In this document: positions 1-64,000 of the stretch, piece after piece
Numbering within the stretch: position 1 is the stretch's first letter
How the letters are laid out: the number at the start of each line of letters is the position of its first letter
Assembly: GCF_028747205.1 (NCBI RefSeq)
Contig: NZ_CP112880.1
Span: 4,650,001-4,714,000 of the forward strand
From: Streptomyces sp. CA-278952
Lineage (GTDB): Bacteria > Actinomycetota > Actinomycetes > Streptomycetales > Streptomycetaceae
DNA: 64,000 nucleotides
Direction: 5' to 3'
Translations under genes and position numbers: made by a program
The notes under the pieces: generated by a model
Databases searched by the model: none
Seen by the model: the letters and a program-made list of their open reading frames with translations, nothing else
What the model was told of the DNA's origin: nothing

Positions 1-1
1 T

Positions 2-673
2 CCGCCGCGCTTCGGCTCCGGCCGCCCGGAGGCCCAGGACTCGGGCTTCGCGGTGAACAGCCATGCGGAGAAGGGCTATGTGCAGATCATGGTCGCCCGC
101 GCCCCGGTCCTGCACGCCGTTCACCTGCGCACCGGCGAGGAGAACAAGGATCTGAGCGTCCGCCTGGGCCCGAGGGTCGAACGGGCGATCCGGGACAGCA
201 GTGGTCGCTACGCGGCCGCCAAGTCGCCTGGCGGCATGCTGGAGTTGTGGTCGACGGCGACCGGAGAACGGCCGGCCAGACTCGTCGGACCGCTCGGGCC
301 GCTGGGGGCTGACGAACACTTCACCGGAGACGGATATGCCTTCAGCTTCACCGGAGCCGACAGTGAGTTCTTCATCGCGAACGGTGGCTCGGTGCGCTTC
401 CAGCAGCTCTCGGACCCCAACACCTTCCAGACGTACGACTTCGCGGCGCACCAGCACTTCCTGGCAACCACCAAGGACGGCAGAACTCTGCTGCGTACGC
501 TCTCCGGAGGCAGCTTCGGGGGAGGCAACGGAGACCGCGGCCGTCTGGACCTGATCCATCTCGATCCCGAGCTCTGGAAGCGGCACCTGTGCGCCGTCGT
601 CGGCCGCGACCTCACGGCGGAGGAGCGCTCGGGCCTGCCCTCGGGCCTGCCCGAAGGGATCTGCCCGGCCTGA
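2..673 (+). CDS. C-terminal part of a WD40-like repeat protein (5' truncated by window)
   Basis: The frame is open from base 2, so the window starts inside the gene; the GTG at 53 is probably internal. The residues read as beta-propeller blades (LWSTATGERPARLVGPL, then a second blade with FFIANGGSVRFQQLSD). The tail W-K-R-H-L-C-A-V-V-G-R-D-L-T, ending in ICPA, is the usual ending of Streptomyces WD40 proteins that carry an N-terminal NTPase or protease/kinase domain. Which domain precedes the propeller cannot be seen. The family assignment is fairly safe; the function is not known. Confidence 0.7.
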   Translation, partial: PPRFGSGRPEAQDSGFAVNSHAEKGYVQIMVARAPVLHAVHLRTGEENKDLSVRLGPRVERAIRDSSGRYAAAKSPGGMLELWSTATGERPARLVGPLGPLGADEHFTGDGYAFSFTGADSEFFIANGGSVRFQQLSDPNTFQTYDFAAHQHFLATTKDGRTLLRTLSGGSFGGGNGDRGRLDLIHLDPELWKRHLCAVVGRDLTAEERSGLPSGLPEGICPA

Positions 674-713
674 CTAGCCGCCTGTCCTGGGTTCGGCATA
701 ACGTCACGGGGTG

Positions 714-1376
714 ATGGAATCCCCGCACCTGGACGCGATCCGGCAGTCGTACGACGCCGTCGCCGCCGACTACGCCCGGACCGTCAAGGACCCGAGCGAG
801 CTGGACCCGCTGTCGCGCGCCGTACTGGCCGCCTTCGCCGAGCTCGTCACGTCGTCCGGCCTCGGGCCGACGGCGGACGTGGGCTGCGGGCCGGGCAAGG
901 TGACCGCGTACCTGACCGGGCTGGGGGTCTCCGCCTTCGGGATCGATCTCTCGCCGGGGATGGTCGGGCTGGCCCGCGCGGCCCATCCGGAACTGCGCTT
1001 CGACGTCGGCTCGATGACCGCGCTGGAGACCGGGGACGGCGAACTGGGCGGCATCCTGGCGTTCTACTCCACGCACCACCTGCCGCCGGAGTCGCTCCCC
1101 GGCGCGTTCGCCGAGTTCCACCGGACGCTGGCGCCCGGCGGGCACCTGCTGATCGTCACCCGGGTCGGCGACGACGGGCACCGGCAGCTGACGTACGGCT
1201 ACGGAGGCCCCGCCGTCCCCTTCGGCAGCTACCGGTTGCCGGCGGACCGGATCGCCGAACTGCTGGAGCGGGCGGGGTTCGTCATCACGGGGCGCACGTT
1301 GCAGGAGCCCGAGGAAGGCGCGAAGCGGCCGGTCGCCGGCTTCCTGGCCCACAAGCCGGACGCCCGTCAGGCGTGA
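714..1376 (+). CDS. class I SAM-dependent methyltransferase
   Basis: About 220 residues. It begins with the YDAVAADYA entry helix, followed by the SAM-binding motif I ADVGCGPGKVT, an acidic residue after strand 2 (FGIDLSPGMV), and LAPGGHLLIVTR as the post-III strand. This is a Methyltransf_11/25 fold typical of small-molecule methyltransferases. The substrate cannot be read from the sequence. A GTG three bases upstream (711) is an alternative start, and neither start has a clear Shine-Dalgarno sequence. It stands alone, 37 bp after the WD40-like gene and convergent with the lipoprotein genes that follow. Confidence 0.85.
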   Translation: MESPHLDAIRQSYDAVAADYARTVKDPSELDPLSRAVLAAFAELVTSSGLGPTADVGCGPGKVTAYLTGLGVSAFGIDLSPGMVGLARAAHPELRFDVGSMTALETGDGELGGILAFYSTHHLPPESLPGAFAEFHRTLAPGGHLLIVTRVGDDGHRQLTYGYGGPAVPFGSYRLPADRIAELLERAGFVITGRTLQEPEEGAKRPVAGFLAHKPDARQA

Positions 1377-1394
1377 CACGGCCCCCTGGCACCA

Positions 1395-1928
1395 TCACGG
1401 GCGGCAGCCCTCCGCCTCCATTGCGACGGGCAGTTGGGAGCGCAGGAACTCTTCGAGCAGGCGGCGGCGTTCCGTGGTCTCCTCGGGGTTTTCCACGCCG
1501 TCGATGGCCAGCACGAACTGCATCTTCTCGCCCTGGTACGTGCAGGCCCGGAGGGCCATCCCGCCGTGGTCCGCGATGGTGGCGCCGTCCCCGATGTCGG
1601 CAGGTGCCGGGTCGCCCAGGCGGAGCATGACCGATTCCTTGACCTCCAGTGGCTTGACGAACGGTTCGACGACGTCCCCTCTCAACCCCACCTGTTCCTT
1701 CCCGTCCACCTCGAACTCGCATCGAGGCTGCTTGGGTTCGGAGAAGGTGTCCTTGGTCTTCAGCTCCTCGCCCCTGGGGAGGAGCCGGCCGATCAGGTCG
1801 GGATCGACCTTCGTGCCGCAGGCTTCCGAGACCTTGAATGCTTCGGGGCTGCCGCAGCCGGTGGCCCCGAGGAGCAGGGTGGTGAGCAGCGCAATGCCGC
1901 CCACGTGCCACAGAACGTTCCTTCGCAT
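1395..1928 (-). CDS. predicted lipoprotein, paralogue 2 of the WXG100-type operon
   Basis: The 177-residue product starts MRRNVLW and has a hydrophobic segment (GIALLTTLLL) ending in a lipobox-like ATGC, so Cys25 should be lipidated and the protein anchored outside the membrane. The mature part matches the next gene upstream in layout: ACGTKVD near the N-terminus, PRCEF, LGDPAPADIGDGATIADHGGMAL, ACTYQGE, and the ending MEAEGCRP. The two genes are therefore tandem paralogues from a duplication, and both may fold with a disulfide. Last gene of the leftward operon 5226-1395. Function unknown. Confidence 0.75.
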   Translation of the reverse strand: MRRNVLWHVGGIALLTTLLLGATGCGSPEAFKVSEACGTKVDPDLIGRLLPRGEELKTKDTFSEPKQPRCEFEVDGKEQVGLRGDVVEPFVKPLEVKESVMLRLGDPAPADIGDGATIADHGGMALRACTYQGEKMQFVLAIDGVENPEETTERRRLLEEFLRSQLPVAMEAEGCRP

Positions 1929-1982
1929 GCGCCCCTCACTACGTCCCCCGGGCCTCCGACACATCTTCTGCCCCCCGGGCCT

Positions 1983-2528
1983 CTACGGGCGGCAGCCCTC
2001 CGCTTCCATGATGACGGGCAAGTGGGCTTGCAGGAGCTTTTCGAGGGCCTTACGGCGTTCAGCCGTGTCCTTCGGGTGGTCCACCCCATCGATTTCCAGG
2101 ATGTACTGGCTCCTCTCTCCGTTGTACGTGCACATCTGTACGGCCATCGCTCCGCGGTCCGCGATGGTGGCACCATCACCGATGCCGTCGGCCGGTGCCG
2201 GGCTGCCCAGCCGCCGCATACTCCTCTCCGTGGCCTTCAGAAGGTCGAAGTCGGCCTTGTCGATGTTGCCTCGCACGTAGAGGTGGAGATCGCCGTCCAC
2301 GTACACCTGGCAGCGCGGTTGCTCCGGAGCCGAGATACCGTCGTCGACCTTCAGTGTTTCGCCTTCCGGGAGGAACGGGGCGACGAGGGCGGAGTCCACC
2401 TTCGTCCCGCACAGCTCCGAGACCTCGAACGTCTTCTGGGAGCTGCACCCCACAGCCCCGACCGCGACCGCCGCAAGTAGTGCGGCACCGCGCACGGGCG
2501 CGGTGAGGTTCTTCTTCGTGGTTCGCAT
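1983..2528 (-). CDS. predicted lipoprotein, paralogue 1 of the WXG100-type operon
   Basis: The 181-residue product has a signal region (APVRGAALLAAVAVGAVGC) with Cys28 as the lipidation site. The mature domain has CGTKVD, QPRCQVYVDG, GIGDGATIADRGAMAVQMCTYNGE and ends MEAEGCRP, like its downstream paralogue. The start ATG overlaps the stop of the large upstream gene as TGATG, so translation is probably coupled. This ties the lipoprotein to the WXG100-like proteins and suggests a role at the outer face of the membrane in the same system. I do not recognise a characterised relative. Confidence 0.78.
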   Translation of the reverse strand: MRTTKKNLTAPVRGAALLAAVAVGAVGCSSQKTFEVSELCGTKVDSALVAPFLPEGETLKVDDGISAPEQPRCQVYVDGDLHLYVRGNIDKADFDLLKATERSMRRLGSPAPADGIGDGATIADRGAMAVQMCTYNGERSQYILEIDGVDHPKDTAERRKALEKLLQAHLPVIMEAEGCRP

Positions 2529-4714
2529 CACCCTCCACCCTCCAAGCCCCTGACCCGGCTGTTCGCGTCGTAGGCGGCACCGTTGATCTCGCCGGTGAGT
2601 ACGTAGCGACTGCTGCCGTGGTCGGGATTGGCCTTCATCCATGTGTCAGCGAGTGCTTGCAACTGCAGCTCTCTGCCTTCGAAGACCTTTTCGTTCTTCT
2701 GTTGCTGGATCGTGTCGATCCGCTCCTGCTCCTGCGTCTGCCATTGGTAGGCCGCCGCGTCGATACCGCGCTGGGCGATGTCACCCACCCCCGGAACGAA
2801 GTTCGCGATGCTGCCGAAACCGTGGTAGAGCCACTTCGCGTCCCACGAGGGGTCGTCCTTGTCGGTCACCAGGGCCTGGTAGCGGGCCTGTTCCAGGAAG
2901 CCGACGGTGGCGCCCGCTCGTTGCAGGGTCTCCTTGGGGTCCTTCGGGTTGTCCTCGTGGATGTCCCTGACGATTTCCCGGTTCAGGCCCTCGTTGAGCA
3001 TGCCGTAGGCGTTCTGGTCGCGGGAGACCTGCTTGGAAACCTCCAGCAGCTGGTCCCTGTCCAGCAGCTTCGGGTCCTCGGGGTCATCGGCCAGCGCGCT
3101 GGCGGAGTGGTGAACCGTGTCGCCGTGGTTCGTCAGCACGATCGCCATGTCGTCCCGCATCTCGCTGGGGAAGTCGTCGCCCCGCTCCGCGAGGTACTTC
3201 AGCGAGCTGTCGAGCACCTGCCGGTGCTGTCCGGTGTGCTCGGGGGGCCGCGCGGAGCTGTCGTTCGGGTCGACCCCGGTCGCCGCCGCGACGAGGGCGT
3301 CGCCGGTCGCCTCGTAACTCGCCTTCGGGCCCTCGTAGTCGCCTGCCGACTTCCCGTACCCCATCGAGTCGGGCACCACGTCGTTGAAGGGCTCGCGGTC
3401 CTTGAGGACGTACTGCGCGTTGTCCTGGGGGTCCGTCGAGCTGAAGAAGTCGGTGGCCGCGTCGGGGTTGTGGGCCAGGGCCTTCATGAAACCGGTCATC
3501 GGGTCCGTACCCGCGTCGGCGTTGTCCCCGTAGTGGAGCTGGTCGATCTTCGCGTACGACGGGAGCCTGTCCCAGGGCAGTACGTCCTCCCGGTTCCTGC
3601 CGCCGGGGCCCGGGTCCTTGACGTCCCCGGTGTGCTCCTTCTCGTACTTGACGAGCGCGTTGCCGTAGTCGTTGAGGAACTCGCCCTCGTACTTCCCGTG
3701 GCGCATGAGGTTGCTCATGGCCTGGAAGCCGTGGACGCGGGTCTGGCTCCCGCCCTGACCGCTGCCGACGTTCTCGCCGCCGAGCCCGACCACCCGGTCC
3801 TTCCAGGACTCCATGCCCTCGCTGTTGGAGTGCGACGCGGTGGCGAGCGTGGTGCCCAGCTGCTTCTCCAGCGCGCCGAGCAGCTGCATGCGCTCCTCGC
3901 GCGCCTCCCGGGTGCCCGTGCCGCCGCCTTCCCGGTTCTCCCAGCTGTCCAGGTCCACCGCCCCGGCGAAGAACTTCAGCGTGCCCTCCGGGCCCAGACC
4001 GAGGGCCACGCGCTCGGCGAAGACGGGATCGTTGGGGTGGGCCTTCATCAGGGCGTTGAAGCGTGCCAGCTGCTCGTTGGTGAGCTGACTGGGGTCCTTC
4101 TTGCCCAGGGCGATGAGCTCGTTCGAGTCCTCGATGCTCTTCTGCGCCGAGTCGAAGCTGTTGAAGCCGTTCGACTCGAACCCGTGCTTGTCCTTCGCGT
4201 GGAAACGCAGCGCCGTGGCGGCCGTGCTGTCCGTCTCGCCCGCCGCGGTCAGGATGGTGCTGATCTCCTGGGCCACCGCGTCGATCTCGGCCTGGGTCGG
4301 TGGTTCGATCTTCGCGTTGCCGGCCGCCTGTGGTGAGGGGACGGCGGATCTGACCATGCCCTTGTCGTCCACGTAGATGTTCTTCTTGGCCGCGCGGCTC
4401 ACCGCGTCGGCCAAGTCGCTCTTGTGCTTCGTCAGCTTGCTGTGCGCGCCGCTCAGAATCGTGTGCACGCTCCGGGCGACGGTGACGACGTCGTCGAACT
4501 CCCGCGCCGTGACCGTGACGAAGTCCTTGGTCACGGTCGCGTTCTGCCCCTTCCAGTCGGCCGCTTTGGCCTTGCTGTCCAGGTCCGCCGCGCTGACCTC
4601 GCCATGGCCGCCGTCCGCGACCTTGACCAGCTTGCCGACCATCGCCTGCCAATCCGCGACCGCTTCCTGAAGCTTTCCCAGCCGCAGGTCGTTGAGGTCC
4701 TGGAAGGTGACCAT
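2528..4714 (-). CDS. large WXG100-like / DUF6571-type helical protein
   Basis: 728 residues with no signal peptide. The first ~110 residues are helical with a W-K-G turn (residues 54-56, ADWKGQ) between two long helices, as in WXG100/ESX proteins. The rest is mostly helical and carries FVPGVGDIAQRGIDAAAYQWQ near the C-terminus. Size and layout fit the actinobacterial DUF6571-type proteins found next to small WXG100 partners; that label is from memory. No toxin motif is visible at the C-terminus, so a structural or transported component is as likely as an effector. Start at 4714 (MVTFQDLNDL). It follows the small partner by 62 bp and overlaps the lipoprotein start. Confidence 0.65.
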   Translation of the reverse strand: MVTFQDLNDLRLGKLQEAVADWQAMVGKLVKVADGGHGEVSAADLDSKAKAADWKGQNATVTKDFVTVTAREFDDVVTVARSVHTILSGAHSKLTKHKSDLADAVSRAAKKNIYVDDKGMVRSAVPSPQAAGNAKIEPPTQAEIDAVAQEISTILTAAGETDSTAATALRFHAKDKHGFESNGFNSFDSAQKSIEDSNELIALGKKDPSQLTNEQLARFNALMKAHPNDPVFAERVALGLGPEGTLKFFAGAVDLDSWENREGGGTGTREAREERMQLLGALEKQLGTTLATASHSNSEGMESWKDRVVGLGGENVGSGQGGSQTRVHGFQAMSNLMRHGKYEGEFLNDYGNALVKYEKEHTGDVKDPGPGGRNREDVLPWDRLPSYAKIDQLHYGDNADAGTDPMTGFMKALAHNPDAATDFFSSTDPQDNAQYVLKDREPFNDVVPDSMGYGKSAGDYEGPKASYEATGDALVAAATGVDPNDSSARPPEHTGQHRQVLDSSLKYLAERGDDFPSEMRDDMAIVLTNHGDTVHHSASALADDPEDPKLLDRDQLLEVSKQVSRDQNAYGMLNEGLNREIVRDIHEDNPKDPKETLQRAGATVGFLEQARYQALVTDKDDPSWDAKWLYHGFGSIANFVPGVGDIAQRGIDAAAYQWQTQEQERIDTIQQQKNEKVFEGRELQLQALADTWMKANPDHGSSRYVLTGEINGAAYDANSRVRGLEGGG

Positions 4715-4776
4715 GATGTGTGCCCCCGTTGTCCGACGTGCTCGTTACGTGTAGTAGCCGCTGCTGGGAGTAGCCG

Positions 4777-5226
4777 CTACTTGTAGTAGTCGTTGATGCG
4801 CGACACGGACAGCTCGTCCCCGCCGACCGTGCGCAGGTCCGTCGCGATCTTGACCGAGTCCTTCGCGTGCTCGGCGCGGGAGTAGTCGAGATGGTTGGAG
4901 ATGTGCGCGCACGCCTCCTTGAGCGTTCCCGCCTTCGTGTTCCAGGCGTCGTGGAGTTCGGTGAGGGCCGAGCCCATGTCCAGCCCGTCGTTGAACAGCT
5001 GGATGGACGCGTCGAAGGTGGTCTGCCGGGCGTGGTCGGACGCGGTGGAGAAGTGCTGCCGCAGGCTGTAGGCCGCGTTGCCGAGCGCGCCGAGCACGTT
5101 GTCGTGCACGACCAGGTTTCCGTCACCGCCGCCGCCACCGCTGCGTTCGGGGGCGACCTGGTTCAGCCGCATGGCCGCGTCCTGCTGCGCCCTTGCCTTC
5201 GCCTGCTCCCACTCGTCCCAAGCCAT
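4777..5226 (-). CDS. small WXG100-like partner protein
   Basis: 149 residues. The ATG at 5226 is preceded by GGAGGA at good spacing, which excludes the longer open frame upstream. The product is helical, with a glycine-rich spacer (residues 30-36) and a LHDAWNTKAG turn (91-100) between helices that resembles the WxG region. It is first in the leftward operon with the 728-residue protein and two lipoproteins. By analogy with WXG100 partners it could dimerise with the large product. Function is inferred from size, fold and context only. Confidence 0.6.
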   Translation of the reverse strand: MAWDEWEQAKARAQQDAAMRLNQVAPERSGGGGGDGNLVVHDNVLGALGNAAYSLRQHFSTASDHARQTTFDASIQLFNDGLDMGSALTELHDAWNTKAGTLKEACAHISNHLDYSRAEHAKDSVKIATDLRTVGGDELSVSRINDYYK

Positions 5227-5452
5227 AGGTCCTCCGTGAAGCCGTACGTCGATTCTTCTTCCGCCCTGGGGCTGCCTGCTCCCCACGTTATCTTCGCTTC
5301 TTGATCGTTTGCTGGGTGGGCGGCGGCTGAGTGTCGGCGGGCAGGTGGGAGGCGGCCTTCCGTTTCTTTCTGTCATGACCAGGGCAACTCTTGCGGGAGT
5401 CGACCCCTGTCGCCACGTGCTGATGAGCCAGATGAGTCAGGAGCGAGAAATC

Positions 5453-6340
5453 ATGCGAACTCCGCCGATGCCCGCAACGCCCGCCGGGAACCGCAGCGCC
5501 GACCCCCTGGGTGCGAGCATTCCGCTTCCCGTCCGCAACGTCTTCGCCGCCGGTACCGGTACAGCCCGCAAGCGCACCGCCCGCACCGCCACCGTCCTCG
5601 CCGCCGCAGGCCTCCTCGTGCTGGTCACCGCCTCCACGGCCCACGCCGACCCGCCGGGCAACCTTCCTCAGAACGCGGGCGGTTACGAACAGGCGTTCTC
5701 ACCCGCCTTCGACTACGACGGCGACGGCTGCTACGCCACCCCCGCCATCGGCCCGGACGGCACCCTCGCGCCCGGGCTGAAGACGACCGGAGCGATCAAC
5801 GGCAGTTGCCGGGACCAGAGGGACCTGGACAACTCCCAGACGTACGCCCGCTCGAAGTGCAACAACGGCTGGTGCGGCATCGTCTATGCGAGCTATTTCG
5901 AGAAGGACCAGGCCGTCCACGGCAGCGGGCTCGGCGGGCACCGGCACGACTTCGAACACGTGATCTCCTGGGTCAACCAAGGCTCCGACCAAGTGGATTA
6001 CGTCTCGACGACGCAGCACAGCACGGTGAAGACCTACCCGCGCTCACAGGTGCGGTTCGACGGCTCGCACCCCAAGGCCGTGTACCACAAGGACGGCCCG
6101 AGCACGCACTTCTTCCGCCTCGCCAACGGCAACGACGAGCCGCCCGAGAACCACTACGGCAACTGGCGCTACCCGCCGGTCGTCGACTGGAACGGCTTTC
6201 CCAGCACGGAGTTGCGCGACAAGCTCATGAACGCCGACTTCGGGTCCGCGACCATCAAGGTCACCGACAGGGACGACCGCTTCCGCAATCTGCTCAACAA
6301 CTCCAAGCCCGCCGGGATCCCGTTCGACCCCTGGGCCTGA
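5453..6340 (+). CDS. secreted NPP1/NLP-family protein (necrosis-inducing-like)
   Basis: 295 residues. ATG at 5453 has AGGAG nine bases upstream. A long N-region precedes a hydrophobic segment (about 43-60) and an A-H-A site, so cleavage after residue 65 is expected. The mature part is an NLP domain: GHRHDFE (162-168) corresponds to the family heptapeptide GHRHDWE, whose His/Asp/Glu hold the metal, followed by HVISWVN and the FPSTELRDKLMNADFG C-terminal strand. NLPs bind plant sphingolipids and lyse cells; bacterial members occur in plant-associated genera. Whether this one is cytolytic is unknown, because the Trp to Phe change sits in the key motif. Divergent from the WXG100 operon. Confidence 0.88.
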   Translation: MRTPPMPATPAGNRSADPLGASIPLPVRNVFAAGTGTARKRTARTATVLAAAGLLVLVTASTAHADPPGNLPQNAGGYEQAFSPAFDYDGDGCYATPAIGPDGTLAPGLKTTGAINGSCRDQRDLDNSQTYARSKCNNGWCGIVYASYFEKDQAVHGSGLGGHRHDFEHVISWVNQGSDQVDYVSTTQHSTVKTYPRSQVRFDGSHPKAVYHKDGPSTHFFRLANGNDEPPENHYGNWRYPPVVDWNGFPSTELRDKLMNADFGSATIKVTDRDDRFRNLLNNSKPAGIPFDPWA

Positions 6341-6342
6341 AG

Positions 6343-6412
6343 CCGGCCCGGCCCGCCCGGGTCCCGGCCCGCCCGGGTCCCGGCCCGGGCGGGCCGGGCC
6401 GGCCGGGGGGCG
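6343..6412. terminator. GC-rich inverted-repeat terminator between convergent genes
   Basis: The 70-base gap between the NLP gene and the GlxA-type regulator is almost pure G+C. It holds two tandem copies of CCCGGCCCGCCCGGGT followed by complementary GGGCGGGCCGGG sequence, which can fold into a strong hairpin and could stop transcription from both sides. Confidence 0.6.
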
Positions 6413-6416
6413 TCCG

Positions 6417-7406
6417 TCACGCCAGGGGAAAGGCGCGGCGGTAGTCGCTCGGCGACACCCCGATCTGTCGGACGAAGTGGTGGCGGAGGTTGTTCGCGGT
6501 GCCGAGGCCGCTCAGCTCCCCGATCCTGGCGATCGGCAGGTCCGTCGACTCCAGCAGGCTCTGGGCCCGTCGCAGCCGCTGATTGAGCAGCCACTGCAAC
6601 GGAGTCACCCCGGTGGACGCCTGGAGCCGCCGGTAGAGGGTGCGCGGGCTCATCGCGGCCCGCTGGGCCAGATCCTCCACCGTCAGCGGCTGGTCGAGGT
6701 GCGCCCGGGCCCAGTCCAGCACGGGCGCCAGGCCCCGGTCGTCGGTGGCGGGCACGGGCTGGTCGATGAACTGCGCCTGCCCACCGGGGCGGTGGGCGGG
6801 CACCACCATCCGGCGGGCCAGTTGGTTGGCCACGTGCGCGCCGAGGTCGCGGCGTACGAGGTGGAGGCAGAGGTCGAGTCCGGCGGTCAGCCCGGCGCTG
6901 GTCAGGACGGAGCCGTCGTCCACGTACAGCACCGAGTCGTCGACCCGCACCTTCGGGTAGCGGTCGGCCAGTTGAGCCGTGTGCATCCAATGGGCGGTGG
7001 CGCGCCGGCCGTCGAGGATGCCCGCCTCGGCGAGGGCGAAGGCGCCCGTGCACAGGGAGACCATGCGGGCGCCGGCGTCGTGGGCGAGGCGCAGGGCCGT
7101 GATCAGAGCCGGGTCCAGCGGCCGGCCCTCGTCGACACAGGGGTCGGGCACCGAGGGCACGATGACGGTGTCGGCTCCGACGAGGTCGGCGAGGCCGTAG
7201 CGGGTGTGCAGGGAGAGTCCGGCGCCGTTCGCGGGAGCGTCCGCAGCGGGCTCACGCGTGGAGCACAGCCGCAGGTCGTACCAGGGATCCGCCAGGTCGG
7301 GCTGCGGCTTCCCGAACACCGTGCAGGGGATGCTCAGTTCGTAGAGGTCCCAGGAGGGAAGGTGGATTTCCTCGGTCACGACCACGGCGACAGAACCAGC
7401 GCTCAT
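6417..7406 (-). CDS. GlxA-family transcriptional regulator (DJ-1/PfpI + AraC HTH)
   Basis: 329 residues. The N-terminal half is a DJ-1/PfpI-like domain (VAVVVTEEIHLPSWDLYEL through VSLCTGAFALAEAGIL, with the nucleophile-elbow cysteine in SLCTGAF). The C-terminal ~100 residues are an AraC-type double HTH (TVEDLAQRAAMSPRTLYRRLQASTGVTPLQWL and IARIGELSGLGTANNLRHHFVRQIGVSPSDYRRAF). Such regulators usually act on neighbouring metabolic genes; the divergent reductase at 7543 is the obvious target. Ligand unknown. Confidence 0.9.
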   Translation of the reverse strand: MSAGSVAVVVTEEIHLPSWDLYELSIPCTVFGKPQPDLADPWYDLRLCSTREPAADAPANGAGLSLHTRYGLADLVGADTVIVPSVPDPCVDEGRPLDPALITALRLAHDAGARMVSLCTGAFALAEAGILDGRRATAHWMHTAQLADRYPKVRVDDSVLYVDDGSVLTSAGLTAGLDLCLHLVRRDLGAHVANQLARRMVVPAHRPGGQAQFIDQPVPATDDRGLAPVLDWARAHLDQPLTVEDLAQRAAMSPRTLYRRLQASTGVTPLQWLLNQRLRRAQSLLESTDLPIARIGELSGLGTANNLRHHFVRQIGVSPSDYRRAFPLA

Positions 7407-7542
7407 ACGGTGCAGCGTATGGCAGGAATTTGGTGGTTGCCGTCACTGCTGTCACTTCTCCCGCCCTTCTCCTGCTGCGAGCGTGGTGGTCACGTGATCA
7501 ACCGGCCCAGGCGTGGGCAGACGGACAGGGAGTTGTCGAGGC

Positions 7543-8427
7543 ATGGGTACCGAGCGTTCGGCCGTGACGGTCATCGGGCTGGGTCAGATGGGATCGGCGC
7601 TGGCCGCCACCCTGCTGGAGCGGGGCCACCCGACCACCGTGTGGAACCGTTCGGCGCACAAGGCGCGGGCGCTGGTCGAGCGAGGCGCCCGGCTCGCCGC
7701 GACCCCCGGGGAGGCCGTCGCGGCGAGCCCGCTGATCATCGTGTGCGTACTGGACTACGACGCGCTGCACGCCACTCTCGACCCCGTCGCGGGCGACCTG
7801 GCGGGCACCTCCCTGGTCAATCTCACCTCCGGGTCGCCCGAGCAGGCCCAGGAAGCCGCCGAGTGGGCCCGATCGCACTCCGCGGACTACCTCGACGGCG
7901 CGATCATGACCACTCCGCCGGGGGTCGGCAGCCCCGAGATGATGTTCCTCTACAGCGGTTCGCGCACCGTCCTCGAAGCCCACCGCCCGACCCTGGCGGC
8001 CCTGGGCGACCCCCTGCACCTGGGCGCCGAGCCGGGTCTGGCCTCCCTCTACGACGCCGCGCTGCTCGGCCTGATGTGGTCCACCATGACCGGCTGGCTG
8101 CACGGCACCGCCCTGGTCGGCGCGGAGAAGATCGAGGCCACGGCCTTCACCCCGGTCGCGATCCGCTGGCTGAGCGCCGTGACGGGGTTCCTCACCACGT
8201 ACGCCGCCCAGGTCGACGCCGGCCGCTACCCGGGCGACGACGCCACCGTCGACGTACAGATCGCGACCATCGATCACCTCCTGCACGCCGCGGCGGAGCG
8301 GGGTCTCGACAACGCTCTGCCCGAACTCCTCAAGGCCACCATGGAACGCGCACGGGACGCGGGCCACGGCTCCGACAGCTACGCGAGCGTCATCGAGGTC
8401 CTGACGAAGAGGGCGGCCGGCGCATGA
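7543..8427 (+). CDS. NAD(P)-dependent reductase, 6-phosphogluconate/imine-reductase-like
   Basis: 294 residues; ATG 7543 follows GGGAG by ten bases. The N-terminus is a Rossmann fold (VTVIGLGQMGSALAATLLERGH, GxGxxG at 12-17) with WNRSAHKARAL after strand 2, an NADPH-type pattern. The second half is the helical dimerisation domain with LYDAALLGLMWSTMTGW, as in imine reductases. The beta-hydroxyacid dehydrogenase lysine in the GxxGxGxxxKxxxN motif is absent, which favours an imine-reductase-like role. Its stop overlaps the next start (ATGA), so the two are coupled, and it is divergent from the GlxA-type regulator. Confidence 0.85.
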   Translation: MGTERSAVTVIGLGQMGSALAATLLERGHPTTVWNRSAHKARALVERGARLAATPGEAVAASPLIIVCVLDYDALHATLDPVAGDLAGTSLVNLTSGSPEQAQEAAEWARSHSADYLDGAIMTTPPGVGSPEMMFLYSGSRTVLEAHRPTLAALGDPLHLGAEPGLASLYDAALLGLMWSTMTGWLHGTALVGAEKIEATAFTPVAIRWLSAVTGFLTTYAAQVDAGRYPGDDATVDVQIATIDHLLHAAAERGLDNALPELLKATMERARDAGHGSDSYASVIEVLTKRAAGA

Positions 8428-9128
8428 CAGTGACCCGTTCGACCGGCGCATCTCCTGCTCCGCCCCCGGCGGTGTCTCCGGACCCGATGGTGTCTCCGGA
8501 CCCGATGGTGTCTCCGGCCCCGGCGGTGTCTCCGGACCCGATGGCTCGTGCCCCGCGATGGGCGGACCTGCTCGCGTCCGCCACCGACGACAGCCTGGCC
8601 GCCCTGGAGGAGGCGGCCGGGCGGGACTGGTCGCGCCCCGCCCACGGCCTCGACTGGACCTGCCGCCAGACCCTGGACCACCTTGCCCTCGGCCTGACCG
8701 GTTACGCGGGCCTGCTCATCGCCCGCCCCACCGACCGCTACATCACGCTCTTCGCCTCCCTCGACCCCGAGGCCCCCGTCGCCGACTGCCTGGACGGCCT
8801 CCGTATCGCCTCGGCCCTCGCCGGCTCCACCATCCGCGACACGGCGCCGGATGTACGGGCCTGGCACCCCTGGGGTCACTCCGACGCCATCGGCTTCGCC
8901 GCCATGGCGATGACCGAACTCACCCTCCACACCTACGACATCACCCGCGCCCTGGGCACCTCCTGGACCCCGCCCGGCCCCACCAGCGCCGCCGTTCTGG
9001 CCCGCCTCTTCCCCGGCGCGCCCTCGGGGCACCTCCCGTCCGACACGCTGCTGTGGTGCACGGGCCGGGCCGCGCTCCCCGGGCTGCCCCGGCGCGCGGA
9101 GTGGCAGTGGGACGGCACCGTGCGCTGA
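8424..9128 (+). CDS. DinB-like / mycothiol maleylpyruvate isomerase N-domain protein
   Basis: 234 residues, starting at the ATGA overlap with the reductase. Residues 16-40 are a low-complexity PDPMVSP stretch encoded by four 18-bp repeats. The remainder is a four-helix MDMPI_N/DinB domain: DWTCRQTLDHLALGL supplies the first His and MTELTLHTYDITRALG the Glu and second His of the usual metal triad. Enzymes of this fold act in thiol-dependent reactions such as mycothiol chemistry. Here the partner substrate is unknown; coupling to the reductase suggests one pathway. Confidence 0.8.
   Translation: MTVTRSTGASPAPPPAVSPDPMVSPDPMVSPAPAVSPDPMARAPRWADLLASATDDSLAALEEAAGRDWSRPAHGLDWTCRQTLDHLALGLTGYAGLLIARPTDRYITLFASLDPEAPVADCLDGLRIASALAGSTIRDTAPDVRAWHPWGHSDAIGFAAMAMTELTLHTYDITRALGTSWTPPGPTSAAVLARLFPGAPSGHLPSDTLLWCTGRAALPGLPRRAEWQWDGTVR
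8472..8543 (+). repeat. four 18-bp tandem repeats in coding DNA
   Basis: Units of GTGTCTCCGGACCCGATG start at 8472, 8490, 8508 and 8526. The third differs at four positions. They encode VSPDPM units at the N-terminus of the DinB-like protein and keep the reading frame, so copy number can vary without a frameshift. Confidence 0.9.
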
Positions 9129-9147
9129 CAGCGGGCCGTGGTTGAGG

Positions 9148-9711
9148 TCATGGATGCGGGCGGTACTCCTCGTCGTGCCGGGGCAGGCCGCGCAGCAGGG
9201 TGCCCAGGTAGAGGGCGAACGGCGGCTCGGCCGGGGCGTCGCCCGCTGCAGCCAGCCAACGGACCACGCCGAGGCCGAACAGGGCCCAGTTCTGCTCGGC
9301 CTGCCGGATGTCCGCGCCGCCCGCGCGGAACGCGGCGACGGCCTTGTCGTGCAGCCGCTCGAAGGACGCGAGGTGGTGGCGGTGCGGGCGGGCCACATGG
9401 GCGGCGTATCCGGGTACCGCCAGGAACTCGTCGTGCATCGCCCACGCCAGCCGCTCCAGCCAGTCGAGCCAGGTCCCGGCGTCGGGCTCGTCCTCGGGGA
9501 GCACCCGGCCGACCATGACCTCGCTGACGAGATCCAGCACGCCGTCGCGATCGGGCACCCACCGGTACAGCGACGAGTGCGAGACCCCGAGCCTCGTCGC
9601 GAGCTCCCGCATGGTGAGCGTCTCCACGTCCCCTTGCAAGGCGGCTTCGGCGATCCGCTCCCGGCTCAGCCGCGGCGGCCGACCGGGCCCGTTCTTTCCG
9701 GTGCTGTTCAT
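9148..9711 (-). CDS. TetR-family transcriptional regulator
   Basis: 187 residues from ATG 9711. N-terminal HTH: SRERIAEAALQGDVETLTMRELATRLGVSHSSLYRWVPDRDGVLDLV. The C-terminal helical domain is of the TetR_C type seen in tetracycline-like repressors (AWAMHDEFLAVPGYAAHVA). A 21-bp near-perfect palindrome lies in the divergent promoter (9747-9767), which fits autoregulation and control of the gene at 9786. Confidence 0.88.
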   Translation of the reverse strand: MNSTGKNGPGRPPRLSRERIAEAALQGDVETLTMRELATRLGVSHSSLYRWVPDRDGVLDLVSEVMVGRVLPEDEPDAGTWLDWLERLAWAMHDEFLAVPGYAAHVARPHRHHLASFERLHDKAVAAFRAGGADIRQAEQNWALFGLGVVRWLAAAGDAPAEPPFALYLGTLLRGLPRHDEEYRPHP

Positions 9712-9746
9712 CGGGGCAAGCGTACGCAGCGGGGGATGGGGGCTCA

Positions 9747-9767
9747 TTAGTGACCAGTGGTCGCTAA
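9747..9767. promoter_or_regulatory. palindromic operator, probable TetR site
   Basis: Arms TTAGTGACCA and TGGTCGCTAA flank a central base; only one pair fails to match. It lies 36 bp upstream of the tetR start and 19 bp before the divergent ATG at 9786, so a bound repressor would cover both promoters. Confidence 0.75.
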
Positions 9768-9785
9768 AGCTGTTATCGTCGGCTG

Positions 9786-10184
9786 ATGGGCATGCAAGGA
9801 GCAGCACGGGCACCACGGGAGATCGACACCTCGGGGCTGCCCATGGACCAGGCGCAAGCGCTCGTCCTCGACGAACTGCGCGCTCTCACGGAGCGCGCCG
9901 AGCCGTTCGCGGCGATCCTCCTGATGCCCGCACCGCCGGACGGGCGCACTCCCGTGACGTCGCCATCCGGTAGGTCCACCGCCGACCGCGTCCGCACTTT
10001 GAAGCTGATCCGGCCCGGCCTCACGGCGCACTGCCGGGGCCTCGCCTTCGTGGCGCCGGCGGACATCCCGGCGGAGCGCGCGGCATCGATGCACAGCGGT
10101 GAGCAGCTGTGGGGCTGCCCGACGATGGCCACGCAGGACGTGACGGCCGCCCGCGCCTGGGCCGGGGCGCGGGTCGGGGACTGA
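9786..10184 (+). CDS. hypothetical protein under the divergent TetR
   Basis: 132 residues, not recognised. Ser/Pro/Arg-rich N-terminus, then FAAILLMPAPPDGRTPV, RTLKLIRPGLTAHCRGLAFVAP and a C-terminal QDVTAARAWAGARV helix. No signal peptide or membrane helix. An ATG at 9792 is an alternative start. Its close divergent arrangement with the TetR gene and the intervening palindrome suggest it is the regulated gene. Confidence 0.55.
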   Translation: MGMQGAARAPREIDTSGLPMDQAQALVLDELRALTERAEPFAAILLMPAPPDGRTPVTSPSGRSTADRVRTLKLIRPGLTAHCRGLAFVAPADIPAERAASMHSGEQLWGCPTMATQDVTAARAWAGARVGD

Positions 10185-10218
10185 CGAGGACGGCTCGGGC
10201 CCGGAGTGGCCTGGGGGC

Positions 10219-10818
10219 TCAGCCCAGGGTGGTTTGGAAGTAGGACGTTTCCCGGTAGCCGGCGTCCGGAGGGGTGACCTCGACCGTGACCGGGGTGCCC
10301 TTCCGGGCCGGCTTCAAGCGAATCGGGACGGTGCGCTCCTCGCCCTCGGGGAGGGGCGGGACGAGGGCGGCGGCGGACTTCTCCGAGTTCAGCCGGGTCA
10401 GGCTGTAGACGCCGGCGTCGTCGCCGGCGGATTCGCCGGCCCGGACGACGAGGAGCGGGGGAAACGAGTCACCGTTGAGGCGCAGTTCCTCGTCGGTGCC
10501 GTTCTTGAAGGTCACGGTGAGGCTGTAGGTGCCGTCGCCATGGGGCTCGGGGCGGCTGATGGTGACCCACAGGCCGTCCTCGTACCGGGCCGTCATGCCG
10601 GGGCCGAGCGGTTGGGACACGCTGCCCGAGAGGCCGGGCTGCTCCATCTGACCGTCGCCGTCGAGGCTCTTCTCGAAATCCGCGACCGCGGCGGCTCCCA
10701 GCATGATCAGCACGAAGAAGGCGACCACAGCGATCGCGCAGCCGTAGAACCACCGCGAGCTGTCGGCGGGTGAGGAATCCGTGGCTGACGTGTCTGCTGC
10801 GGTCGCTTCCGTGTCCAT
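10219..10818 (-). CDS. membrane-anchored protein with extracytoplasmic beta domain
   Basis: 199 residues. A short acidic Thr/Ser-rich cytoplasmic tail is followed by one membrane helix (about 24-46, FYGCAIAVVAFFVLIMLGAAAV) and an outer domain of predicted beta strands (GDGTYSLTVTFKNGTDEELRL, RTVPIRLKPARKGTPVTVEV). This resembles the DUF4352/Ig-like outer domains of Streptomyces membrane proteins. Start at ATG 10818. No partner is evident. Function unknown. Confidence 0.65.
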   Translation of the reverse strand: MDTEATAADTSATDSSPADSSRWFYGCAIAVVAFFVLIMLGAAAVADFEKSLDGDGQMEQPGLSGSVSQPLGPGMTARYEDGLWVTISRPEPHGDGTYSLTVTFKNGTDEELRLNGDSFPPLLVVRAGESAGDDAGVYSLTRLNSEKSAAALVPPLPEGEERTVPIRLKPARKGTPVTVEVTPPDAGYRETSYFQTTLG

Positions 10819-10952
10819 GTGCGCCACGCTAGGCGGCGGCCGGGGCGGGATCATGAGCGCCGGTACTCAGGGGGCGGTTGAGTAGGCGCGAGGACCCGCG
10901 CCACAACCCCGGGAGGGCTGGGGGGCGGGCCCTGCGGTGTACGGCGGTGAGG

Positions 10953-11095
10953 GTCAGCGCTCGGCCGTGAACTCCACGAAGGCCGCCCACGCGGGAGCGG
11001 CGACGAGGAGTACGGGGCCGGCGGGGCCTTGCTGTCGCGTACGGGGATCAGGCCGGGGTAGCCGTCGGCCACCTCGATGACGGTGGGCCGGTCAG
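10953..11095 (-). pseudogene. DUF397 remnant, truncated and frameshifted
   Basis: Reading leftward, the first frame gives VIEVADGYPGLIPVRDSKAP, the DUF397 core (compare VEVADG...VRDSK). One base out of frame the same strand continues GPVLLVAAPAWAAFVEF and then TAER with a TGA at 10953-10955, the normal DUF397 C-terminus. A single indel near 11020 joins the two halves. The N-terminal WRKSSYS segment is missing, cut off at the end of the GNAT gene. A complete DUF397 gene exists at 19986. Confidence 0.75.
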
Positions 11096-11097
11096 GG

Positions 11098-11565
11098 TCA
11101 CGCGGCGTCGAGCGGCAGAACTCGATGGAAGACGGCCATGGTCCGGCCGGGACCGTCGTAGTCGTCGACGATCTTCGTGTCGAAGCCGAGGCTGCGGTGG
11201 AAGGCGATCGAGCCGGTGTTCTCGATTGACGTGATCGCCTTCAACTGCCGTGCACCCTGACGTTCCGCTGCCTCGGCGAACGCCCCGTACAGGCGACGCC
11301 CGAGGCCGGTGCCGCGGGCGTCGTTCCGCGTGGCGATCAGATGCACGTACCCGGTGGCGTTCGGGGTGACGAACCCGAAGACGTACCCACGGATTCCGTC
11401 CTCGGCTCGGGCAACCAGGCAGGTTGAACCGAACTCCTGCACCAGCGCCAGAAGGTGCAGCGACCGAAGGTCGCGCTCGCCCCAGTAGCGGGGATGATCA
11501 GCCAGGACCTGGTGGAAGTCGGCCATCCCGGCCGACGTGATCTGTATGCCCATGGTGCCGATCAT
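11098..11565 (-). CDS. GNAT-family N-acetyltransferase
   Basis: 155 residues from ATG 11565 (or 151 from ATG 11553; neither has a strong Shine-Dalgarno). Conserved GNAT elements are visible: strand ITSAGMADFHQVLADH, acetyl-CoA loop TRNDARGTGLGRRLYGAFAEAAERQGARQL (R/QxxGxG/A type), and the ENTGSIAFHRSLGF helix-strand. Substrate unknown. Its 3' end abuts the DUF397 remnant and it is divergent from the STAND gene at 11659. Confidence 0.88.
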   Translation of the reverse strand: MIGTMGIQITSAGMADFHQVLADHPRYWGERDLRSLHLLALVQEFGSTCLVARAEDGIRGYVFGFVTPNATGYVHLIATRNDARGTGLGRRLYGAFAEAAERQGARQLKAITSIENTGSIAFHRSLGFDTKIVDDYDGPGRTMAVFHRVLPLDAA

Positions 11566-11658
11566 GGCAGGCGCCTTGACCGTTGCAGGCGAGGGTCCGT
11601 GCGGGCTGGGCGAGTGCCGCGACTCCCGGCCGCCCCGGTCCGCTGACAGACTGGCCCC

Positions 11659-14070
11659 ATGCATCCGCCGAGCCCCCGCCGCCTCTCCCTCCAGCAGATC
11701 ATCGAGGGTCAGCGCCGCGCCGCCTTCGTCGGGCGGGAGACCGAACTCGGCCTGTACCGGGCCAATTTCGCGCGGCCGCCCGAGGACCCCCGGCACCGGT
11801 TCGTCTTCCATGTCCGGGGCAACGCCGGGGTCGGCAAGACCTCGCTCGTACGGGAATGGCTCGAGGTGGCAGGGGAGTTCGGAGCGCTGACCGCGTCGGT
11901 CGACGAGAGCGCCGACTCCGTGCCGGACGTACTCGCGGACGTCGCCGCGCAGTTCGCCGAGCAGGGGTACCCCCTCAAGGCGCTGGACCGGCTGCTCGCC
12001 ACCTACCGGCGCGCGCGCCACGACGCGGCCGGCCGGCTCGCGGCGGACAGCGGGACGCCGGCCGGGGCCCCTTCCCCCGGGGCGCTCGCCGCCGCGCAGG
12101 CCGGGCTGATCGCGGCCGGGGCGATACCCGTCGTCGGGGCGCTCGCCGGAGGCATCGACCCGGCGGTCGTGGCGCGGGGCGCGGGCGGCCTGCGGGCGGT
12201 CTTCGGGGGCCGGGCCCGGCAGCAGGAGGAGGCCTTGCTGCTGGCGGAACCGGTACGGGTCCTCACCCCGGTCTTCGTCGCCGAGCTGGACCGGGTCGCG
12301 GACACCGTGCCCTGGATCGCCCTCTTCCTGGACACCTACGAGCGCACCGCACCCCAACTGGACCGGTGGCTGGCGGACCTGCTGACCCCCGGGCGGTACG
12401 GCGACCTGCCCGCCAACCTCGTCCTCACCCTGGCCGGTCAGCGCCGCCTCGACCCCGTCCACTGGGGCGACCGGGGCCGGCTGGTCGCCGACGTACCGCT
12501 CGGGCCGTTCACGGAGGCCGAGTCGCGCCAACTCCTTCACGGGCGGGGGGTGGTGGCGGAGTCCGTCGTACGGGAGGTGCTGCGGCTCTCCGGCGGGCTG
12601 CCCGTCCTGGTCTCCACGCTCGCCGCCAACCCCGGGGCGGCCGGAGAGGCGAACGCCACCGCCGTCGAACGCTTCCTGGCGGGGGAGAGCGACCCGGCCC
12701 GCCGGGCCGCGGCGCTCGCCTGTGCACTGCCGCGCCGGTTCGACGAGGACCTGGTCGCCGTCGCCGTGGCCGCCCCGCGGAACGGGCCGCACGCCGTGCC
12801 CGATCTCTACGACTGGCTGCACGAGCTGCCGTTCGTCGCCGAGCGGCACTCCGGCCACTCCCGCTACCACGCGGTCGTCCGGGCTCCGATGCTCCGCCTC
12901 CAGCGCACCGGGTCGCCGCGGCGCTGGAAGGCGGCGCACGACCGGCTGGCCGAGGCCTTCGCCGCCCGGCGGGACGCGGCGGCCGAGGGCATCGACCCGG
13001 GACGCCTCTGGGCCGAACAGCCCTGGCGCCGGGCGGCCCTGGACGTGCTCTACCACCGGCTCTGCGCCCGCCCCCGCACCGCGCTGCCCGAGGCCCTGCG
13101 CGCCGGGATCGAGCTGTGCGGGCAGGCGCCGGCCCGCGCCCGCCACTGGGCCCGGACCCTCGCGGAGGCGGGCGAGGACGCCGACAACGCCGTACTGCGC
13201 GACTGGGGCCGGGACCTGCTGGCCGCCATAACGGACCACGGGCCCCGGCCCACCGCCGCCCTGGGCCTCCTGCTGACCCGGGCCGAGCTGACCGACACGG
13301 ACCGGGCCGCCGCCCTCGTGGTGCGGGCCTGGCACCGCTTCCGCGTCGGGGAGCTGGACGCCGCGCTGTCCGACCACGGGCGGGCGATCGCCGTGGACCC
13401 GCGCAGCGAACGCGCCCACCAGGGCCGGGCGGTGATCCTGCGCTCGCTCGGCCGCTACGAGGAGGCCCTCGCCGATCTGGACCGGGCCGAGGAGATCGCG
13501 CCCTCCTGGGCCTGGGCGGTCCGTGAGCGGGGGGAGACCTACCGGCGGATGGGCCGGCTGGAGGAGGCCCTGACCGTCCTGGACCGGGCGCACGCCCTCG
13601 ACCCGTCGGACGCCGTGCCGCTGGGCAGCCGGGGCCTGGTCCGCCACGCGTTGGGCCGGCACGAGGAGGCGCTCGACGACTTCGACCGGGCGATCGCGCT
13701 GTGGCCGGAGTACGCATGGGCGCTGGTGCGGCGGGCCCGGGTCCGCACCGTCCTGGGCGATCCGGTGGGCGCCCTCGCCGACCTGGACCGGGCCGAGGAG
13801 CTGTCCCCCGGTCTGGCCGGGACGGAGGGGGAGCGGGGCGAGGTGTACCGGGCGACGGGGCGGCCCGAGCAGGCCGTCGCCTGCTACGGCCGGGCCCTGC
13901 TCCTGGACCCCGACTACGCCTGGGCGCACGGCAGCAGGGCCCTCGCGCTGGAGGCGCTCGGCCGGACCCCGGAGGCACTCGCGGACCTCGACCGGGCGTT
14001 GGAGCTGGACCCGGACTACGCGTGGGCGCGGGCCCAGCGGGAGCGGCTGGGGGCGGTGGCCGGGTCGTAG
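11659..14070 (+). CDS. STAND-type ATPase with C-terminal TPR repeats
   Basis: 803 residues. Residues 21-34 (AAFVGRETELGLYR) are the lead into the NTPase, the Walker A is GNAGVGKTS (54-62), and a Walker-B-like PWIALFLDTYE lies at 218-228. A winged-helix-like region follows, then roughly six TPR units (about 540-800) built on A-L-x-D-L-D-R-A-E-E and W-A-x-x-x-R-G-E-x-Y-R. Proteins of this plan are signalling STAND NTPases in which the TPRs sense a ligand. No effector domain is evident. Ten bases separate it from the P-loop kinase at 14080, so the two are probably co-transcribed. Role unknown. Confidence 0.8.
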   Translation: MHPPSPRRLSLQQIIEGQRRAAFVGRETELGLYRANFARPPEDPRHRFVFHVRGNAGVGKTSLVREWLEVAGEFGALTASVDESADSVPDVLADVAAQFAEQGYPLKALDRLLATYRRARHDAAGRLAADSGTPAGAPSPGALAAAQAGLIAAGAIPVVGALAGGIDPAVVARGAGGLRAVFGGRARQQEEALLLAEPVRVLTPVFVAELDRVADTVPWIALFLDTYERTAPQLDRWLADLLTPGRYGDLPANLVLTLAGQRRLDPVHWGDRGRLVADVPLGPFTEAESRQLLHGRGVVAESVVREVLRLSGGLPVLVSTLAANPGAAGEANATAVERFLAGESDPARRAAALACALPRRFDEDLVAVAVAAPRNGPHAVPDLYDWLHELPFVAERHSGHSRYHAVVRAPMLRLQRTGSPRRWKAAHDRLAEAFAARRDAAAEGIDPGRLWAEQPWRRAALDVLYHRLCARPRTALPEALRAGIELCGQAPARARHWARTLAEAGEDADNAVLRDWGRDLLAAITDHGPRPTAALGLLLTRAELTDTDRAAALVVRAWHRFRVGELDAALSDHGRAIAVDPRSERAHQGRAVILRSLGRYEEALADLDRAEEIAPSWAWAVRERGETYRRMGRLEEALTVLDRAHALDPSDAVPLGSRGLVRHALGRHEEALDDFDRAIALWPEYAWALVRRARVRTVLGDPVGALADLDRAEELSPGLAGTEGERGEVYRATGRPEQAVACYGRALLLDPDYAWAHGSRALALEALGRTPEALADLDRALELDPDYAWARAQRERLGAVAGS

Positions 14071-14079
14071 GGTCGGAGG

Positions 14080-14697
14080 ATGCGCGATGTGCGGGTGGTG
14101 CTGATCGGCGGGACCTCGAACACCGGGAAGTCGACGGTCGCCGAGGCGGTGGCGGAGCGGCTCAATTTCGAGCACCGCTCCACGGACGGCCTGGCCCGGC
14201 ACCCCGGACGGCCCTGGCGCACCCCCGAGCACGAGGTGCCGCCGCATGTCGCCGAGCACTACGGCACGCTGACCACCGACGAACTCCTCGCCTCCGTCCT
14301 CGACCACTACGAACGGCTCCGGCCGCGCATCGAGGAGCTGATCACCGACCGTGCGGGGGCCGGGGCTCCCGGCCTGGTCCTCGAGGGCTCGGCGCTCTGG
14401 CCCGCGTGGGTCGCCCGGCTGACGGTTCCCCGTACGACCGCCGTATGGCTCACCGCCGACGACACGGTCGTACGGGACCGGGTGCGGTCGGCGGGACGCT
14501 ACGAGGAGGCGACGGACGCGGAACGGCACCTCATGGGCCGGTTCCTGGCCCGTACCGTCCGCTTTCAGGCGCTGATGCTGGACGCCGTGCAGGCGCAGGG
14601 CCTGGCCCGGGTCGACACGGGCGGCGGACGCACGGTCGAGGAGCTGGCCGATGCCGTGCTGGCGGCCGCGGCGGCCCAGGCGCGCCCCGGCCGCTGA
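14080..14697 (+). CDS. small P-loop kinase-like protein
   Basis: 205 residues. The N-terminal VVLIGGTSNTGKSTVAEAVAERL is a phosphate-binding loop of the shikimate/2-phosphoglycerate-kinase type. LVLEGSALWP is a Walker-B-like strand and VRDRVRSAGRYEEATDAERHLMGRFLARTVRFQ resembles a lid region. No family can be named securely; phosphotransfer to a small molecule is likely. It lies directly behind the STAND gene. Confidence 0.75.
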   Translation: MRDVRVVLIGGTSNTGKSTVAEAVAERLNFEHRSTDGLARHPGRPWRTPEHEVPPHVAEHYGTLTTDELLASVLDHYERLRPRIEELITDRAGAGAPGLVLEGSALWPAWVARLTVPRTTAVWLTADDTVVRDRVRSAGRYEEATDAERHLMGRFLARTVRFQALMLDAVQAQGLARVDTGGGRTVEELADAVLAAAAAQARPGR

Positions 14698-14859
14698 TCC
14701 CCGCGCCGGCCCAAAAACGACCTGCCGGACGTCCGTCGTCATACCCGTACGTACCCGGGTCGGCCCCCTCTACCGACCGTTCCCGTTCGATTACAGTGCT
14801 TGCGCGGTCGCCCGCGGAGGCCCGCGCGGGCGCGTACGTGGTGACGGGGAGGGTGCGGG

Positions 14860-15975
14860 GTGAGCACAGGGACCACGGCGGTCTGGGGCCGGGCCGAGCA
14901 GCAGGACTTCCGCAGCCGGGTCCGCGGGGCCCTGCTCGGCGGGGCCGTCGGGGACGCGCTCGGGGCCGGGGTCAGCGGGTTGGTGCTGGAGGAGATCCGC
15001 GCCGCCCACGGTGTCGAGGGGGTCGTCGACTACGTCCCCGTGCACGGCAGGCGCGGCGCCGTCACCGCTCTCACCCAGCTCACCCTGTTCACCGTCGACG
15101 GGCTGATCCGCGCCCAGGTCCGCCGTGACACCGGGGCCTGGCACCCGCCCACCGATGTGCACCGGGCCCATCTGCGCTGGGCCGCCACCCAGCACGACTG
15201 GGGGCCGGACGAGCGGCGCGAGGACAACGGCTGGCTGGCCGCCGAGGAGTGGCTCTACGCCCGCCGCGAGCCGGCCCGGGAATGCCTGGGCGGTTTCGGC
15301 GACCCTGTCATGGGCACCCTCGACCGGCCGAAGAACCCCACCGCCCGGGACGCGGGCGCCCTCACCCGGTCCGCGCCGTTCGGGCTCCTGGTGGGCTGGG
15401 AGCCGGGGCTCGTGCTCCAGTTGGCCGTCGAGTGCGCGGCCCAGTCGCACGGGCACCCCGCCGCCCAGCTGGCCGCCGGAGCCTTCGCCGTACTCGTACA
15501 CGGTCTCGCGCGCGGCGAGAGCCTGGACGGGGCCGTGCAGCACGTGCTGGCCCTGCTCGCCGAGCGCCCCGGCCACGAGCCGGTGACCGAGGCCCTGCGG
15601 CAGGCCCTCGGCTCTGTGCGGCAGGGCATCCCGGGCCCGGCCCTGATCGAGACGCTGGGCGCGAGCGATGCCGCCGAGGAGGTCCTCGCCGTCGCCGTGT
15701 ACTGCGCGCTGGTCAGCGAGGACGTCCGGCACGGGCTGCGGCTCGCGGTGAACCACAGCGGCCCCTCCCGCGCCACCGGGTCGGTCTGCGGGGCGCTGCT
15801 CGGGGCGCTGCACGGCGAGACCGCGCTGCCGCCGGCCTGGCTCGTGGAGTTGGAGGGGCGGGCCACGCTCCTCGAACTGGCCGACGACTTCGCGATGGAG
15901 ATGACCCAGGGCCCCGCCCTGCACAGTCCGGCCGCCGTCGCCCCGGGCTGGCTGGCCCGCTACCCGCGCGGCTGA
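14860..15975 (+). CDS. ADP-ribosylglycohydrolase-like (DraG fold) protein, metal ligands lost
   Basis: 371 residues. The N-terminal RGALLGGAVGDALGAGVSGLVLEEI and the helical body are those of the DraG/ADP-ribosylglycohydrolase family. The two metal motifs are altered. The position of T-D-D-T reads TALTQLTLFT (69-78), and the usual NHSGDSDSTG reads NHSGPSRATG (298-307). The acidic residues that bind Mg are therefore missing in both, and hydrolysis is unlikely; an ADP-ribose-binding or structural role is possible. Start GTG 14860 after GGGAGGGTGCGGG. No neighbouring ADP-ribosyltransferase was found. Confidence 0.82.
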   Translation: MSTGTTAVWGRAEQQDFRSRVRGALLGGAVGDALGAGVSGLVLEEIRAAHGVEGVVDYVPVHGRRGAVTALTQLTLFTVDGLIRAQVRRDTGAWHPPTDVHRAHLRWAATQHDWGPDERREDNGWLAAEEWLYARREPARECLGGFGDPVMGTLDRPKNPTARDAGALTRSAPFGLLVGWEPGLVLQLAVECAAQSHGHPAAQLAAGAFAVLVHGLARGESLDGAVQHVLALLAERPGHEPVTEALRQALGSVRQGIPGPALIETLGASDAAEEVLAVAVYCALVSEDVRHGLRLAVNHSGPSRATGSVCGALLGALHGETALPPAWLVELEGRATLLELADDFAMEMTQGPALHSPAAVAPGWLARYPRG

Positions 15976-16017
15976 GGGGCGGGGCAGGCCGACTACCCGC
16001 GCGGCCGAGGGGCGGGG
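15960..16017. repeat. 25-bp direct repeat at two convergent gene ends
   Basis: CTACCCGCGCGGC(T/C)GAGGGGCGGGG occurs at 15960-15984 and 15993-16017 with one mismatch. The first copy encodes the last residues and stop of the DraG-like protein on the plus strand; the second supplies the stop and last residues of the symporter on the minus strand. Confidence 0.9.
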
Positions 16018-17573
16018 GCCGGGCCTCCGTCCTGGGCGGGGATCACGGCGGCCGTCGCCGTACCGTCCCCGTCGTCGTCCCCGTCCCCCTCGTTGATCCG
16101 GGTCAGCAGCGCGTCGCGCTCCGGGGTGTCCTCCGGCTTCAGGTAGCCGATCAAAATGTAGAGCACGAGCGAGACGGCGAGCGGCACGGACACCTGGTAC
16201 TGGAGCGGCACCCCGCCCTCGACGGCCCAGTGGATCGGGTAGTTGACCAGCCAGAAGGCGAACAGGCCCGAGGCCCAGCTGACCAGCGCCGCCGTCGGCC
16301 CGGACTTCCGGAACGGGCGCAGCAGGCCCAGCATGAACGGGATCGCGATCGGGCCCATCAGCCCGGCGACCCACTTGATCACGACGGTGATGATGTCCTT
16401 GAACGCGGGGGAGTTGATCTGCGTCGCGATGGCCATCGACAGCGCGAGGAAGGCCACGGTGGTCCAGCGGGCCGCGATCAGCCCGGCACGCTCGTTCCAG
16501 CCGCGCGCCGCCTTCGAGAGCGTCGGGGCGATGTCCCGGGTGAAGACGGCCGCGATGGCGTTGGCGTCGGAGGAGCACATGGCCATCGTGTGGGAGAAGA
16601 AGCCGACGATGACCAGGCCCAACAGGCCGTGGGGCAGCAGCTGTTCGGTCATCAGGGCGTAGCTGTCGGAGGCGTCCGGCTTCTGCGCGTCGACCAGCAG
16701 CGGGGCGACCCACATCGGGAAGAACAGCACCAGCGGCCAGACGAACCACAGGATCGCCGACAGCCGTGCGGACCGGGTGGCGGAGGCGGCCGAGTCGGTC
16801 GCCATGTACCGCTGGGCCTGGTTCCACATGCCGCCGTTGTACTCGAACGTCTTGATGAACAGGAACGCCATCAGGAACGTCACCGTGTACGGGCCGGCGG
16901 TCGGGTCCGCGTGTCCTTCCGGGAGATCGTCCCAGACCGTCCACAGGGTGGCGAAGCCGTCGAGCTCGCTCATCACGGCGAACAGCATCGCCAGCCCGGC
17001 GAACAACTGGATGATGAACTGGCCCAGTTCGGTGAGGGCGTCCGCCCACAACCCGCCGACGGTGCAGTAGATCCCGGTGACGACCCCGGTGATCAGAATG
17101 CCCTCGGTGATGGAGAGGCCGGTGAAGACGGACAACAGGGTCGCGATGGCGGCCCACTTGGCGCCGACGTCCACGATCTTCAGCAGCAGCCCCGACCAGG
17201 CGAGCGCCTGCTGGGTCTGGATGTTGTAGCGGTTCTTGAGGTACTCCAGCGGCGAGGCGACGTGGAGCCGCGAGCGCAGCCGGTTCAGCCGGGGCGCGAA
17301 GAGCTTCGCGCCGATGAAGATGCCGATGGCGATGGGCAGTGACCAGGTCACGAAGGACGTGATCCCGTACTGGTACGCGATGCCGGCGTAGCCGGTGAAC
17401 ATCACCGCGCTGTAGCCGGACATGTGGTGCGAGATGCCCGACAGCCACCACGGCATCTTGCCGCCGGCGGTGAAGAAGTCGCTGACGTTGTCCACGCGCT
17501 TGTGCGACCAGAGCCCGATCGCGACCATCACGCCGAAGTAGCCGATGAGTACAGCCCAGTCGAGACTGTTCAT
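15993..17573 (-). CDS. sodium:solute symporter (SSS family)
   Basis: 526 residues from ATG 17573, preceded by GGAGGGGG. It is an integral membrane protein with about 13-14 helices. It begins SLDWAVLIGYFGVMVAIGLWSHKRVDNVSDFFTAGG and has the family helices GISHHMSGYSAVMFTGYAGIAYQYG and VDVGAKWAAIATLLSVFTGL. The N-terminal pattern fits sugar or monocarboxylate transporters of the SSS family; the substrate cannot be deduced. The acidic tail INEGDGDDDGDGT is cytoplasmic. It is transcribed alone. Confidence 0.9.
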   Translation of the reverse strand: MNSLDWAVLIGYFGVMVAIGLWSHKRVDNVSDFFTAGGKMPWWLSGISHHMSGYSAVMFTGYAGIAYQYGITSFVTWSLPIAIGIFIGAKLFAPRLNRLRSRLHVASPLEYLKNRYNIQTQQALAWSGLLLKIVDVGAKWAAIATLLSVFTGLSITEGILITGVVTGIYCTVGGLWADALTELGQFIIQLFAGLAMLFAVMSELDGFATLWTVWDDLPEGHADPTAGPYTVTFLMAFLFIKTFEYNGGMWNQAQRYMATDSAASATRSARLSAILWFVWPLVLFFPMWVAPLLVDAQKPDASDSYALMTEQLLPHGLLGLVIVGFFSHTMAMCSSDANAIAAVFTRDIAPTLSKAARGWNERAGLIAARWTTVAFLALSMAIATQINSPAFKDIITVVIKWVAGLMGPIAIPFMLGLLRPFRKSGPTAALVSWASGLFAFWLVNYPIHWAVEGGVPLQYQVSVPLAVSLVLYILIGYLKPEDTPERDALLTRINEGDGDDDGDGTATAAVIPAQDGGPAPAPRPRG

Positions 17574-17986
17574 GTCCCCCTCCAGGGGTCCGCCTTGTGA
17601 ACGGGAGCGCACTTCGTCGGTACGGCCGTTCAGCGGCGTCCCCTTGCGGGAGCGGGGACTTCGGGGATTGAACCCCCTGTGAGGGTACTCGGTCAAGACT
17701 GAAGGCCAGTCATGGATGTGAACGTAGGTCAGCAAGGCGAACGATTTTACTTGTTCTTGACCTTGTGGGGCGTTGTCGCGAACGTGACCACGGCCACACG
17801 ATGGGCGGGCACTTCGTCAGGCTGTACAGAGAAGATCAGGGAGTACGCGGCAACGCGCGAAGGCCGCACGGGATGCGGGTCCCGTGCGGCCGAGAAGTCG
17901 AGAGGGAGGGCGCCTCGGGTGCGAGGAGACGAGGAGACGAGGAGGGCGGGGTCCGGGGCGTCCGTGCGCGCTGGGTGGCGCGTGCG
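17574..17986. other. 413-base gap upstream of the symporter
   Basis: No coding sequence is supported here. It holds the symporter promoter region (including an AT-richer stretch near 17745-17760) and, nearer the SDR gene, a strong terminator at 17862-17891. Confidence 0.7.
17862..17891. terminator. hairpin downstream of the SDR gene
   Basis: Perfect 12-bp stem GGCCGCACGGGA / TCCCGTGCGGCC with a six-base loop, 95 bp beyond the SDR stop. It is a typical Streptomyces terminator without a U tract. Confidence 0.75.
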
Positions 17987-18769
17987 TCAGCGCATCAGCT
18001 CGCCCGCGTTGACCAGCAGTGACTGGCCGGTGATCGCCCGGGCCCGGTCGGAGGCCAGGAAGGCGACCGCGTCCGCCACATCCCCGTCCGTGGCCAGCTC
18101 CGGCAGCGCCATCCGCTCGGTGAGCCGGGCCAGCACCTCGGACTCCGGTACGCCCTCGGAGCCCGCGGTGAGCTGGACGTACGCCTGTACCGGCGGCCCC
18201 CACATCCAGCCCGGCAGCACCGTGTTGACCCGGATCCGGTACGGGCCCAGCTCCCGGGCGAGCGAGTACATCGCCGAGGTGAGCGCCCCCTTGGACGCCG
18301 CGTACGCCGCCTGCCACACCTGGGAGGGTGCGGCCACCGCGGACTGCGTACCGATCACCACCACCGAGCCGCCCCGCTCCTTGAGGGCGGGCAGGCAGGC
18401 CCGGGTCATCCGCAGCGTGCCCAGGAGGTTCACGTCGATGACCGACTGCCACGTGGTGAAGTCCGCGTCCTGGAGCCCGCCGAAGTAGCTGTCCCAGGCG
18501 GCGACATGGACCACCGCGTCGATTCCCCCGAACCGCTCCACCGCCAGGGCCGCCAGCGCCTCGCACCGCGCCTCGTCCGTGATGTCGGTCGACAGGTGGG
18601 CCGTGTGCCGGCCCTCGGGGTCGATCTCCGCCGCCGACCTGGCCAGGTTCGCCGCCGTGCGCGCCCCGAGCACCGCACGCCCGCCGTCCCGGACGACGCT
18701 CGAAGCGACCCGGTGCCCGAGCCCCGGTCCGACGCCCGACACGATGACGGTCTTCCCCGCGAGCAACAT
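17987..18769 (-). CDS. SDR-family oxidoreductase
   Basis: 260 residues from ATG 18769, with GGGAGG upstream. Classical short-chain dehydrogenase: cofactor loop SGVGPGLGH (11-19), VHVAAWD in place of NNAG, active-site Asn114 (DVNLLGT), Ser143, Tyr156 and Lys160 (YAASK). PGWMWGPPVQAYVQLTAG follows the active site. Substrate unknown. Divergent from the gene at 18878 across a perfect palindrome at 18796-18812, so the pair is probably co-regulated. Confidence 0.9.
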   Translation of the reverse strand: MLLAGKTVIVSGVGPGLGHRVASSVVRDGGRAVLGARTAANLARSAAEIDPEGRHTAHLSTDITDEARCEALAALAVERFGGIDAVVHVAAWDSYFGGLQDADFTTWQSVIDVNLLGTLRMTRACLPALKERGGSVVVIGTQSAVAAPSQVWQAAYAASKGALTSAMYSLARELGPYRIRVNTVLPGWMWGPPVQAYVQLTAGSEGVPESEVLARLTERMALPELATDGDVADAVAFLASDRARAITGQSLLVNAGELMR

Positions 18770-18795
18770 CGGCGCCTCCCGGCCCTGGCAGTTCA

Positions 18796-18812
18796 TCTGA
18801 CGGGCCGTCAGA
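18796..18812. promoter_or_regulatory. 17-bp perfect palindrome in a divergent promoter
   Basis: TCTGACGG-G-CCGTCAGA, eight-base arms without mismatch, 27 bp before the SDR start. The form and position fit a TetR-type operator, but the cognate regulator is not encoded beside it. Confidence 0.7.
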
Positions 18813-18877
18813 GTAGGGGGATGCGGGAGCCGATGGAAGAGGGCGGAAGAGAACGGAAGAGGAAGGCGGGCAGGGTG

Positions 18878-19771
18878 ATGGCCGATGGCGGCGGTACGGG
18901 GAGCAGCGGCAGGGGGAGTGGTGGCACGGGGAGCGGCGGCGGTACGGGGAGCGCGCGGTACGCGGAGCTGGCGGGGGCGGGTCCGTACGGGGTGCGCCCG
19001 GGGCACGCCCTGATCACCATGGTCGAGCCGCATCCGGGCCATGAGTACGCGTACAACCGCTGGTACGAGGACGACCACTACTACGCGGGTGCGACGGCGA
19101 TGCCGTGGATGTTCGCCGGGCGGCGCTGGGTGGCCACCAAGGACCTCCAGGAGCTGCGGTACCCGGAGGAGTCGGCGGTGGCCCGGCCGGTCGGCGCGGG
19201 GTGCTACCTGTCGACGTACTGGGTGACCGAGGGGCGCTACGACGACCACATGAAGTGGACCGTCGCCATCAACCAGCGGCTGAACCGGGACGGCCGGGTC
19301 TACCAGGAGCGGACCCACGTGTTCACGGCCTTCCAGGACCACGAGGCCACCGTCTACCGCGACGGGGCCGCCGGCCCCCGGGACTTCCACGCGCTCGACC
19401 ACCCGTACGCGGGCCTCGTCCTCCAGGTCGTCGACGCGCAGGGGCCCGAACAGCGGGCGGAGCTGCTGGAATGGCTGCGCTCGCGCCATCTCCCGAAGCG
19501 GCTGAAGGGGTCGCCCGCGGCCATGGTCACGGTGTTCCGGCCGACGCCCCTGCCCGGCGACCGGATGACGTACGTGAAGCAGGTCGAGGGGGTCGACACC
19601 CGGCTGACGCTGCTGTGGTTCCTCCAGGAGGATCCGCGGAGTCGCTGGGAGGAATGCTTCACCGGCCTGGACGCGGCGGTCGCGGAGACGGGTCTCGGGC
19701 GGGTCGAGCTGGTCGCGCCGTTCGTGCCGACCGTGCCGGGGACGGACCGGTACGTCGACCGGCTGCGGTGA
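18878..19771 (+). CDS. hypothetical protein paired with SDR (ferredoxin-like-fold candidate)
   Basis: 297 residues from ATG 18878; an in-frame ATG at 18821 would add 19 residues but lies nine bases from the palindrome and lacks a Shine-Dalgarno. A Gly/Ser/Thr-rich leader is followed by HALITMVEPHPGHEYAYNRWYEDDHYYAGATAMPWMFAGRRWVA, a pattern reminiscent of EthD/dabb alpha-beta domains, and a second similar half (GLVLQVVDAQ..RSRHLPKRLKGSPAAMVTVFRP). I do not recognise the family. The divergent SDR suggests a catabolic or polyketide-modifying role. Confidence 0.6.
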   Translation: MADGGGTGSSGRGSGGTGSGGGTGSARYAELAGAGPYGVRPGHALITMVEPHPGHEYAYNRWYEDDHYYAGATAMPWMFAGRRWVATKDLQELRYPEESAVARPVGAGCYLSTYWVTEGRYDDHMKWTVAINQRLNRDGRVYQERTHVFTAFQDHEATVYRDGAAGPRDFHALDHPYAGLVLQVVDAQGPEQRAELLEWLRSRHLPKRLKGSPAAMVTVFRPTPLPGDRMTYVKQVEGVDTRLTLLWFLQEDPRSRWEECFTGLDAAVAETGLGRVELVAPFVPTVPGTDRYVDRLR

Positions 19772-19849
19772 CGCCGCGGAACGGCCCCGGATCGTGCCGA
19801 GCCCCCTCGGCCAGGACGGCGAACCGGTCGAGAGGGCTCCATCAGGTGG

Positions 19850-19985
19850 TGCGGTGCTGCGGTGGTGCGTGGTGCGGTGCTGCGGTGTTGAGAGGTGCTG
19901 CGGTGTTGAGAGGTGGTGCGGTGTTGCGTGGTGGTGCGGTGTTGCGTGGTGGTGCGGTGTTGCGTGGTGGTGCGGTCGTGCGAGG
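19850..19985. repeat. 18-bp-type minisatellite
   Basis: Repeats of GGTGGTGCGGTGTTGCGT and the variant GGTGCTGCGGTGTTGAGA run between the gene ending at 19771 and the DUF397 stop. Several units are identical, so this is a recent expansion. Open frames crossing it (GGAVLR or TTTQHR units) have no start context and are not taken as genes. Confidence 0.8.
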
Positions 19986-20192
19986 TCAGGCGTTGACCGT
20001 GCCCGTGGCGACGTCGCGCACGAAGGTGTTCCACGCACCGGGGACGAAGGTGAGCGAGGGGCCCTCGGGGGCCTTCGAGTCACGTACGGCGATGGACAGC
20101 GCGACCGGGGACTTGACCTCGACGCACGCGCCGTTGCCCCCGGAGTACGACGACTTCGTCCACTTGTCCGTAGCACCCTGAAGAATTGCCAT
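19986..20192 (-). CDS. DUF397 protein (Scr2-type partner)
   Basis: 68 residues from ATG 20192, with GGAG five bases upstream. Contains the DUF397 signature: KWTKSSYSGGNGACVEVKSPVALSIAVRDSKAPEGPSLTFVPGAWNTFV. DUF397 proteins are small partners of XRE/DUF5753 regulators such as Scr1, and the pair acts as an atypical toxin-antitoxin-like regulatory unit. The partner gene lies immediately upstream at 20409. Confidence 0.92.
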   Translation of the reverse strand: MAILQGATDKWTKSSYSGGNGACVEVKSPVALSIAVRDSKAPEGPSLTFVPGAWNTFVRDVATGTVNA

Positions 20193-20408
20193 GTTCACTC
20201 CGGTTCAGAGAGTTGGGTGGGTCGCACCAACCTGATTCCGATTGGCGTGATCGACGCTACTCGCCAAGCCCCGCCCATGAGATGGCCGTTCACTCGTCCG
20301 GATGGTCTTTCTCCGGTAAGCCTTCCGTGGCGCGTGGGCGGCGGTGTATCATCCCGCCGCCCACTCACTCCCTGAATGGCTTATCCACGACGCGTCGGCT
20401 CCGACGCG

Positions 20409-21266
20409 TCAACTCGTGTACGACTTCGCGATCTTGCTGATGAACTCCCGGGTCTGCTCCACGTTCAGCGCCTGCGCCCGCAGGTGTTCGTACATCACGC
20501 TGTAGCGCTGCACGTCGTTCGCCTTCTCCAGGTAGAGATCGCTCGTGACGCCCTCGATGTAGACGACGCTGGAGTCCGCGGCGTCCGGGAACTCCAGGAT
20601 CGCGTACTGGCCGTTGATGCCCGGGTGCGCGCCCATGTCGAACGGCAGGACCTGCACGGTGACGTGCGGCAGGTGGGACTGCTCGACGAGGTGCTCCAGC
20701 TGCTCGATCATCACCTGCTTGTCGCCGACCACCCGGCGCAGAGCCGACTCGTCGATCACGGCCCACAGCCGCAGCGGGTTCTCCGGCGCGTTGACCCGGT
20801 CCTGCCGTCGCGACCGTACGTTGACCCGCTTCTCGATGTCCGAAGCAGGGGCCTCGGGCAGCGCGCCGCTGATCAACGCCTCGGCGTACGCCCGGGTCTG
20901 GAGCAGGCCCGGGACCATCTGGGGCTCGTAGACCCGCAGCGACTCCGCGTCGGTCTCCAGACCGATGTAGACGCTGTACGGGATGTCGCCGAAGGCGTGC
21001 CACCAGCCCTGCTGACGGGAGTCCTTCGCCATCTGCATCAGCGAGTCGACGATGCGGTGGTCCTCGACCTCGTACACCCCGCAGAGGTCGCGTACATCGC
21101 GCTGGCTGATGGACCGGCGGCCGTTCTCCAGGCGGCTGATCTTCGACTGCGAGACCAGCAGCCGCTCCGCCACTTCTTCGGCCGTCATGCCTTTGAGTTC
21201 GCGCAGGCGGCGCAATTCCTGGCCCAGCCTGCGTCGCCTGACAGTGGGATTGACGTTGGACGGCAC
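20409..21266 (-). CDS. XRE regulator with DUF5753 (Scr1/WhiJ-like)
   Basis: 285 residues. N-terminal HTH_XRE at about 14-68 (LGQELRRLRELKGMTAEEVAERLLVSQSKISRLENGRRSI), then the DUF5753 domain (EPQMVPGLLQTRAYAEAL...RQDRV...VIDESALRR...HVTVQVLPFDMGAHPG). This is the Scr1-type antitoxin-like regulator paired with DUF397. From memory the gene order resembles SCO4441-SCO4442 of S. coelicolor. It probably binds its own promoter and that of its partner, which lies 216 bp downstream. Confidence 0.92.
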   Translation of the reverse strand: MPSNVNPTVRRRRLGQELRRLRELKGMTAEEVAERLLVSQSKISRLENGRRSISQRDVRDLCGVYEVEDHRIVDSLMQMAKDSRQQGWWHAFGDIPYSVYIGLETDAESLRVYEPQMVPGLLQTRAYAEALISGALPEAPASDIEKRVNVRSRRQDRVNAPENPLRLWAVIDESALRRVVGDKQVMIEQLEHLVEQSHLPHVTVQVLPFDMGAHPGINGQYAILEFPDAADSSVVYIEGVTSDLYLEKANDVQRYSVMYEHLRAQALNVEQTREFISKIAKSYTS

Positions 21267-21403
21267 GGAAACGGCACCTCCGGCTATGTAGCTGTGCGTA
21301 TCTACTGCTCAGCAGATTGCCACCCCTTGCCCCGGCCGCGCTGGGAAACGGCCACACGCGGGGCGCGGGGGCGTACGCACCGGAGTGCGGGAGGGCGCGC
21401 AAG

Positions 21404-21447
21404 CGCACGGGGCAGCCGGTGGTGGTGACTACCGGCTGCCCCGTGCG
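21404..21447. terminator. long hairpin downstream of the GPP34 gene
   Basis: Perfect 17-bp stem (CGCACGGGGCAGCCGGT and its complement) with a ten-base loop, located between the GPP34 stop and the XRE start. It should separate the two leftward units. Confidence 0.8.
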
Positions 21448-21521
21448 TGGTGCGGCTCCCGGACCGGGCCCTGTGACGACGGACGACGGTACGGCGTTGT
21501 GCTGTTCCCAGGTCCGTGCGG

Positions 21522-22241
21522 TCAGCTCGCGGCGGTGTGCGCCATGCTGCCGCGACGGGCCTGTGCTTGCTGCTGCAACGGAACGCCCGCTGCCTGCTGC
21601 GTACGGCGTGGCTGGACGGCCACTCCGTTCTGGACGTCCATCACGGCGTGCGCCACGAGTCCGCCCATCGGGTCGTGCCTGATCAGGTCCCGGAGCCGGG
21701 AGCGCGAAGAGCGCCCCTCGTTCCCGGGGTACAGATGCTTGCCGAGTCCGACCGCGTGGGCCAGTGCGGCGAGCGCCGCGGTCCGCGGGTCCGGCGGTAC
21801 GCCGGTACGGATCGCGCTGTCCAGCCGGTTCCTTATGTCCCGGCTGATCGCCGTCTCCGTCGCTTGGTAGCGAGTCGTCGGCAGCACTCCGCACATCTGG
21901 CCCGCCACGGCATGAACCATGCCGCACCGCTCCAGATGGGCGAGATAGATCTGGCGCAGCCCCAGGCGGGGCCCGCCGATCCAGTGGACCGCCCGAACCG
22001 GGCTGCCACGACGGCGCAGCAGCTCCAGTGCGGAGTCCAGAGTCGGATCTCCTGTCGGCCGTGGCATCACCACGGCGATACGATCCCCGTCAGGGGCTAT
22101 CCGTCCTGCCAGAGCCAGCTCCACTAGCTGTGCCCCGGCCAGGCCGAGGTCGAGCGACTGCGGCTGCGCTGTGGTACCCGTGGTCGGGTCCAGAGCGAGC
22201 AGCAAAAGCTCCTCCGGGATTGTTCTGCGGCTCCTGCCCAT
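21522..22241 (-). CDS. GPP34 (GOLPH3/Vps74-like) phosphoprotein
   Basis: 239 residues from ATG 22241. The opening RTIPEELLLLALDPTTGTT, GLAGAQLVELALAGRI and DPTLDSALELLRRRGSPV are hallmarks of GPP34 proteins. In eukaryotes the fold binds phosphoinositide at the Golgi. Streptomyces carries many paralogues of unknown role, some controlled by Scr/WhiJ-type neighbours. The C-terminus is Gln-rich (VPLQQQAQARRG). Divergent from the carboxypeptidase gene. Confidence 0.88.
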   Translation of the reverse strand: MGRSRRTIPEELLLLALDPTTGTTAQPQSLDLGLAGAQLVELALAGRIAPDGDRIAVVMPRPTGDPTLDSALELLRRRGSPVRAVHWIGGPRLGLRQIYLAHLERCGMVHAVAGQMCGVLPTTRYQATETAISRDIRNRLDSAIRTGVPPDPRTAALAALAHAVGLGKHLYPGNEGRSSRSRLRDLIRHDPMGGLVAHAVMDVQNGVAVQPRRTQQAAGVPLQQQAQARRGSMAHTAAS

Positions 22242-22434
22242 CCATGCCTCCCCGCGTGGATGTCTGACAGGGTGACCCCTCTCACATTGGTCTGTCGAGA
22301 GCGCCTGCCTGCTTTGCAAGGGAACCAGTAGGTATGTCGTTCTCGTCTAGCAGCTCGGCCAGGGGTTCACACAGGACACTGGTAGATGGTTCGGACAGCG
22401 CGGGGTGACCCCGCAGCGCATGGAGGAGGCATCG

Positions 22435-24924
22435 GTGGCGGGCGAGTCCCCCGACAAAACGGAGCAGCAGAAGTCGTCGGGGACGGCTGCGGAGGAACGC
22501 GACCCGCGCTTCGCCGTGTTCCGTGACCCCGGCGCGGACACGGACGCGGATGCGGATGCGGGCGGGAACGCGGATACGGGCGTGAGTCCGGGCGCCACGT
22601 CCGACACGGCGACCGCTGTCTTCCGTCCCCGGCTTCCGGAGGACGCCGTTCGGCGCGAGCCCGGGGCGGAATCCTCTGCCGCGGTGCGTGAGCCGGAGAA
22701 CGCATCCGGGCCCGAGGTCGAGCCGGAGCGTGAGCCTGTGGCGGCCTCCACGGCCCCTGGGGAGGCCGGTAGGTCTTCGGAGGGCACGGGAGTCGCAGAG
22801 GGCGGCACGAGCCCGGACACGGGCACGGAGGCGTCCGGCGCGGAAGCGTCCCCCTTGGAGGCGTCGGCCGAGCCCGATGCCGAGCCCGGGGACGGCCGGC
22901 TGCGTGCCGCAGTGGCCGCGTGGGTCGATGCCGAGGTCGAGGCCGATGCCGATGCCGAGGACAAACCGGCGGCGGACAACGAGGACGACGCGGACTCCGA
23001 CGCCGAGGACGAACGTTCTGCGACAGCAGAGCCGGACGCGGAGGCGGAGGCGGAGCCCGAGGCGGACGGGGACGACGCCGAGCCGGGGTCGAAGGGCGAG
23101 CCCGACGACACGGCGAAGGCCGGCCCCACGCCCGTATCCACGCCCACCGCCGCGCCCGATTCCACGCCCACCTCCAAGCCCGGACCGAAGGCCGACGCCG
23201 AGCCGGACAGCGCGTCCGACGCCTCCGACCTGCGAGGAATCGATCAGCCCACCGCCATCTTCAAGGCGGTCAAGCCGGTCGAGGCGGTCAAGCCGGTCGG
23301 TGCGGCCGACCGGGTCGACCAGGCGACGACCGCGCTGAAGCTCCCGCCGAGCGAGGACCTGCCCGGCGGCAAGAGCGAGAACAAGCCCGGGAACAAGCCC
23401 GGGAACAAGCCCGGGAACAAGCCCGGGAACAAGCCCGAGAGCGAGGTGGAGCGCACGAGCACGTTCGTGCCGCTGCGCTCCGACGACGTACGGTCCGCCC
23501 CCGCGCCCCGCAAGCCGGAGCCCGGACCCGGTACCGGATCCGAGGCGCCCGTGCGCACCCCGGAGGCCGCCTCCCCGCCACCCGCCGCCCCGTCCTGGGC
23601 GGCAGCCGAGCGGACCCGGCAGCAGCCGCTGCCGCCGAGGCCTCCCCTCGACCTGCTCGCCGAGCTGACGAACACCCCGCCGCCCCCGGAGACCCCGGCC
23701 CGGACCGCCGTCCGGCGGGTCAAGATCTGGACCCCGCTGGTGCTCCTCCTGCTGATCGTCTTTGCGATCGTGCAGGTGATGCGCCCGCTGCCGGAGCCCT
23801 CGCTGGAGCTCACGGCGAAGCCGACGTACACCTTCGAGGGCGGCGAGACGAAGCTGTCCTGGCCGGGCCAGGGGCAGTCGGCCGTGATGGTCGACGGCGT
23901 CGGGTCGCTCGGTTCCGAGGGCGCGCAGAAGCCGGCCCCGATCGCCAGCGTCGCGAAGGTCATGACCGCCTACGTGATCCTCCAGGAGCACCCCCTCAAG
24001 GGTGACGAGGAGGGCGAGACGATCACCGTCGACCAGAAGGCCGAGGACGAGTCCAAGCGGCCCGACGAGTCGACGGCCCCGCTGACCAAGGGCCAGAAGC
24101 TCAGCCAGCGGCAGATGCTCCAGCTGCTGATGATCCCCTCGGGCAACAACGCGGCTCGGCTGCTCGCGCGCTGGGACGCCGGTTCCGAGGACGCGTTCAT
24201 CGGCAAGATGAACGACGCGGCCAAGGAGCTCGGCATGACCGGGTCGACGTACACGGACCCGAGCGGGCTGGAGAAGACCACGGTCTCCACCGCCACCGAC
24301 CAGCTGAAGCTGGCGCAGGCGGTCATGCGCAACGAGGTCTTCAGGAAGATCGTGGACATGCCCGAGATCGAGATCGAGGGCATAGACGGCAAGATCTACA
24401 ACAACAACAACCTCCTGTTGCAGCCCGGCGTGAGCGGCATCAAGACGGGGTCCTCCACCCCGGCGGGCGGCAACCTGCTCTGGTCCGCGAACACCAAGGT
24501 CGACGGCAAGATGCTGTGGATCTACGGAGCGGTCATGGGCCAGCAGGCCGGCACGGGCCGGGTCTACGACAGTCTGGAGCTGTCCCTCCAGAACAGCCTG
24601 AAGCTGATCAAGGACGCACAGGAGGCCGCGACCTCGACGACGGTGGTGAAGAAGGGTGATGTCGTCGGGTACGTGAACAACGGGTTCGGCGGACAGACCC
24701 CGGTGATCGCCACCAAGAACCTCAAGGCGGTCGGCTGGTCCGGCCTGGAGGTCGAGCTGAAGGTCACGGACAACGGCGAGGGCATCGATCACGCCGCGAA
24801 GTCCGGGAGCGAGGTCGGCATGGTGACCGTGGGCACCGGCACCGGAAAGGTCACGGCACCGGTGGTGCTGCAGAGCGATCTGACCGAGCCGGCCTTCGGC
24901 GACAAGCTGGCCAGGATCGGCTGA
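22435..24924 (+). CDS. D-alanyl-D-alanine carboxypeptidase (peptidase S11) with long cytoplasmic tail
   Basis: 829 residues. GTG 22435 with GGAGGAG seven bases upstream is preferred to the ATG at 22420. Residues 1-425 are disordered, acidic and Ala/Pro-rich, and include NKPGNKPGNKPGNKPGNKPE. One membrane helix lies at about 428-449 (WTPLVLLLLIVFAIVQVM). The outer S11 domain has SVAK (Ser505 nucleophile), SGN (569-571) and KTG (670-672). It trims pentapeptides on the cell wall; the S. coelicolor relative SCO4439 is linked to spore wall maturation. A D-Ala-D-Ala carboxypeptidase is secure; the tail's role is not known. Confidence 0.93.
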   Translation: MAGESPDKTEQQKSSGTAAEERDPRFAVFRDPGADTDADADAGGNADTGVSPGATSDTATAVFRPRLPEDAVRREPGAESSAAVREPENASGPEVEPEREPVAASTAPGEAGRSSEGTGVAEGGTSPDTGTEASGAEASPLEASAEPDAEPGDGRLRAAVAAWVDAEVEADADAEDKPAADNEDDADSDAEDERSATAEPDAEAEAEPEADGDDAEPGSKGEPDDTAKAGPTPVSTPTAAPDSTPTSKPGPKADAEPDSASDASDLRGIDQPTAIFKAVKPVEAVKPVGAADRVDQATTALKLPPSEDLPGGKSENKPGNKPGNKPGNKPGNKPESEVERTSTFVPLRSDDVRSAPAPRKPEPGPGTGSEAPVRTPEAASPPPAAPSWAAAERTRQQPLPPRPPLDLLAELTNTPPPPETPARTAVRRVKIWTPLVLLLLIVFAIVQVMRPLPEPSLELTAKPTYTFEGGETKLSWPGQGQSAVMVDGVGSLGSEGAQKPAPIASVAKVMTAYVILQEHPLKGDEEGETITVDQKAEDESKRPDESTAPLTKGQKLSQRQMLQLLMIPSGNNAARLLARWDAGSEDAFIGKMNDAAKELGMTGSTYTDPSGLEKTTVSTATDQLKLAQAVMRNEVFRKIVDMPEIEIEGIDGKIYNNNNLLLQPGVSGIKTGSSTPAGGNLLWSANTKVDGKMLWIYGAVMGQQAGTGRVYDSLELSLQNSLKLIKDAQEAATSTTVVKKGDVVGYVNNGFGGQTPVIATKNLKAVGWSGLEVELKVTDNGEGIDHAAKSGSEVGMVTVGTGTGKVTAPVVLQSDLTEPAFGDKLARIG
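23384..23440 (+). repeat. 12-bp tandem repeats encoding KPGN
   Basis: AACAAGCCCGGG recurs four times with a fifth degenerate unit, inside the disordered tail of the carboxypeptidase. Length is a multiple of three, so the tail can vary without loss of frame. Confidence 0.9.
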
Positions 24925-24936
24925 GTCACCGGAGCG

Positions 24937-24971
24937 GGGAGGGGCGGACGACGCTGTGGGCCGCCCCTCCC
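24937..24971. terminator. hairpin after the carboxypeptidase
   Basis: Stem GGGAGGGGCGG / CCGCCCCTCCC (11 bp) with a 13-base loop, 13 bp after the stop at 24924. Confidence 0.75.
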
Positions 24972-25095
24972 TGTATATGGCGTATATGACAGAGATACGT
25001 GCAGGCGGTACGTGTTAGCGTCCCCGGACAACTCAGGGACGCTGGGACGCGTCCTTGCAGAGGTACGGGGCCGGCGGAGGACGGGGAGAGCCGTA

Positions 25096-27033
25096 GTGAC
25101 CACCGCGGAGCCGAAGCCCGGCCGCGAGGCGGACGAGACCACAGGGGCCGGGGGCGAAACGCTGCACGTTCGCGTGCCGTCCCCCCGTGTCCCGGATTCC
25201 CGTGATTCCTCCGATCCCTCCACAGCGGCCGGTGATCCCTCCACGGCCGCCGGGACTTCCGGGACTCCAGGGCTCGCGGGTCCCGCAGAGGGGCCCGCAG
25301 TCTCCGAGCCGTCGCCGGCCAGGGCCCGTCGCCTGCTGCGGCACCCCGTCACCATCGCGACGGCCGCCGCCGCCGTCGGCCACCTCCTCTGGTTCTTCTT
25401 CCTCGCCAACACGGGCGGCGACATCGCCGCGCAGGACGCCTGGGCCGAGTTCGTGGGCCGGCACCCCGGCACGGCGTACAACCTGGCCTGGTACGGGGGC
25501 ATGCACCCCGTCTCGTACAGCGTGGTCTCGCCCTACCTGATGTCGCTGCTCGGCGTCCGTACGACGATGATGATCGTCGGCACGGTCTCCTCCGCGCTGA
25601 CCGCGCTGATCCTCGTGCGGGTCCCGGCCGTGCGCAATCCGCTGGCCTGCTCGCTCGCCGGGGTCTTCGCGTTCCTGTGCAACGCACTGTCGGGCCGGGT
25701 GACCTTCGGGCTCGGCATGATGTTCGCCGTCGGCGCGGTGGCCGCGGTGTTCTGCTGGCCCTACCGCTGGCGGTACAAGCGGTGGGCCAAGGCCGGCGTC
25801 GCGGCCCCGCTCGCCGCGCTCGCCACCGCGTCCAGCCCCGTAGCCGGACTCTTCCTGGGCGTCGTCGCGGCAGCGCTGTTCCTCCACAAACGACGCCCCG
25901 GCGCGTACGCGATCGGGCTCGCACCGGTCGCCGTGGTGGGGCTGTCCGCCTGGCTGTTCCCGTTCTCCGGTACGCAGCCGATGTCGCTCGGGACGCTGTC
26001 GCTGCCCTTCCTCTTCGCGGCCCTCGTGTACGTCCTCGTACCGCGCGACTGGAGCACGGTCCGCACCGCCGCCGCCGTCTACGGGATCGGCACGCTGCTC
26101 ACGTACGTCATCGACTCGCAGATCGGGTCGAACATCACGCGCATGGCGATGCTGTTCGCCGGGGTGGCGCTGCTCGCCGCCCTGCCGTACGCGGCGCCGC
26201 GCAGCCGTCGCTGGTACGCCCTGGTCCTGGCCTTCGTGGGCCTCAACTTCTGGATCGGGTTCAAGGGCGTCGACGACATCGTCCGGACCGCGCCCGCCGC
26301 GTCCTGGAACCGGGAACTGGCCCCGCTGATCAACCAGCTCCAGCAGGTGGAGGCGGAGCGCGGCCGGGTCGAGGTGGTGCCGGCGAGCAGTCACCGCGAG
26401 TCATCGGCGCTCGCCCCGTACGTCAACCTGGCGCGCGGCTGGAACCGCCAGGCGGACATGAAGCGCAACCCGCTCTTCTACGACGACACGCTCGACCCGG
26501 TGAACTACCGGGAGTGGCTGGACCGCTGGGCCGTGCACTACGTGGTGCTGCCGGAGGACCGGCCGGACAACGGGGCGATCCAGGAGGCGGAGCTGGTCGA
26601 GCAGGGGCAGCCGTACCTGCGCGAGATCTGGGGCGACGCGAACTGGAAGCTCTTCCGGGTCCTGGACCCGGTGCCGCTCGCCGACCCGCCCGCGACGGTG
26701 GAGCGGGCCGGCGCGGACGAACTGACGATCACCGTGAAGTCGGCGGGACGGGTGCTGATCCGCATCCCGTACACGCGCTGGCTCGCCCTCGTCGACGAGG
26801 AGGGCAAGAGCGTGAAGCGCCCGCTGGAGACCGAGGAGTCGAAGGCGCGGTCGGAGGCGGACGAGACCGCGCCGAAGACCTATCTCAACACCAACGGCTG
26901 CCTGAACAAGGTCGAGGAGGGCCCGTACGGCGACGAGTGGACCGAACTGCTCGCGCCGCGACCGGGCGTGTACCGGCTGGCGGCCCCCTACCAGCTCCAG
27001 CCGGGCACGCCCTGCCCCGAAGAACTGAGCTGA
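25096..27033 (+). CDS. polytopic membrane protein, GT-C-like (conserved next to the carboxypeptidase)
   Basis: 645 residues from GTG 25096 (GGGGAGAG upstream). About 70 disordered residues are followed by some ten membrane helices (starting IATAAAAVGHLLWFFFLANTGGDIAAQDAWAEFV) and a large soluble C-terminal domain that ends in a cysteine (GTPCPEELS). D-A-W after the first helix and the overall plan recall GT-C glycosyltransferases and polytopic wall-assembly proteins, but no catalytic residue can be assigned. Same direction as the carboxypeptidase; a cell-envelope role is inferred from that order. Confidence 0.65.
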   Translation: MTTAEPKPGREADETTGAGGETLHVRVPSPRVPDSRDSSDPSTAAGDPSTAAGTSGTPGLAGPAEGPAVSEPSPARARRLLRHPVTIATAAAAVGHLLWFFFLANTGGDIAAQDAWAEFVGRHPGTAYNLAWYGGMHPVSYSVVSPYLMSLLGVRTTMMIVGTVSSALTALILVRVPAVRNPLACSLAGVFAFLCNALSGRVTFGLGMMFAVGAVAAVFCWPYRWRYKRWAKAGVAAPLAALATASSPVAGLFLGVVAAALFLHKRRPGAYAIGLAPVAVVGLSAWLFPFSGTQPMSLGTLSLPFLFAALVYVLVPRDWSTVRTAAAVYGIGTLLTYVIDSQIGSNITRMAMLFAGVALLAALPYAAPRSRRWYALVLAFVGLNFWIGFKGVDDIVRTAPAASWNRELAPLINQLQQVEAERGRVEVVPASSHRESSALAPYVNLARGWNRQADMKRNPLFYDDTLDPVNYREWLDRWAVHYVVLPEDRPDNGAIQEAELVEQGQPYLREIWGDANWKLFRVLDPVPLADPPATVERAGADELTITVKSAGRVLIRIPYTRWLALVDEEGKSVKRPLETEESKARSEADETAPKTYLNTNGCLNKVEEGPYGDEWTELLAPRPGVYRLAAPYQLQPGTPCPEELS

Positions 27034-27070
27034 CCGTTGGTGTTCCGTTCGGTGCAGTGACGCTGAGCGG

Positions 27071-27115
27071 CTGATTGCTGAGCGTCTGATTGCTGGGCGG
27101 CCAATTGCTGGGCGG
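27071..27115. repeat. three 15-bp intergenic repeats
   Basis: CTGATTGCTGAGCGT, CTGATTGCTGGGCGG and CCAATTGCTGGGCGG follow each other in the 125-base gap between two convergent genes. Confidence 0.85.
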
Positions 27116-27158
27116 CCGCGCGGCTGTGCGCCCCCGCGAGGCCGACCGGTCCTCCGGG

Positions 27159-28136
27159 CTACCGCACGAAGCCGCGGTCGTGCGGCGACAGCTCCGTGAC
27201 GGGGCCGGCGGAGCGGAGGACCGTGTCGAGGACCCGGTCCGCGTCGGCCGAGTAACACCCGCTCGCCCAGGCGGCGTTGGCTTCGATCACGGCCCATCGG
27301 CCCTCGTCGTCCCGGCCGACGTCGACGACGATCGCGGACGGCAGCGTCTCCCCGGCCGCCGTGAGGACCTCCCGCCCGAAGGTGAGCGCGTCGCCGTCCG
27401 CCGACCCGAGCCGGAGCCGGCCGGACTCGGCGTACTGGCCGGCCGCGTGGACGGCCCCGTCGAGCACGTGGAGCCGGTACTCGACGGCGAACGTCATCAC
27501 GTCGCTCACCAGCACCACGGTCGCCGGGTCCACGGCATCCGGTCCGGGCAGCCGGGACCCGTCCGCGTACACGAGCGCCGAAACGCTCTTGTCGTTGGGT
27601 GACTTGACGAAGGCGGGGCGTCGCAGCCGGTACGCCTCGTCGATCGGCATCGCCCGGATCTCCCGCCGGGTGAGCGCCCGGGGGAGCCGTGCGAGCCAGT
27701 CCGCGGGGGCCTCCAGGAGGGCGATCCCGAGCGCGGGGGCCACGACGTCGGCGAAGGAGGGCCCGGCGTGCAGATGCACGGCGTGTCCTTCGCCCTCAGC
27801 GCGGTGGGTTCCTCCGCCGCTCGGGGTGCTGTCGGTGCCTCCGGCATACGGGGTGCCCCCGGTGCTGTCGGTGCCCTCGGCGCTCGGGGTGCCCTCGGTG
27901 CCCCCGGTGCTGGCAGCTCTCCCGGTGCTACCGGTGCCGGCGGTGGACGCGGTCGGCCACGGGAGCACCGGGAGCCCCGGGAGCGCTGCCCACCCCGGAC
28001 CACCCAGCCCCTCCGGTACGGCGGAGGCCGTCGCCTCCACGGTGCGCAGCCCGCGCCGCAGCGCGGCGGCACGCAGCGTCCGGGCGGAGGCGGTGAGCCG
28101 GGGCGGGAGGACGAGGGTGCGCGGCGGGCGGGTCAT
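27159..28136 (-). CDS. ATP-grasp domain protein (DUF4343-like)
   Basis: 325 residues from ATG 28136. The C-terminal two thirds look like an ATP-grasp fold: RRPAFVKSPNDKSVSALVYADG (ATP lysine region), VVLVSDVMTFAVEYRLHVLDG, and VVDVGRDDEGRWAVIEANAAWASGCYSADADRVLDTVL (E-x-N metal ligands). A Gly/Ser/Thr repeat insert (about residues 63-115, AGTDSTGG-like units) interrupts the N-terminal part and comes from degenerate DNA repeats at about 27800-27960. Substrate unknown; such proteins often stand alone in Streptomyces. Confidence 0.78.
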   Translation of the reverse strand: MTRPPRTLVLPPRLTASARTLRAAALRRGLRTVEATASAVPEGLGGPGWAALPGLPVLPWPTASTAGTGSTGRAASTGGTEGTPSAEGTDSTGGTPYAGGTDSTPSGGGTHRAEGEGHAVHLHAGPSFADVVAPALGIALLEAPADWLARLPRALTRREIRAMPIDEAYRLRRPAFVKSPNDKSVSALVYADGSRLPGPDAVDPATVVLVSDVMTFAVEYRLHVLDGAVHAAGQYAESGRLRLGSADGDALTFGREVLTAAGETLPSAIVVDVGRDDEGRWAVIEANAAWASGCYSADADRVLDTVLRSAGPVTELSPHDRGFVR

Positions 28137-28244
28137 GGCCGCAGATCCTCCCGTACGGGGACGCCGCACCGCACCGGCTTTTCTCCGGGACGGCGGGGGA
28201 CGGACCCGTTGTGCGCGCGCGGGGCCACCTGGTTCGATCGGCGC

Positions 28245-29138
28245 ATGATCATCGAACCGTCGCTCGTACGCGGCCTGATCGCCGCCCAGTTCCCGCACTG
28301 GGCGGACCTGCCCGTGAAGGCGGCCGGTGCGACCGGGACCGCGAACGCGATCTACCGCCTGGGCGCCGACAAGGCCGTACGGCTGCCCCGTACCGAGGGC
28401 AGTGCGGCGGATGTGGCGACGGAGCACCGGTGGCTGCCCCTGCTGGCATCGCGGCTGCCCTTCCCCGTACCCCTCCCGCTGGCCCAGGGGGTTCCGGACG
28501 AGGCCTTTCCCCGGCCCTGGTCGGTCTGCACCTGGCTGGACGGGACGAACCCGAGTCCTGGCGACGGCTCTTCGGTCTCCGAACTGCTCGCGGCCGATCT
28601 GGCGGAGTTCGTGCTGGCGCTGCGCCGGATCGACCCGGCGGACGCCCCGCCCGCCTACCGCAGCGAACCTCTGGCCTCCCGCGATACGGAGACGACTGAG
28701 GCGCTCGCGGCCCTGGGCGGGGTCCTGGACCGGGCGAGCGCCACCGCCGCCTGGCACGAGGCCCTGGCCGCGGAGCCCTTCACGGGCCGGCCCGTCTGGG
28801 TGCACGGGGACCTCCAGCCGGGCAACGTCCTGGTCGCGGGGGACCGCCTCACCGCGGTCATCGACTTCGGCTGCACCGGTGTCGCCGATCCCGCCGTCGA
28901 CCTGATCGCGGCCTGGTACCTGCTGACATCCGGGGCCAGGGAGACGTTCCGTACGGCGGTCGCGGCCGACGACGCCACCTGGCGGCGGGGGCGGGGCTGG
29001 GCGCTCTCCATCGCCCTGATGGAGCTCGCGCACTACCGGGAAACGAACCCGGTGATGGCGAGGATCGCGGCGCACGTGATCGCCGAGATCCTCACCGACC
29101 ACTCCCGTACGCGGGTCAGACCCCCGTCGAGTCCTTGA
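28245..29138 (+). CDS. aminoglycoside phosphotransferase-family kinase
   Basis: 297 residues from ATG 28245. APH fold: TGTANAIYRLGADKAVRLPR (nucleotide loop and lysine strand), catalytic loop VWVHGDLQPGNVLV with Asp and Asn, and VIDFGCTGVADPAVDLI as the metal-binding DFG equivalent. Members phosphorylate aminoglycosides, macrolides or small metabolites; the target cannot be told. The last 23 bases overlap tail-to-tail with the MMPL gene. Confidence 0.9.
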   Translation: MIIEPSLVRGLIAAQFPHWADLPVKAAGATGTANAIYRLGADKAVRLPRTEGSAADVATEHRWLPLLASRLPFPVPLPLAQGVPDEAFPRPWSVCTWLDGTNPSPGDGSSVSELLAADLAEFVLALRRIDPADAPPAYRSEPLASRDTETTEALAALGGVLDRASATAAWHEALAAEPFTGRPVWVHGDLQPGNVLVAGDRLTAVIDFGCTGVADPAVDLIAAWYLLTSGARETFRTAVAADDATWRRGRGWALSIALMELAHYRETNPVMARIAAHVIAEILTDHSRTRVRPPSSP

Positions 29139-31365
29139 CACGCGGGACGCGCGGCGCGTTCACGGCGGGTGCGGGTGCCGGAACCGCCCCCGGCGCGCCC
29201 TCACTGAGCCCGAACCGGTCGTGGAACCTCCGCAGGGGGCCGGGCGCGTACCAGGCCGATCGGCCGAGCAGACGCATCGCGGCGGGGACGAGCACACCGC
29301 GTACGGCTATGGCGTCGATGAGGATGGCCAGCCCGCTGCCCAGGCCGAACATCTGCATGAAGCTGATCTCCGCCGTGCCGAAGGCGAAGAAGCTCACCGC
29401 GAGCAGAAGCGCCGCCGCGCTGACGATGCGCCCGGTGCGGCCGAGGCCGTGGGTCACGGCGGACTCGTTGTCCTCGCCGAGATCGTGGAGTTCCTTGATC
29501 CGGCTGGTGACGAACACCTCGTAGTCCATGGAGAGACCGAAGGCGATGCAGAACATCAGGACGGTCATCGACATCTCCATCGGCTGCGCCGTGAAGCCGA
29601 GCAGGGAGGAGAGGGCGCCGTCCTGGAAGATCCAGGTCATCACGCCGAGGGTCGCCGCCAGGCTGACGATGTTGAGGGCCAGGGCCCGCAGCGGCTGCAC
29701 CACGCTGCCGGTGAAGAGGAAGAGCAGGACGAAGGTGGTGACGACGATCAGGGCCACGGCGATGGGCAGCCGGTCGCCGATGGAGGTCTTGGAGTCGACC
29801 AGTTCGGCATCGGTGCCACCCACCAGCGGACTCGCCGCCCCGGCGGGCGGATCGGTCGCACGTACCTCCTTCACCAGGCTCTGCGCCGCGTCCGACTTCG
29901 GTTGCAGAGCGCTCACCACGGTGATCCGCTGCCCGTCGGGCCGGCCGAGGGCGGGGTTCCCGGGGCCGGTGGCGGTGGGCTCTCCCCCGGCGTAGCTTCC
30001 CGCACCGGTATCGACGCGTACGACACCGTCGAGCCCGGACAGACCGGCCGCGTACGACGCCAGTGGGGTCTCGGCCACCGGCTGGTCGATGACCACATGG
30101 AGGGCCGACTCCTCGCTGCCGTCGAAGTTCTCCCGCAGCGCCGTGGCGACCTGGCGGCTCTCGGCGCCCTCGGGCAGCACACGCTCGTCCGGGGTGCCGA
30201 AGGTGATGCCGAGCAGCGGGCTCGCCGCGAGCAGCAGCACGGCGAGCGCGGGCAGGGCGGTGATCGCGGGCCGTCGCATGACGGTGCGGGCCAGCCGCCC
30301 CCACAAGGGTGTCCGCTCATCGACGCGCCCCCGCTTCGCCCACGGCAGCCGGCCGCTGTTGACGCGGTGCCCCAGGACGACGAACAGCGCCGGCATCACG
30401 AACAACGTGCTGACGGCGGCGACGGCGACGACACCGACTCCCGCGAATCCGAACGAGCGCAGGAAGTACTGGGGGAACACCAGGAGTGACCCGAGGGCCG
30501 CCGCCACGGTCGCGGCGGAGAACGCGACGGTGCGGCCCGCGGTGCTCACCGTGGCCCGGACGGCGTCGTCCACGCTCGCACCGGCCGACAGCTGCTCGCG
30601 GAAGCGGCTGACCAGCAACAGGGCGTAGTCGATGCCGAGTCCGAGACCCAGGGCGGTGGTGAGGTTGGTCGCGGTGTTGGCGACATCGGTGACACTGCCC
30701 AGGAGGGAGAGCTGGGCGAACGAGCCGAGGATGGCAATGACGGCGATGACCAGCGGCAGCAGGGCCGCGACCACGCTGCCGAAGACGAACAGGAGCAGGA
30801 CGAGGGTGAGCGGTATGGCGATGGCCTCGGCCAGGATCAGATCGTCGACCACCTGACCCGACAGATCGCTGCCCACGGCCGCGCCGCCTCCGGCCCGGAC
30901 CGTGAGGCCACCGTCCTGTGCACCGGTGTAGTCGTCGATGACCTGTTGGGCGTTTTCCTGCTGCCGCGTCTCGTCGCCCGTCACATGGGCGAGCACCATG
31001 GCTTCCCGGCCGTCCTCGGAACGGAGGTCCGGGCTGCCGCTGTCCCAGTACGAGACGACATTGGTCAGCCCCTTCTCCTCCTTGAGGCCGGCGACCAGGC
31101 TCTGCCCGCTCCGCCGTACGGAGGGGGAGTCGACGGAGCCGTCGGCGGCACTGACCAGCAGCACCAAGTTCGTCTCTCCCCCGAACTTCTCGTCGATGAC
31201 CACCGCGGCCCGGGAGGAGGGGGACGCCGGGTCGTCGAAGCCCCCGCCGAGCAACTTGCCGAACGCGCCCGCGCCGACCGCGCCCATGAGCACCAAGGCC
31301 ACAGCGGCCACGACGAGTACCGACCGGGAACGGCGAATCGCCAGTTCGGCCAAGCGTTCAAACAC
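29116..31365 (-). CDS. MMPL-family (RND-like) exporter
   Basis: 749 residues from GTG 31365 with AAAGGAG upstream. Two repeats of one helix, a periplasmic-type loop and a five-helix bundle: FERLAELAIRRSRSVLVVAAVALVLMGAVGAGAF, then ALGLGLGIDYALLLVSRFREQL, and in the second half FCIAFGLSMDYEVFVTSRIKE (G-x-x-x-D-Y proton relay). Such proteins move lipids, siderophores or drugs. Divergent from the TetR gene at 31637, which probably represses it. Confidence 0.93.
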   Translation of the reverse strand: MFERLAELAIRRSRSVLVVAAVALVLMGAVGAGAFGKLLGGGFDDPASPSSRAAVVIDEKFGGETNLVLLVSAADGSVDSPSVRRSGQSLVAGLKEEKGLTNVVSYWDSGSPDLRSEDGREAMVLAHVTGDETRQQENAQQVIDDYTGAQDGGLTVRAGGGAAVGSDLSGQVVDDLILAEAIAIPLTLVLLLFVFGSVVAALLPLVIAVIAILGSFAQLSLLGSVTDVANTATNLTTALGLGLGIDYALLLVSRFREQLSAGASVDDAVRATVSTAGRTVAFSAATVAAALGSLLVFPQYFLRSFGFAGVGVVAVAAVSTLFVMPALFVVLGHRVNSGRLPWAKRGRVDERTPLWGRLARTVMRRPAITALPALAVLLLAASPLLGITFGTPDERVLPEGAESRQVATALRENFDGSEESALHVVIDQPVAETPLASYAAGLSGLDGVVRVDTGAGSYAGGEPTATGPGNPALGRPDGQRITVVSALQPKSDAAQSLVKEVRATDPPAGAASPLVGGTDAELVDSKTSIGDRLPIAVALIVVTTFVLLFLFTGSVVQPLRALALNIVSLAATLGVMTWIFQDGALSSLLGFTAQPMEMSMTVLMFCIAFGLSMDYEVFVTSRIKELHDLGEDNESAVTHGLGRTGRIVSAAALLLAVSFFAFGTAEISFMQMFGLGSGLAILIDAIAVRGVLVPAAMRLLGRSAWYAPGPLRRFHDRFGLSEGAPGAVPAPAPAVNAPRVPRVKDSTGV

Positions 31366-31509
31366 GCCACATCTCCTTTGCCTCCAACGGTGAGAACGAC
31401 GTGTGTCTGCCCGGTGCACAGGGGAGCCGGTGCAGTGCCCGCGGAGCCCTTCTCCACCAGGGAGGGGCGCGGTGTCGCACGCTTCGTCGCCGTGAACGAC
31501 GTTAGTGAG

Positions 31510-31566
31510 AGTGCGAGTTGTTGAGCAGTGCGAGATTTACCTGACACCGTCAAATTTTTCGCACAG
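31510..31566. promoter_or_regulatory. repeated AGTGCGAG / TCGCAC motifs in the MMPL-TetR divergent region
   Basis: AGTGCGAG occurs at 31510-31517 and 31527-31534, and the inverted form TCGCACAG at 31559-31566, in the AT-richer middle of the 271-base divergent gap. The spacing and symmetry fit binding sites for the TetR regulator. Confidence 0.5.
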
Positions 31567-31636
31567 CACGCAGGACTTCCGGGCGGCGATCGCCAAGGCC
31601 TCCCGGTACGGCCGGGTCCGCCGTAGGCTCGGCCGC

Positions 31637-32395
31637 ATGCCCGCAGACGAACAGCCGTCGGCTCCGCCCTCCCTGCGACAGCGACGCCGGGCCGTCGCCA
31701 CCCAGGAGATAGTGAAAGCCGCCGAGCTCCACATCACCGAGCACGGCTCCGCCGCCCTGTCCCTGCGCGCGGTGGCCCGGAGCCTCGGCATGAGCGTGCA
31801 GGCGCTCTACCACTACTTCCCCGACCGGAACGCCCTGGTCACGGTGCTCATAGCCCAGGCGTACGAGGACCTGGCCACCGCCGTACAGACCGCCGCCGAC
31901 ACCACCGACACCACCCCGCCCGACCCGTCCCTACCGCGCTTCGTGATCGCGGCCGAGGGCTACCGCCAGTGGGCCGTCTCCCACCCCGAGCGGTTCCAAC
32001 TCCTGTACGGGACACCCCTGCGGAGCTATGCGGCACCCGTCGGCGGCCCGACCACCCGGGCGCTGCAGCAGATGAGCGCGGTCTTTCAGCGCGTCCTGTT
32101 CGGCGACTTCACCCCGGAGCAACTGGCCGCGGCGGACACACTCACGCTGTCGCCCCCGTTCCGCGCCCATCTGGAACAGCTGTCACCGGACGGCCTGGCG
32201 GCCCTGCCCCCGCAGGCGACCGCGCTCCTCCTCAGCGGATGGGGCCACATGCACGGCCTCGTCGTCCTGGAGGTGTTCGGGCACACCTCGTTCCTGGGCG
32301 ACCACCAGGCCGAGATCTTCCGCCTGGCGATGCGCGACCTGGTGACGGACATCCACCGCCGCATCCCGGCCGGACACGGGAACGGCCCCGGATGA
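31637..32395 (+). CDS. TetR-family regulator (TetR_C_13-like)
   Basis: 252 residues from ATG 31637. HTH: RRAVATQEIVKAAELHITEHGSAALSLRAVARSLGMSVQALYHYFPDRNALVTVLI. The C-terminal domain has YRQWAVSHPERFQLLYGTPLRSYAAP, common in repressors of efflux systems. The divergent MMPL gene is the likely target. The end of the gene lies in a hairpin just outside the integrated element. Confidence 0.9.
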   Translation: MPADEQPSAPPSLRQRRRAVATQEIVKAAELHITEHGSAALSLRAVARSLGMSVQALYHYFPDRNALVTVLIAQAYEDLATAVQTAADTTDTTPPDPSLPRFVIAAEGYRQWAVSHPERFQLLYGTPLRSYAAPVGGPTTRALQQMSAVFQRVLFGDFTPEQLAAADTLTLSPPFRAHLEQLSPDGLAALPPQATALLLSGWGHMHGLVVLEVFGHTSFLGDHQAEIFRLAMRDLVTDIHRRIPAGHGNGPG

Positions 32396-32408
32396 GAGGT
32401 CCGGGGCC
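32384..32408. terminator. hairpin overlapping the tetR stop
   Basis: GGCCCCGGA / TCCGGGGCC, nine perfect pairs with a seven-base loop that contains the stop codon. A closely similar hairpin lies at 57075-57099 at the other end of the element. Confidence 0.75.
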
Positions 32409-32451
32409 GAGCAGGAACCCCTCCCCGGGGGGAAACCCCAGGTCAGAGTGG

Positions 32452-32503
32452 TAACGCGTTGTGCCCCCGGCAGGATTCGAACCTGCGACACCCGCTTTAG
32501 GAG
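32452..32503. repeat. attL: displaced 3' half of tRNA-Arg(CCT)
   Basis: Identical over 52 bp to 57143-57194. It contains the tRNA 3' part (32462-32503: acceptor strand, T arm, variable region, anticodon arm 3' strand) and breaks off inside the anticodon loop, so it cannot form a tRNA. It is the chromosomal fragment displaced when the element inserted. Confidence 0.93.
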
Positions 32504-32773
32504 TGGGGTCGAATCCGTGATCGGGGGTGATCATCCATGCCGGGTGGTGCTGTCCGTGCAGGTCAGCGCCACCGGGCCTTACGCCCGCCCGTACTCCCTG
32601 ACACCGTATGCCGCTCCGTCCGCGCACGCATCGCGCACGCATTCGGTCGTGTGACCAGCCGTTCTCCAGCCCGAGAGGGCGCCCCTACCGTGGGGTGGCT
32701 GTCGACTAAGGCGGGACTCCCTCCTATCGCCGTACCCGTCTGCGATGTCAGTGGTGCGCCATATGATGCAGAG

Positions 32774-35700
32774 ATGGTGGGGCGCGACGGAGCGGAACAG
32801 GTGGCCAGCCCGTACTCGACTGGTGGCGGTGGCACGGTCTTGGAGCACCGTTTCGGTGCTGTCCTACTGGCTCACCTTCTCCTAGGCGATCCAGTACCGG
32901 CTTTGGGCGACGAAGTGACGCCGGTGGAAGTGCGCTTTCAGGACAGTCATTTCAGTGCCGTAGACGACCTGATCGTCGTCGGCAACACAGCCGACGGAGC
33001 GCAGCGGCGGTTGTCGATCGGAGTGCGTAGGGCCCCGAGCTTCGTAACCAGCGACGATTCCACAGCGGATCTACTTGTGTCTTACCTGCGGGTTGTTACC
33101 GACCATTGGGACGAGGCCAGTACGGGACGCTGGCGCCTGGCAGTTGCAGTGGCCAGTCCCAATCCGGCCGTACAACAGGTGCGTGAGCTGGCTGTGATCG
33201 CTCATGGGCAGCCCGATGAGGAGTCGTTCCGCGCAGCCGTGGAACAGGCGGGACGTACGAGCAATGCTGTTCGCACGCGATTGACTCATCTGGATGCGTT
33301 GATCGCTAAGGCGGCTGCCAGCCCGAAGGTACGTACCGAGACACCTGACGCGGAGCTGACCTGGCGAGTCCTGCACGTGCTCTGGCTGTGGGAGCTGAGG
33401 CTGGAGGGAGTCGACGAGTCCGACCGCACAGCGGTCGTGGGGCGTCTGCGGGGTATCGTTCCCGACTCCTCCGTAGAGGATGCCGACGCACTGTTCGAAG
33501 TGCTGGGCAGGCTCTCTCAGGGGTACGCCCCGGCAGCGGCCACTGTCACCGAGAGCATGCTGCGAAGGCAGCTTTCCGGGGCCGCGGCTCTTGACCGCTC
33601 CCCGTCCTACCCCGCAGCGTGGCGTGTCCTCGACGCCTTGTCGGAGACGGCTGAGAATCTCGTACGGTTCCGGTTGACCGGCGCTGGCGAGAACCTTGAG
33701 TTGGAGCGCGTCGAGGCCGGAAGCGCCCTGGCTGCCGAAGCAAGAGCGGTCGCATCGCAGGCGACCGCACTGATCGTTCACGGTGAGCCTGATGCTGGCA
33801 AGTCGGCTCTGGCCTTGCGTACCGCCAGCCAGCTGCGAGCCGACGGGGTCGCAGTCACAGTGCTGAACCTGCGAGAGATTCCCGCGACCCTGGTGGAATT
33901 CGAGACGCTGCTCGGTGCCCGGCTCGCAGTGGTGCTCGGCGCCTCGGCGGTCGGTACGGGGCGCCTGCTGGTCGTTGATGGCGCGGAGTCGGTGCTGGAA
34001 GGCCGTGCCCGGTTGCTCTCCGACCTTGCACGGGCGGCCATGACCGCCGGGCTTGGCGTGGTGGCGGTAACCCGCACTGATGGTTCCGGAGCCGCACGTG
34101 ATGTCCTCATGCAGGCAGCGGAAAGTGTGGAGCGGCACGGCGAGGTCATCGAGAGCCTCGTTCGTGAGCATGAGGTCCCTCGGCTGACCTCGGTTGAGAT
34201 CACGCAGTTGGTTGAGGTCTTTCCGCAACTGCAGCGGTGGGCCAGTGACGAGCGGGCGCAGTGGTTGCTGGGCAGGCCAGGTCTGGTTGACATGTTGCTG
34301 CGTGCAGGTCCGAGCGTGGCGGCCCCTCAAGGAGTGGCGTCGGAGGCTGACCTGTTCGCCGCCGTCTGGGGGCACTTGGTGCGCCGCGGAGAGATGGTGG
34401 TGGCAGGAGGGCCCTCCCCTGACGCTCGTGATCAATCTCTTCGTGCACTGGCCAGGCGCCAGCTGCTTCCGCACGAGAACTCTGCGCCACCTGATTCAGC
34501 CGCGTTGCCTTCTCTGCGTTCCGACGGTTTGCTGGCGCCGCTGAACGCGACCAGTGCCTGGAACCGGTCCGATCGATTTGCCAGCGATCTCGTGCGAGAC
34601 ATGGCAATGGTGCGGCTGCTCGTCACGGACGGCTTCGATCTCCTCTCAGCTGCCGATGCGCCGCGCTGGGCGCTACGTGCCGCACGTGTCGCATGCCAGG
34701 CCCAGCTACTCACTACTGCTGACGTCAGGCGGTCACTTGCACACCTGCGTGCCGTCTTTGATCAGATCGCGGTTGACCACGGCGAGCGGTGGTCGGATGT
34801 GCCGTGGGAGGCAGTGCTCACCCTCGGTACAGCCGGCGAGGTCCTTGGCCGGGCATGGCCCGAGTTGCAGAAGGACCGGCAAGCCGGATTGCGTACAACG
34901 ATTCGGTTGGCCATGCAGCGCTACGCGTCCCATGACGTCGGCGACCCGGTGGTGCTTGCGCCGCTGGTCGAGTTGACCTTCTGCCGCGAACACGATGCCG
35001 ATTCCGATGACAGCTCCCGGGCTACCTATGACATGAGTCGCGCCATCCGCGAACTGGTGCTGGCCTGGCTGCGCGGGCTGGTGAGAGCTGAGGTGGGTGT
35101 ATCCATCCCGATTCGGCAGACGGTGAGGGACCGCATCCTCGCAGCCGAGCCAGAGCATTGGGACGAATTTGCTGTGGAAGCATTGGCACTGCTTGGCCCA
35201 GATCTCGATGGACGGGCCGAGGCGTTCCTCAGGGGAATTGCTGACGACGGTGGTGCACGTCTCGACCCTGTCGTGGAAAATTTCTGGCCCGTGACGGGCA
35301 TGGCTAGGCATCAGCCGGATCTGCTCTTGGTCTTTGCTGAGTCCTATTACATCGAACGATATGACTCCGAGGCGGCTAAATACGGCGGGTTTCGTTCGTA
35401 CCCGTTTGATGATGGCATCCGGCACCACCGTGCTCGTGGAGGCATCACTGAACGGATGGCAGGTTGGTACCGCGGCCCCTTCTGGCAGCTGCTGAAGGCC
35501 CGCACCGTGCCGACGCTGGCGTTGATTAATCGGATGCTCGACCACGCGGCGGCCATCCGGGTCGGAGACCGCGATAGCCACGTTCAGATTCCCGAAGATG
35601 AGCTGACCGGCGTGGATCTGGATCTGCTGGGGGTCGGTGTCAGGCACTGCGTCGGGGACGAACACGTATGGGCCTGGTATCGAGGGTCGTCAGTCGGCCC

Positions 35701-37786
35701 GTACCCGTGCATGAGTGCGCTGCTCGCGGTTGAGCGCCTCGCGGACCAGCTTGTGGCCATCGCTGATATTCCGATGGCTCGGGTCATGCAGTTGCTGTTG
35801 CGTGACTGCAACAACCTGGCCATGCCTGGCCTCGTGGTCGGGTTCCTTGTGCGGCATCTGGAGCAGGCGGGTGATCTGCTGGATCCTTGGATGCGGGATC
35901 CAGACGTATGGCATCTGGAATTCGCGCGAGTCGCTGGTGAAGGAGTGCTGTACGTACAAGGCCCGGACGAACCTGACCTTGTGGGGCGCTCTCGCCGTCG
36001 AAGTAATCTGCGTGACGTCGCCGCCGAACTCACCATCCGGGCGACCCTCTCCGGTGATCAGAACCGGCTGAACGAGCTCGCGGCCACAGGCGAGGAACTC
36101 ATCCGTCGTGCCGAGGAACTGGTCGCTGACTCCCAGGGCGGTGCGGATGCTGATCGGATGCTCACCTCAGTACGGGGGTGGGCGGCGACGTTCAGGCCGG
36201 AGGATTTTCATCCGGAAACTGATGAGTCTGGCAACTTGATCGTGCAGTATCAGCACCCCGAGCCGCTGGCGACTCGCATGCAGCCCGAAGCTGAGATGTT
36301 CGATCGTGCCGGCCAGGCGTTGCGCTTGCAGAACACCTACGCCAGATCCGCCGATCGCGTTGGCCCGGTTGACACTCTTCTGCCTGACATCGTCTTGGTG
36401 CGATCCCTGGGCGACGACCCACCCAATCCTGCTCTCAACCGCCTTGACCCGATTGCTGCCGTCGCTGCTGCCGCAGCCGTCGCACACGCCCGCGGACGGA
36501 TCCAGGTGCCGGTTGACGACTTGCGTTGGGCGACGGATGTCCTGATCGAGGCGATCGCCGAACCGAGTCGGGCTGAGTACGTCTCTTCTTCTTTCTACTC
36601 GGTGGGAGCTGATCGATCTGCGGCGACTGGACTGCCGGCACTCTTGGCCGTGGCATCTGACGACGTCGACCTTGATCGTCAGGCAATCATCGGCGCCTTG
36701 GACCGCTGCACCACGAACCACTTCGACGAGGTGCGCATCACGTTTGCCCTGGCTGTCGAACCTGTCTGGGACGCGCCGTGCGACGCTGACCAGCAGTCGA
36801 GCCCGTGCCGCCACCAAGCAGTGCTCAACGTCGTGCGGGCGGGACTGCAGGACTGTCGCCTTGGCGACTGGGACCCGACCACTGGTGTACTTGGCCGTCC
36901 CCGGCTCGACGGTCCTTACGAGCAGACGTTGCCCGAGGTCGAGACGGAGCGGCTCTATCTGACGTCACTGATTCCGCCACTTATTGCTGCCGGTTCAGCG
37001 TCCCTCAGCAACAGTTGTGTGGCAGATCAGGCGAACGGACTTGCTGAAGTCCTGCTTGACGCCCACGCCCGCGTTGCCGACCACTGGGCGAGGGAAGGGT
37101 ACGAGAACCGGCACAGCCGGCAGATCGCTCGCGTCATCGTTGCCCTGGCGCTCAGGGGTAACACCGAGCCGCTCAAAGCACATGTACGGCGCTTCGCTGC
37201 CAACGGTCGCGCCCTGCAGGATTTCCTCCATGACCTCACCGTGCTGTTCACCTATGACGATGACCTACGCCCGGCCCTTCTGGACATTTGGTCCGTCGTC
37301 ATGGAGACCGCCCTCGATGCCATCGGCGACGGCACTGAACTACGCACCGATCACCACTGGGGCGACTACGCATTGGGGGCACTACTACCTGCTCCCGAGA
37401 TCGACATGAGCGACACCGACATCGACGCGACCCTAGATCGCGCCCGAGAAGGCTGGCTACACCCCGACAGCCTCGCTGGCCTCGTGGATCGTTGGATAGG
37501 GATCGCCCGGCAGGAACCCAAGGCCCTCGACGCACTCGCGAAGCTTGGCAAGTGCGCTCCGCTGGAGTGGCAGCGAGGCAGGGGGCTCGACTTGGCGGAG
37601 CGATTGGTCGACGATAACTATGGCGCCATCGCCAACAAGTGCTGGTACGTCACCGACTGGCTCAAGACACTTCACTCACGCGATGAAATGTTGCCGGCCC
37701 ATATTGCACGGTGGCGACGCCTCGTCGACGGGTTGGCGGCAGCAGGTGACCACCGGGCAGCCAACTTGCAACTAATCGAAGAGTGA
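32774..37786 (+). CDS. giant STAND-type NTPase with nuclease-like N-terminus (candidate defence protein)
   Basis: 1,670 residues from ATG 32774; the frame is open further upstream but without a convincing start. Residues 20-160 (LEHRFGAVLLAHLLLGD, SAVDDLIVVGN, RRLSIGVRRAPS) follow the plan of a PD-(D/E)xK or Cap4-like domain. D64-D65 are present, but the usual E/Q-x-K reads G83-V84-R85, so catalysis is doubtful. The P-loop is GEPDAGKS (337-344) and the Walker B LLVVDGAES (D402). Some 1,200 helical residues follow with no recognised repeat, where Avs-like STAND proteins carry their sensor. GC is lower than in neighbours. It lies at the left edge of the island, convergent with a ParB-like pair. 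Confidence 0.72.
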   Translation: MVGRDGAEQVASPYSTGGGGTVLEHRFGAVLLAHLLLGDPVPALGDEVTPVEVRFQDSHFSAVDDLIVVGNTADGAQRRLSIGVRRAPSFVTSDDSTADLLVSYLRVVTDHWDEASTGRWRLAVAVASPNPAVQQVRELAVIAHGQPDEESFRAAVEQAGRTSNAVRTRLTHLDALIAKAAASPKVRTETPDAELTWRVLHVLWLWELRLEGVDESDRTAVVGRLRGIVPDSSVEDADALFEVLGRLSQGYAPAAATVTESMLRRQLSGAAALDRSPSYPAAWRVLDALSETAENLVRFRLTGAGENLELERVEAGSALAAEARAVASQATALIVHGEPDAGKSALALRTASQLRADGVAVTVLNLREIPATLVEFETLLGARLAVVLGASAVGTGRLLVVDGAESVLEGRARLLSDLARAAMTAGLGVVAVTRTDGSGAARDVLMQAAESVERHGEVIESLVREHEVPRLTSVEITQLVEVFPQLQRWASDERAQWLLGRPGLVDMLLRAGPSVAAPQGVASEADLFAAVWGHLVRRGEMVVAGGPSPDARDQSLRALARRQLLPHENSAPPDSAALPSLRSDGLLAPLNATSAWNRSDRFASDLVRDMAMVRLLVTDGFDLLSAADAPRWALRAARVACQAQLLTTADVRRSLAHLRAVFDQIAVDHGERWSDVPWEAVLTLGTAGEVLGRAWPELQKDRQAGLRTTIRLAMQRYASHDVGDPVVLAPLVELTFCREHDADSDDSSRATYDMSRAIRELVLAWLRGLVRAEVGVSIPIRQTVRDRILAAEPEHWDEFAVEALALLGPDLDGRAEAFLRGIADDGGARLDPVVENFWPVTGMARHQPDLLLVFAESYYIERYDSEAAKYGGFRSYPFDDGIRHHRARGGITERMAGWYRGPFWQLLKARTVPTLALINRMLDHAAAIRVGDRDSHVQIPEDELTGVDLDLLGVGVRHCVGDEHVWAWYRGSSVGPYPCMSALLAVERLADQLVAIADIPMARVMQLLLRDCNNLAMPGLVVGFLVRHLEQAGDLLDPWMRDPDVWHLEFARVAGEGVLYVQGPDEPDLVGRSRRRSNLRDVAAELTIRATLSGDQNRLNELAATGEELIRRAEELVADSQGGADADRMLTSVRGWAATFRPEDFHPETDESGNLIVQYQHPEPLATRMQPEAEMFDRAGQALRLQNTYARSADRVGPVDTLLPDIVLVRSLGDDPPNPALNRLDPIAAVAAAAAVAHARGRIQVPVDDLRWATDVLIEAIAEPSRAEYVSSSFYSVGADRSAATGLPALLAVASDDVDLDRQAIIGALDRCTTNHFDEVRITFALAVEPVWDAPCDADQQSSPCRHQAVLNVVRAGLQDCRLGDWDPTTGVLGRPRLDGPYEQTLPEVETERLYLTSLIPPLIAAGSASLSNSCVADQANGLAEVLLDAHARVADHWAREGYENRHSRQIARVIVALALRGNTEPLKAHVRRFAANGRALQDFLHDLTVLFTYDDDLRPALLDIWSVVMETALDAIGDGTELRTDHHWGDYALGALLPAPEIDMSDTDIDATLDRAREGWLHPDSLAGLVDRWIGIARQEPKALDALAKLGKCAPLEWQRGRGLDLAERLVDDNYGAIANKCWYVTDWLKTLHSRDEMLPAHIARWRRLVDGLAAAGDHRAANLQLIEE

Positions 37787-37899
37787 CGTCAGCATATGGA
37801 GCACTAGAGTAGGTGTTTATGCGGGCGAGTGCGCCGTGGTTCCCAGGGGTCGCACCTTTGAGGTTCGTTATCCTGAACTGGTGCCAACCTCGACCGTTC

Positions 37900-37933
37900 C
37901 TGACTCCTCGTCAGTGAATCGATGAGGACTCAG
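37900..37933. terminator. imperfect hairpin between STAND and ParB-like genes
   Basis: CCTGACTCCTCGTC and GATGAGGACTCAGG form a 14-bp stem with two mismatches and an eight-base loop, midway in the 189-base convergent gap. It could terminate both directions. Confidence 0.5.
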
Positions 37934-37975
37934 GAGTGATCGAGATTGGGTGCTTTGGGCAATTGGGTCCTGCAT

Positions 37976-38782
37976 TCAGAACGGCTCTCGGGATTCTGTG
38001 GCTAGCCGACCAGAACGCCGCCCTGAATTATATGCATCCCGAACCACTCTGGCGATCCCCTCCACCACGGTGCCTCCGGTGACCTGCTTGTAGCCCCGTC
38101 CTTTACCAAGGAGACTTGCAGGGCCACCGGGAAGCTTGGAAAGCTTGCGCACCAGTGCATCAGAGTCGAGGAAAGGGAACTCGTAAAGCACAGAGGCTAC
38201 CCCGAGAAGCACGTAGCTGTTCCCTGCGGCGGGGATATGTCCCCAGGAGTCAGTGACGACCCGCAAGGTCCGCCTCAGTAGCTGCCCTTTCTCTGTCGAC
38301 TTTCCGTAGATCTTGCGGAGCGCTGCAACTGCGATGATTGCGTTGCCAGCCCCGGAATCTGAGACGATCCAACCGAGGTCTCGCGCAGTGCGCGTGATAT
38401 CGAGAGACTCGCCGTGTCCGGCGGTAACTTCGGCCATGAACTTATACAAGGGTTGTACGCGCCGATTGTCGTTGAGGCCGAGGAAAAGCTCTGCTTCCTG
38501 TTCCTTGGTGAGGCCGCGGAATACCTTCATTCCGATCTTTGTTTCTCCGTGGTCTGCGGCGACGCACAGAGCTCCTCGATTCTGCCCGTCGAGCCAAATG
38601 TATGTGCCGTTTGATCGGGCGGACACTTGAGGAACTCCAAGGCGTCCCAAGTCGAAGCCTTCCCTGAGCTTACGCGCCACCCAGGCCGTGTCCACGGGGC
38701 GAGTGTTCACAGCTCGGTCCGTCGTTACCTGACTGGGTACGAGCAACTCGATTTCGACAGCATGCTGGGTTCGGCTACTCAT
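37976..38782 (-). CDS. ParB/DGQHR-like protein (DUF6551 type)
   Basis: 268 residues from ATG 38782. The first 110 residues resemble the ParB/Srx fold of DUF6551 and DndB-like proteins: VARKLREGFDLGRLGVPQVSARSNGTYIWLDGQNRGALCVAADHG, where LDGQNR takes the place of DGQHR. Then GLTKEQEAELFLGLNDNRRVQPLYKF, the usual follow-up helix. The C-terminal half is helical (ALVRKLSKLPGGPASLLGKGRGYKQ). The start overlaps the stop of the upstream ParB gene by eight bases. The family binds nucleotides or DNA in plasmids, phages and DNA-modification loci; the role here is unknown. Confidence 0.7.
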   Translation of the reverse strand: MSSRTQHAVEIELLVPSQVTTDRAVNTRPVDTAWVARKLREGFDLGRLGVPQVSARSNGTYIWLDGQNRGALCVAADHGETKIGMKVFRGLTKEQEAELFLGLNDNRRVQPLYKFMAEVTAGHGESLDITRTARDLGWIVSDSGAGNAIIAVAALRKIYGKSTEKGQLLRRTLRVVTDSWGHIPAAGNSYVLLGVASVLYEFPFLDSDALVRKLSKLPGGPASLLGKGRGYKQVTGGTVVEGIARVVRDAYNSGRRSGRLATESREPF

Positions 38783-39722
38783 TGCGCATCTTCTCCATCT
38801 TTTTTACGTACGTGTGCGACATTCGGCGGGCATCCTTAAGCGCCTTGAGCATGTATGCGAAATGCTCGGAGGTTGCCAGGTCGTCTGTTACGACATCAGA
38901 CAACCCTTCTAGCGTTCCAATAACTACATCGGCGGTTCGGACATAGTCGTATTCCCTCCGGTGGGAGCGAGCCTTGGGGAGGGAGCTACTGGCAATGCGG
39001 GCACTGGTTGAGCCAGCTTCGTGCACCCTCGGCTTACCGCCTAGGTATGGGAAGCAGGATTCCAGCGTGTCGGGGCAGATTCCCTGCAGGAGTAGCTGGT
39101 GCAATTTCGCGAGCACGGACACCAGGGGGTAGTCAAGGCCGGGTTTTTCGACTGCTTCCACCATGAGAGAGAGCGATCTCTCGGCCGTTCCTGCAGAGTC
39201 GGGGGTGGTCATCTCCCTCTCTGCTTTCCGGAGGGTGGAGCGAAGCACCTTGTACACCTTGGTGGGGAGGCCCACAGCGGCAGCGGCTGAAACTTCTCGC
39301 CGGAATCCTTCGTCGGCGCCACTGGGTGGTGGAAGCCGATGCAAGTTGAAGGCAGCCGTCACTCTTTCCGTTACGGTCATAGGGAGTGAGTAGAGTGGGT
39401 CTGGATTTTCGATATGCTGCCGCAGCTCCAGGGCGCCTTCTTCGATATCCTTGGCGAAGATGGCGGCCACGAAGTGCATATGGGCCTGCTTGCTCGCCTC
39501 GAATCTCCTATTTCCGCTCAATAGGAAGTGGTCCTTCTCGGCGACGAGTAGGGGCTCCTTCAAGCCGGAAGTCCTGATGGACGAGGCCAGGCCGTCAAGG
39601 TCTCGGATTCTTTCGGTAGGGGATTTCGTGATTCTAATATCGGAAAGTCTGATCTTCGCAAGCTCCAACGCTTTCCTCTTCTCGGGCTTGGTGGCGTTCG
39701 TCCGGAGGGGACGGGTGTGCAA
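38775..39722 (-). CDS. ParB N-terminal domain protein
   Basis: 315 residues if started at TTG 39722; TTG 39668, with GAGGAAAG just upstream, is an attractive alternative and would begin at LELAKI. The N-terminal ParB/Srx domain reads ELAKIRLSDIRITKSPTERIRDLDGLASSIRTSGLKEPLLVAEKDHFLLSGNRRFEASKQ (the GxRR-type motif is SGNRRFEA). The C-terminal part is helical and not recognised. No ParA accompanies it, so chromosome partitioning is unlikely. Coupled to the next gene. Low GC marks it as a recent acquisition. Confidence 0.75.
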   Translation of the reverse strand: MHTRPLRTNATKPEKRKALELAKIRLSDIRITKSPTERIRDLDGLASSIRTSGLKEPLLVAEKDHFLLSGNRRFEASKQAHMHFVAAIFAKDIEEGALELRQHIENPDPLYSLPMTVTERVTAAFNLHRLPPPSGADEGFRREVSAAAAVGLPTKVYKVLRSTLRKAEREMTTPDSAGTAERSLSLMVEAVEKPGLDYPLVSVLAKLHQLLLQGICPDTLESCFPYLGGKPRVHEAGSTSARIASSSLPKARSHRREYDYVRTADVVIGTLEGLSDVVTDDLATSEHFAYMLKALKDARRMSHTYVKKMEKMRNE

Positions 39723-40027
39723 GCTGGACGAGAGGCTAAGGCAGATTCTCGGGGAAAGTAAAAATCGCCACGCTTGTGGAGTAATCGTAGTACTGCTTTG
39801 GAGTCATGAACGGGGTGGCTGGCAGGCATTTGCGGGCACAGAAGACGTGAGTCTTACGTGAATATTCTTTCGTGCTTGAGGAGGCGGGGGATCAGGGCGA
39901 GGCCGCTGGTGGCTTGGCCCAGAAGCGAGCTCAGCCCCTTTGATCAGCGGGGGAGGCTTCGTCTGTCCACGTGGTCAGTGCGCGGTAGCGTCGTCGGGAG
40001 ACCCATCAGGGAAGGAACGATCACCGG
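39723..40027. other. 305-base gap between ParB-like gene and HAD gene
   Basis: Divergent promoter region and border between low-GC left cargo and GC-rich middle cargo. AT-richer near 39757-39800 and 39855-39880. Contains CCTTTGATCAG at 39937-39947, repeated inverted at 40695-40705. No coding sequence is supported. Confidence 0.6.
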
Positions 40028-40681
40028 ATGCCGCACAGGACTGATGTCGCCGACAGGCGCGGCCTGATCCTCGACTTCGCCGGGGTGCTTACCGCCAGCC
40101 CGATCGATATCCACCGCGCCTGGTGCGTGTCGGAAGGGCTGGCTCCGGGCGCATGGCGCAGCACTCTCAACGATCACCCTGAGGGCCGGCGTCTGTACGA
40201 GGCTCTGGAGATCGGGGAGATCGGGCAGGCCGAGTGGAACGAGGGCACGGCCGCGCTGTTGGGTGCGCACGTGGATCCGGTGAACCTGATGGGGCGGGCC
40301 TGGGCCCGGGTGCCTGTGGCCCGTCGGATGGTCGCGCTCGCGCGTGCCGCGCGTGCCTCCGGCCACCGGCTTGCGCTGCTGTCCAACAGCTTCGGCCTCG
40401 ACCCGTTCAACCCGTACGAACACGTCGGCATCTGGGACCTGTTCGACGTGCACGTCGTCTCCGAGCTGGTCGGCATGGCGAAGCCCGATCCGGCGATCTA
40501 CGAACTCGCCCTGGAGCGGATCGGACTGCCTGCCGAGCGGTGCGTATTCGTGGACGATCACGCGGTGAACCTTCCGCCGGCCGCCGATCTGGGCATCGCC
40601 ACGGTCCACGTCACGGACGAGGATGAGGCCGTGACAGAGCTGGAGGCCCTCCTTGGTGTCACGGCGGTGCTCGCCGCGTGA
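40028..40681 (+). CDS. HAD-superfamily hydrolase
   Basis: 217 residues from ATG 40028, GGGAAGGA upstream. HAD-IA plan: motif I LILDFAGVLTA (nucleophile Asp; the second acid is replaced by Ala as in the DFGGV subgroup), motif II LALLSNSFG, motif III MAKPDPAIYELALERIGL with Lys, and motif IV CVFVDDHAVNL. Probably a phosphatase or dehalogenase-type enzyme for a small substrate. It precedes the XRE gene by 89 bp and may serve the glycosyl operon. Confidence 0.85.
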   Translation: MPHRTDVADRRGLILDFAGVLTASPIDIHRAWCVSEGLAPGAWRSTLNDHPEGRRLYEALEIGEIGQAEWNEGTAALLGAHVDPVNLMGRAWARVPVARRMVALARAARASGHRLALLSNSFGLDPFNPYEHVGIWDLFDVHVVSELVGMAKPDPAIYELALERIGLPAERCVFVDDHAVNLPPAADLGIATVHVTDEDEAVTELEALLGVTAVLAA

Positions 40682-40770
40682 ACCCAAGTGCGCTCTGATC
40701 AAAGGCTGTCGGCTCCACCGCTCCAGCCAGTACTGTCCGTGTGGGGTCCATCACGCGGAGGTTCTGGAGC

Positions 40771-41973
40771 ATGCAGTGGTCGGAGTACACCACCTCTGAG
40801 CGCTTGAAGGCGCTGCGCGGTGGCATGACACAGGAGCAGTTGGCGGAGGCGGCCGGCGTGTCCTTCGGCGTGGTGCGCAAGCTCGAACGCGGCGGGACGG
40901 CTTCCCTGCCGTCCTTGCTGTCGATCGCCGACGCGCTCGGTACGGACATCGCCGTGCTCCTCGGGCAGCAGGCGCCACGGCGGTCCATGGACCGCGACGA
41001 GCGGGCTGCGTTGCGCCTGGTCTCCGCAGCCACTCATGACGCGGCCATCGGCATCCCCGCCGAGGTCGAGCCGGGCACCGTCGAAGAGCTCCGCGCCGTC
41101 GTCCGTCGTGCGGACGCCGCGTACTGGGGAGGCCGGTACACCGAGCTCGGTACTCTCCTTGGGGGGCTCCTTCCCGAGGCGCGGGCCAGGTTCGACACGG
41201 CCGGCCTCGATGAGCGGGAGGCCGCCGCCGGCGTCTTGGTCGACACCTTTCAGACGGCGGGCATGGCCGCCAACGTGCTCGGATCACGAGATCTGGCGTA
41301 TGCGGCGCTGACGTACGGACGCCAGATCGCCGTGCAGGGCGGAGATGATCTCCGTGAAGCGCACCTTGCCGCGACCACCGCGTGGGTCAACCTCCGCGAC
41401 GGCCGGACCAAGCAGGGCTTCCTCCTTGCCGTAGCACAAGCCGACCGGATCGAGCCCAAGATGAGCGAGCACGACCCGGACCGGCTGAGTGTGTACGGGC
41501 AGCTCGTCACGAACGCCGCCGTCGCCGCGTCCCGGGGCGGTGCGAACTCGGACAACGCCCGTGAATACCTCTCGCAGGCGCATGCCGTCGCTGCCCGCAT
41601 CGGGGACGAGCATGCCCGTGGCGCGCACGCCCAGCCGTACGGACCGATGTACGCCGCAACGCAGGCCATGAGTATCGCCGTAGCCCTCGGCGATACGGCT
41701 GGAGCGCTGCGGCTCATGGACACCGTTCGCCTGGACGACACGGTGCCCCTGGCCACTCGGGCCCGCTACGGCCTGGACGTAGCGCTCACCCAGGTCGAAT
41801 GCCGTCGGTGGGAGGCCGCAGCCGACACCCTCCAGGCCGTCTGCGCGATGGCCCCGGGATGGGTGCGTCACCAGATGCTTCCCGGCGTCATCATCAGTCG
41901 ACTCGCCGGGGTGTCCGTCAACCGACTGCGAGGACTGGCGAACTCCGCGGGCGTACCCCTCGGAGTGCGTTGA
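40771..41973 (+). CDS. XRE regulator with TPR-like C-terminus
   Basis: 400 residues from ATG 40771 (GGAG four bases upstream). HTH in the first 65 residues (TSERLKALRGGMTQEQLAEAAGVSFGVVRKLERGGTASLPSLLSIADALGTDIAVLL), then a helical, TPR-like sensor domain as in many Streptomyces cluster-linked regulators. It is the probable pathway regulator of the downstream operon 42168-47927. Inducer unknown. Confidence 0.85.
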   Translation: MQWSEYTTSERLKALRGGMTQEQLAEAAGVSFGVVRKLERGGTASLPSLLSIADALGTDIAVLLGQQAPRRSMDRDERAALRLVSAATHDAAIGIPAEVEPGTVEELRAVVRRADAAYWGGRYTELGTLLGGLLPEARARFDTAGLDEREAAAGVLVDTFQTAGMAANVLGSRDLAYAALTYGRQIAVQGGDDLREAHLAATTAWVNLRDGRTKQGFLLAVAQADRIEPKMSEHDPDRLSVYGQLVTNAAVAASRGGANSDNAREYLSQAHAVAARIGDEHARGAHAQPYGPMYAATQAMSIAVALGDTAGALRLMDTVRLDDTVPLATRARYGLDVALTQVECRRWEAAADTLQAVCAMAPGWVRHQMLPGVIISRLAGVSVNRLRGLANSAGVPLGVR

Positions 41974-42167
41974 CCTACGAGCCGAAGTACCACGGCCCGT
42001 AGTAGGTACGGACGCGCCATCAGCGCGACTGCTACGGGGCGTGGCACACCTTCGGGCGACCCTGCTTCCGCTGCCACGCGGCGTGGCGGTCCGACCGGAT
42101 ACGGAGTCTCTCCACTGCGACGAGCCGTGCCTGGGCCCCGACTCCGCAGCCCAGCAGCCTTGTGGGC

Positions 42168-42614
42168 ATGCCGATCAACCCGCCCGGCGGCCTCGGGCAC
42201 GTACCCGTCGCCGTCTACTCCTGCGCCACCACCTCCACCGCCCTCGGTGAGAGCGAGGAGCGTGGCCGCTACTACGCCGAGGCCCGGCACTGGCACGTCG
42301 CCGGCGTCTGGTCCGACCCCGCCCCGTCGCTGCCGCTCATGGAGCGGCCGGGCTGGCAGGCCGTCACGGCCGCCCTGTCCGCCGGAATGATCCGAGGTGT
42401 CGTCGTCAGCGGCCTGACGCATGTCGCCGCCGACGCCGCCCAGTTCGCGGCTCTCGGCGTTCTCCTCCGCGACCGGGGAGGGTTCCTCGCGGACGCGTCG
42501 AGCGGCACCCCGACCCGTCGAACCCCCGGCCAGGCCCGTCGTCGCCGCGACATCGCGGACGCGGCCTCCGGCTGGTTCACGCAGACAGGCACGTACGAGG
42601 AGGACGGCTCGTGA
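42168..42614 (+). CDS. small resolvase-fold-like protein, operon leader gene
   Basis: 148 residues from ATG 42168 (GTG 42162 possible). VPVAVYSCATTSTALGESEERGRYYAEARHWHVAGVWSDPAPSLPLMERPGWQAVTAALSAGMIRGVVVSGLTHVA resembles the alpha/beta fold of serine-recombinase N-domains, without the catalytic Ser-Arg pattern. Role unknown. Its stop overlaps the GTG of the next gene. Confidence 0.6.
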   Translation: MPINPPGGLGHVPVAVYSCATTSTALGESEERGRYYAEARHWHVAGVWSDPAPSLPLMERPGWQAVTAALSAGMIRGVVVSGLTHVAADAAQFAALGVLLRDRGGFLADASSGTPTRRTPGQARRRRDIADAASGWFTQTGTYEEDGS

Positions 42615-42805
42615 GCGCCCGGCGCGCCTGGGTCGGCGACCTCGTCCGGGACGGCGGCGGACGGCGGGCGATCGTCACCGACGTCCGCGCCGGCGGCACC
42701 GTGTGGGTGCTGCGGCCGCCGACCGGCGGTGGCCCCCACTGGGAGACCGACGACCCCGACAGCCTCGAAATCCTCGCCCGCTCCGAAGCCAGGGATACGC
42801 CGTGA
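42611..42805 (+). CDS. small conserved-type hypothetical protein
   Basis: 64 residues, GTG start in a GTGA overlap. Beta-rich SH3-like sequence WVGDLVRDGGGRRAIVTDVRAGGTVWVLRPPTGGG. The stop again overlaps the next start (GTGA). Position in a tight operon supports translation. Function unknown. Confidence 0.6.
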   Translation: MSARRAWVGDLVRDGGGRRAIVTDVRAGGTVWVLRPPTGGGPHWETDDPDSLEILARSEARDTP

Positions 42806-43758
42806 GCGACCGCGCTGGCTGCCGACCCTTCCGTCACGCCCGTGCACCACGCCTGAAAGGCGAAGTCCCCGTGTACGCGTTCGGCCTCTGCATCGACCAG
42901 CAATACCTCGTCCCCGGCCTCGCCGCCCTCGCTGGCCTGGCCGACAGCCTCACCCCGGCCGCCCGCCGCGAAGCTGCCGTACGGGTGCTCACCCTCGACC
43001 TGACCCCGTCGCAGGCCCTCCTCCTCGCCGACCTCGCCAAGCGGGCCGGCGTCGGCTCCTTCGACCTCCGTCAATGCGCCCCTCTGCGCTCCTCGCGCAT
43101 GGCAGACGCCTCGTACATCACCGTCACGACCTATCTGAGGTTCGAGTTCACGCCGAGCTTCGTCCGCCGTCCCTACCTGATCTACGTGGACGCCGACGTA
43201 CTCGTACGCGGAGACGTGAGCGAGCCGCTCGGCTCCCTCGCGCCGGACGAGACGGGCGCCGTGCGGGACGAGTTCAACCCGACCGTCGGCGAGTGCCCGG
43301 CGCTGCCCGGAGCCGCCGAGCGCTGGCCCCACCTGCGCGGACGCCCGTACTTCAACGCCGGCGTGCTCTGGGCCCACACCGATCACATGTCCCGCATCCG
43401 CCGAGGCGTCGAGCAGGCCCTGATCCACGCCCGGCGCCACATCCTCCACAACGACCAGGACGCCCTGAACCTGTGGCTTCTGCGATCCGGCCGAGTGCGC
43501 CCGGTGTCCGGTGGTTTCAACCGGTTCGAGGTCGGCCGATTCCTGGAACGCGGGAACTGGGTGCGCCGGGTCGTCACACGGTCGCCGAAGCCCGATCCGG
43601 CTGCCGCCCTCGTGCACTTCGTCGGTCCCGAGAAGCCGTGGCAGGCCGACTGCCCCGTCACGGAGGAAGTCGTCGAATACCGGCGGCACCTGGAAAGGGC
43701 CATGCGTCACGTCCGGCGTCTGGGTGCCGTCGGCGTGGAACCGGCGGGTGGGCGGTGA
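42802..43758 (+). CDS. glycosyltransferase, GT8-like
   Basis: 318 residues from GTG 42802 in an overlap; GTG 42871 (VYAFGLCIDQQYLVPGLAAL) is an alternative that trims a basic leader. Catalytic D-x-D in YLIYVDADVLVRGD, then YFNAGVLWAHTD and HNDQDALNLWLL (the Q-D of GT8), and VHFVGPEKPW near the end. It should transfer a sugar from a nucleotide donor with retention of configuration. Acceptor unknown. Confidence 0.83.
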   Translation: MSDRAGCRPFRHARAPRLKGEVPVYAFGLCIDQQYLVPGLAALAGLADSLTPAARREAAVRVLTLDLTPSQALLLADLAKRAGVGSFDLRQCAPLRSSRMADASYITVTTYLRFEFTPSFVRRPYLIYVDADVLVRGDVSEPLGSLAPDETGAVRDEFNPTVGECPALPGAAERWPHLRGRPYFNAGVLWAHTDHMSRIRRGVEQALIHARRHILHNDQDALNLWLLRSGRVRPVSGGFNRFEVGRFLERGNWVRRVVTRSPKPDPAAALVHFVGPEKPWQADCPVTEEVVEYRRHLERAMRHVRRLGAVGVEPAGGR

Positions 43759-44633
43759 GTGCGGGGGTACCGCCCGCTGTCTCGCGCGCTGCCCTCGCCC
43801 TGACCGGGGTACCGGCCCGCACCGCCCGCCGGCTGTCCGCACGTACGCGCACCGTCGTGTACCGGGCGGGCCTGGCCGACGGACGCGGTGTCGTGATCAA
43901 GCTGTACGCGGCGACCGCACGCCGCAACGCGATCACGGAGAGCGCTGCCATCCGGGCCGTGGCCGATCACGTCCCCGTACCGGCCCTCATCGGATACGGG
44001 CACGTTCCAGGCCACGAGGCGACCGCCCTCGTCACCGCCGACCTCGGCCCGCTCACCCTCGGCTGCGCCATGCGCTCCGGCCGGATCTCCGACGAGCGAG
44101 CTCTGAAAGACCTGGCCGGCCTGCTCGGCCGCCTGCACCGGGCCCCCGTCCGGCCGTCGGCCCCGCGCCGGCCGCTCCACGAGCAGGTCACCTCACTGGG
44201 CCGCCGCTGCCCGCCCAGCAACCTCGACCGCATCGCGCCCGCGCTGGCCGCCATCGCCGACGCCGTCCACACAGCGCCCGTGTGGTGCCACGGCGACCTC
44301 CACGGCGACAACGTCGTGATCGCCGGCCCCCGAGCCATCCGTCACCTGATCGACTTCACCGACGCCGCGGCCGGTCCCCGCGAATCCGACGTCGCCCAGA
44401 CCCTCGTCATGACCGGCGCCCTCTCGACTCTCCGGGCCCGCACGGTCACCGACGCCTACCCCCTTGCCCTCGATCGCCACCTGTTGGGCGCCTGGGTCAT
44501 CCTCCACACCCTGCGCTCCTGGGCGCATTCCTCCCCAGGCGACGACCGCGCCTTGTGGGCCCGCCGCCTGGACGACCTCAGCCGACGGACCCCGCACTTC
44601 TTCCGTACGCGCCGCCCGGAAAGGACGCGCTGA
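43755..44633 (+). CDS. APH-fold small-molecule kinase
   Basis: 292 residues from GTG 43755 (GTGA overlap). VYRAGLADGRGVVIKLYAA gives the ATP lysine, VWCHGDLHGDNVVI the catalytic loop, and HLIDFTDAAAGPRESDVAQ the metal-binding Asp. In a glycosyl operon it could phosphorylate a sugar intermediate or give self-protection against an aminoglycoside-like product. Coupled to the next gene by TGATG. Confidence 0.85.
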   Translation: MSAGVPPAVSRAALALTGVPARTARRLSARTRTVVYRAGLADGRGVVIKLYAATARRNAITESAAIRAVADHVPVPALIGYGHVPGHEATALVTADLGPLTLGCAMRSGRISDERALKDLAGLLGRLHRAPVRPSAPRRPLHEQVTSLGRRCPPSNLDRIAPALAAIADAVHTAPVWCHGDLHGDNVVIAGPRAIRHLIDFTDAAAGPRESDVAQTLVMTGALSTLRARTVTDAYPLALDRHLLGAWVILHTLRSWAHSSPGDDRALWARRLDDLSRRTPHFFRTRRPERTR

Positions 44634-45364
44634 TGAGCACCCCCGCCCTGTCGGTAGTGATCCCGGCCTTTAACGAGGCCGCCTACCTGCCCCGCTACCT
44701 GCCCTCCGTCCTCGCCTCACTCACCCGCTGGGAGGAGATCACCGGCCGTACGGGAGAGGTGATCGTCGTCGACAACGCCAGCACCGACGCCACCGCCGAC
44801 ATGGCCTCCTCCTTCGGTGTCCGAGTCGTCACCGAGTCCGTCCACAACATCGGCCGGGTCCGCAACACAGGAGCGGCAGCCGCCCGCGGTGGCCGGCTCA
44901 TCTTCACCGACGCGGACGTGGCTCTGCCCCTGGAGGCGGTCACCGCTGCTGCTGCCGCCATGGACGCCGGGGCCGTCGGCGGCGCCATCCCGCCGCTCTA
45001 CACCCCGGAACGGCTCGGCGCCCGCCTGCTGTGCGCCTACTGGGACCACTACCGCACCCGGCGCGGCGGGGCCCAGGGCGTCAACCAGTTCTGCACCACC
45101 GACGCCTTCCACCACATCGGTGGGTACCGGGACGACCTGTTCATGAGCGAGGACGTGGAGTTCTTCGCCCGCCTCACCGCCCACGGCCAGGCCACCGACC
45201 GGCCCGCGACCATCCTCGACGAACTGCGCGTGCGCCCGTCGACCCGCCGCTACGACCAGTGGTCGAGCCTGCGGATGCTCTGGTGGCAGAACCCCGTGAC
45301 CGCCCGCCTGCGCCTCCGGTCGCCCCGCATGTGGCGCCACTGGTACGAGACGACCGTGCGATGA
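44633..45364 (+). CDS. glycosyltransferase family 2
   Basis: 243 residues from ATG 44633. SVVIPAFNEAAYLPRYLPSVL, VIVVDNASTDATADMA, RVRNTGAAAARGGRLIFTDADVALP (D-x-D) and MSEDVEFFARL (E-D) are the GT2 elements. A soluble inverting transferase. It overlaps the PIG-L gene as ATGA. Confidence 0.92.
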   Translation: MSTPALSVVIPAFNEAAYLPRYLPSVLASLTRWEEITGRTGEVIVVDNASTDATADMASSFGVRVVTESVHNIGRVRNTGAAAARGGRLIFTDADVALPLEAVTAAAAAMDAGAVGGAIPPLYTPERLGARLLCAYWDHYRTRRGGAQGVNQFCTTDAFHHIGGYRDDLFMSEDVEFFARLTAHGQATDRPATILDELRVRPSTRRYDQWSSLRMLWWQNPVTARLRLRSPRMWRHWYETTVR

Positions 45365-46281
45365 CGAAGGAGACTCCTGTGCAGCCCCAGCCCCAGCCCT
45401 TGGTCGACCTGCCAGTGCCGGACGGGCACGGCATCTACACCTTCCCCGACGACCTCCACCGCGCCCACCAGACGCACACCCAGCAGCTCGCCGCCCGCCA
45501 CCGGAACGACGACCACCGCGTCCTAGAGGTGACCGCACCCCACGCCCGCGTCCCGTACTACATCGAGGCGCGCACCCCCGTCGGCCGCCCGGTCCTCGCC
45601 ATCGAACCCCATCACGACGACTTCGCCCTCTCGGCCTCGGGCACCTTCCTCGCCCGCCCCCGACCGCTGACCGTGGCCACCGTCTTCACCCGGTCCCGGA
45701 GCGTGCACCCCGCCCTGGAGGTCACGTACGCCGACGTCGACACCGTGTCCGAGCTGCGCGACCGGGAGGGTACCGCCGCGCTCGCGCCGTTCGTCGCCCG
45801 CCGACACCTCCTCGGCCACAAGGACGCCGAGCCCCCGTACCGTCCCTACAACCCCCAGGTGCTCGACCAGATCACCGAGGAAGTCCGCCGGATCACCGCG
45901 GCCCACCCCGGCGCCGAACTCCTCGCCCCCGCCGCCGTCACCCGCCACCCCGACCACCTCCTCGTCCATGAGGCCGCCGTTCGCCTCGGCTGCACCTGGT
46001 TCTGGGAGGACCTAGCGTTCTGGTCGACGTACGCGCTCGTCGGCTGCGACCAGCACCTGTTCCGTACACGTACGGGGGCGACGATGCGGCCCGAGCTGGT
46101 CGACATCACCGACGCCGTTCTGGACAAGGTCACCGTCCTGCGGATGCACGGCTCGCAGATGCATCCAGCGCGGAAGATGTACCGGCCGATCCGGCACGCC
46201 TTCACCACGGCGGCCGACCTCGTCGACGGGCCCGGCCTCTATGCCGAACGCTTCTACCGAACGGAGGAGCCGACGTGCTGA
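45361..46281 (+). CDS. PIG-L-family deacetylase
   Basis: 306 residues from ATG 45361. VLAIEPHHDDFALSASGTF carries the zinc motif (x-H-x-D-D), and AVTRHPDHLLVHEAAVRLG the second His motif. PIG-L enzymes remove N-acetyl groups from GlcNAc conjugates (MshB, BtrD, GPI anchors). This makes an amino sugar the probable intermediate of the pathway. Confidence 0.88.
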   Translation: MTKETPVQPQPQPLVDLPVPDGHGIYTFPDDLHRAHQTHTQQLAARHRNDDHRVLEVTAPHARVPYYIEARTPVGRPVLAIEPHHDDFALSASGTFLARPRPLTVATVFTRSRSVHPALEVTYADVDTVSELRDREGTAALAPFVARRHLLGHKDAEPPYRPYNPQVLDQITEEVRRITAAHPGAELLAPAAVTRHPDHLLVHEAAVRLGCTWFWEDLAFWSTYALVGCDQHLFRTRTGATMRPELVDITDAVLDKVTVLRMHGSQMHPARKMYRPIRHAFTTAADLVDGPGLYAERFYRTEEPTC

Positions 46282-46889
46282 TCATCGCCCTGGAAGGTCC
46301 CTCCTACGCAGGCAAGTCCACGGCGATACGCCACCTCCGCCAGACCGCCCTCGGCTCGCGGGCGTTCGTCTCGGACTGCTACGTCAGGCACATCGCCCAC
46401 CGCGACGACATCCCTCCGGCCCAGACCGACTCGGCGGCTGCCCAACTCGCCGCCTTCGAGAGGTTCATGGAGGTCGAGGCGACCCGCGTCGCCGAGGCCG
46501 TCGCGAGCGGCAGGCAGTTCGTCATCCTCGACCGGTCCGTGGACACCCTCCTCGCCCACGCATACGCCCTGGACGCCCTGTTCGGGTACGGCGTCCACCA
46601 CCAGCTCCGCGACCGGCTCAGGACGCTCCCGTTCCTGCGCCCGGACCACACCCTCTACCTCGACGTACCGGCGGAGACGCTCCACCTCCGCCGCAAGACC
46701 GCCGGCCACACCGCCGCCGAGTCCGAATACTTCCTCCACGAGCCGGGCTTCCTCCGCCATGCCCGCGACTACTTCGTCCACACACCCCGTCGGCCCGTGA
46801 CGCGAGAGCTCACGGTCCTGGCCGCCGATGCGGGGCCGGACGATGTGGCCCAGGCCGTGGAAGCCCTCGTCACCTTCCTGGCGAGGTGA
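46275..46889 (+). CDS. thymidylate-kinase-like P-loop kinase
   Basis: 204 residues, GTG 46275, seven-base overlap with the PIG-L gene. Walker A EGPSYAGKST (7-16), FVILDRSVDTLLAHAYALD corresponds to the DRY/DRS region of dTMP kinases, and LYLDVPAETLHLRRK to the LID lead. TMK-like proteins in clusters can activate nucleotides or phosphorylate sugars. Exact substrate unknown. Confidence 0.82.
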   Translation: MLIIALEGPSYAGKSTAIRHLRQTALGSRAFVSDCYVRHIAHRDDIPPAQTDSAAAQLAAFERFMEVEATRVAEAVASGRQFVILDRSVDTLLAHAYALDALFGYGVHHQLRDRLRTLPFLRPDHTLYLDVPAETLHLRRKTAGHTAAESEYFLHEPGFLRHARDYFVHTPRRPVTRELTVLAADAGPDDVAQAVEALVTFLAR

Positions 46890-46895
46890 AAGAAG

Positions 46896-47927
46896 ATGCC
46901 CACCGCCCTGTTCGCCTGGCGTCGCACCCCGCCCCCGTTCCTCATCGGCGGCGCCGAGGTCACCCAGCAGCTCCTCGCGGAGGAACTCGCCGCCGCCGGC
47001 TGGCACGTCACCTACCTCGGCTCACACGAGGCGCCCTGGGACGGGGTCACCCAGCTCACCGACATGTGCGCCCACCTCGACAGGCACTGCGTCGCGTACG
47101 ACGAGGCGGACGGCACCCTGCGCTACCGGTGGAACGGGGTCGAGTGCGCGGCGTTCATGCAGAACAACGTGGAGCACGCGCTGGGCAGCCTGCTGGGAGA
47201 CCTCAGCCCCGATGTCGTGTTCACCTCGCAGGAAGGCTCGGCGCAGCTCGCCGCGCAGGCCAGACCGACCGCGCTCGTCGCCGGCCTCCTGCACTCCGTT
47301 TCCGCCACTGGCCTGGAGGTCCTCGTCGGCCGACCCCACTACGGCCTCGCCGTGTCGGGTTTCGTCCAGGCACGCGCACCCCACACGCCTGGCACCCGCC
47401 TCGCCGTGATGTACCCGCCGTTCGCGCTGCCCGGGGAGGGCTCGGGCGAGGCCCGCACCGCGTCCGTACTCATGGTCAACCCCATCCCCGCCAAGGGATC
47501 CGAGCTACTGCACCAGCTCATCCGTCTCATGCCAGAACAGCACTTCACCTTGGTCGAAGGCTGGTGGGACACGGCCGCCGGCTTCGCCGCTTACCCGAAC
47601 GTGACGTACGTGCCCCGCGTGTACGACATGAGGCCTCTGTACCGCAGCCATCTCCTGCTGCTGGTCCCGTCTACCGTGGAAGATGCCTTCCCCCGCGTGA
47701 TCGTCGAGGCCGCGCTCCACGGCGTCCCGAGCATCGGGGTCGACCGGGGCGGCATCCCCGAAGCCATCGGCGACGCGGGAATCGTCCTGCCGAGCACAGC
47801 CGGCCCCGAGACGTGGGCACGCGCGATCCGGGAGGCGGACCACGAGGCGCTGGGCATGAGGGCCCGGCGTCAGGCGGTCACGTTCACGCGACCGTGCCTG
47901 CCCGAGCTCCGGGAGCTGGGGATCTAG
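46896..47927 (+). CDS. glycosyltransferase family 4
   Basis: 343 residues. GT-B fold: N-terminal GGAEVTQQLLAEELAAAGWHVTYLGSHE, C-terminal VLMVNPIPAKGSELLHQLIRLMP and PSTVEDAFPRVIVEAALHGVPSIGVDRGGIPEAIGDAGIVLP with the E-x7-E donor motif. Third transferase of the operon; six bases follow the kinase stop. Its last four bases overlap the oppositely oriented kinase at 47924. Confidence 0.9.
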   Translation: MPTALFAWRRTPPPFLIGGAEVTQQLLAEELAAAGWHVTYLGSHEAPWDGVTQLTDMCAHLDRHCVAYDEADGTLRYRWNGVECAAFMQNNVEHALGSLLGDLSPDVVFTSQEGSAQLAAQARPTALVAGLLHSVSATGLEVLVGRPHYGLAVSGFVQARAPHTPGTRLAVMYPPFALPGEGSGEARTASVLMVNPIPAKGSELLHQLIRLMPEQHFTLVEGWWDTAAGFAAYPNVTYVPRVYDMRPLYRSHLLLLVPSTVEDAFPRVIVEAALHGVPSIGVDRGGIPEAIGDAGIVLPSTAGPETWARAIREADHEALGMRARRQAVTFTRPCLPELRELGI

Positions 47928-49009
47928 GCAGATCCGGTGAATGCCCGCTCCACCGCGTCGAGCCGCTCCGTCCACCAGTGAAGAAGCGCCTCGTCGGCGA
48001 TGAACAGCTCATCGCAGGAGTGGTCGCCCCGGCCGTAGTGGAACTCGAGCTGCCAGAAGTCCGTCATCCGCTTCCACCACAGTCGTCGCGCGGCGTCGAG
48101 CAATGCGGCCGGTTCCAACGGGATCACCGACCGGTAGCCGGCCACGAACGCCGCCACCCGCTCCAGGTCGAACACGCCCTCCACCCCGAACTGCACCTGC
48201 GCCGTACGAACGACTTCTTCCGCGTACGGGCGGACTCCGAGCCGATCCCAGTCCAGGACGGCGACCACTCCGCCGTCCGCCCAGAGGAGGTTCCGGTACT
48301 GGAAGTCACCGTGCGTCCAGCCATGCGGGCCCGCAGGGATGTCTCCCTCGGGGCGCAGGTGGGCGTGCTTGTCGAGGAGGATCTTGCGCTCTTCGAGGGC
48401 AGTCCCCGCGGCCCTGTCGAAAGCGTCGCCCGCACCCCGAGCCGACACGGCTCCGGCAAGCCGGTCAGCCTTCTGGACGGCTCGGCCGGCCTCGGTCACC
48501 TCAGCGGCGACCGAGGCCGGCACTGCGGGCATCCCGGCCTCATCGACAGCACGGCCGAGTGCCTTATGGAGTCCCGCGAGGTGTGTGCCGAGGTTGGACG
48601 TCTGCGTCAGCGACAGGTCAGTTCCGCGAACGTGTTCCCCGGCCGACCAGGAAAAGAGGCAGTAGACGCCACCGCGGACCTCGGCGATCACATCGCCGTG
48701 GACGGTGGGGAGTGGGGCACATGCGGGGACGCCGTACGAAGCCAGGACAGGAAGGACTGCGAGGTTGCGACGCAGCCGATCGAGCGGCACGTCCGTGACC
48801 CGCTTGAGGGCGAACCTCCCGGCCCGGGTGTCCAACCGCCAGTTCACGTTCATGAGGCCATCGGCCAGGTGCTGTCGGTCCAGCACTTCGCCGATGTCGT
48901 ATGCCCGGACCAGCTCAGCAAGATCGTCTGTGGGGAGGTGCGTCCTGTCCGCCACGTTCGCGTCGGTCACCCTGGCGACGATACGGGAGTCGGCCGTGCA
49001 GACGCACAA
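47924..49009 (-). CDS. APH / homoserine-kinase-II-like phosphotransferase
   Basis: 361 residues from GTG 49009; GTG 48970 would give 348. LADGLMNVNWRLDTRAGRFALKRVTD is the nucleotide lobe, GWTHGDFQYRNLLW the catalytic loop, and VAVLDWDRLGVRPYAEEV the metal Asp. It faces the glycosyl operon and has its own promoter region, with three 24-bp-spaced palindromes at 49042-49104. It may modify or inactivate the operon's product. Confidence 0.85.
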   Translation of the reverse strand: MCVCTADSRIVARVTDANVADRTHLPTDDLAELVRAYDIGEVLDRQHLADGLMNVNWRLDTRAGRFALKRVTDVPLDRLRRNLAVLPVLASYGVPACAPLPTVHGDVIAEVRGGVYCLFSWSAGEHVRGTDLSLTQTSNLGTHLAGLHKALGRAVDEAGMPAVPASVAAEVTEAGRAVQKADRLAGAVSARGAGDAFDRAAGTALEERKILLDKHAHLRPEGDIPAGPHGWTHGDFQYRNLLWADGGVVAVLDWDRLGVRPYAEEVVRTAQVQFGVEGVFDLERVAAFVAGYRSVIPLEPAALLDAARRLWWKRMTDFWQLEFHYGRGDHSCDELFIADEALLHWWTERLDAVERAFTGSA

Positions 49010-49041
49010 GGATCACTGGTCTGTCTCGGTGGGACGCGCCC

Positions 49042-49104
49042 GTTCCCCGAGGGAACGAATCGGGTGTTCCCCGAGGGAACGCTTTCCCTGTTCCCTCGGG
49101 GAAC
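49042..49104. promoter_or_regulatory. iteron set 1: three GTTCCC palindromes at 24-bp period
   Basis: GTTCCCCGAGGGAAC at 49042-49056 and 49066-49080, and its reverse complement at 49090-49104. Arms GTTCCC/GGGAAC are perfect in all three. They sit between the phosphotransferase start and the relaxase stop, in the position of the phosphotransferase promoter. Confidence 0.85.
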
Positions 49105-49115
49105 ACGAGGGTCGG

Positions 49116-50819
49116 TCAACGCCGCCGCACCTGCGGCTGCTGTACGGCGGTCGGTGTGGCCGCCGGCGTGTGGAACGGGGTGGCAGGGAGCCGTGTGGTG
49201 CTGCGGGATGTGGCTGCCTGGGCGAGGGGGCTGGGTGTGTGGCGTTGCCCGAGGCGGTGGATGCGCCAGGTCAGGGCGCGGGCGGGGCTGCGGGCGTCGT
49301 CGAGGGTGCGTTGGCCGAGGGCCTGATCAAGGATGGTGGCCGGGTTGTGGCCGGCCTTTTCCGCGTCTATGAGGACGGTGGCGAGGGCGTCCCAGGCCGA
49401 GTCTTGCAGGATGCGGTCGGCGTGCTCGGGGACGGCCTGCTGGAGGTGGCGGGCGTAGCGCTGCTTGGTCTGGATGCCGGGGGTGCGGCGGGCGAGGCCG
49501 TCCAGGACGGGAACGGCGACCTGGGTGTAGGCGGTCTGGAGGTGGACGAGGGACTGCTGGGCTGCCGCCTCCTGCTGGGCGTGCTGGTGGGTGCGGTGCC
49601 AATGCTTGGCGAAGGCCACGGCGATGAGGGCGGCGTCCAGCAACATCGCCAGCCCGGCCCCGTCGTGCGTCGCGGCAGGGGTGCGCAGGATCGTCTGGAC
49701 GCTGCGGCGCAGGACGCGGGCGCTCTCGAGGTCGGCGGTGATGTGGGAACGGGTGGCGCGCTCGAAGAGGGCGGCGGCCCGTTCGAGCTCGCTCCTCGCG
49801 GCGGCTGGTGCGGCGAGGGGCAGCAGGTCGAGGGCTCCGCCGAGGGCGACGAGCTGGCCTTGAGCGATCTGGTCGTCTCCGTGGGTGAGGTGGTCGGGGA
49901 TGCGTTCGGTGGCGGCAGTGGCCTGGTGCCAGGGGTCGGCCGGCCGGGCGGTGACCGGTTCAGGACTGGTGGCGGTGAGGCGGTGGCGGATCTTGGGCAG
50001 GGAGAGATCGCCGGCGAGGGTGGAGCCGGAGAACCACACCGGTTCGCCGTGCTTGTTGAGGTCGCCAGGCAGGGCGACGCTGTAGCCGAGGATGTCGCCG
50101 GACGGTCCGACCTTGGGCCGCACGTCTACGCCGGTCGCCTCCAGCACGGCGAAGAACTCGGCCTCGCTGGAAGCGGCGGCCACCGCTCGCCGTACGCGCA
50201 TGCGCAGAATCTCGCGCGTGGTGGTGTCCTGGCCCTGGCGCTTGGCCTTGAAGTGCTCCTTACTGGTGGGGCGTTTGGCGGCGGTGCCGTCGCCCGGGTT
50301 GAGGCGGCGCAGGCCGAGGTCGACTTCGATCTTGCGGGCCTCGCGCTGGACGGCACGGATGTCGTGGTCGCGACCGGGGCGGCGGCCGTCCTGGCGTACG
50401 AGGGTCGCGGCGATGTGGATGTGGTCGTCGGCGTGGCGGACTGCCACCCAGCGGCAGGCTTCCTCGTCACCTTCGGGGGCGATGCCGGCGGCGGCCACGA
50501 TCCGGCGGGCGATGTCCGCCCAGTCGGCGTCGGACAGGATCGGGTCCTCGGGCGCGGCCCGGACCGGGCAATGCCACACCGTGGTCGTCGGGGCCTTGTC
50601 GCCGAGCATCTTCACGGGCTGGTCGAGCTGCGCGGCGAGCTGGTCCTCGACCTGTTTCGGGTTGCGGCGGGGGCTGCGACCGGGGTCGGGTCCGAAGCCG
50701 TTCCAGGACGCGACCAGGTGCGGGTCGGCGTGCGCGTTGGCGCTGCCCGGTCCGTACAGGTAACCGATGAGGCGACGGGTGGCGCGAGCACCCTTGCCAA
50801 GGATGATCTTCGGAATCAC
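49116..50819 (-). CDS. relaxase / mobilisation nuclease (MobA/VirD2-like)
   Basis: 567 residues. The N-terminal Tyr20/Tyr22 (LIGYLYGPG) and the three-His motif RHADDHIHIAATL (H129, H133, H135) give the nicking active site of MOBP/MOBQ-type relaxases. RDHDIRAVQREARKIEVDLGL follows as usual. The C-terminal half is helical. It nicks at oriT and pilots the strand through a coupling system supplied elsewhere. MobC lies four bases upstream. Confidence 0.92.
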   Translation of the reverse strand: MIPKIILGKGARATRRLIGYLYGPGSANAHADPHLVASWNGFGPDPGRSPRRNPKQVEDQLAAQLDQPVKMLGDKAPTTTVWHCPVRAAPEDPILSDADWADIARRIVAAAGIAPEGDEEACRWVAVRHADDHIHIAATLVRQDGRRPGRDHDIRAVQREARKIEVDLGLRRLNPGDGTAAKRPTSKEHFKAKRQGQDTTTREILRMRVRRAVAAASSEAEFFAVLEATGVDVRPKVGPSGDILGYSVALPGDLNKHGEPVWFSGSTLAGDLSLPKIRHRLTATSPEPVTARPADPWHQATAATERIPDHLTHGDDQIAQGQLVALGGALDLLPLAAPAAARSELERAAALFERATRSHITADLESARVLRRSVQTILRTPAATHDGAGLAMLLDAALIAVAFAKHWHRTHQHAQQEAAAQQSLVHLQTAYTQVAVPVLDGLARRTPGIQTKQRYARHLQQAVPEHADRILQDSAWDALATVLIDAEKAGHNPATILDQALGQRTLDDARSPARALTWRIHRLGQRHTPSPLAQAATSRSTTRLPATPFHTPAATPTAVQQPQVRRR

Positions 50820-50823
50820 GTGC

Positions 50824-51444
50824 TCACCGCCCTGAGGTCACCTGAGCGACGGCCACGTCCACATCGGCGATCGACGCTTCGACCCGGTCCAGCAGCTCTT
50901 GCACGGGGTCCAGTGCGGGCCACGCGCCGTCCTTGTTGAGGTGCCATGCGAGCTGGTTGAGATTGCCGCCGATCTTGCCGAGCTGCCCGTTGGCCGCCAT
51001 CAGCGCCTTGACCATGGCCCGGTAGTCGGCCACCGAGGCGGTGGGATCATCCGCGCGGGCGGCGGCCAGCGAGGTCTCGGCGACATAGCCGCCGACTGGC
51101 ATGCGGCTGAGGGCGGCGGCGTTCGCGAGGAGGGCGAACTCGTCGTCGCTGTAGCGGGGGTGGACGCGCTTCTCGCGCAGCGTGGATTCGCGAAGGCGGC
51201 GGCGCGGCGTGGGCGGCTGTGGGGCTTTTCCCCGAGTCGGCTCCCCCGGGCCAGCCACCTCCGGCGCCCCCTCGGAGCCGGACGCCTCCGCCTCCCCTGG
51301 GGCGGAGGCCGGGTAAGGACTCCTTACCCGACAACTTGCTCCGTCGGAAGCAGCCCGTCCGAATGCCTGCCGCACACGTTCCGTCAGCACAGGCGACTTT
51401 GGCGACGGTATCTGTTCATTGGAGTGGTGCGGCTCGTGCATCAT
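50824..51444 (-). CDS. MobC-type relaxosome accessory protein
   Basis: 206 residues, tandem ATG at 51444/51441. Pro/Ser-rich leader, then a basic RREST-LREKRVHPRYSDDEFALLANAAALSRMPVGGYVAETSL ribbon-helix-helix-like region and KALMAANGQLGKIGGNLNQLAWHLN, the MobC signature. It binds near oriT and helps the relaxase. Operon with the relaxase. Confidence 0.9.
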   Translation of the reverse strand: MMHEPHHSNEQIPSPKSPVLTERVRQAFGRAASDGASCRVRSPYPASAPGEAEASGSEGAPEVAGPGEPTRGKAPQPPTPRRRLRESTLREKRVHPRYSDDEFALLANAAALSRMPVGGYVAETSLAAARADDPTASVADYRAMVKALMAANGQLGKIGGNLNQLAWHLNKDGAWPALDPVQELLDRVEASIADVDVAVAQVTSGR

Positions 51445-51555
51445 GAAGGGTTCTCCAGACGAGGATGAGGCGGGCTCTCGGTAGGGCCTGCGAGCTGCGA
51501 ACGGTCACATGGACCCGCCCATGGGTGTGATGAGCCGGTAGCGACAGGCTTGGCC

Positions 51556-51583
51556 GGGTGACCGGAACGGGTTCCGGTCACCC
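51556..51583. promoter_or_regulatory. perfect inverted repeat upstream of mobC (oriT or terminator)
   Basis: GGGTGACCGGAA / TTCCGGTCACCC with a four-base centre, in the 152-base gap between mobC and DUF2637. It could be the oriT hairpin or a terminator for the DUF2637 gene. Confidence 0.55.
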
Positions 51584-51596
51584 AGCAGGTTCCTGG

Positions 51597-52415
51597 TCAG
51601 CCGCTGGCTGGACCGCTTTCGGCGGTGGCTGTGAGTTCGTTCCGGAGGACGTTCGTCACCTCGGTCAGCCGCTTACTGGAAATCGGAAGACCCTTGTCCT
51701 CAACTGCCTTCCGGACAGTGGCCCGGGTGAGTTTTCCCTGCTCAGCACAGGCAGCCCTGCCGATCTCCACGAGATCCCCGAGCGGGGCACCGGGCGGACG
51801 GCCACCGCGGGACTTGGTCTCCGCAACCTCCGCGGGAGGTTGCGGAGACCCATCGGACACGGCGGCCCGGAGAGGTGTGGTCACCGATGCCCTCAGCACC
51901 TGCCCGGAACCTGCGAGCGGGTGCTGGTCCACGAGCTGGTGGATCTGCCGCATCAGTACGGCGAAGGCCACCATTGCGGCTGCCGGTGGAACCGCGGCCA
52001 CCACGTAGTCGAGGAATGGGACGTCACCGGTTTCGCGTGTGCCGCTGACCCCAGCGACGTTCAGAGCGATGGAGCCAGCCGAGCCGATGGCGGTCACGGC
52101 GGTGGCCCATCGGTCGGTGATGCGGCGCAGCCCTGCGCGGAGCATGAGCAGCTCGCCCGCGACGATGAAGGCGTCCAGGGTGGCGGGCCATGCCCAGCGG
52201 CGGACCGGTGAATCTCCCAGCCCGTGCTGCCCGGCGACGTCGGCCAGGTGCGCGTAGGAGAGACAGAACGCTCCGGCGGTCAGGGCGACGATGACGATGC
52301 CGGCCGCGATGAGCGCGTATCGCTCGGCAGCACCCTGGGACGCTGCCGGCTGTTCTTCGGCCGTTCGGTTCTCCGGCCGGTGGTGGTGCGGGGGTGAGAG
52401 GGGAGGGGTGGGCAA
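51597..52415 (-). CDS. DUF2637 membrane protein (Spd-type)
   Basis: 272 residues, four membrane helices (ALIAAGIVIVALTAGAFCLSYAHLADVAG; TLDAFIVAGELLMLRAGL; AVTAIGSAGSIALNVAGV; YVVAAVPPAAAMVAFAVLMRQI), the DUF2637 plan found in actinobacterial plasmids and integrative elements. The cytoplasmic tail has LTRATVRKAVEDKGLPISSKRLTEVTNVL, possibly a DNA-binding helix pair. It is thought to act in intramycelial spread. Three palindromes lie upstream. Confidence 0.9.
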   Translation of the reverse strand: MPTPPLSPPHHHRPENRTAEEQPAASQGAAERYALIAAGIVIVALTAGAFCLSYAHLADVAGQHGLGDSPVRRWAWPATLDAFIVAGELLMLRAGLRRITDRWATAVTAIGSAGSIALNVAGVSGTRETGDVPFLDYVVAAVPPAAAMVAFAVLMRQIHQLVDQHPLAGSGQVLRASVTTPLRAAVSDGSPQPPAEVAETKSRGGRPPGAPLGDLVEIGRAACAEQGKLTRATVRKAVEDKGLPISSKRLTEVTNVLRNELTATAESGPASG

Positions 52416-52595
52416 GCGGGTGCTCCTGGAGTGGTGGCGTGGTGCGTCTTTGGCGTCTTGGCCGTTGCAAGTGCAGGTCAGGGGCGGTACGGCAGCGGCT
52501 CCGGCTGTCCGTCTCGGTGATGCCGCCGGCGTCTTCAGCTCTGTCGCAGTACGGCGGGGGCGGTTCGCCGCGCCAGCACCCGGCTGGGTGACCGT

Positions 52596-52658
52596 GTCCC
52601 GAGTCGGGACACGGCGTCTGTCCCTACTCGGGACAGGGCATCTGTCCCGAGTAGGGAC
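52596..52658. promoter_or_regulatory. iteron set 2: three GTCCC palindromes at 24-bp period
   Basis: GTCCCGAGTCGGGAC (52596-52610), GTCCCTACTCGGGAC (52620-52634) and GTCCCGAGTAGGGAC (52644-52658). The third is the exact reverse complement of the second. Same length, number and spacing as set 1 but different arms. Confidence 0.85.
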
Positions 52659-52689
52659 GGCGGCATTGCGTCTTCCGTCTCACCGCCCA

Positions 52690-52880
52690 TGGCTGTGACC
52701 TGCTCTGATACGGCAAGGACGGGTAAGACGGTGAAAGACGGATCCGGGCAGCGTCTTGGGCGGCAGCGTCGGTGGTCGTGTTCGCGTTGCCGTCTTGGCC
52801 CCGGTCGCCGTCTCGCTAGCAGGCTGTTTGACCTGCGAGATCACGGCAGGGACGGCAGGGACGGTAACCAGGACGGCGGG
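52690..52880. repeat. cluster of GACGG/CCGTC pentamers
   Basis: GACGG appears repeatedly at short intervals (for example near 52717-52740 and 52858-52878), with CCGTC and CGTCTTG copies between (52752-52820). Dispersed direct and inverted pentamers of this kind can mark a replication or protein-binding region, but no initiator gene is recognised. Confidence 0.45.
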
Positions 52881-52882
52881 CC

Positions 52883-54196
52883 TCAGCCCTTGTCGAGGGC
52901 GGAGCGGGTGCCGACGGGGTGGACGGTGGGGCAGTACCGCCGCCAGCTGTCGAGGAACTTGTTGCGCGTGTAGCCCTTGCGCTGCGTTCCGTCGGCCATC
53001 CGGACGTTGCCCGGCCCCACGCCGAAGCTTCGCAGCAGCCTGCCCAGCTCGCGGGCATTCAGCCCACCGCGCCCCCACTCCGCCCATGGGCCCTCGGGGT
53101 CCTGGCGCAGGTGATGGAGGAGTTCCTCGGTGGACAGGCTGTCCACCTCTCGCTGGGCGGCGAAGATCCGACGGATGTCGGCGAGGATCCGCGCGCCGCC
53201 AGGATTGTCCTCCTCGGCGACCACTTCGGCAGCAACCATCCGCGCGCACGCCACTCGGGCTCGGCGCGGCCAGGACCCCCCGGCCAGTTCGGCGACGGTC
53301 ACCAAGGGCTCCCAGGTGTCGGCTGCACGGTCCTCGACCGGCATGTCCGGCTCAAGGATCGCGGCCTCCTCCAGAAGCGGGCGGGCCCACGCGTCTATCC
53401 GGTCGCGCAGCTCGTGCAGGGCAGGAATGTCACGACGAGAGCGGAAGGGCTTCACCCTTTCCCCTTCGGCCCGCCGACGCATCCGGATCACGACCGACCG
53501 GTCCATGATCGTGTCGGGCAGGTCGCCGATCCCCGCGATGGCCGCCATGGCGAAGGTGGCGAACTTGTGCGGCGTGTGGTCGTTCCCGACGACCCGAGTC
53601 ACGTAACGCCCACGCTGATGACCGGCGTTGAGCAGGCCACGCGTCTCCTCGTTCCGCTCCGCCTGCTTCGGCGTACCGAAAATAGTGTCCGCCTCGTCCA
53701 CCAGAAGCGTCGGCGGCTCCTCCTCGGTGATTGAGCGGAAGATCGCCGCCGGCGTGGTGTTGATCGTCAGCATCGGCTCGTGGACCGTCTCGGTCAGCAC
53801 GTCCAGGAGCCGCGATTTGCCGCACCGCTTCGCCGGCCCCACCACCGCCAGACGCGGCGCGTGCTGCCACGCGGGCTGCAGGTGTGTGGCCACCACCCAC
53901 AACGTGATCGAATCGAGCGCCTCCGCTGACGGCGGGATCATGAAGTGGGCTATCTGCGAGTGCAGTTCATCCAGCAGCACGGAGCCCTGCGTCGGCTCCG
54001 CATCGGGGAGGTACTGCAGCCCGCTTGGCGCCTGAGCCTCAGCGCCGCTGTCGGCGGCCGAACCGCCGGCCAGGCCCGGATCGGCGGCCACGGGCTGGGA
54101 GGCGCCCAGGTGGGCACCCGGCCGGCCCGGGATGGCGGTCGCGGGCCAGCTCGCCTTGGCGGGCTCGGAATAGCCCTTGGGGTTGCCGGGTTCCAC
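52883..54196 (-). CDS. DUF3631 P-loop ATPase of mobile elements
   Basis: 437 residues from GTG 54196 (GAGGAG seven bases upstream); the longer open frame lacks a start context. Walker A VVGPAKRCGKSRLLD (GKS at about 126-128), Walker B PTLLVDEADTIFG (about 166-171), then VGNDHTPHKFATFAMAAIAGIGDLPDTIMDRSVVIRM, typical of DUF3631 proteins related to plasmid helicase/primase partners. The C-terminal AREL-GRLLRSFGVGPGNVRMADGTQRKGY segment is also typical. Possibly replicative; no primase domain is fused. Confidence 0.88.
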   Translation of the reverse strand: MEPGNPKGYSEPAKASWPATAIPGRPGAHLGASQPVAADPGLAGGSAADSGAEAQAPSGLQYLPDAEPTQGSVLLDELHSQIAHFMIPPSAEALDSITLWVVATHLQPAWQHAPRLAVVGPAKRCGKSRLLDVLTETVHEPMLTINTTPAAIFRSITEEEPPTLLVDEADTIFGTPKQAERNEETRGLLNAGHQRGRYVTRVVGNDHTPHKFATFAMAAIAGIGDLPDTIMDRSVVIRMRRRAEGERVKPFRSRRDIPALHELRDRIDAWARPLLEEAAILEPDMPVEDRAADTWEPLVTVAELAGGSWPRRARVACARMVAAEVVAEEDNPGGARILADIRRIFAAQREVDSLSTEELLHHLRQDPEGPWAEWGRGGLNARELGRLLRSFGVGPGNVRMADGTQRKGYTRNKFLDSWRRYCPTVHPVGTRSALDKG

Positions 54197-54280
54197 TGGG
54201 CAGCTCCTCGTCTGGCGGTGGCGGGCTCGCCCGCCCTTTCCGCCGGGTCGGTTCTCATCGGATCGCTGGGGAGCTATGGG

Positions 54281-54306
54281 GCCTCCGGCGTTGCACCGCC
54301 GGAGGC
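54281..54306. terminator. hairpin between excisionase and DUF3631 genes
   Basis: GCCTCCGGCG / CGCCGGAGGC, ten perfect pairs, loop TTGCAC, in the 233-base gap. It could terminate the excisionase transcript or attenuate the DUF3631 gene. Confidence 0.65.
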
Positions 54307-54429
54307 TCTCCCCCTTCCCGCAGGCACTGGGGCACCGCGAGGGACCACGGACAGTACGGTCACGCCCGGCCGCAGTCCAGCCATTCTGTGTCAGCTCAGC
54401 GCAGAACCGTTTGCTACGCTCCCGCCCTC

Positions 54430-54660
54430 TCACGCGGCCAGACCCAACAGGATCAGCAGATCCGCGGTCACAACCCGGTAGGCGTTGCCCAGCCGCAGGA
54501 CCTTGCACGGGTACGCGCCGCGCTTTGCCAGCTCATACCCCTTGCTCCGCCCGAGCCCCAGGGCGCGGTTGCTGGTTTCGAGGTCAACGGCCACCGGCAG
54601 GGCTAGCAGGTCCTCACGACTCATCCCTTTCAGTGATCCCTCTGCGGTGTTTTCGCGCAT
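54430..54660 (-). CDS. excisionase-like HTH protein
   Basis: 76 residues from ATG 54660 (ATG 54624 also possible). PVAVDLETSNRALGLGRSKGYELAKRGAYPCKVLRLGNAYRVVTADLLILLGL is a winged MerR/Xis-type helix-turn-helix with the S-x-x-x-Y-E-L-x-x-x-G-x-x-P-x-x-x-x-R pattern of AICE excisionases. It directs the integrase to excise. Divergent from the XRE gene across 94 bp. Confidence 0.88.
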   Translation of the reverse strand: MRENTAEGSLKGMSREDLLALPVAVDLETSNRALGLGRSKGYELAKRGAYPCKVLRLGNAYRVVTADLLILLGLAA

Positions 54661-54742
54661 GCGCCATCCCCTTCGGTACAGCCGTCGGCGAACGCGGGCA
54701 TCACGTCCGGCTCCAGGCAGCCACCAACAAGAATCCACAAGC

Positions 54743-54762
54743 TAATGTGTCCGTATGACACA
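54743..54762 (+). promoter_or_regulatory. leaderless promoter with palindrome over the XRE start codon
   Basis: TAATGT at 54743-54748 is a -10-like hexamer six bases before ATG 54755. TGTGTC (54746-54751) and GACACA (54757-54762) form an inverted repeat centred on that start. No Shine-Dalgarno is present. Confidence 0.55.
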
Positions 54763-55435
54763 ACGTGGTGTGGATGATGAAGCGGACGACTTCCCGGAGT
54801 GGGTGGACCGGGTCCAGGCGAACGTGGCCGGCGAAGTCCGCCGCAGACGAAAGGAGATGGGGTGGAGCGCGCAGGAACTCGCCGACCGGTGCGAGCAGCT
54901 CGGGCACCCGATCCCGCGCAACGTGATCGCCAACATGGAGTCCGGCCGCAGGGCCGGCCTGCCACTGGTGGACGTCCTGGTCCTGGCCGCTGCCCTGGAG
55001 ACATACCCGCCCTGCCTGATCTTCCCGGTCGGCTACGTCGAACAGACCCAGGCGCTCCCCTTCGAGCACCTCGTGCCGACCTGGGACGCCCTGCGGCGCT
55101 TCACCGGCGAGCAGGAAGTACCGGGGCACGACGCCGGCCTCGTGCCCGACTTCGAAATTCACGCCAGCCTCGTGAGCACCGCCCTCGCTGCGCTCGACGA
55201 AGAAGAGCAGGCACGGTTCGCCGCCAAGACGGCAACCAGCCGCGCCCAGCAGGAAGAAGCCGAACGCAAGCGGACCGAGTACGCCGACCGGGCCGTGTCC
55301 GCGAAGTACAACCTTCGCTACCTCCGCCGAGACCTCCTCGGCGACGGGGCCACCCCGCCCGATCTCCCACCCGCACTCCACGACGTCGACCCGCCCGAAT
55401 GGGCCCCCGATACCACCACGGAGGAACGCCCTTGA
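54755..55435 (+). CDS. XRE regulator of the integration module
   Basis: 226 residues from ATG 54755. HTH_XRE at about 20-75 (VAGEVRRRRKEMGWSAQELADRCEQLGHPIPRNVIANMESGRRAGLPLVDVLVLAAALE), then a helical tail with EEQARFAAKTATSRAQQEEAERKRTEYADRAVSAKYNLRYLRRDLL. It occupies the position of a KorSA/phage-type switch between xis and int. No Shine-Dalgarno precedes the start, so leaderless translation is likely. Coupled to the integrase gene by TTGA. Confidence 0.88.
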   Translation: MTQRGVDDEADDFPEWVDRVQANVAGEVRRRRKEMGWSAQELADRCEQLGHPIPRNVIANMESGRRAGLPLVDVLVLAAALETYPPCLIFPVGYVEQTQALPFEHLVPTWDALRRFTGEQEVPGHDAGLVPDFEIHASLVSTALAALDEEEQARFAAKTATSRAQQEEAERKRTEYADRAVSAKYNLRYLRRDLLGDGATPPDLPPALHDVDPPEWAPDTTTEERP

Positions 55436-57105
55436 AGGGATCAACCCACCGCCGCTGCTACTGCCGCGACGCCGAGACCGGCAAGCCGCTCGGCAAGAAG
55501 TGCCCCAAGCTCACCAGCCGCAAGCACGGCTCCTACTCCATACGCCAGGAACTCCCACCCCGAGCCGATGGAATCCGCCGATCCTTCAGCCGTGCCGGCT
55601 ACGGCAGCGTCAAGGCTGCCCAAGTCGACCTCGACCACATACGGGCGCTTCTCGGCCTCGCCGACTCCGATGACTCCGAAGGTCTCGATCAGATCGCCGA
55701 GTTGCTGGAGAAGGTGGCAGACGAGAAGGCTCCGCTACCGGACATCGAGGCGACCCGTCGGCGCCTGAGCCACGGCCTGGACCTCACCAGCCGCCTCACG
55801 GTCGGCGAGTGGCTGGACATCTGGCTGGCGGGCAAGAAGGGGCGGCAGAGTGCAATCAGCCGCGACGAGAGCAATATTCGCGTCCACCTTCAGCCGCGCA
55901 TCGGGCACGTACGGCTCGACCGCCTTCGGGTCACTCACCTCTCGGAGATGTTCGAGGCCATAGCCGAGGCCAACGTCGAGATCGCCGAGGGGAACGCCGC
56001 ACGACGCAAGGCGTTCGAGGATCTCGCGCAGATTGCCTGGAAGGGGCGCGAGCCCCGCGCCCGCCGTAAGGCGATGAAAGCGGCCATCGCCGAGATGGAT
56101 CCCTACCGCCGCATTGTCGGTCCGGCGACGCGGCAACGTGTTCGCTCCACGCTGCGGGCAGCGCTGAACGCGGCGATCGCCCAGCAGCTGATCACCTTCA
56201 ACCCGGCCGCCCACGTCGAGCTGGAGGCCGGCAGGCGCCCCAAGGCGCTTGTGTGGACTGAGGAGCGCATCCTCCATTGGAAGCGCACCGGAGAGAAGCC
56301 CTCGCCGGTGATGGTCTGGACGCCGGAACACACCGGGCTCTTCCTCGACCATGTAGCCGAGGACCGGCTGTACGCGCTGTTTCACCTGGTCGCTTTCCGC
56401 GGACTTCGGCGAGGCGAGGCGTGCGGTCAGAGGTGGACCGACACGAACCTGGACGCCGGGCTCCTCACGGTCGCCAAGCAACTCGTTGTGAACGGCTGGG
56501 AGGTGTACGAGGACGATCCGAAGACGGACGCCGGAGCGCGCACCATCGCCCTCGACTCCGACACGGTCCAGGCCCTGACACGGCACCGTGCCCAGCAGGA
56601 CAAGGACCGCAAGGAGTGGGAGAGCGCCTGGGTGGAGACCGGAAGGGTCTTCACCCGTGAGAACGGAGAACTGCTCCACCCTGCCAACGTCACGCGGCGG
56701 TTCATCGAACTGCACGAGGAACTCGGTCTACCGCCGATCCGGCTCCACGACCTCCGTCACGGTGCCGCCACCCTGGCTCACGCGGCCGGTGCCGGCCTGA
56801 AGGACATCCAGGAGATGCTCGGCCACTCCTCGATCACCATCACGTCGGACACGTACACGAGCCTGCTCCCCGAAGCGGATCTGGCAATCGCAGAGGCTGC
56901 GGCCCGGCTCGTGCCGCGAGCGCGCACAATCCCCGAGAACATCGCTCCCGAGGCGGAGGCCGAGCTCGACGACGCAGAGTCTGCCGACGCGGAATCCGTG
57001 CCGGATGGTGCTGATCCGTTGGGGGAAATCCGGGAGATCAACTCCCCGTCCGCTCACGCACCGCTCACGCAAACGGCCTCGGACGAGAAGTCCGAGGCCG
57101 AGTAG
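55432..57105 (+). CDS. int: tyrosine recombinase (integrase)
   Basis: 557 residues from TTG 55432, GGAGG eight bases upstream, overlapping the XRE stop. The N-terminal CYCRDAETGKPLGKKCPKL segment is typical of actinobacterial element integrases. A SAM-like core-binding domain follows, then the catalytic domain with R326 (GLRRGE), H439-x-x-R442 (LHDLRHG), H465 (LGHSS) and Y475 (SDTYTS). All catalytic residues are present. The acidic tail ends in a hairpin 48 bases before the tRNA. It should recombine within the 52-bp core. Confidence 0.95.
   Translation: MKGSTHRRCYCRDAETGKPLGKKCPKLTSRKHGSYSIRQELPPRADGIRRSFSRAGYGSVKAAQVDLDHIRALLGLADSDDSEGLDQIAELLEKVADEKAPLPDIEATRRRLSHGLDLTSRLTVGEWLDIWLAGKKGRQSAISRDESNIRVHLQPRIGHVRLDRLRVTHLSEMFEAIAEANVEIAEGNAARRKAFEDLAQIAWKGREPRARRKAMKAAIAEMDPYRRIVGPATRQRVRSTLRAALNAAIAQQLITFNPAAHVELEAGRRPKALVWTEERILHWKRTGEKPSPVMVWTPEHTGLFLDHVAEDRLYALFHLVAFRGLRRGEACGQRWTDTNLDAGLLTVAKQLVVNGWEVYEDDPKTDAGARTIALDSDTVQALTRHRAQQDKDRKEWESAWVETGRVFTRENGELLHPANVTRRFIELHEELGLPPIRLHDLRHGAATLAHAAGAGLKDIQEMLGHSSITITSDTYTSLLPEADLAIAEAAARLVPRARTIPENIAPEAEAELDDAESADAESVPDGADPLGEIREINSPSAHAPLTQTASDEKSEAE
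57075..57099. terminator. hairpin at the integrase 3' end
   Basis: GGCCTCGGAC / GTCCGAGGCC with loop GAGAA, ten perfect pairs within the last integrase codons. It matches the hairpin at 32384-32408 in place and sequence. Confidence 0.75.
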
Positions 57106-57142
57106 GACCCCTAACTGGGGGAGAATCCCCAGGTCAGAGCGA

Positions 57143-57194
57143 TAACGCGTTGTGCCCCCGGCAGGATTCGAACCTGCGACACCCGCTTTAGGAG
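57143..57194. repeat. attR core (52-bp direct repeat)
   Basis: Identical to 32452-32503. It supplies the 3' half of the functional tRNA-Arg gene and ten bases beyond it. Confidence 0.93.
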
Positions 57195-57225
57195 AGCGGT
57201 GCTCTATCCCCTGAGCTACGAAGGC
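57153..57225 (-). tRNA. tRNA-Arg (anticodon CCT)
   Basis: 73 bases, no encoded CCA. Acceptor GCCTTCG pairs with CGGGGGC (two G-U pairs), D arm GCTCAGGGGATAGAGC, anticodon arm CCGCT-CTCCTAA-AGCGG (anticodon CCT, reads AGG), T arm GCAGG-TTCGAAT-CCTGC. The 3' half is element-derived; the gene is intact and should function. Confidence 0.97.
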
Positions 57226-57453
57226 CGGGATGTGTCGGAGGCCCCGTCGTGAAGACCGGGCCGCCGCCGACAGTGTAGCGGGTGGGTGAGCGCTGTTCCT
57301 CGGGCTTGTTGGTCGTGCGCCCGTCGGTGTCCCTGTGCTCTTCGAGGCTCCGAGGCTTCGAGGCTTCGCCGCGGTGCCTCGGGCGGGTCGGCTGTGATGC
57401 GCGTCACCGGAACCTGTCCGGGTGGGCGGACAAATCAGGGAGTGAACTACTCG

Positions 57454-58170
57454 ATGCACGCGCGTATCCGCGCGGGAGATCCGGATGCCTTCCGGGAGCT
57501 GTTCCGCGATCATGCCCAGCTCGTCTTCCGGCACGCCGTCCGGACCACCGGAGACTGGAGCGCGGCCGAGGACGTCGTGTCGCTGACGTTTCTGGAGGCA
57601 TGGCGGCTGCGCGGGAAGCTGCGGGACGAGGGGGAGAGCCCGAGGCCCTGGCTGATGGGCATCGCTGTCAATGTGCTGCGCAACACGGGGCGCGCCGCCC
57701 GGCGCCATGAACGTGCCCTGGCCAGGGTGCCGTTGCGGGACGTTCTGCCCGACTTCGCCGACGAACTCGTCGGGCGGATGGCCGACTCCGACGAACTTGC
57801 GGCCGCCAAACGCGCGTTGGGGAAACTGCGGCGTTCCGAACGGGAGGTGTTCGCGCTCTGTGTGTGGGCCGGTCTCGGTTACGCCGAGGTCGCGGAGGCG
57901 CTTGGCGTACCGGTCGGCACCGTGCGGTCCCGGCTGTCCCGTGCGCGGGCCCGGCTCCGCAAGCTCACCGACAGCGAGTTGCGGCGACCGGGCGGCAGGA
58001 GGGGACCCGGTGGGGCGGGGCCTCGCATGACGCAGCCCGGCAGGACGGGACCCGGTGGGATGGAACCCGGTGGGATGGAACCCGGTGGGATGGAACCCGA
58101 TGGGGCCAGCGGACAAATACAGGGTGGTCGCACCACAGCGGCCCGGTCGAACGAGGAGAGAACCCGATGA
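57454..58170 (+). CDS. ECF-type RNA polymerase sigma factor
   Basis: 238 residues from ATG 57454 (GTG 57442 possible). Region 2: AGDPDAFRELFRDHAQLVFRHAVRTTGDWSAAEDVVSLTFLEAWR; region 4: LGKLRRSEREVFALCVWAGLGYAEVAEALGVPVGTVRSRLSRARARL. A C-terminal low-complexity tail (GGMEP repeats) follows. It overlaps the membrane protein gene as ATGA, the usual sigma/CU044_5270 pair, so the membrane protein may act as its anti-sigma or effector. Confidence 0.9.
   Translation: MHARIRAGDPDAFRELFRDHAQLVFRHAVRTTGDWSAAEDVVSLTFLEAWRLRGKLRDEGESPRPWLMGIAVNVLRNTGRAARRHERALARVPLRDVLPDFADELVGRMADSDELAAAKRALGKLRRSEREVFALCVWAGLGYAEVAEALGVPVGTVRSRLSRARARLRKLTDSELRRPGGRRGPGGAGPRMTQPGRTGPGGMEPGGMEPGGMEPDGASGQIQGGRTTAARSNEERTR
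58050..58094 (+). repeat. 15-bp tandem repeats in the sigma factor tail
   Basis: GGTGGGATGGAACCC is repeated about three times and encodes GGMEP units. The frame is kept. Confidence 0.85.
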
Positions 58171-59396
58171 TCCGCACCCCCTGGCGGCGGCGCGAAGAGC
58201 CGCTCGACCACGCGGAACTGGCCCGGCTGCTGCCCGCACCCGGTGATCCGGAACTCTCCTCCGACCGTCTGAGCGGCCTTGAGGAGCACCTGATGACCGA
58301 GATCCGGAACCGGACGCCCGACCCCGCGCCCGACCCCGCGCCCGCCCCCGTGCCCGGTACCGCGCCCGACACCTCGACCGGCGCTCCGCCCGCCGGTCTG
58401 CATGAGGGAGCCCACGCCTCCCGGCCGGTCCGCCGCCCCGGCCGTCGCCCGGTCCTGGTCGGCGTTGCTGCCGCTCTTGCCCTGGCTGCCGCCGGGGTCG
58501 CCGGACTCGCAGGCAGCCCGGGCGGCTCCAGCGGTTCGGAGAGCCCCGGCCGCGCGGTCGCCCCGCCCGCCGGGGCCGTTCCCGCCCCGGTCGTCCAGGT
58601 GGTCCGGGGGAGCACCGCCGGGCTGGCGGGCGCGGTGGCCGACATCTCCGGGGCGGCGGCCAGGGCGGAGCTGCCCGAGCCGGGCCCGGGGCAGTTCCTG
58701 TACGTCCGGAGCGAGGTCTCCTGGCTGGTCTCCTGGGAGGGCGCCGACGGGAAGAACAAGAGCTACGTGGACAAGATCCATCCCCGCGAGGTCTGGATGT
58801 CGCCCGACGGCAGAAAGGGCTGGCTGATCGAGCCCTACAAGGAGGCGGTCGACCGTGGAGGCATCACGCTGGACGACCCCGAAGGAGGGGAGCGCACGCT
58901 CAACTCGCCCAGCTACGACTACCTGAGGACCTTGCCCACCGACCCGGAGATCCTGTTGAAGAAGATCTACGACGAGACCCGGGGCATGGGCAACGGTCCC
59001 GACCAGCAGGCCTTCAGCACCATCGGCGACCTGCTGAGGGAGCAGGTGGCTCCGCCGAAGCTGGCCGCCGGCCTCTACCGTGCCGCGGCCCGGATTCCCG
59101 GGGTGGTCCTCGTCGACGACTCCGTCGACGCGGCCGGCCGGCACGGGATCGCCATCGCCCGTACCGACGAGGGGGACGGCTCGCGCACCGAGTGGATCTT
59201 CGACCGCGAGACGTACACGTATCTGGGGGAGCGCACCGTGCAGACCCGCGATGCGGAGGGCATCAAGGCGGGCACGGTCAAGGGCCATACCGCGGTGACG
59301 GACCGGGCCGTCGTCGATGCCGTCAAGCAGCGCCCGGCCGGCTCGGCTCCGGGCGAGCGGGCGCCCGCCCCGGCCACCCCTTCCGCCGGAACCTGA
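58167..59396 (+). CDS. CU044_5270-family membrane protein
   Basis: 409 residues from ATG 58167. The cytoplasmic N-terminus has LDHAELARLLPAPGDPELSSDRLSGLEEHLMTEI, then a proline-rich stretch, one membrane helix (about 95-115, VLVGVAAALALAAAGVAGLAG) and a large outer domain (GQFLYVRSEVSWLVSWEG... REVWMSPDGRKGWLIEP). These features define CU044_5270 proteins, which accompany ECF sigma factors. Role unknown. Confidence 0.85.
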   Translation: MIRTPWRRREEPLDHAELARLLPAPGDPELSSDRLSGLEEHLMTEIRNRTPDPAPDPAPAPVPGTAPDTSTGAPPAGLHEGAHASRPVRRPGRRPVLVGVAAALALAAAGVAGLAGSPGGSSGSESPGRAVAPPAGAVPAPVVQVVRGSTAGLAGAVADISGAAARAELPEPGPGQFLYVRSEVSWLVSWEGADGKNKSYVDKIHPREVWMSPDGRKGWLIEPYKEAVDRGGITLDDPEGGERTLNSPSYDYLRTLPTDPEILLKKIYDETRGMGNGPDQQAFSTIGDLLREQVAPPKLAAGLYRAAARIPGVVLVDDSVDAAGRHGIAIARTDEGDGSRTEWIFDRETYTYLGERTVQTRDAEGIKAGTVKGHTAVTDRAVVDAVKQRPAGSAPGERAPAPATPSAGT

Positions 59397-59573
59397 CCCT
59401 TCTTGTCGCGCCCGCCCCGGCCACCCCTTCCGCCGGGACCGGAACCTGACCCTTCCTGCCGTCCCGGTCCCGGCCACCACCACCTCCGCCGGGACCGGGA
59501 CCGGGACCTGGCCCTTCTTCCCATGCCGGTCCCGGCCACCCCCTCCGCCGGGACCGGAACCGGATCCTCCTCC
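59360..59573. repeat. degenerate 50-60-bp tandem repeat over the gene end
   Basis: CCCCGGCCACCCCTTCCGCCGG followed by an AACCTGACCCTTC-like segment occurs about four times. The first copy holds the last codons and stop of the CU044_5270 gene; the others fill the following gap. Confidence 0.75.
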
Positions 59574-59679
59574 CGCCCGCGTCCGTGCGCCCTGCTCGTC
59601 CGGCCTTGGCGCCGCGCCCCCGTCCGCATAGCGTCTCGCGTAGCAGTCAGCGTCAGCGTCAGCGCGAGAGAGGCCGTCC

Positions 59680-61482
59680 GTGCCGCACACCCACCCGTCC
59701 CCGTCCCCGGCCCCCGAAGACGCCGGGGCCTCCGCGGAACGCGCCCGGCGCGCCGCGCGCGTCGAGGCCTCCCTCACCGCGCCCGGCGCGCCCTTCGCCG
59801 TGGTCATCGGCGAGCAGGGGACGCCGGAGTACGCCGACGGCCCCCGTACGCTCCGGGAGTTCGTGGAGACCACCTGGGCCTACCGCGACACGCCGTTCCT
59901 CGTCGCCGGTGAACAGCGGTACTCCTACGCCGAGTTCTTCGCCGCCGCCTCCGCCCTCGCCGTACGCCTGCGGGAGCGGTATAGGCTGCGCTCCGGCGAC
60001 CGGGCCGTGATCGCGATGCGGAACCATCCCGAGTGGCAGATCGCCTTCTGGGCCGCCCAGTTGGCCGGTCTCATCGCCGTACCGCTCAACGCCTGGTGGA
60101 CCGAGGGCGAGTTCGTCCACGCCCTGGAGGACTGCGAACCCGGGGTGCTCCTCGTGGACGGGGAGCGGTTGGGGCGGGTCTCCGGATGGGCCCGGCGGAG
60201 CGGGACGCGCGTCGTCCTCTTCCACGGGGACCACGGAGAGGTGGGCGAAACCGGGCTGCGCGTCGAGCGGTACGAGGAGTTCCCCGCGCCCGATCCGCTG
60301 GCCGCGCCGCCCGACATCGAGCCGCGGCCCGAGGACGACGCCACGATCCTGTACACCTCCGGCACCACCGGCCGCCCCAAGGGTGCGGTGGCCACCCACC
60401 TCGCCCAGGCAGGGGCCGCGCTCAACCCCCGCTACCACGCGGCGGCCTCCGCGCTGGCGCGCGGCGTCATCCCGGGGCAGGGGCCCGCCCCCGTCTCCCT
60501 GATGACGTTCCCGTTCTTCCACGTCGCGGCGTTCACCGGCTTCTACGGTGCGATGGCGGCCGGCGGCACTCTCGTCCTGATGCACAAGTGGGACGCGGAC
60601 GAGGCGCTGCGGCTGATCCGGGCGCACCGCGTCACGCACTTCGCCGGGGTCCCCACCACCGGGCTCCAGCTGCTGGAGGCGGCGGAGCGGGCCGGGGACG
60701 GGCTGGAGAGCCTGACGCTGTTCAGCACCGGGGGAGCCCCCGCCCCGCCCGCCCTGGTCGCCCGCCTCACCGCCCGGTACGGCGAACGCGTCGAACCCCG
60801 CAACGGCTACGGCCTCACCGAGACCAGCGGCGGGGTCCTCGCGCACTTCGGGGACGCCTACCGGGCGGAGCCGGGCGGCGCGGGACGGCCCACCCCGGTC
60901 ACGGAGGTGAGGGTCGCCGGGCCGTCGGGCGAGGAGCTGCCCGACGGGGAGGCGGGGGAGCTGTGGCTGCGCGGCCAGTCGCTGTTCCGCGGCTACTGGC
61001 GCGACGCGGCGGCGACCGAGGAGGCCTTCGGTGACGGCGGCTGGTTCCGTACGGGGGACCTCGCCGTACGCCGCGAGGGGCGGGTATCCATCGTGGACCG
61101 GCTCAAGGACGTGGTGGTCCGGGGCGGCGAGAACGTGTACTGCGTCGAGGTCGAGGGCGTCCTGCACGACCACCCCGACGTGGCCGACGCCGCCGTTCTC
61201 GGCATCCCGCACCCGGTGCTGGGGGAGGAGGTGGCGGCCGTCGTCCGGCCGCGCCCCGGGGCCGGGGTCACCGCCGGGGGCCTGCGCGAGCACGTCGGCG
61301 CGAGGCTCGCGGCCTTCAAGGTGCCCGTCCGGGTGCTGCTCACCGACGACGAGCTTCCGCGCAACGCCACCGGGAAGCTCCTCAAGCACCGCCTCCGCGC
61401 CTTCGTGCAGGGCGCCGAGGGGGGCGCGGAGAAGGACACCGCAGCGTGCGCTGCGGACGCCGAGCCGCTCACGGGCGCGTGA
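59680..61482 (+). CDS. AMP-binding acyl-CoA synthetase
   Basis: 600 residues, GTG 59680. ATILYTSGTTGRPKGAV (A3 motif, about 223-239), GYGLTETSG (A5), WFRTGDLAVRREGRVSIVDRLKDVVVRGGENVYCVEVE (A7-A8) and PRNATGKLLKHRL (A10 lysine). An acyl-activating enzyme of the fatty-acid or aryl acid type. It overlaps tail-to-tail with the metalloprotease by 14 bases. Confidence 0.93.
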   Translation: MPHTHPSPSPAPEDAGASAERARRAARVEASLTAPGAPFAVVIGEQGTPEYADGPRTLREFVETTWAYRDTPFLVAGEQRYSYAEFFAAASALAVRLRERYRLRSGDRAVIAMRNHPEWQIAFWAAQLAGLIAVPLNAWWTEGEFVHALEDCEPGVLLVDGERLGRVSGWARRSGTRVVLFHGDHGEVGETGLRVERYEEFPAPDPLAAPPDIEPRPEDDATILYTSGTTGRPKGAVATHLAQAGAALNPRYHAAASALARGVIPGQGPAPVSLMTFPFFHVAAFTGFYGAMAAGGTLVLMHKWDADEALRLIRAHRVTHFAGVPTTGLQLLEAAERAGDGLESLTLFSTGGAPAPPALVARLTARYGERVEPRNGYGLTETSGGVLAHFGDAYRAEPGGAGRPTPVTEVRVAGPSGEELPDGEAGELWLRGQSLFRGYWRDAAATEEAFGDGGWFRTGDLAVRREGRVSIVDRLKDVVVRGGENVYCVEVEGVLHDHPDVADAAVLGIPHPVLGEEVAAVVRPRPGAGVTAGGLREHVGARLAAFKVPVRVLLTDDELPRNATGKLLKHRLRAFVQGAEGGAEKDTAACAADAEPLTGA

Positions 61483-62746
61483 CCCGCACCCGGTAGTTCC
61501 CGTCGCCGTCCTCGTCCAGCACGGATATCCGTACGCCGTTGGCCCGGTCGGTGAAGGTCTGGCCGGGGCGGAACGGGGCGTCGGACAGCTCCGCGTGCAC
61601 GTTGGGGCGCCGGGTGCAGCCGCCGCTGTCCTCGGTGGCGTCGGCGACGGAGACCGGGCCCTGGCCGGTGTCCACGTCGGAGCTGACCTTGTAGATCAGC
61701 ACCCCGGGTCGGCAGACCGCCTCGTCGTTGCCCGCCGCCGTACGGACCTCCACCGCGTAGCCGGACCGTTCGCTCAGCGGGACGAAGGCGAGCTTGGTGC
61801 CGCCCTCGGTGGCCAGCGGGCCGAGGGTGTGCTCGCTGACGCCGGCCTTCGACGCGCAGCTGATCTGCTCGTTGTCGAGCCAGCCGAGCTTCCACTTGTG
61901 CCAGGCCAGGAAGTCGTTGTTGGCGCCCCAGTCCTCGGACATGATGTCCCAGTGCCCGACCGAGCCGCCGCCCTCCATCGTGTAGAGGTCGGGCAGCCCG
62001 AAGACATGGCCGTTCTCGTGCGGCAGGACGCGGTAGCCGGTCTCGGCGTACGACCCCGATCCGTCGTCCTGGCGGCTGTAGACGAACGACGTGTTGGAGA
62101 GCGGGACACCGTCCGCCGTCGGGGCCTCGTCGTTGCCGGAGAAGGTCACCGAGAGCACGGTGTCCAGCGCGGAGGGGCCGGCGTTCGGGCTGACCAGGAC
62201 GTTGACCAGGTCGTACGCGGAGAAGTCGACCCGGGGGTCGGCGGCCGCGACGAGGTCCTTCACCAGTTGGCGGTAGCCCGGCTCGAAGGGTGAGCCGCGC
62301 TCTATCCCGTACTCCGTGAAGGGCATCGGCATCCGCAGCCAGTCCGTGACGGGGGCCTCTGGCCGGTAGACGAGCCGGCCGTAGGAGCTGGCCCTGAACC
62401 ACTCGGAGGTCTGCGGGAAGAACTCCGCGTACCGGTCCTTCGCGGGTTCCGTGCCCTCCGCGTCCGGGAAGTCGATCATCAGGTTGAGGGCCTTGATCTC
62501 GCCGGTCGACCGGGCGTAGCCGGGCGGGGTCGGCAGCCCTTCGGACATCTGTACGCCCATGGTGGCGGCGATCCGGCACGGGGCGAGTGCGGAGTCCTGG
62601 CCGGCGGCGGACGGGCCCGCCGAGGCACGGCCGGCGCTCGGAAGGGTGGTGCTGGCCGAGGCCATGGCCGCTATGGCCAGCGCGGTCGCTCCGGCCAGGG
62701 CGACCGGGCGGCGGTGTCTGCGTATCCGGTGGCGGGGCTGCTGCAT
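61469..62746 (-). CDS. secreted M6-family metalloprotease
   Basis: 425 residues. Basic leader (HRIRRHRRP) and hydrophobic segment (VALAGATALAIAAMASA) form a signal peptide. Zinc site LPHENGHVFGLPDLY (H243, E244, H247, D253) as in M6/immune-inhibitor-A-like enzymes, followed by HWDIMSEDWGANNDFLAWHKWKLGWL with the Met-turn. An exported protease. The TetR gene at 63020 is divergent and may control it. Confidence 0.9.
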   Translation of the reverse strand: MQQPRHRIRRHRRPVALAGATALAIAAMASASTTLPSAGRASAGPSAAGQDSALAPCRIAATMGVQMSEGLPTPPGYARSTGEIKALNLMIDFPDAEGTEPAKDRYAEFFPQTSEWFRASSYGRLVYRPEAPVTDWLRMPMPFTEYGIERGSPFEPGYRQLVKDLVAAADPRVDFSAYDLVNVLVSPNAGPSALDTVLSVTFSGNDEAPTADGVPLSNTSFVYSRQDDGSGSYAETGYRVLPHENGHVFGLPDLYTMEGGGSVGHWDIMSEDWGANNDFLAWHKWKLGWLDNEQISCASKAGVSEHTLGPLATEGGTKLAFVPLSERSGYAVEVRTAAGNDEAVCRPGVLIYKVSSDVDTGQGPVSVADATEDSGGCTRRPNVHAELSDAPFRPGQTFTDRANGVRISVLDEDGDGNYRVRVTRP

Positions 62747-62901
62747 AGAGGCGCCTTCGGGGTCCGCGGCAGTCGGCCGACCCCTGACTGCGCTCTGGCG
62801 ATCAGCCTGTGCCGGGAGGTCCGGGGCCGCTCGCTGGGTGCGCCGATCGGAGGGTTTTCTCTCCGACGCGATGTGACTCAGGTCACGTGGGGGCGGGAAA
62901 T

Positions 62902-62950
62902 AAGCGGGGAGCCTCTCCCCGTTTGCATACGTGTCCCCGCTAAACGGGGA
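62902..62950. promoter_or_regulatory. two inverted repeats with ACGGGGA/TCCCCGT arms
   Basis: AAGCGGGGA (62902-62910) with TCCCCGTTT (62916-62924), and TCCCCG (62934-62939) with AAACGGGGA (62942-62950), in the 273-base gap between the protease and TetR starts. Probable operators. Confidence 0.65.
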
Positions 62951-63019
62951 AGCGGTCCCCGGTTACCGAGGGGGGCCGACCGGCTACCCAGAGGGAAGAA
63001 GAAGGGGAGGGGCGTCGTC

Positions 63020-63724
63020 GTGGAGACCACCGCCGGGACCACCAGAACCGCCGTGAAGGGCACCGCACCGGCAGCCGCCGGCGGCACCGCACCCGCGGCA
63101 CCGTGCCGGGCGCCGCGCCCGCGGGCCGACGCGCTGCGCAACCGTGAGCGGATCATCGCGGCCGCGCGCGAGCTGTTCGTCGAGTTCGGGCCGGACGTGG
63201 CGCTGGACGACGTCGCACGGCGAGCCGGCGTGGGCAACGCCACGCTCTACCGGAACTTCCCCGACCGGGCCGCCCTCACCCATGAGGTCGTCCTCGCGGT
63301 CACCTCCCGCACCACCCTCCGGGCCGAAGAGGCCGCCGCGGCGGAGTCCGACCCGTTCGCCGCCCTCAGCCGCTTCGTGCACGCGGCCGCCGACGAACGG
63401 ATCGGCGCCCTGTGCCCGATGCTCTCCGGCGTCTTCGACAGGGACCACCCCGAACTGCTCGCCGAGCGACGACGCCTGGAAAAGGCCGTCGAAGGGCTCG
63501 TCGCGCGCGCCATGTCCGCGGGGCGGCTGCGTACCGACATCGCCGTCGGTGACGTACTCGTCGCCCTCTCCCAGCTCACCCGGCCGCTCCCCGGCATCGC
63601 CTGCCAGGGCATCGACCGGTTCACCCACCGTCATCTGCAGTTGTTCCTGGACGGACTGGAGACCCCGGCCCGCTCCGTACTGCCCGGATCGGCGGCGACC
63701 TTGGAGGACCTGCGGCGTCCCTAG
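63020..63724 (+). CDS. TetR-family regulator
   Basis: 234 residues from GTG 63020 with GGGGAGGGG upstream; the longer frame overlaps the operator region. Ala/Thr-rich leader, then HTH RADALRNRERIIAAARELFVEFGPDVALDDVARRAGVGNATLYRNFPDRAALTHEVV. The C-terminal SBP-type domain has SGVFDRDHPELLAERRRLEKAVEGLV. It lies upstream of the MFS gene at 63935, which is a second possible target besides the protease. Confidence 0.9.
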   Translation: METTAGTTRTAVKGTAPAAAGGTAPAAPCRAPRPRADALRNRERIIAAARELFVEFGPDVALDDVARRAGVGNATLYRNFPDRAALTHEVVLAVTSRTTLRAEEAAAAESDPFAALSRFVHAAADERIGALCPMLSGVFDRDHPELLAERRRLEKAVEGLVARAMSAGRLRTDIAVGDVLVALSQLTRPLPGIACQGIDRFTHRHLQLFLDGLETPARSVLPGSAATLEDLRRP

Positions 63725-63934
63725 GTCTGTCGTCGAACCGCCCTGGCCCGCACTGACCTGAACCTTCCAACCTGAACCTTCCGGCCGTGTCCTGAGGGCC
63801 TCGGCCCACCGCCTCACCGCACCCGCCTCACCTCACCGCCTCACCGCACCCCGTCGCGCGTACACGAGCACGTACCGCCGACGCCCATTTCGCGACGCCT
63901 CGGCGCCCTCGCACGTCCTTAGGTGGATACACCC

Positions 63935-64000
63935 ATGCCAAAAACGGCTGACACCGCCCTTCCCGATCCGAGTCGCTGGAAGGCCCTGGCCTTCATCGCG
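63935..64000 (+). CDS. start of an MFS exporter (cut by window end)
   Basis: 22 codons visible from ATG 63935: MPKTADTALPDPSRWKALAFIA. The SRWKALAFIA run is the usual entry into the first helix of DHA2-type (EmrB/QacA) drug exporters. The TetR gene upstream supports an efflux role. The assignment rests on a short sequence. Confidence 0.6.
   Translation, partial: MPKTADTALPDPSRWKALAFIA

What the first reader, a model, noticed from the sequence alone, without database searches (positions are those of the whole stretch)
32774..37786. 1,670-residue STAND protein with degenerate nuclease-like head at the island edge
P-loop (337-344) and Walker B (D402) are clear, and the long C-terminus has the size of the sensor region in Avs-like antiphage STANDs. 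The head has the VDD of a PD-(D/E)xK domain but GVR in place of the catalytic E/Q-x-K, so the effector may work without cleavage or may be new. Its location in a mobile element beside a tRNA fits a defence cargo.
Basis: partly seen in the sequence, partly recalled or inferred. Interest (0 to 1): 0.75.

Follow-up and report, generated by a model that had tools for sequence, protein, structure and literature searches.

The report
Avs4-like phage sensor, altered nuclease head
A Streptomyces mobile island carries a large single-gene protein that closely resembles the bacterial anti-phage sensor Avs4, but its DNA-cutting-type head has an arginine where such enzymes normally have a lysine, and this arginine did not change in any relative compared.

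Summary
Confirmed: 32774-37786 (+) is an intact 1,670-residue STAND protein, 271 bp inside the attL of a ~24.7-kb island in tRNA-Arg(CCT). NTPase and sensor are Avs4-like: solved Avs4 is the only PDB profile hit under 1e-3 for the family, and the predicted body matches Avs4 at 7e-21 by Foldseek (next 2e-5). The head is predicted (mean pLDDT 88) as a Cap4/DUF4297-type nuclease fold, nearest Avs3, LmuA and Cap4; no sequence-profile link was found. The missing E/Q-x-K is not decay of one gene: Gln56, Asp64, Asp65 and Arg85 are present in every head scored, never Lys at 85, and the head is under purifying selection. On the same body the head is replaced by trypsin-like protease, a Mrr-like nuclease (by motif) with Q-x-K, or a phosphorylase; it also sits on other scaffolds. 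So it fills an effector slot. No shared partner gene was found. PADLOC recognises part of the family as candidate PDC-M54A. Best reading: an Avs4-like anti-phage sensor with a Lys-to-Arg variant of the Cap4-fold effector. Whether the head cuts DNA, only binds it, or does other chemistry is open; nothing functional was tested.

The parts
32459..32503 (+). attL core: copy of the 3' part of tRNA-Arg(CCT), 45 nt, identical to 57150-57194
   Evidence: the surrounding 140 nt are 85% alike
32774..37786 (+). 1,670-aa Avs4-like STAND protein (P0001)
32795..33583 (+). head, residues 8-270: Cap4/DUF4297-type nuclease fold (effector slot)
   Evidence: portable domain
32939..32941 (+). Gln56, just after the first core strand
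   Evidence: 171/171, 78/78
32963..32968 (+). Asp64-Asp65, just before the second core strand (local model confidence is lower here)
   Evidence: 171/171 each, 78/78 each
33020..33028 (+). Gly83-Val84-Arg85 at the end of the third core strand, in the place of (E/Q)-x-K
   Evidence: Arg85 173/173, 78/78; strand 77-85 in the model
33782..33805 (+). P-loop GEPDAGKS, residues 337-344
33965..33988 (+). Walker B LLVVDGAE, residues 398-405
35468..35848 (+). sensor segment (residues 899-1025) collinear with Avs4, with W-x-x-YRG-x-x-V-x-x-Y-x-x-S-x-x-x-A-x-E
36779..37018 (+). Cys1336, Cys1345, His1347, Cys1415: nearly invariant set, possible metal site in the sensor (inference)
   Evidence: 187/187, 187/188, 187/187, 186/186 of proteins with a residue
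54799..57105 (+). frame holding the island's tyrosine integrase (PF00589 at residues 523-689 of the frame)
50824..51444 (-). NikA/MobC-type mobilisation protein of the island
57152..57225 (-). intact tRNA-Arg(CCT) at the far end (attR side)

Best explanation
This is a single-gene anti-phage STAND (NLR-like) sensor of the Avs4 kind, carried as cargo at the tip of a mobilisable tRNA-Arg island. The long C-terminal helical region most likely recognises a conserved phage protein (by analogy with Avs4, the portal). That would drive ATP-dependent assembly through the NTPase and bring the N-terminal heads together. The head has the Cap4-type nuclease fold with a Gln-Asp-Asp...Arg site in place of Asp...(Glu/Gln)-x-Lys, and acts on DNA, most likely by cleavage with Arg85 replacing the lysine, less likely by non-cleaving binding, leading to abortive infection. 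Shown by computation: architecture, relation of the body to Avs4, predicted fold of the head, invariance of the altered site among the sequences compared, effector exchange, mobile setting. Inferred: phage sensing, portal as ligand, oligomerisation, DNA as target.
Confidence: 0.75

Rival explanations
1. The non-cleaving half of the best reading, taken alone: same Avs4-like sensor, but the head is nuclease-dead; oligomerised heads clamp DNA and block phage or host DNA metabolism without cleavage. (Overlaps with the best explanation; the confidences are not meant to sum to one.)
For: Position 83 is Gly/Ala and the lysine is absent in all 78 heads scored; no head column has Lys in more than 20%. 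Conserved Arg85, Arg86, Arg167, Arg169, Arg198 and Arg264 would suit DNA binding.
Against: Asp64 and Asp65 are as constant as Arg85, which mere DNA binding would not need. The best structural neighbours are nucleases.
Confidence: 0.3
2. The head keeps the nuclease fold but does other chemistry or acts on another substrate (for example a nucleotide or RNA).
For: The other heads on this body include a protease and a phosphorylase domain, so the slot is not reserved for nucleases. The Q-D-D-R set equals no nuclease motif that I recall.
Against: Closest folds are DNA-directed (passages of PMC11291478 for DUF4297, SeAvs3 and EcCap4).
Confidence: 0.15
3. The head is not the effector but an adaptor that recruits a separate effector.
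For: The head also sits on a protein with the PIN domain of the TPR-GreAB-C-PIN system (L070) and on PQQ beta-propellers without a recognised NTPase. Kaur et al. describe such adaptor domains (EADs; PMC7159879, PMC8195603, passages).
Against: EADs come with a further copy, often on an adjacent gene; none of the 79 stretches with a head match held a second one, the own genome gave one match, and no neighbour was widely shared in 72 loci. The same slot is taken by enzymes elsewhere.
Confidence: 0.12
4. The gene is not antiviral: it serves island maintenance or guards against rival elements.
For: It sits at the attL tip, and beside the same tRNA core in S. purpureus.
Against: Nearest solved protein is anti-phage Avs4; relatives also lie on plasmids.
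Confidence: 0.1

Closest known systems
Avs4 (AVAST type 4; solved structure 8dgf, bound to a phage portal)
   Same: Order head-NTPase-long sensor; sequence profile and fold of NTPase plus sensor; W-x-x-YRG-x-x-V-x-x-Y-x-x-S-x-x-x-A-x-E in the sensor.
   Different: About 13% identity; the matched NTPase of Avs4 begins near residue 195-216 and here near 300-313, so the head is larger; Lys of the nuclease motif replaced by Arg. The nuclease subfamily of the Avs4 head was not compared. Portal recognition not tested.
Avs3 nuclease head (8dgc), LmuA, Cap4, HerA-DUF4297
   Different: In 73 Cap4 proteins of one actinobacterial group S-V-K is conserved in at least 90%; here it is G/A-x-R. No sequence-profile match.
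PADLOC PDC-M54A (candidate defence protein; 'phage defence candidate' is recalled)
   Same: P0001 matches model PDLC04702 at 3.5e-8 over residues 20-488, head included; 10 of 26 members match, best 1.3e-16.
   Different: No paper in the searched library holds 'PDC-M54'. P0001 matches only model positions 20-483 of 1,621.
Conflict-system effector slots of Kaur et al. 2020/2021 (TPR-GreAB-C-PIN; trypsin with Trypco2)
   Same: The head sits on a protein with the PIN domain of the TPR-GreAB-C-PIN system. Two trypsin-headed relatives have a Trypco2-type gene upstream: L073 (annotated) and L081 (tblastn 7e-7).
   Different: tblastn did not list L013 or L021 as having it. No passage I saw names this head. 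Their main systems are multi-gene; this one appears single-gene.

Membership tests
STAND NTPases | P-loop NTPase with Walker A/B and the NLR-like fold | tested here: met
Avs4 | homologous NTPase and C-terminal sensor | tested here: met
   8dgf 2.4e-7 by profile, 7.4e-21 by Foldseek
Avs4 | match to the PADLOC Avs4 model | tested here: inconclusive
   P0001 0.0078; 10 of 26 family members match, best 8.7e-10; model cut-offs not given
Avs4 | recognition of the phage portal protein | not testable with these tools
   needs co-expression or binding assay
Avs4 | PD-(D/E)xK nuclease effector at the N-terminus | tested here: inconclusive
   Nuclease fold predicted and Asp kept, but (E/Q)-x-K is G/A-x-R in the heads scored
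Cap4/DUF4297-type nuclease | fold | tested here: met
   predicted model
Cap4/DUF4297-type nuclease | D...(E/Q/S)-x-K catalytic motif | tested here: not met
   Lys 0 of 173 and 0 of 78 at position 85
Cap4/DUF4297-type nuclease | sequence-profile relationship | tested here: not met
   hhalign of A2 with 73 of 80 Cap4 relatives, all collected from one query: probability 1, not over the motif; no Cap4 Pfam hit for P0001
EAD adaptor domains (Kaur et al.) | further copy of the domain on an adjacent effector gene | tested here: not met
   0 of 79 head-bearing stretches held a second head (a number of them have flanks shorter than 10 kb); one match in the own genome
Integrated mobile element of actinomycetes | tRNA-derived direct repeats, integrase, transfer or mobilisation genes | tested here: met
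   (NikA/MobC, DUF2637, DUF3631, integrase)

The most novel reading that the evidence does not exclude
The head is a new catalytic class within the restriction-endonuclease fold: a Gln-Asp-Asp/Arg site in which an arginine, constant across the family, has replaced the lysine and the acidic partner of the E-x-K pair has been lost, used as the effector of an Avs4-like sensor and shared with at least three other scaffolds (NPHP3_N-type STAND, PQQ beta-propeller, TPR-GreAB-C-PIN).
Probability: 0.35. Interest if true: 0.75.

Novelty: new variant of a known kind. Interest (0 to 1): 0.55.

Why it matters
Avs1-4 are reported to kill by nuclease activity (passage of PMC12931631). Here a large, mostly actinobacterial family keeps the Avs4-type sensor and the Cap4-type fold but has a consistently altered active site, while relatives with the same body carry a Mrr-like head with Q-x-K, a protease or a phosphorylase. 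That is a natural swap series for asking what a fixed sensor needs from its effector, and whether a PD-(D/E)xK fold can work with Arg for Lys or by binding alone. It also suggests Avs4-like immunity in Streptomyces; I saw no description of that in the listings (one search listed 20 of 9,881, mostly unrelated), and subscription papers are largely not held.

Tried and rejected
Decayed head: rejected. Q56, D64, D65 and R85 are present in every head with a residue there, and head dN/dS is 0.11-0.20 against five relatives, within or below the 0.13-0.33 of the other regions. From I first read L077 and L078 as having Cys at 85; the profile alignment puts Cys at 84 and Arg at 85, so that reading, still in a notebook entry, was wrong.

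A catalytic lysine elsewhere in the head: rejected, no head column has Lys above 20%. E24 as an essential residue: not upheld, 166/166 in the close set but Ala in 10 and Gly in 3 of 76 in the wider set.

Partner gene: the two downstream genes (DUF6551 and ParB_N, 37976-39722, -) give no PADLOC hit. No neighbour is widely shared in 72 loci (own included); the largest cluster is a tyrosine integrase in 10 loci. A number of these loci have short flanks, and some carry the head on another body.

Sequence link of head to Cap4: negative (the Cap4 set is narrow). PDB profile search with the head: 0 hits up to E 10. IMG/VR: 12 stretches matched a pattern, none confirmed. No match in 50,697 phage records.

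Mobile-context control: five bait proteins hit 21 of 71 family loci and 0 of 20 arbitrary 20-kb stretches of Streptomyces genomes. The baits came from five of the family loci and the controls are Streptomyces only, so this is indicative (16 of 66 without the bait loci). Of 16 Streptomycetaceae family loci 5 were hit.

Limits of the surveys: the genus search scored 2 candidates per genome, and of the 12 positives 6 match in head and body, 3 in the head alone and 3 in the body alone. The head profile in 296 actinobacterial genomes matched 4, own included, with 8 candidates scored per genome, so absence is not shown. PF14130 matched 3 of 119 genomes. The locus scan kept the best 80 of 91 relatives as 71 loci. 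Pfam scans of head-bearing proteins on other bodies covered 8 of 14 such loci. The 180-of-194 share of this head is biased, as one of the two searches started from it; they listed 120 of 283 and 120 of 205 hits.

VIA and Foldseek lists also hold unrelated folds at low scores; families not listed are not excluded.

Full report
What is there. The frame at 32774-37786 (+) encodes an intact 1,670-residue protein. The window is part of an 8.2-Mb single-contig genome, where this is the only match found. The nearest named relative is a 98% identical Streptomyces cinereoruber protein. The gene starts 271 bp after a 45-nt copy of the 3' part of tRNA-Arg(CCT) at 32459-32503; the intact tRNA-Arg is at 57152-57225 (-). 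Between them lie a tyrosine integrase next to the intact tRNA and NikA/MobC-type, DUF2637 and DUF3631 genes, which fits a mobilisable or conjugative tRNA island of about 24.7 kb. In Streptomyces purpureus (L002) a 97.6% identical stretch begins at the same tRNA core and ends with this gene; no other stretch over 150 bp of the 31-58 kb region matches that 25-kb locus. This suggests that the gene travels as cargo at the tip of elements using this site; an island end in L002 was not looked for beyond the locus, and no whole tRNA was found in it.

The altered site. In the 180 proteins with the head, Gln56, Asp64 and Asp65 are each 171 of 171 and Arg85 is 173 of 173 among those with a residue there. 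In 79 head matches read from fetched loci (75 distinct sequences, own locus three times), all four are 78 of 78, and position 83 is Gly 40, Ala 38. Lys never occurs at 85 in these sets, and no head column has Lys above 20%. By contrast S-V-K is conserved at 90% or more in the 73 Cap4 proteins. Head dN/dS against five relatives is 0.11-0.20; other regions give 0.13-0.33. This is a stable variant, not decay.

Effector slot. Of the 194 collected proteins, 14 lack this head: 8 have a trypsin-like protease (PF13365), 2 a head with the motif G-E-(A/S)-D-G-G-R-D...(Y/F)-Q-V-K, 2 a PF01048 domain, and 2 are truncated. The QVK head is called Mrr-like from my reading of its motif; Pfam and PADLOC did not name it in L041. 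Two of the eight trypsin proteins correspond to loci L013 and L021 (Pfam); L073 is a further trypsin-headed locus by Pfam and L081 by my reading. L079 and L080 have only a short N-terminus. A Trypco2-type gene lies upstream in L073 (annotated) and L081 (tblastn 7e-7), as described for trypsin components by Kaur et al. 2020 (PMC7159879, passages); tblastn did not list L013 or L021, although L021 has a short upstream frame that looks similar to me. Conversely, 14 of 71 loci carry the head on another body. Of the 8 scanned, three have NPHP3_N-type NTPase hits (1.3e-6 to 1.8e-3, one above its cut-off), two PQQ beta-propellers, one TPR plus the PIN domain of the TPR-GreAB-C-PIN system, and two no Pfam hit. 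Kaur et al. 2021 report that this last system takes one of 13 effector domains at its N-terminus (PMC8195603, passages). In one lineage a MarR/TrmB-like helix-turn-helix precedes the head (L019, L022, weak Pfam hits); 25 of 157 proteins whose head is complete at its start have 75 or more residues in front of it.

Spread and setting. Within Streptomyces 12 of 199 genomes, own included, have a match at 1e-30 or better. The plasmid collection has 13 records with a match, 4 over at least 80% of the query. No partner gene is widely shared in 72 loci. Relatives of five recombinase, relaxase or transposase baits lie in 21 of 71 family loci and in 0 of 20 control stretches, with the bias stated under Tried and rejected.

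How it most likely works. Following Avs biology (Avs1-4 use nuclease heads and sense terminase, portal or Ksap1: passage of PMC12931631; SeAvs3 tetramerises on binding and pairs its heads: passages of PMC11291478), the sensor would bind a phage protein, most likely portal, the NTPase would drive assembly, and paired heads would act on DNA. Every functional step is inference. Between cleavage with Arg85, binding only, and other chemistry I give roughly 50:30:20 within the antiviral reading.

Known or new. The architecture is of a known kind. PADLOC already holds a candidate model, PDC-M54A, that matches part of the family, and no paper in the searched library names it. I saw no description of Avs4-like proteins in Streptomyces or of this head in the search listings. 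I rate it a new variant of a known kind.

Noticed in passing
window 37976-39722 (-): Two overlapping genes, DUF6551 and a ParB_N-domain protein, form a lower-GC unit (about 0.58) directly downstream of the STAND gene; no PADLOC match.
   Followed up: partly
window 40028-49009: Island cargo partly of carbohydrate type: HAD hydrolase, glycosyltransferases (GT8, group 1), PIG-L domain, small kinase-like protein (weak PDC-M51B hit 4.9e-5) and an APH-fold phosphotransferase.
   Followed up: partly
L079, L080: Same STAND body with no large head, only a short N-terminus with VQHGNQTINNF; may recruit a separate effector.
   Followed up: no
L019, L022, L012 and other relatives near 1,750 aa: A MarR/TrmB-like helix-turn-helix (weak Pfam hits in L019 and L022) is fused in front of the head; 25 of 157 proteins have such an extension by length.
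   Followed up: partly
L063, L064; plasmid NZ_CP120993.1: The same head on proteins with a PQQ-type beta-propeller (by Pfam in L063 and L064, by annotation in the plasmid) without a recognised NTPase, so the head may be controlled without a STAND switch.
   Followed up: no
window 36779-37018 (residues 1336, 1345, 1347, 1415): Nearly invariant Cys-Cys-His-Cys set in the sensor, possible zinc site.
   Followed up: partly
L048, L049; L035: In L048 and L049 the family protein is split over two frames; L035 is a second, shorter relative (962 aa) on the contig of L013.
   Followed up: no
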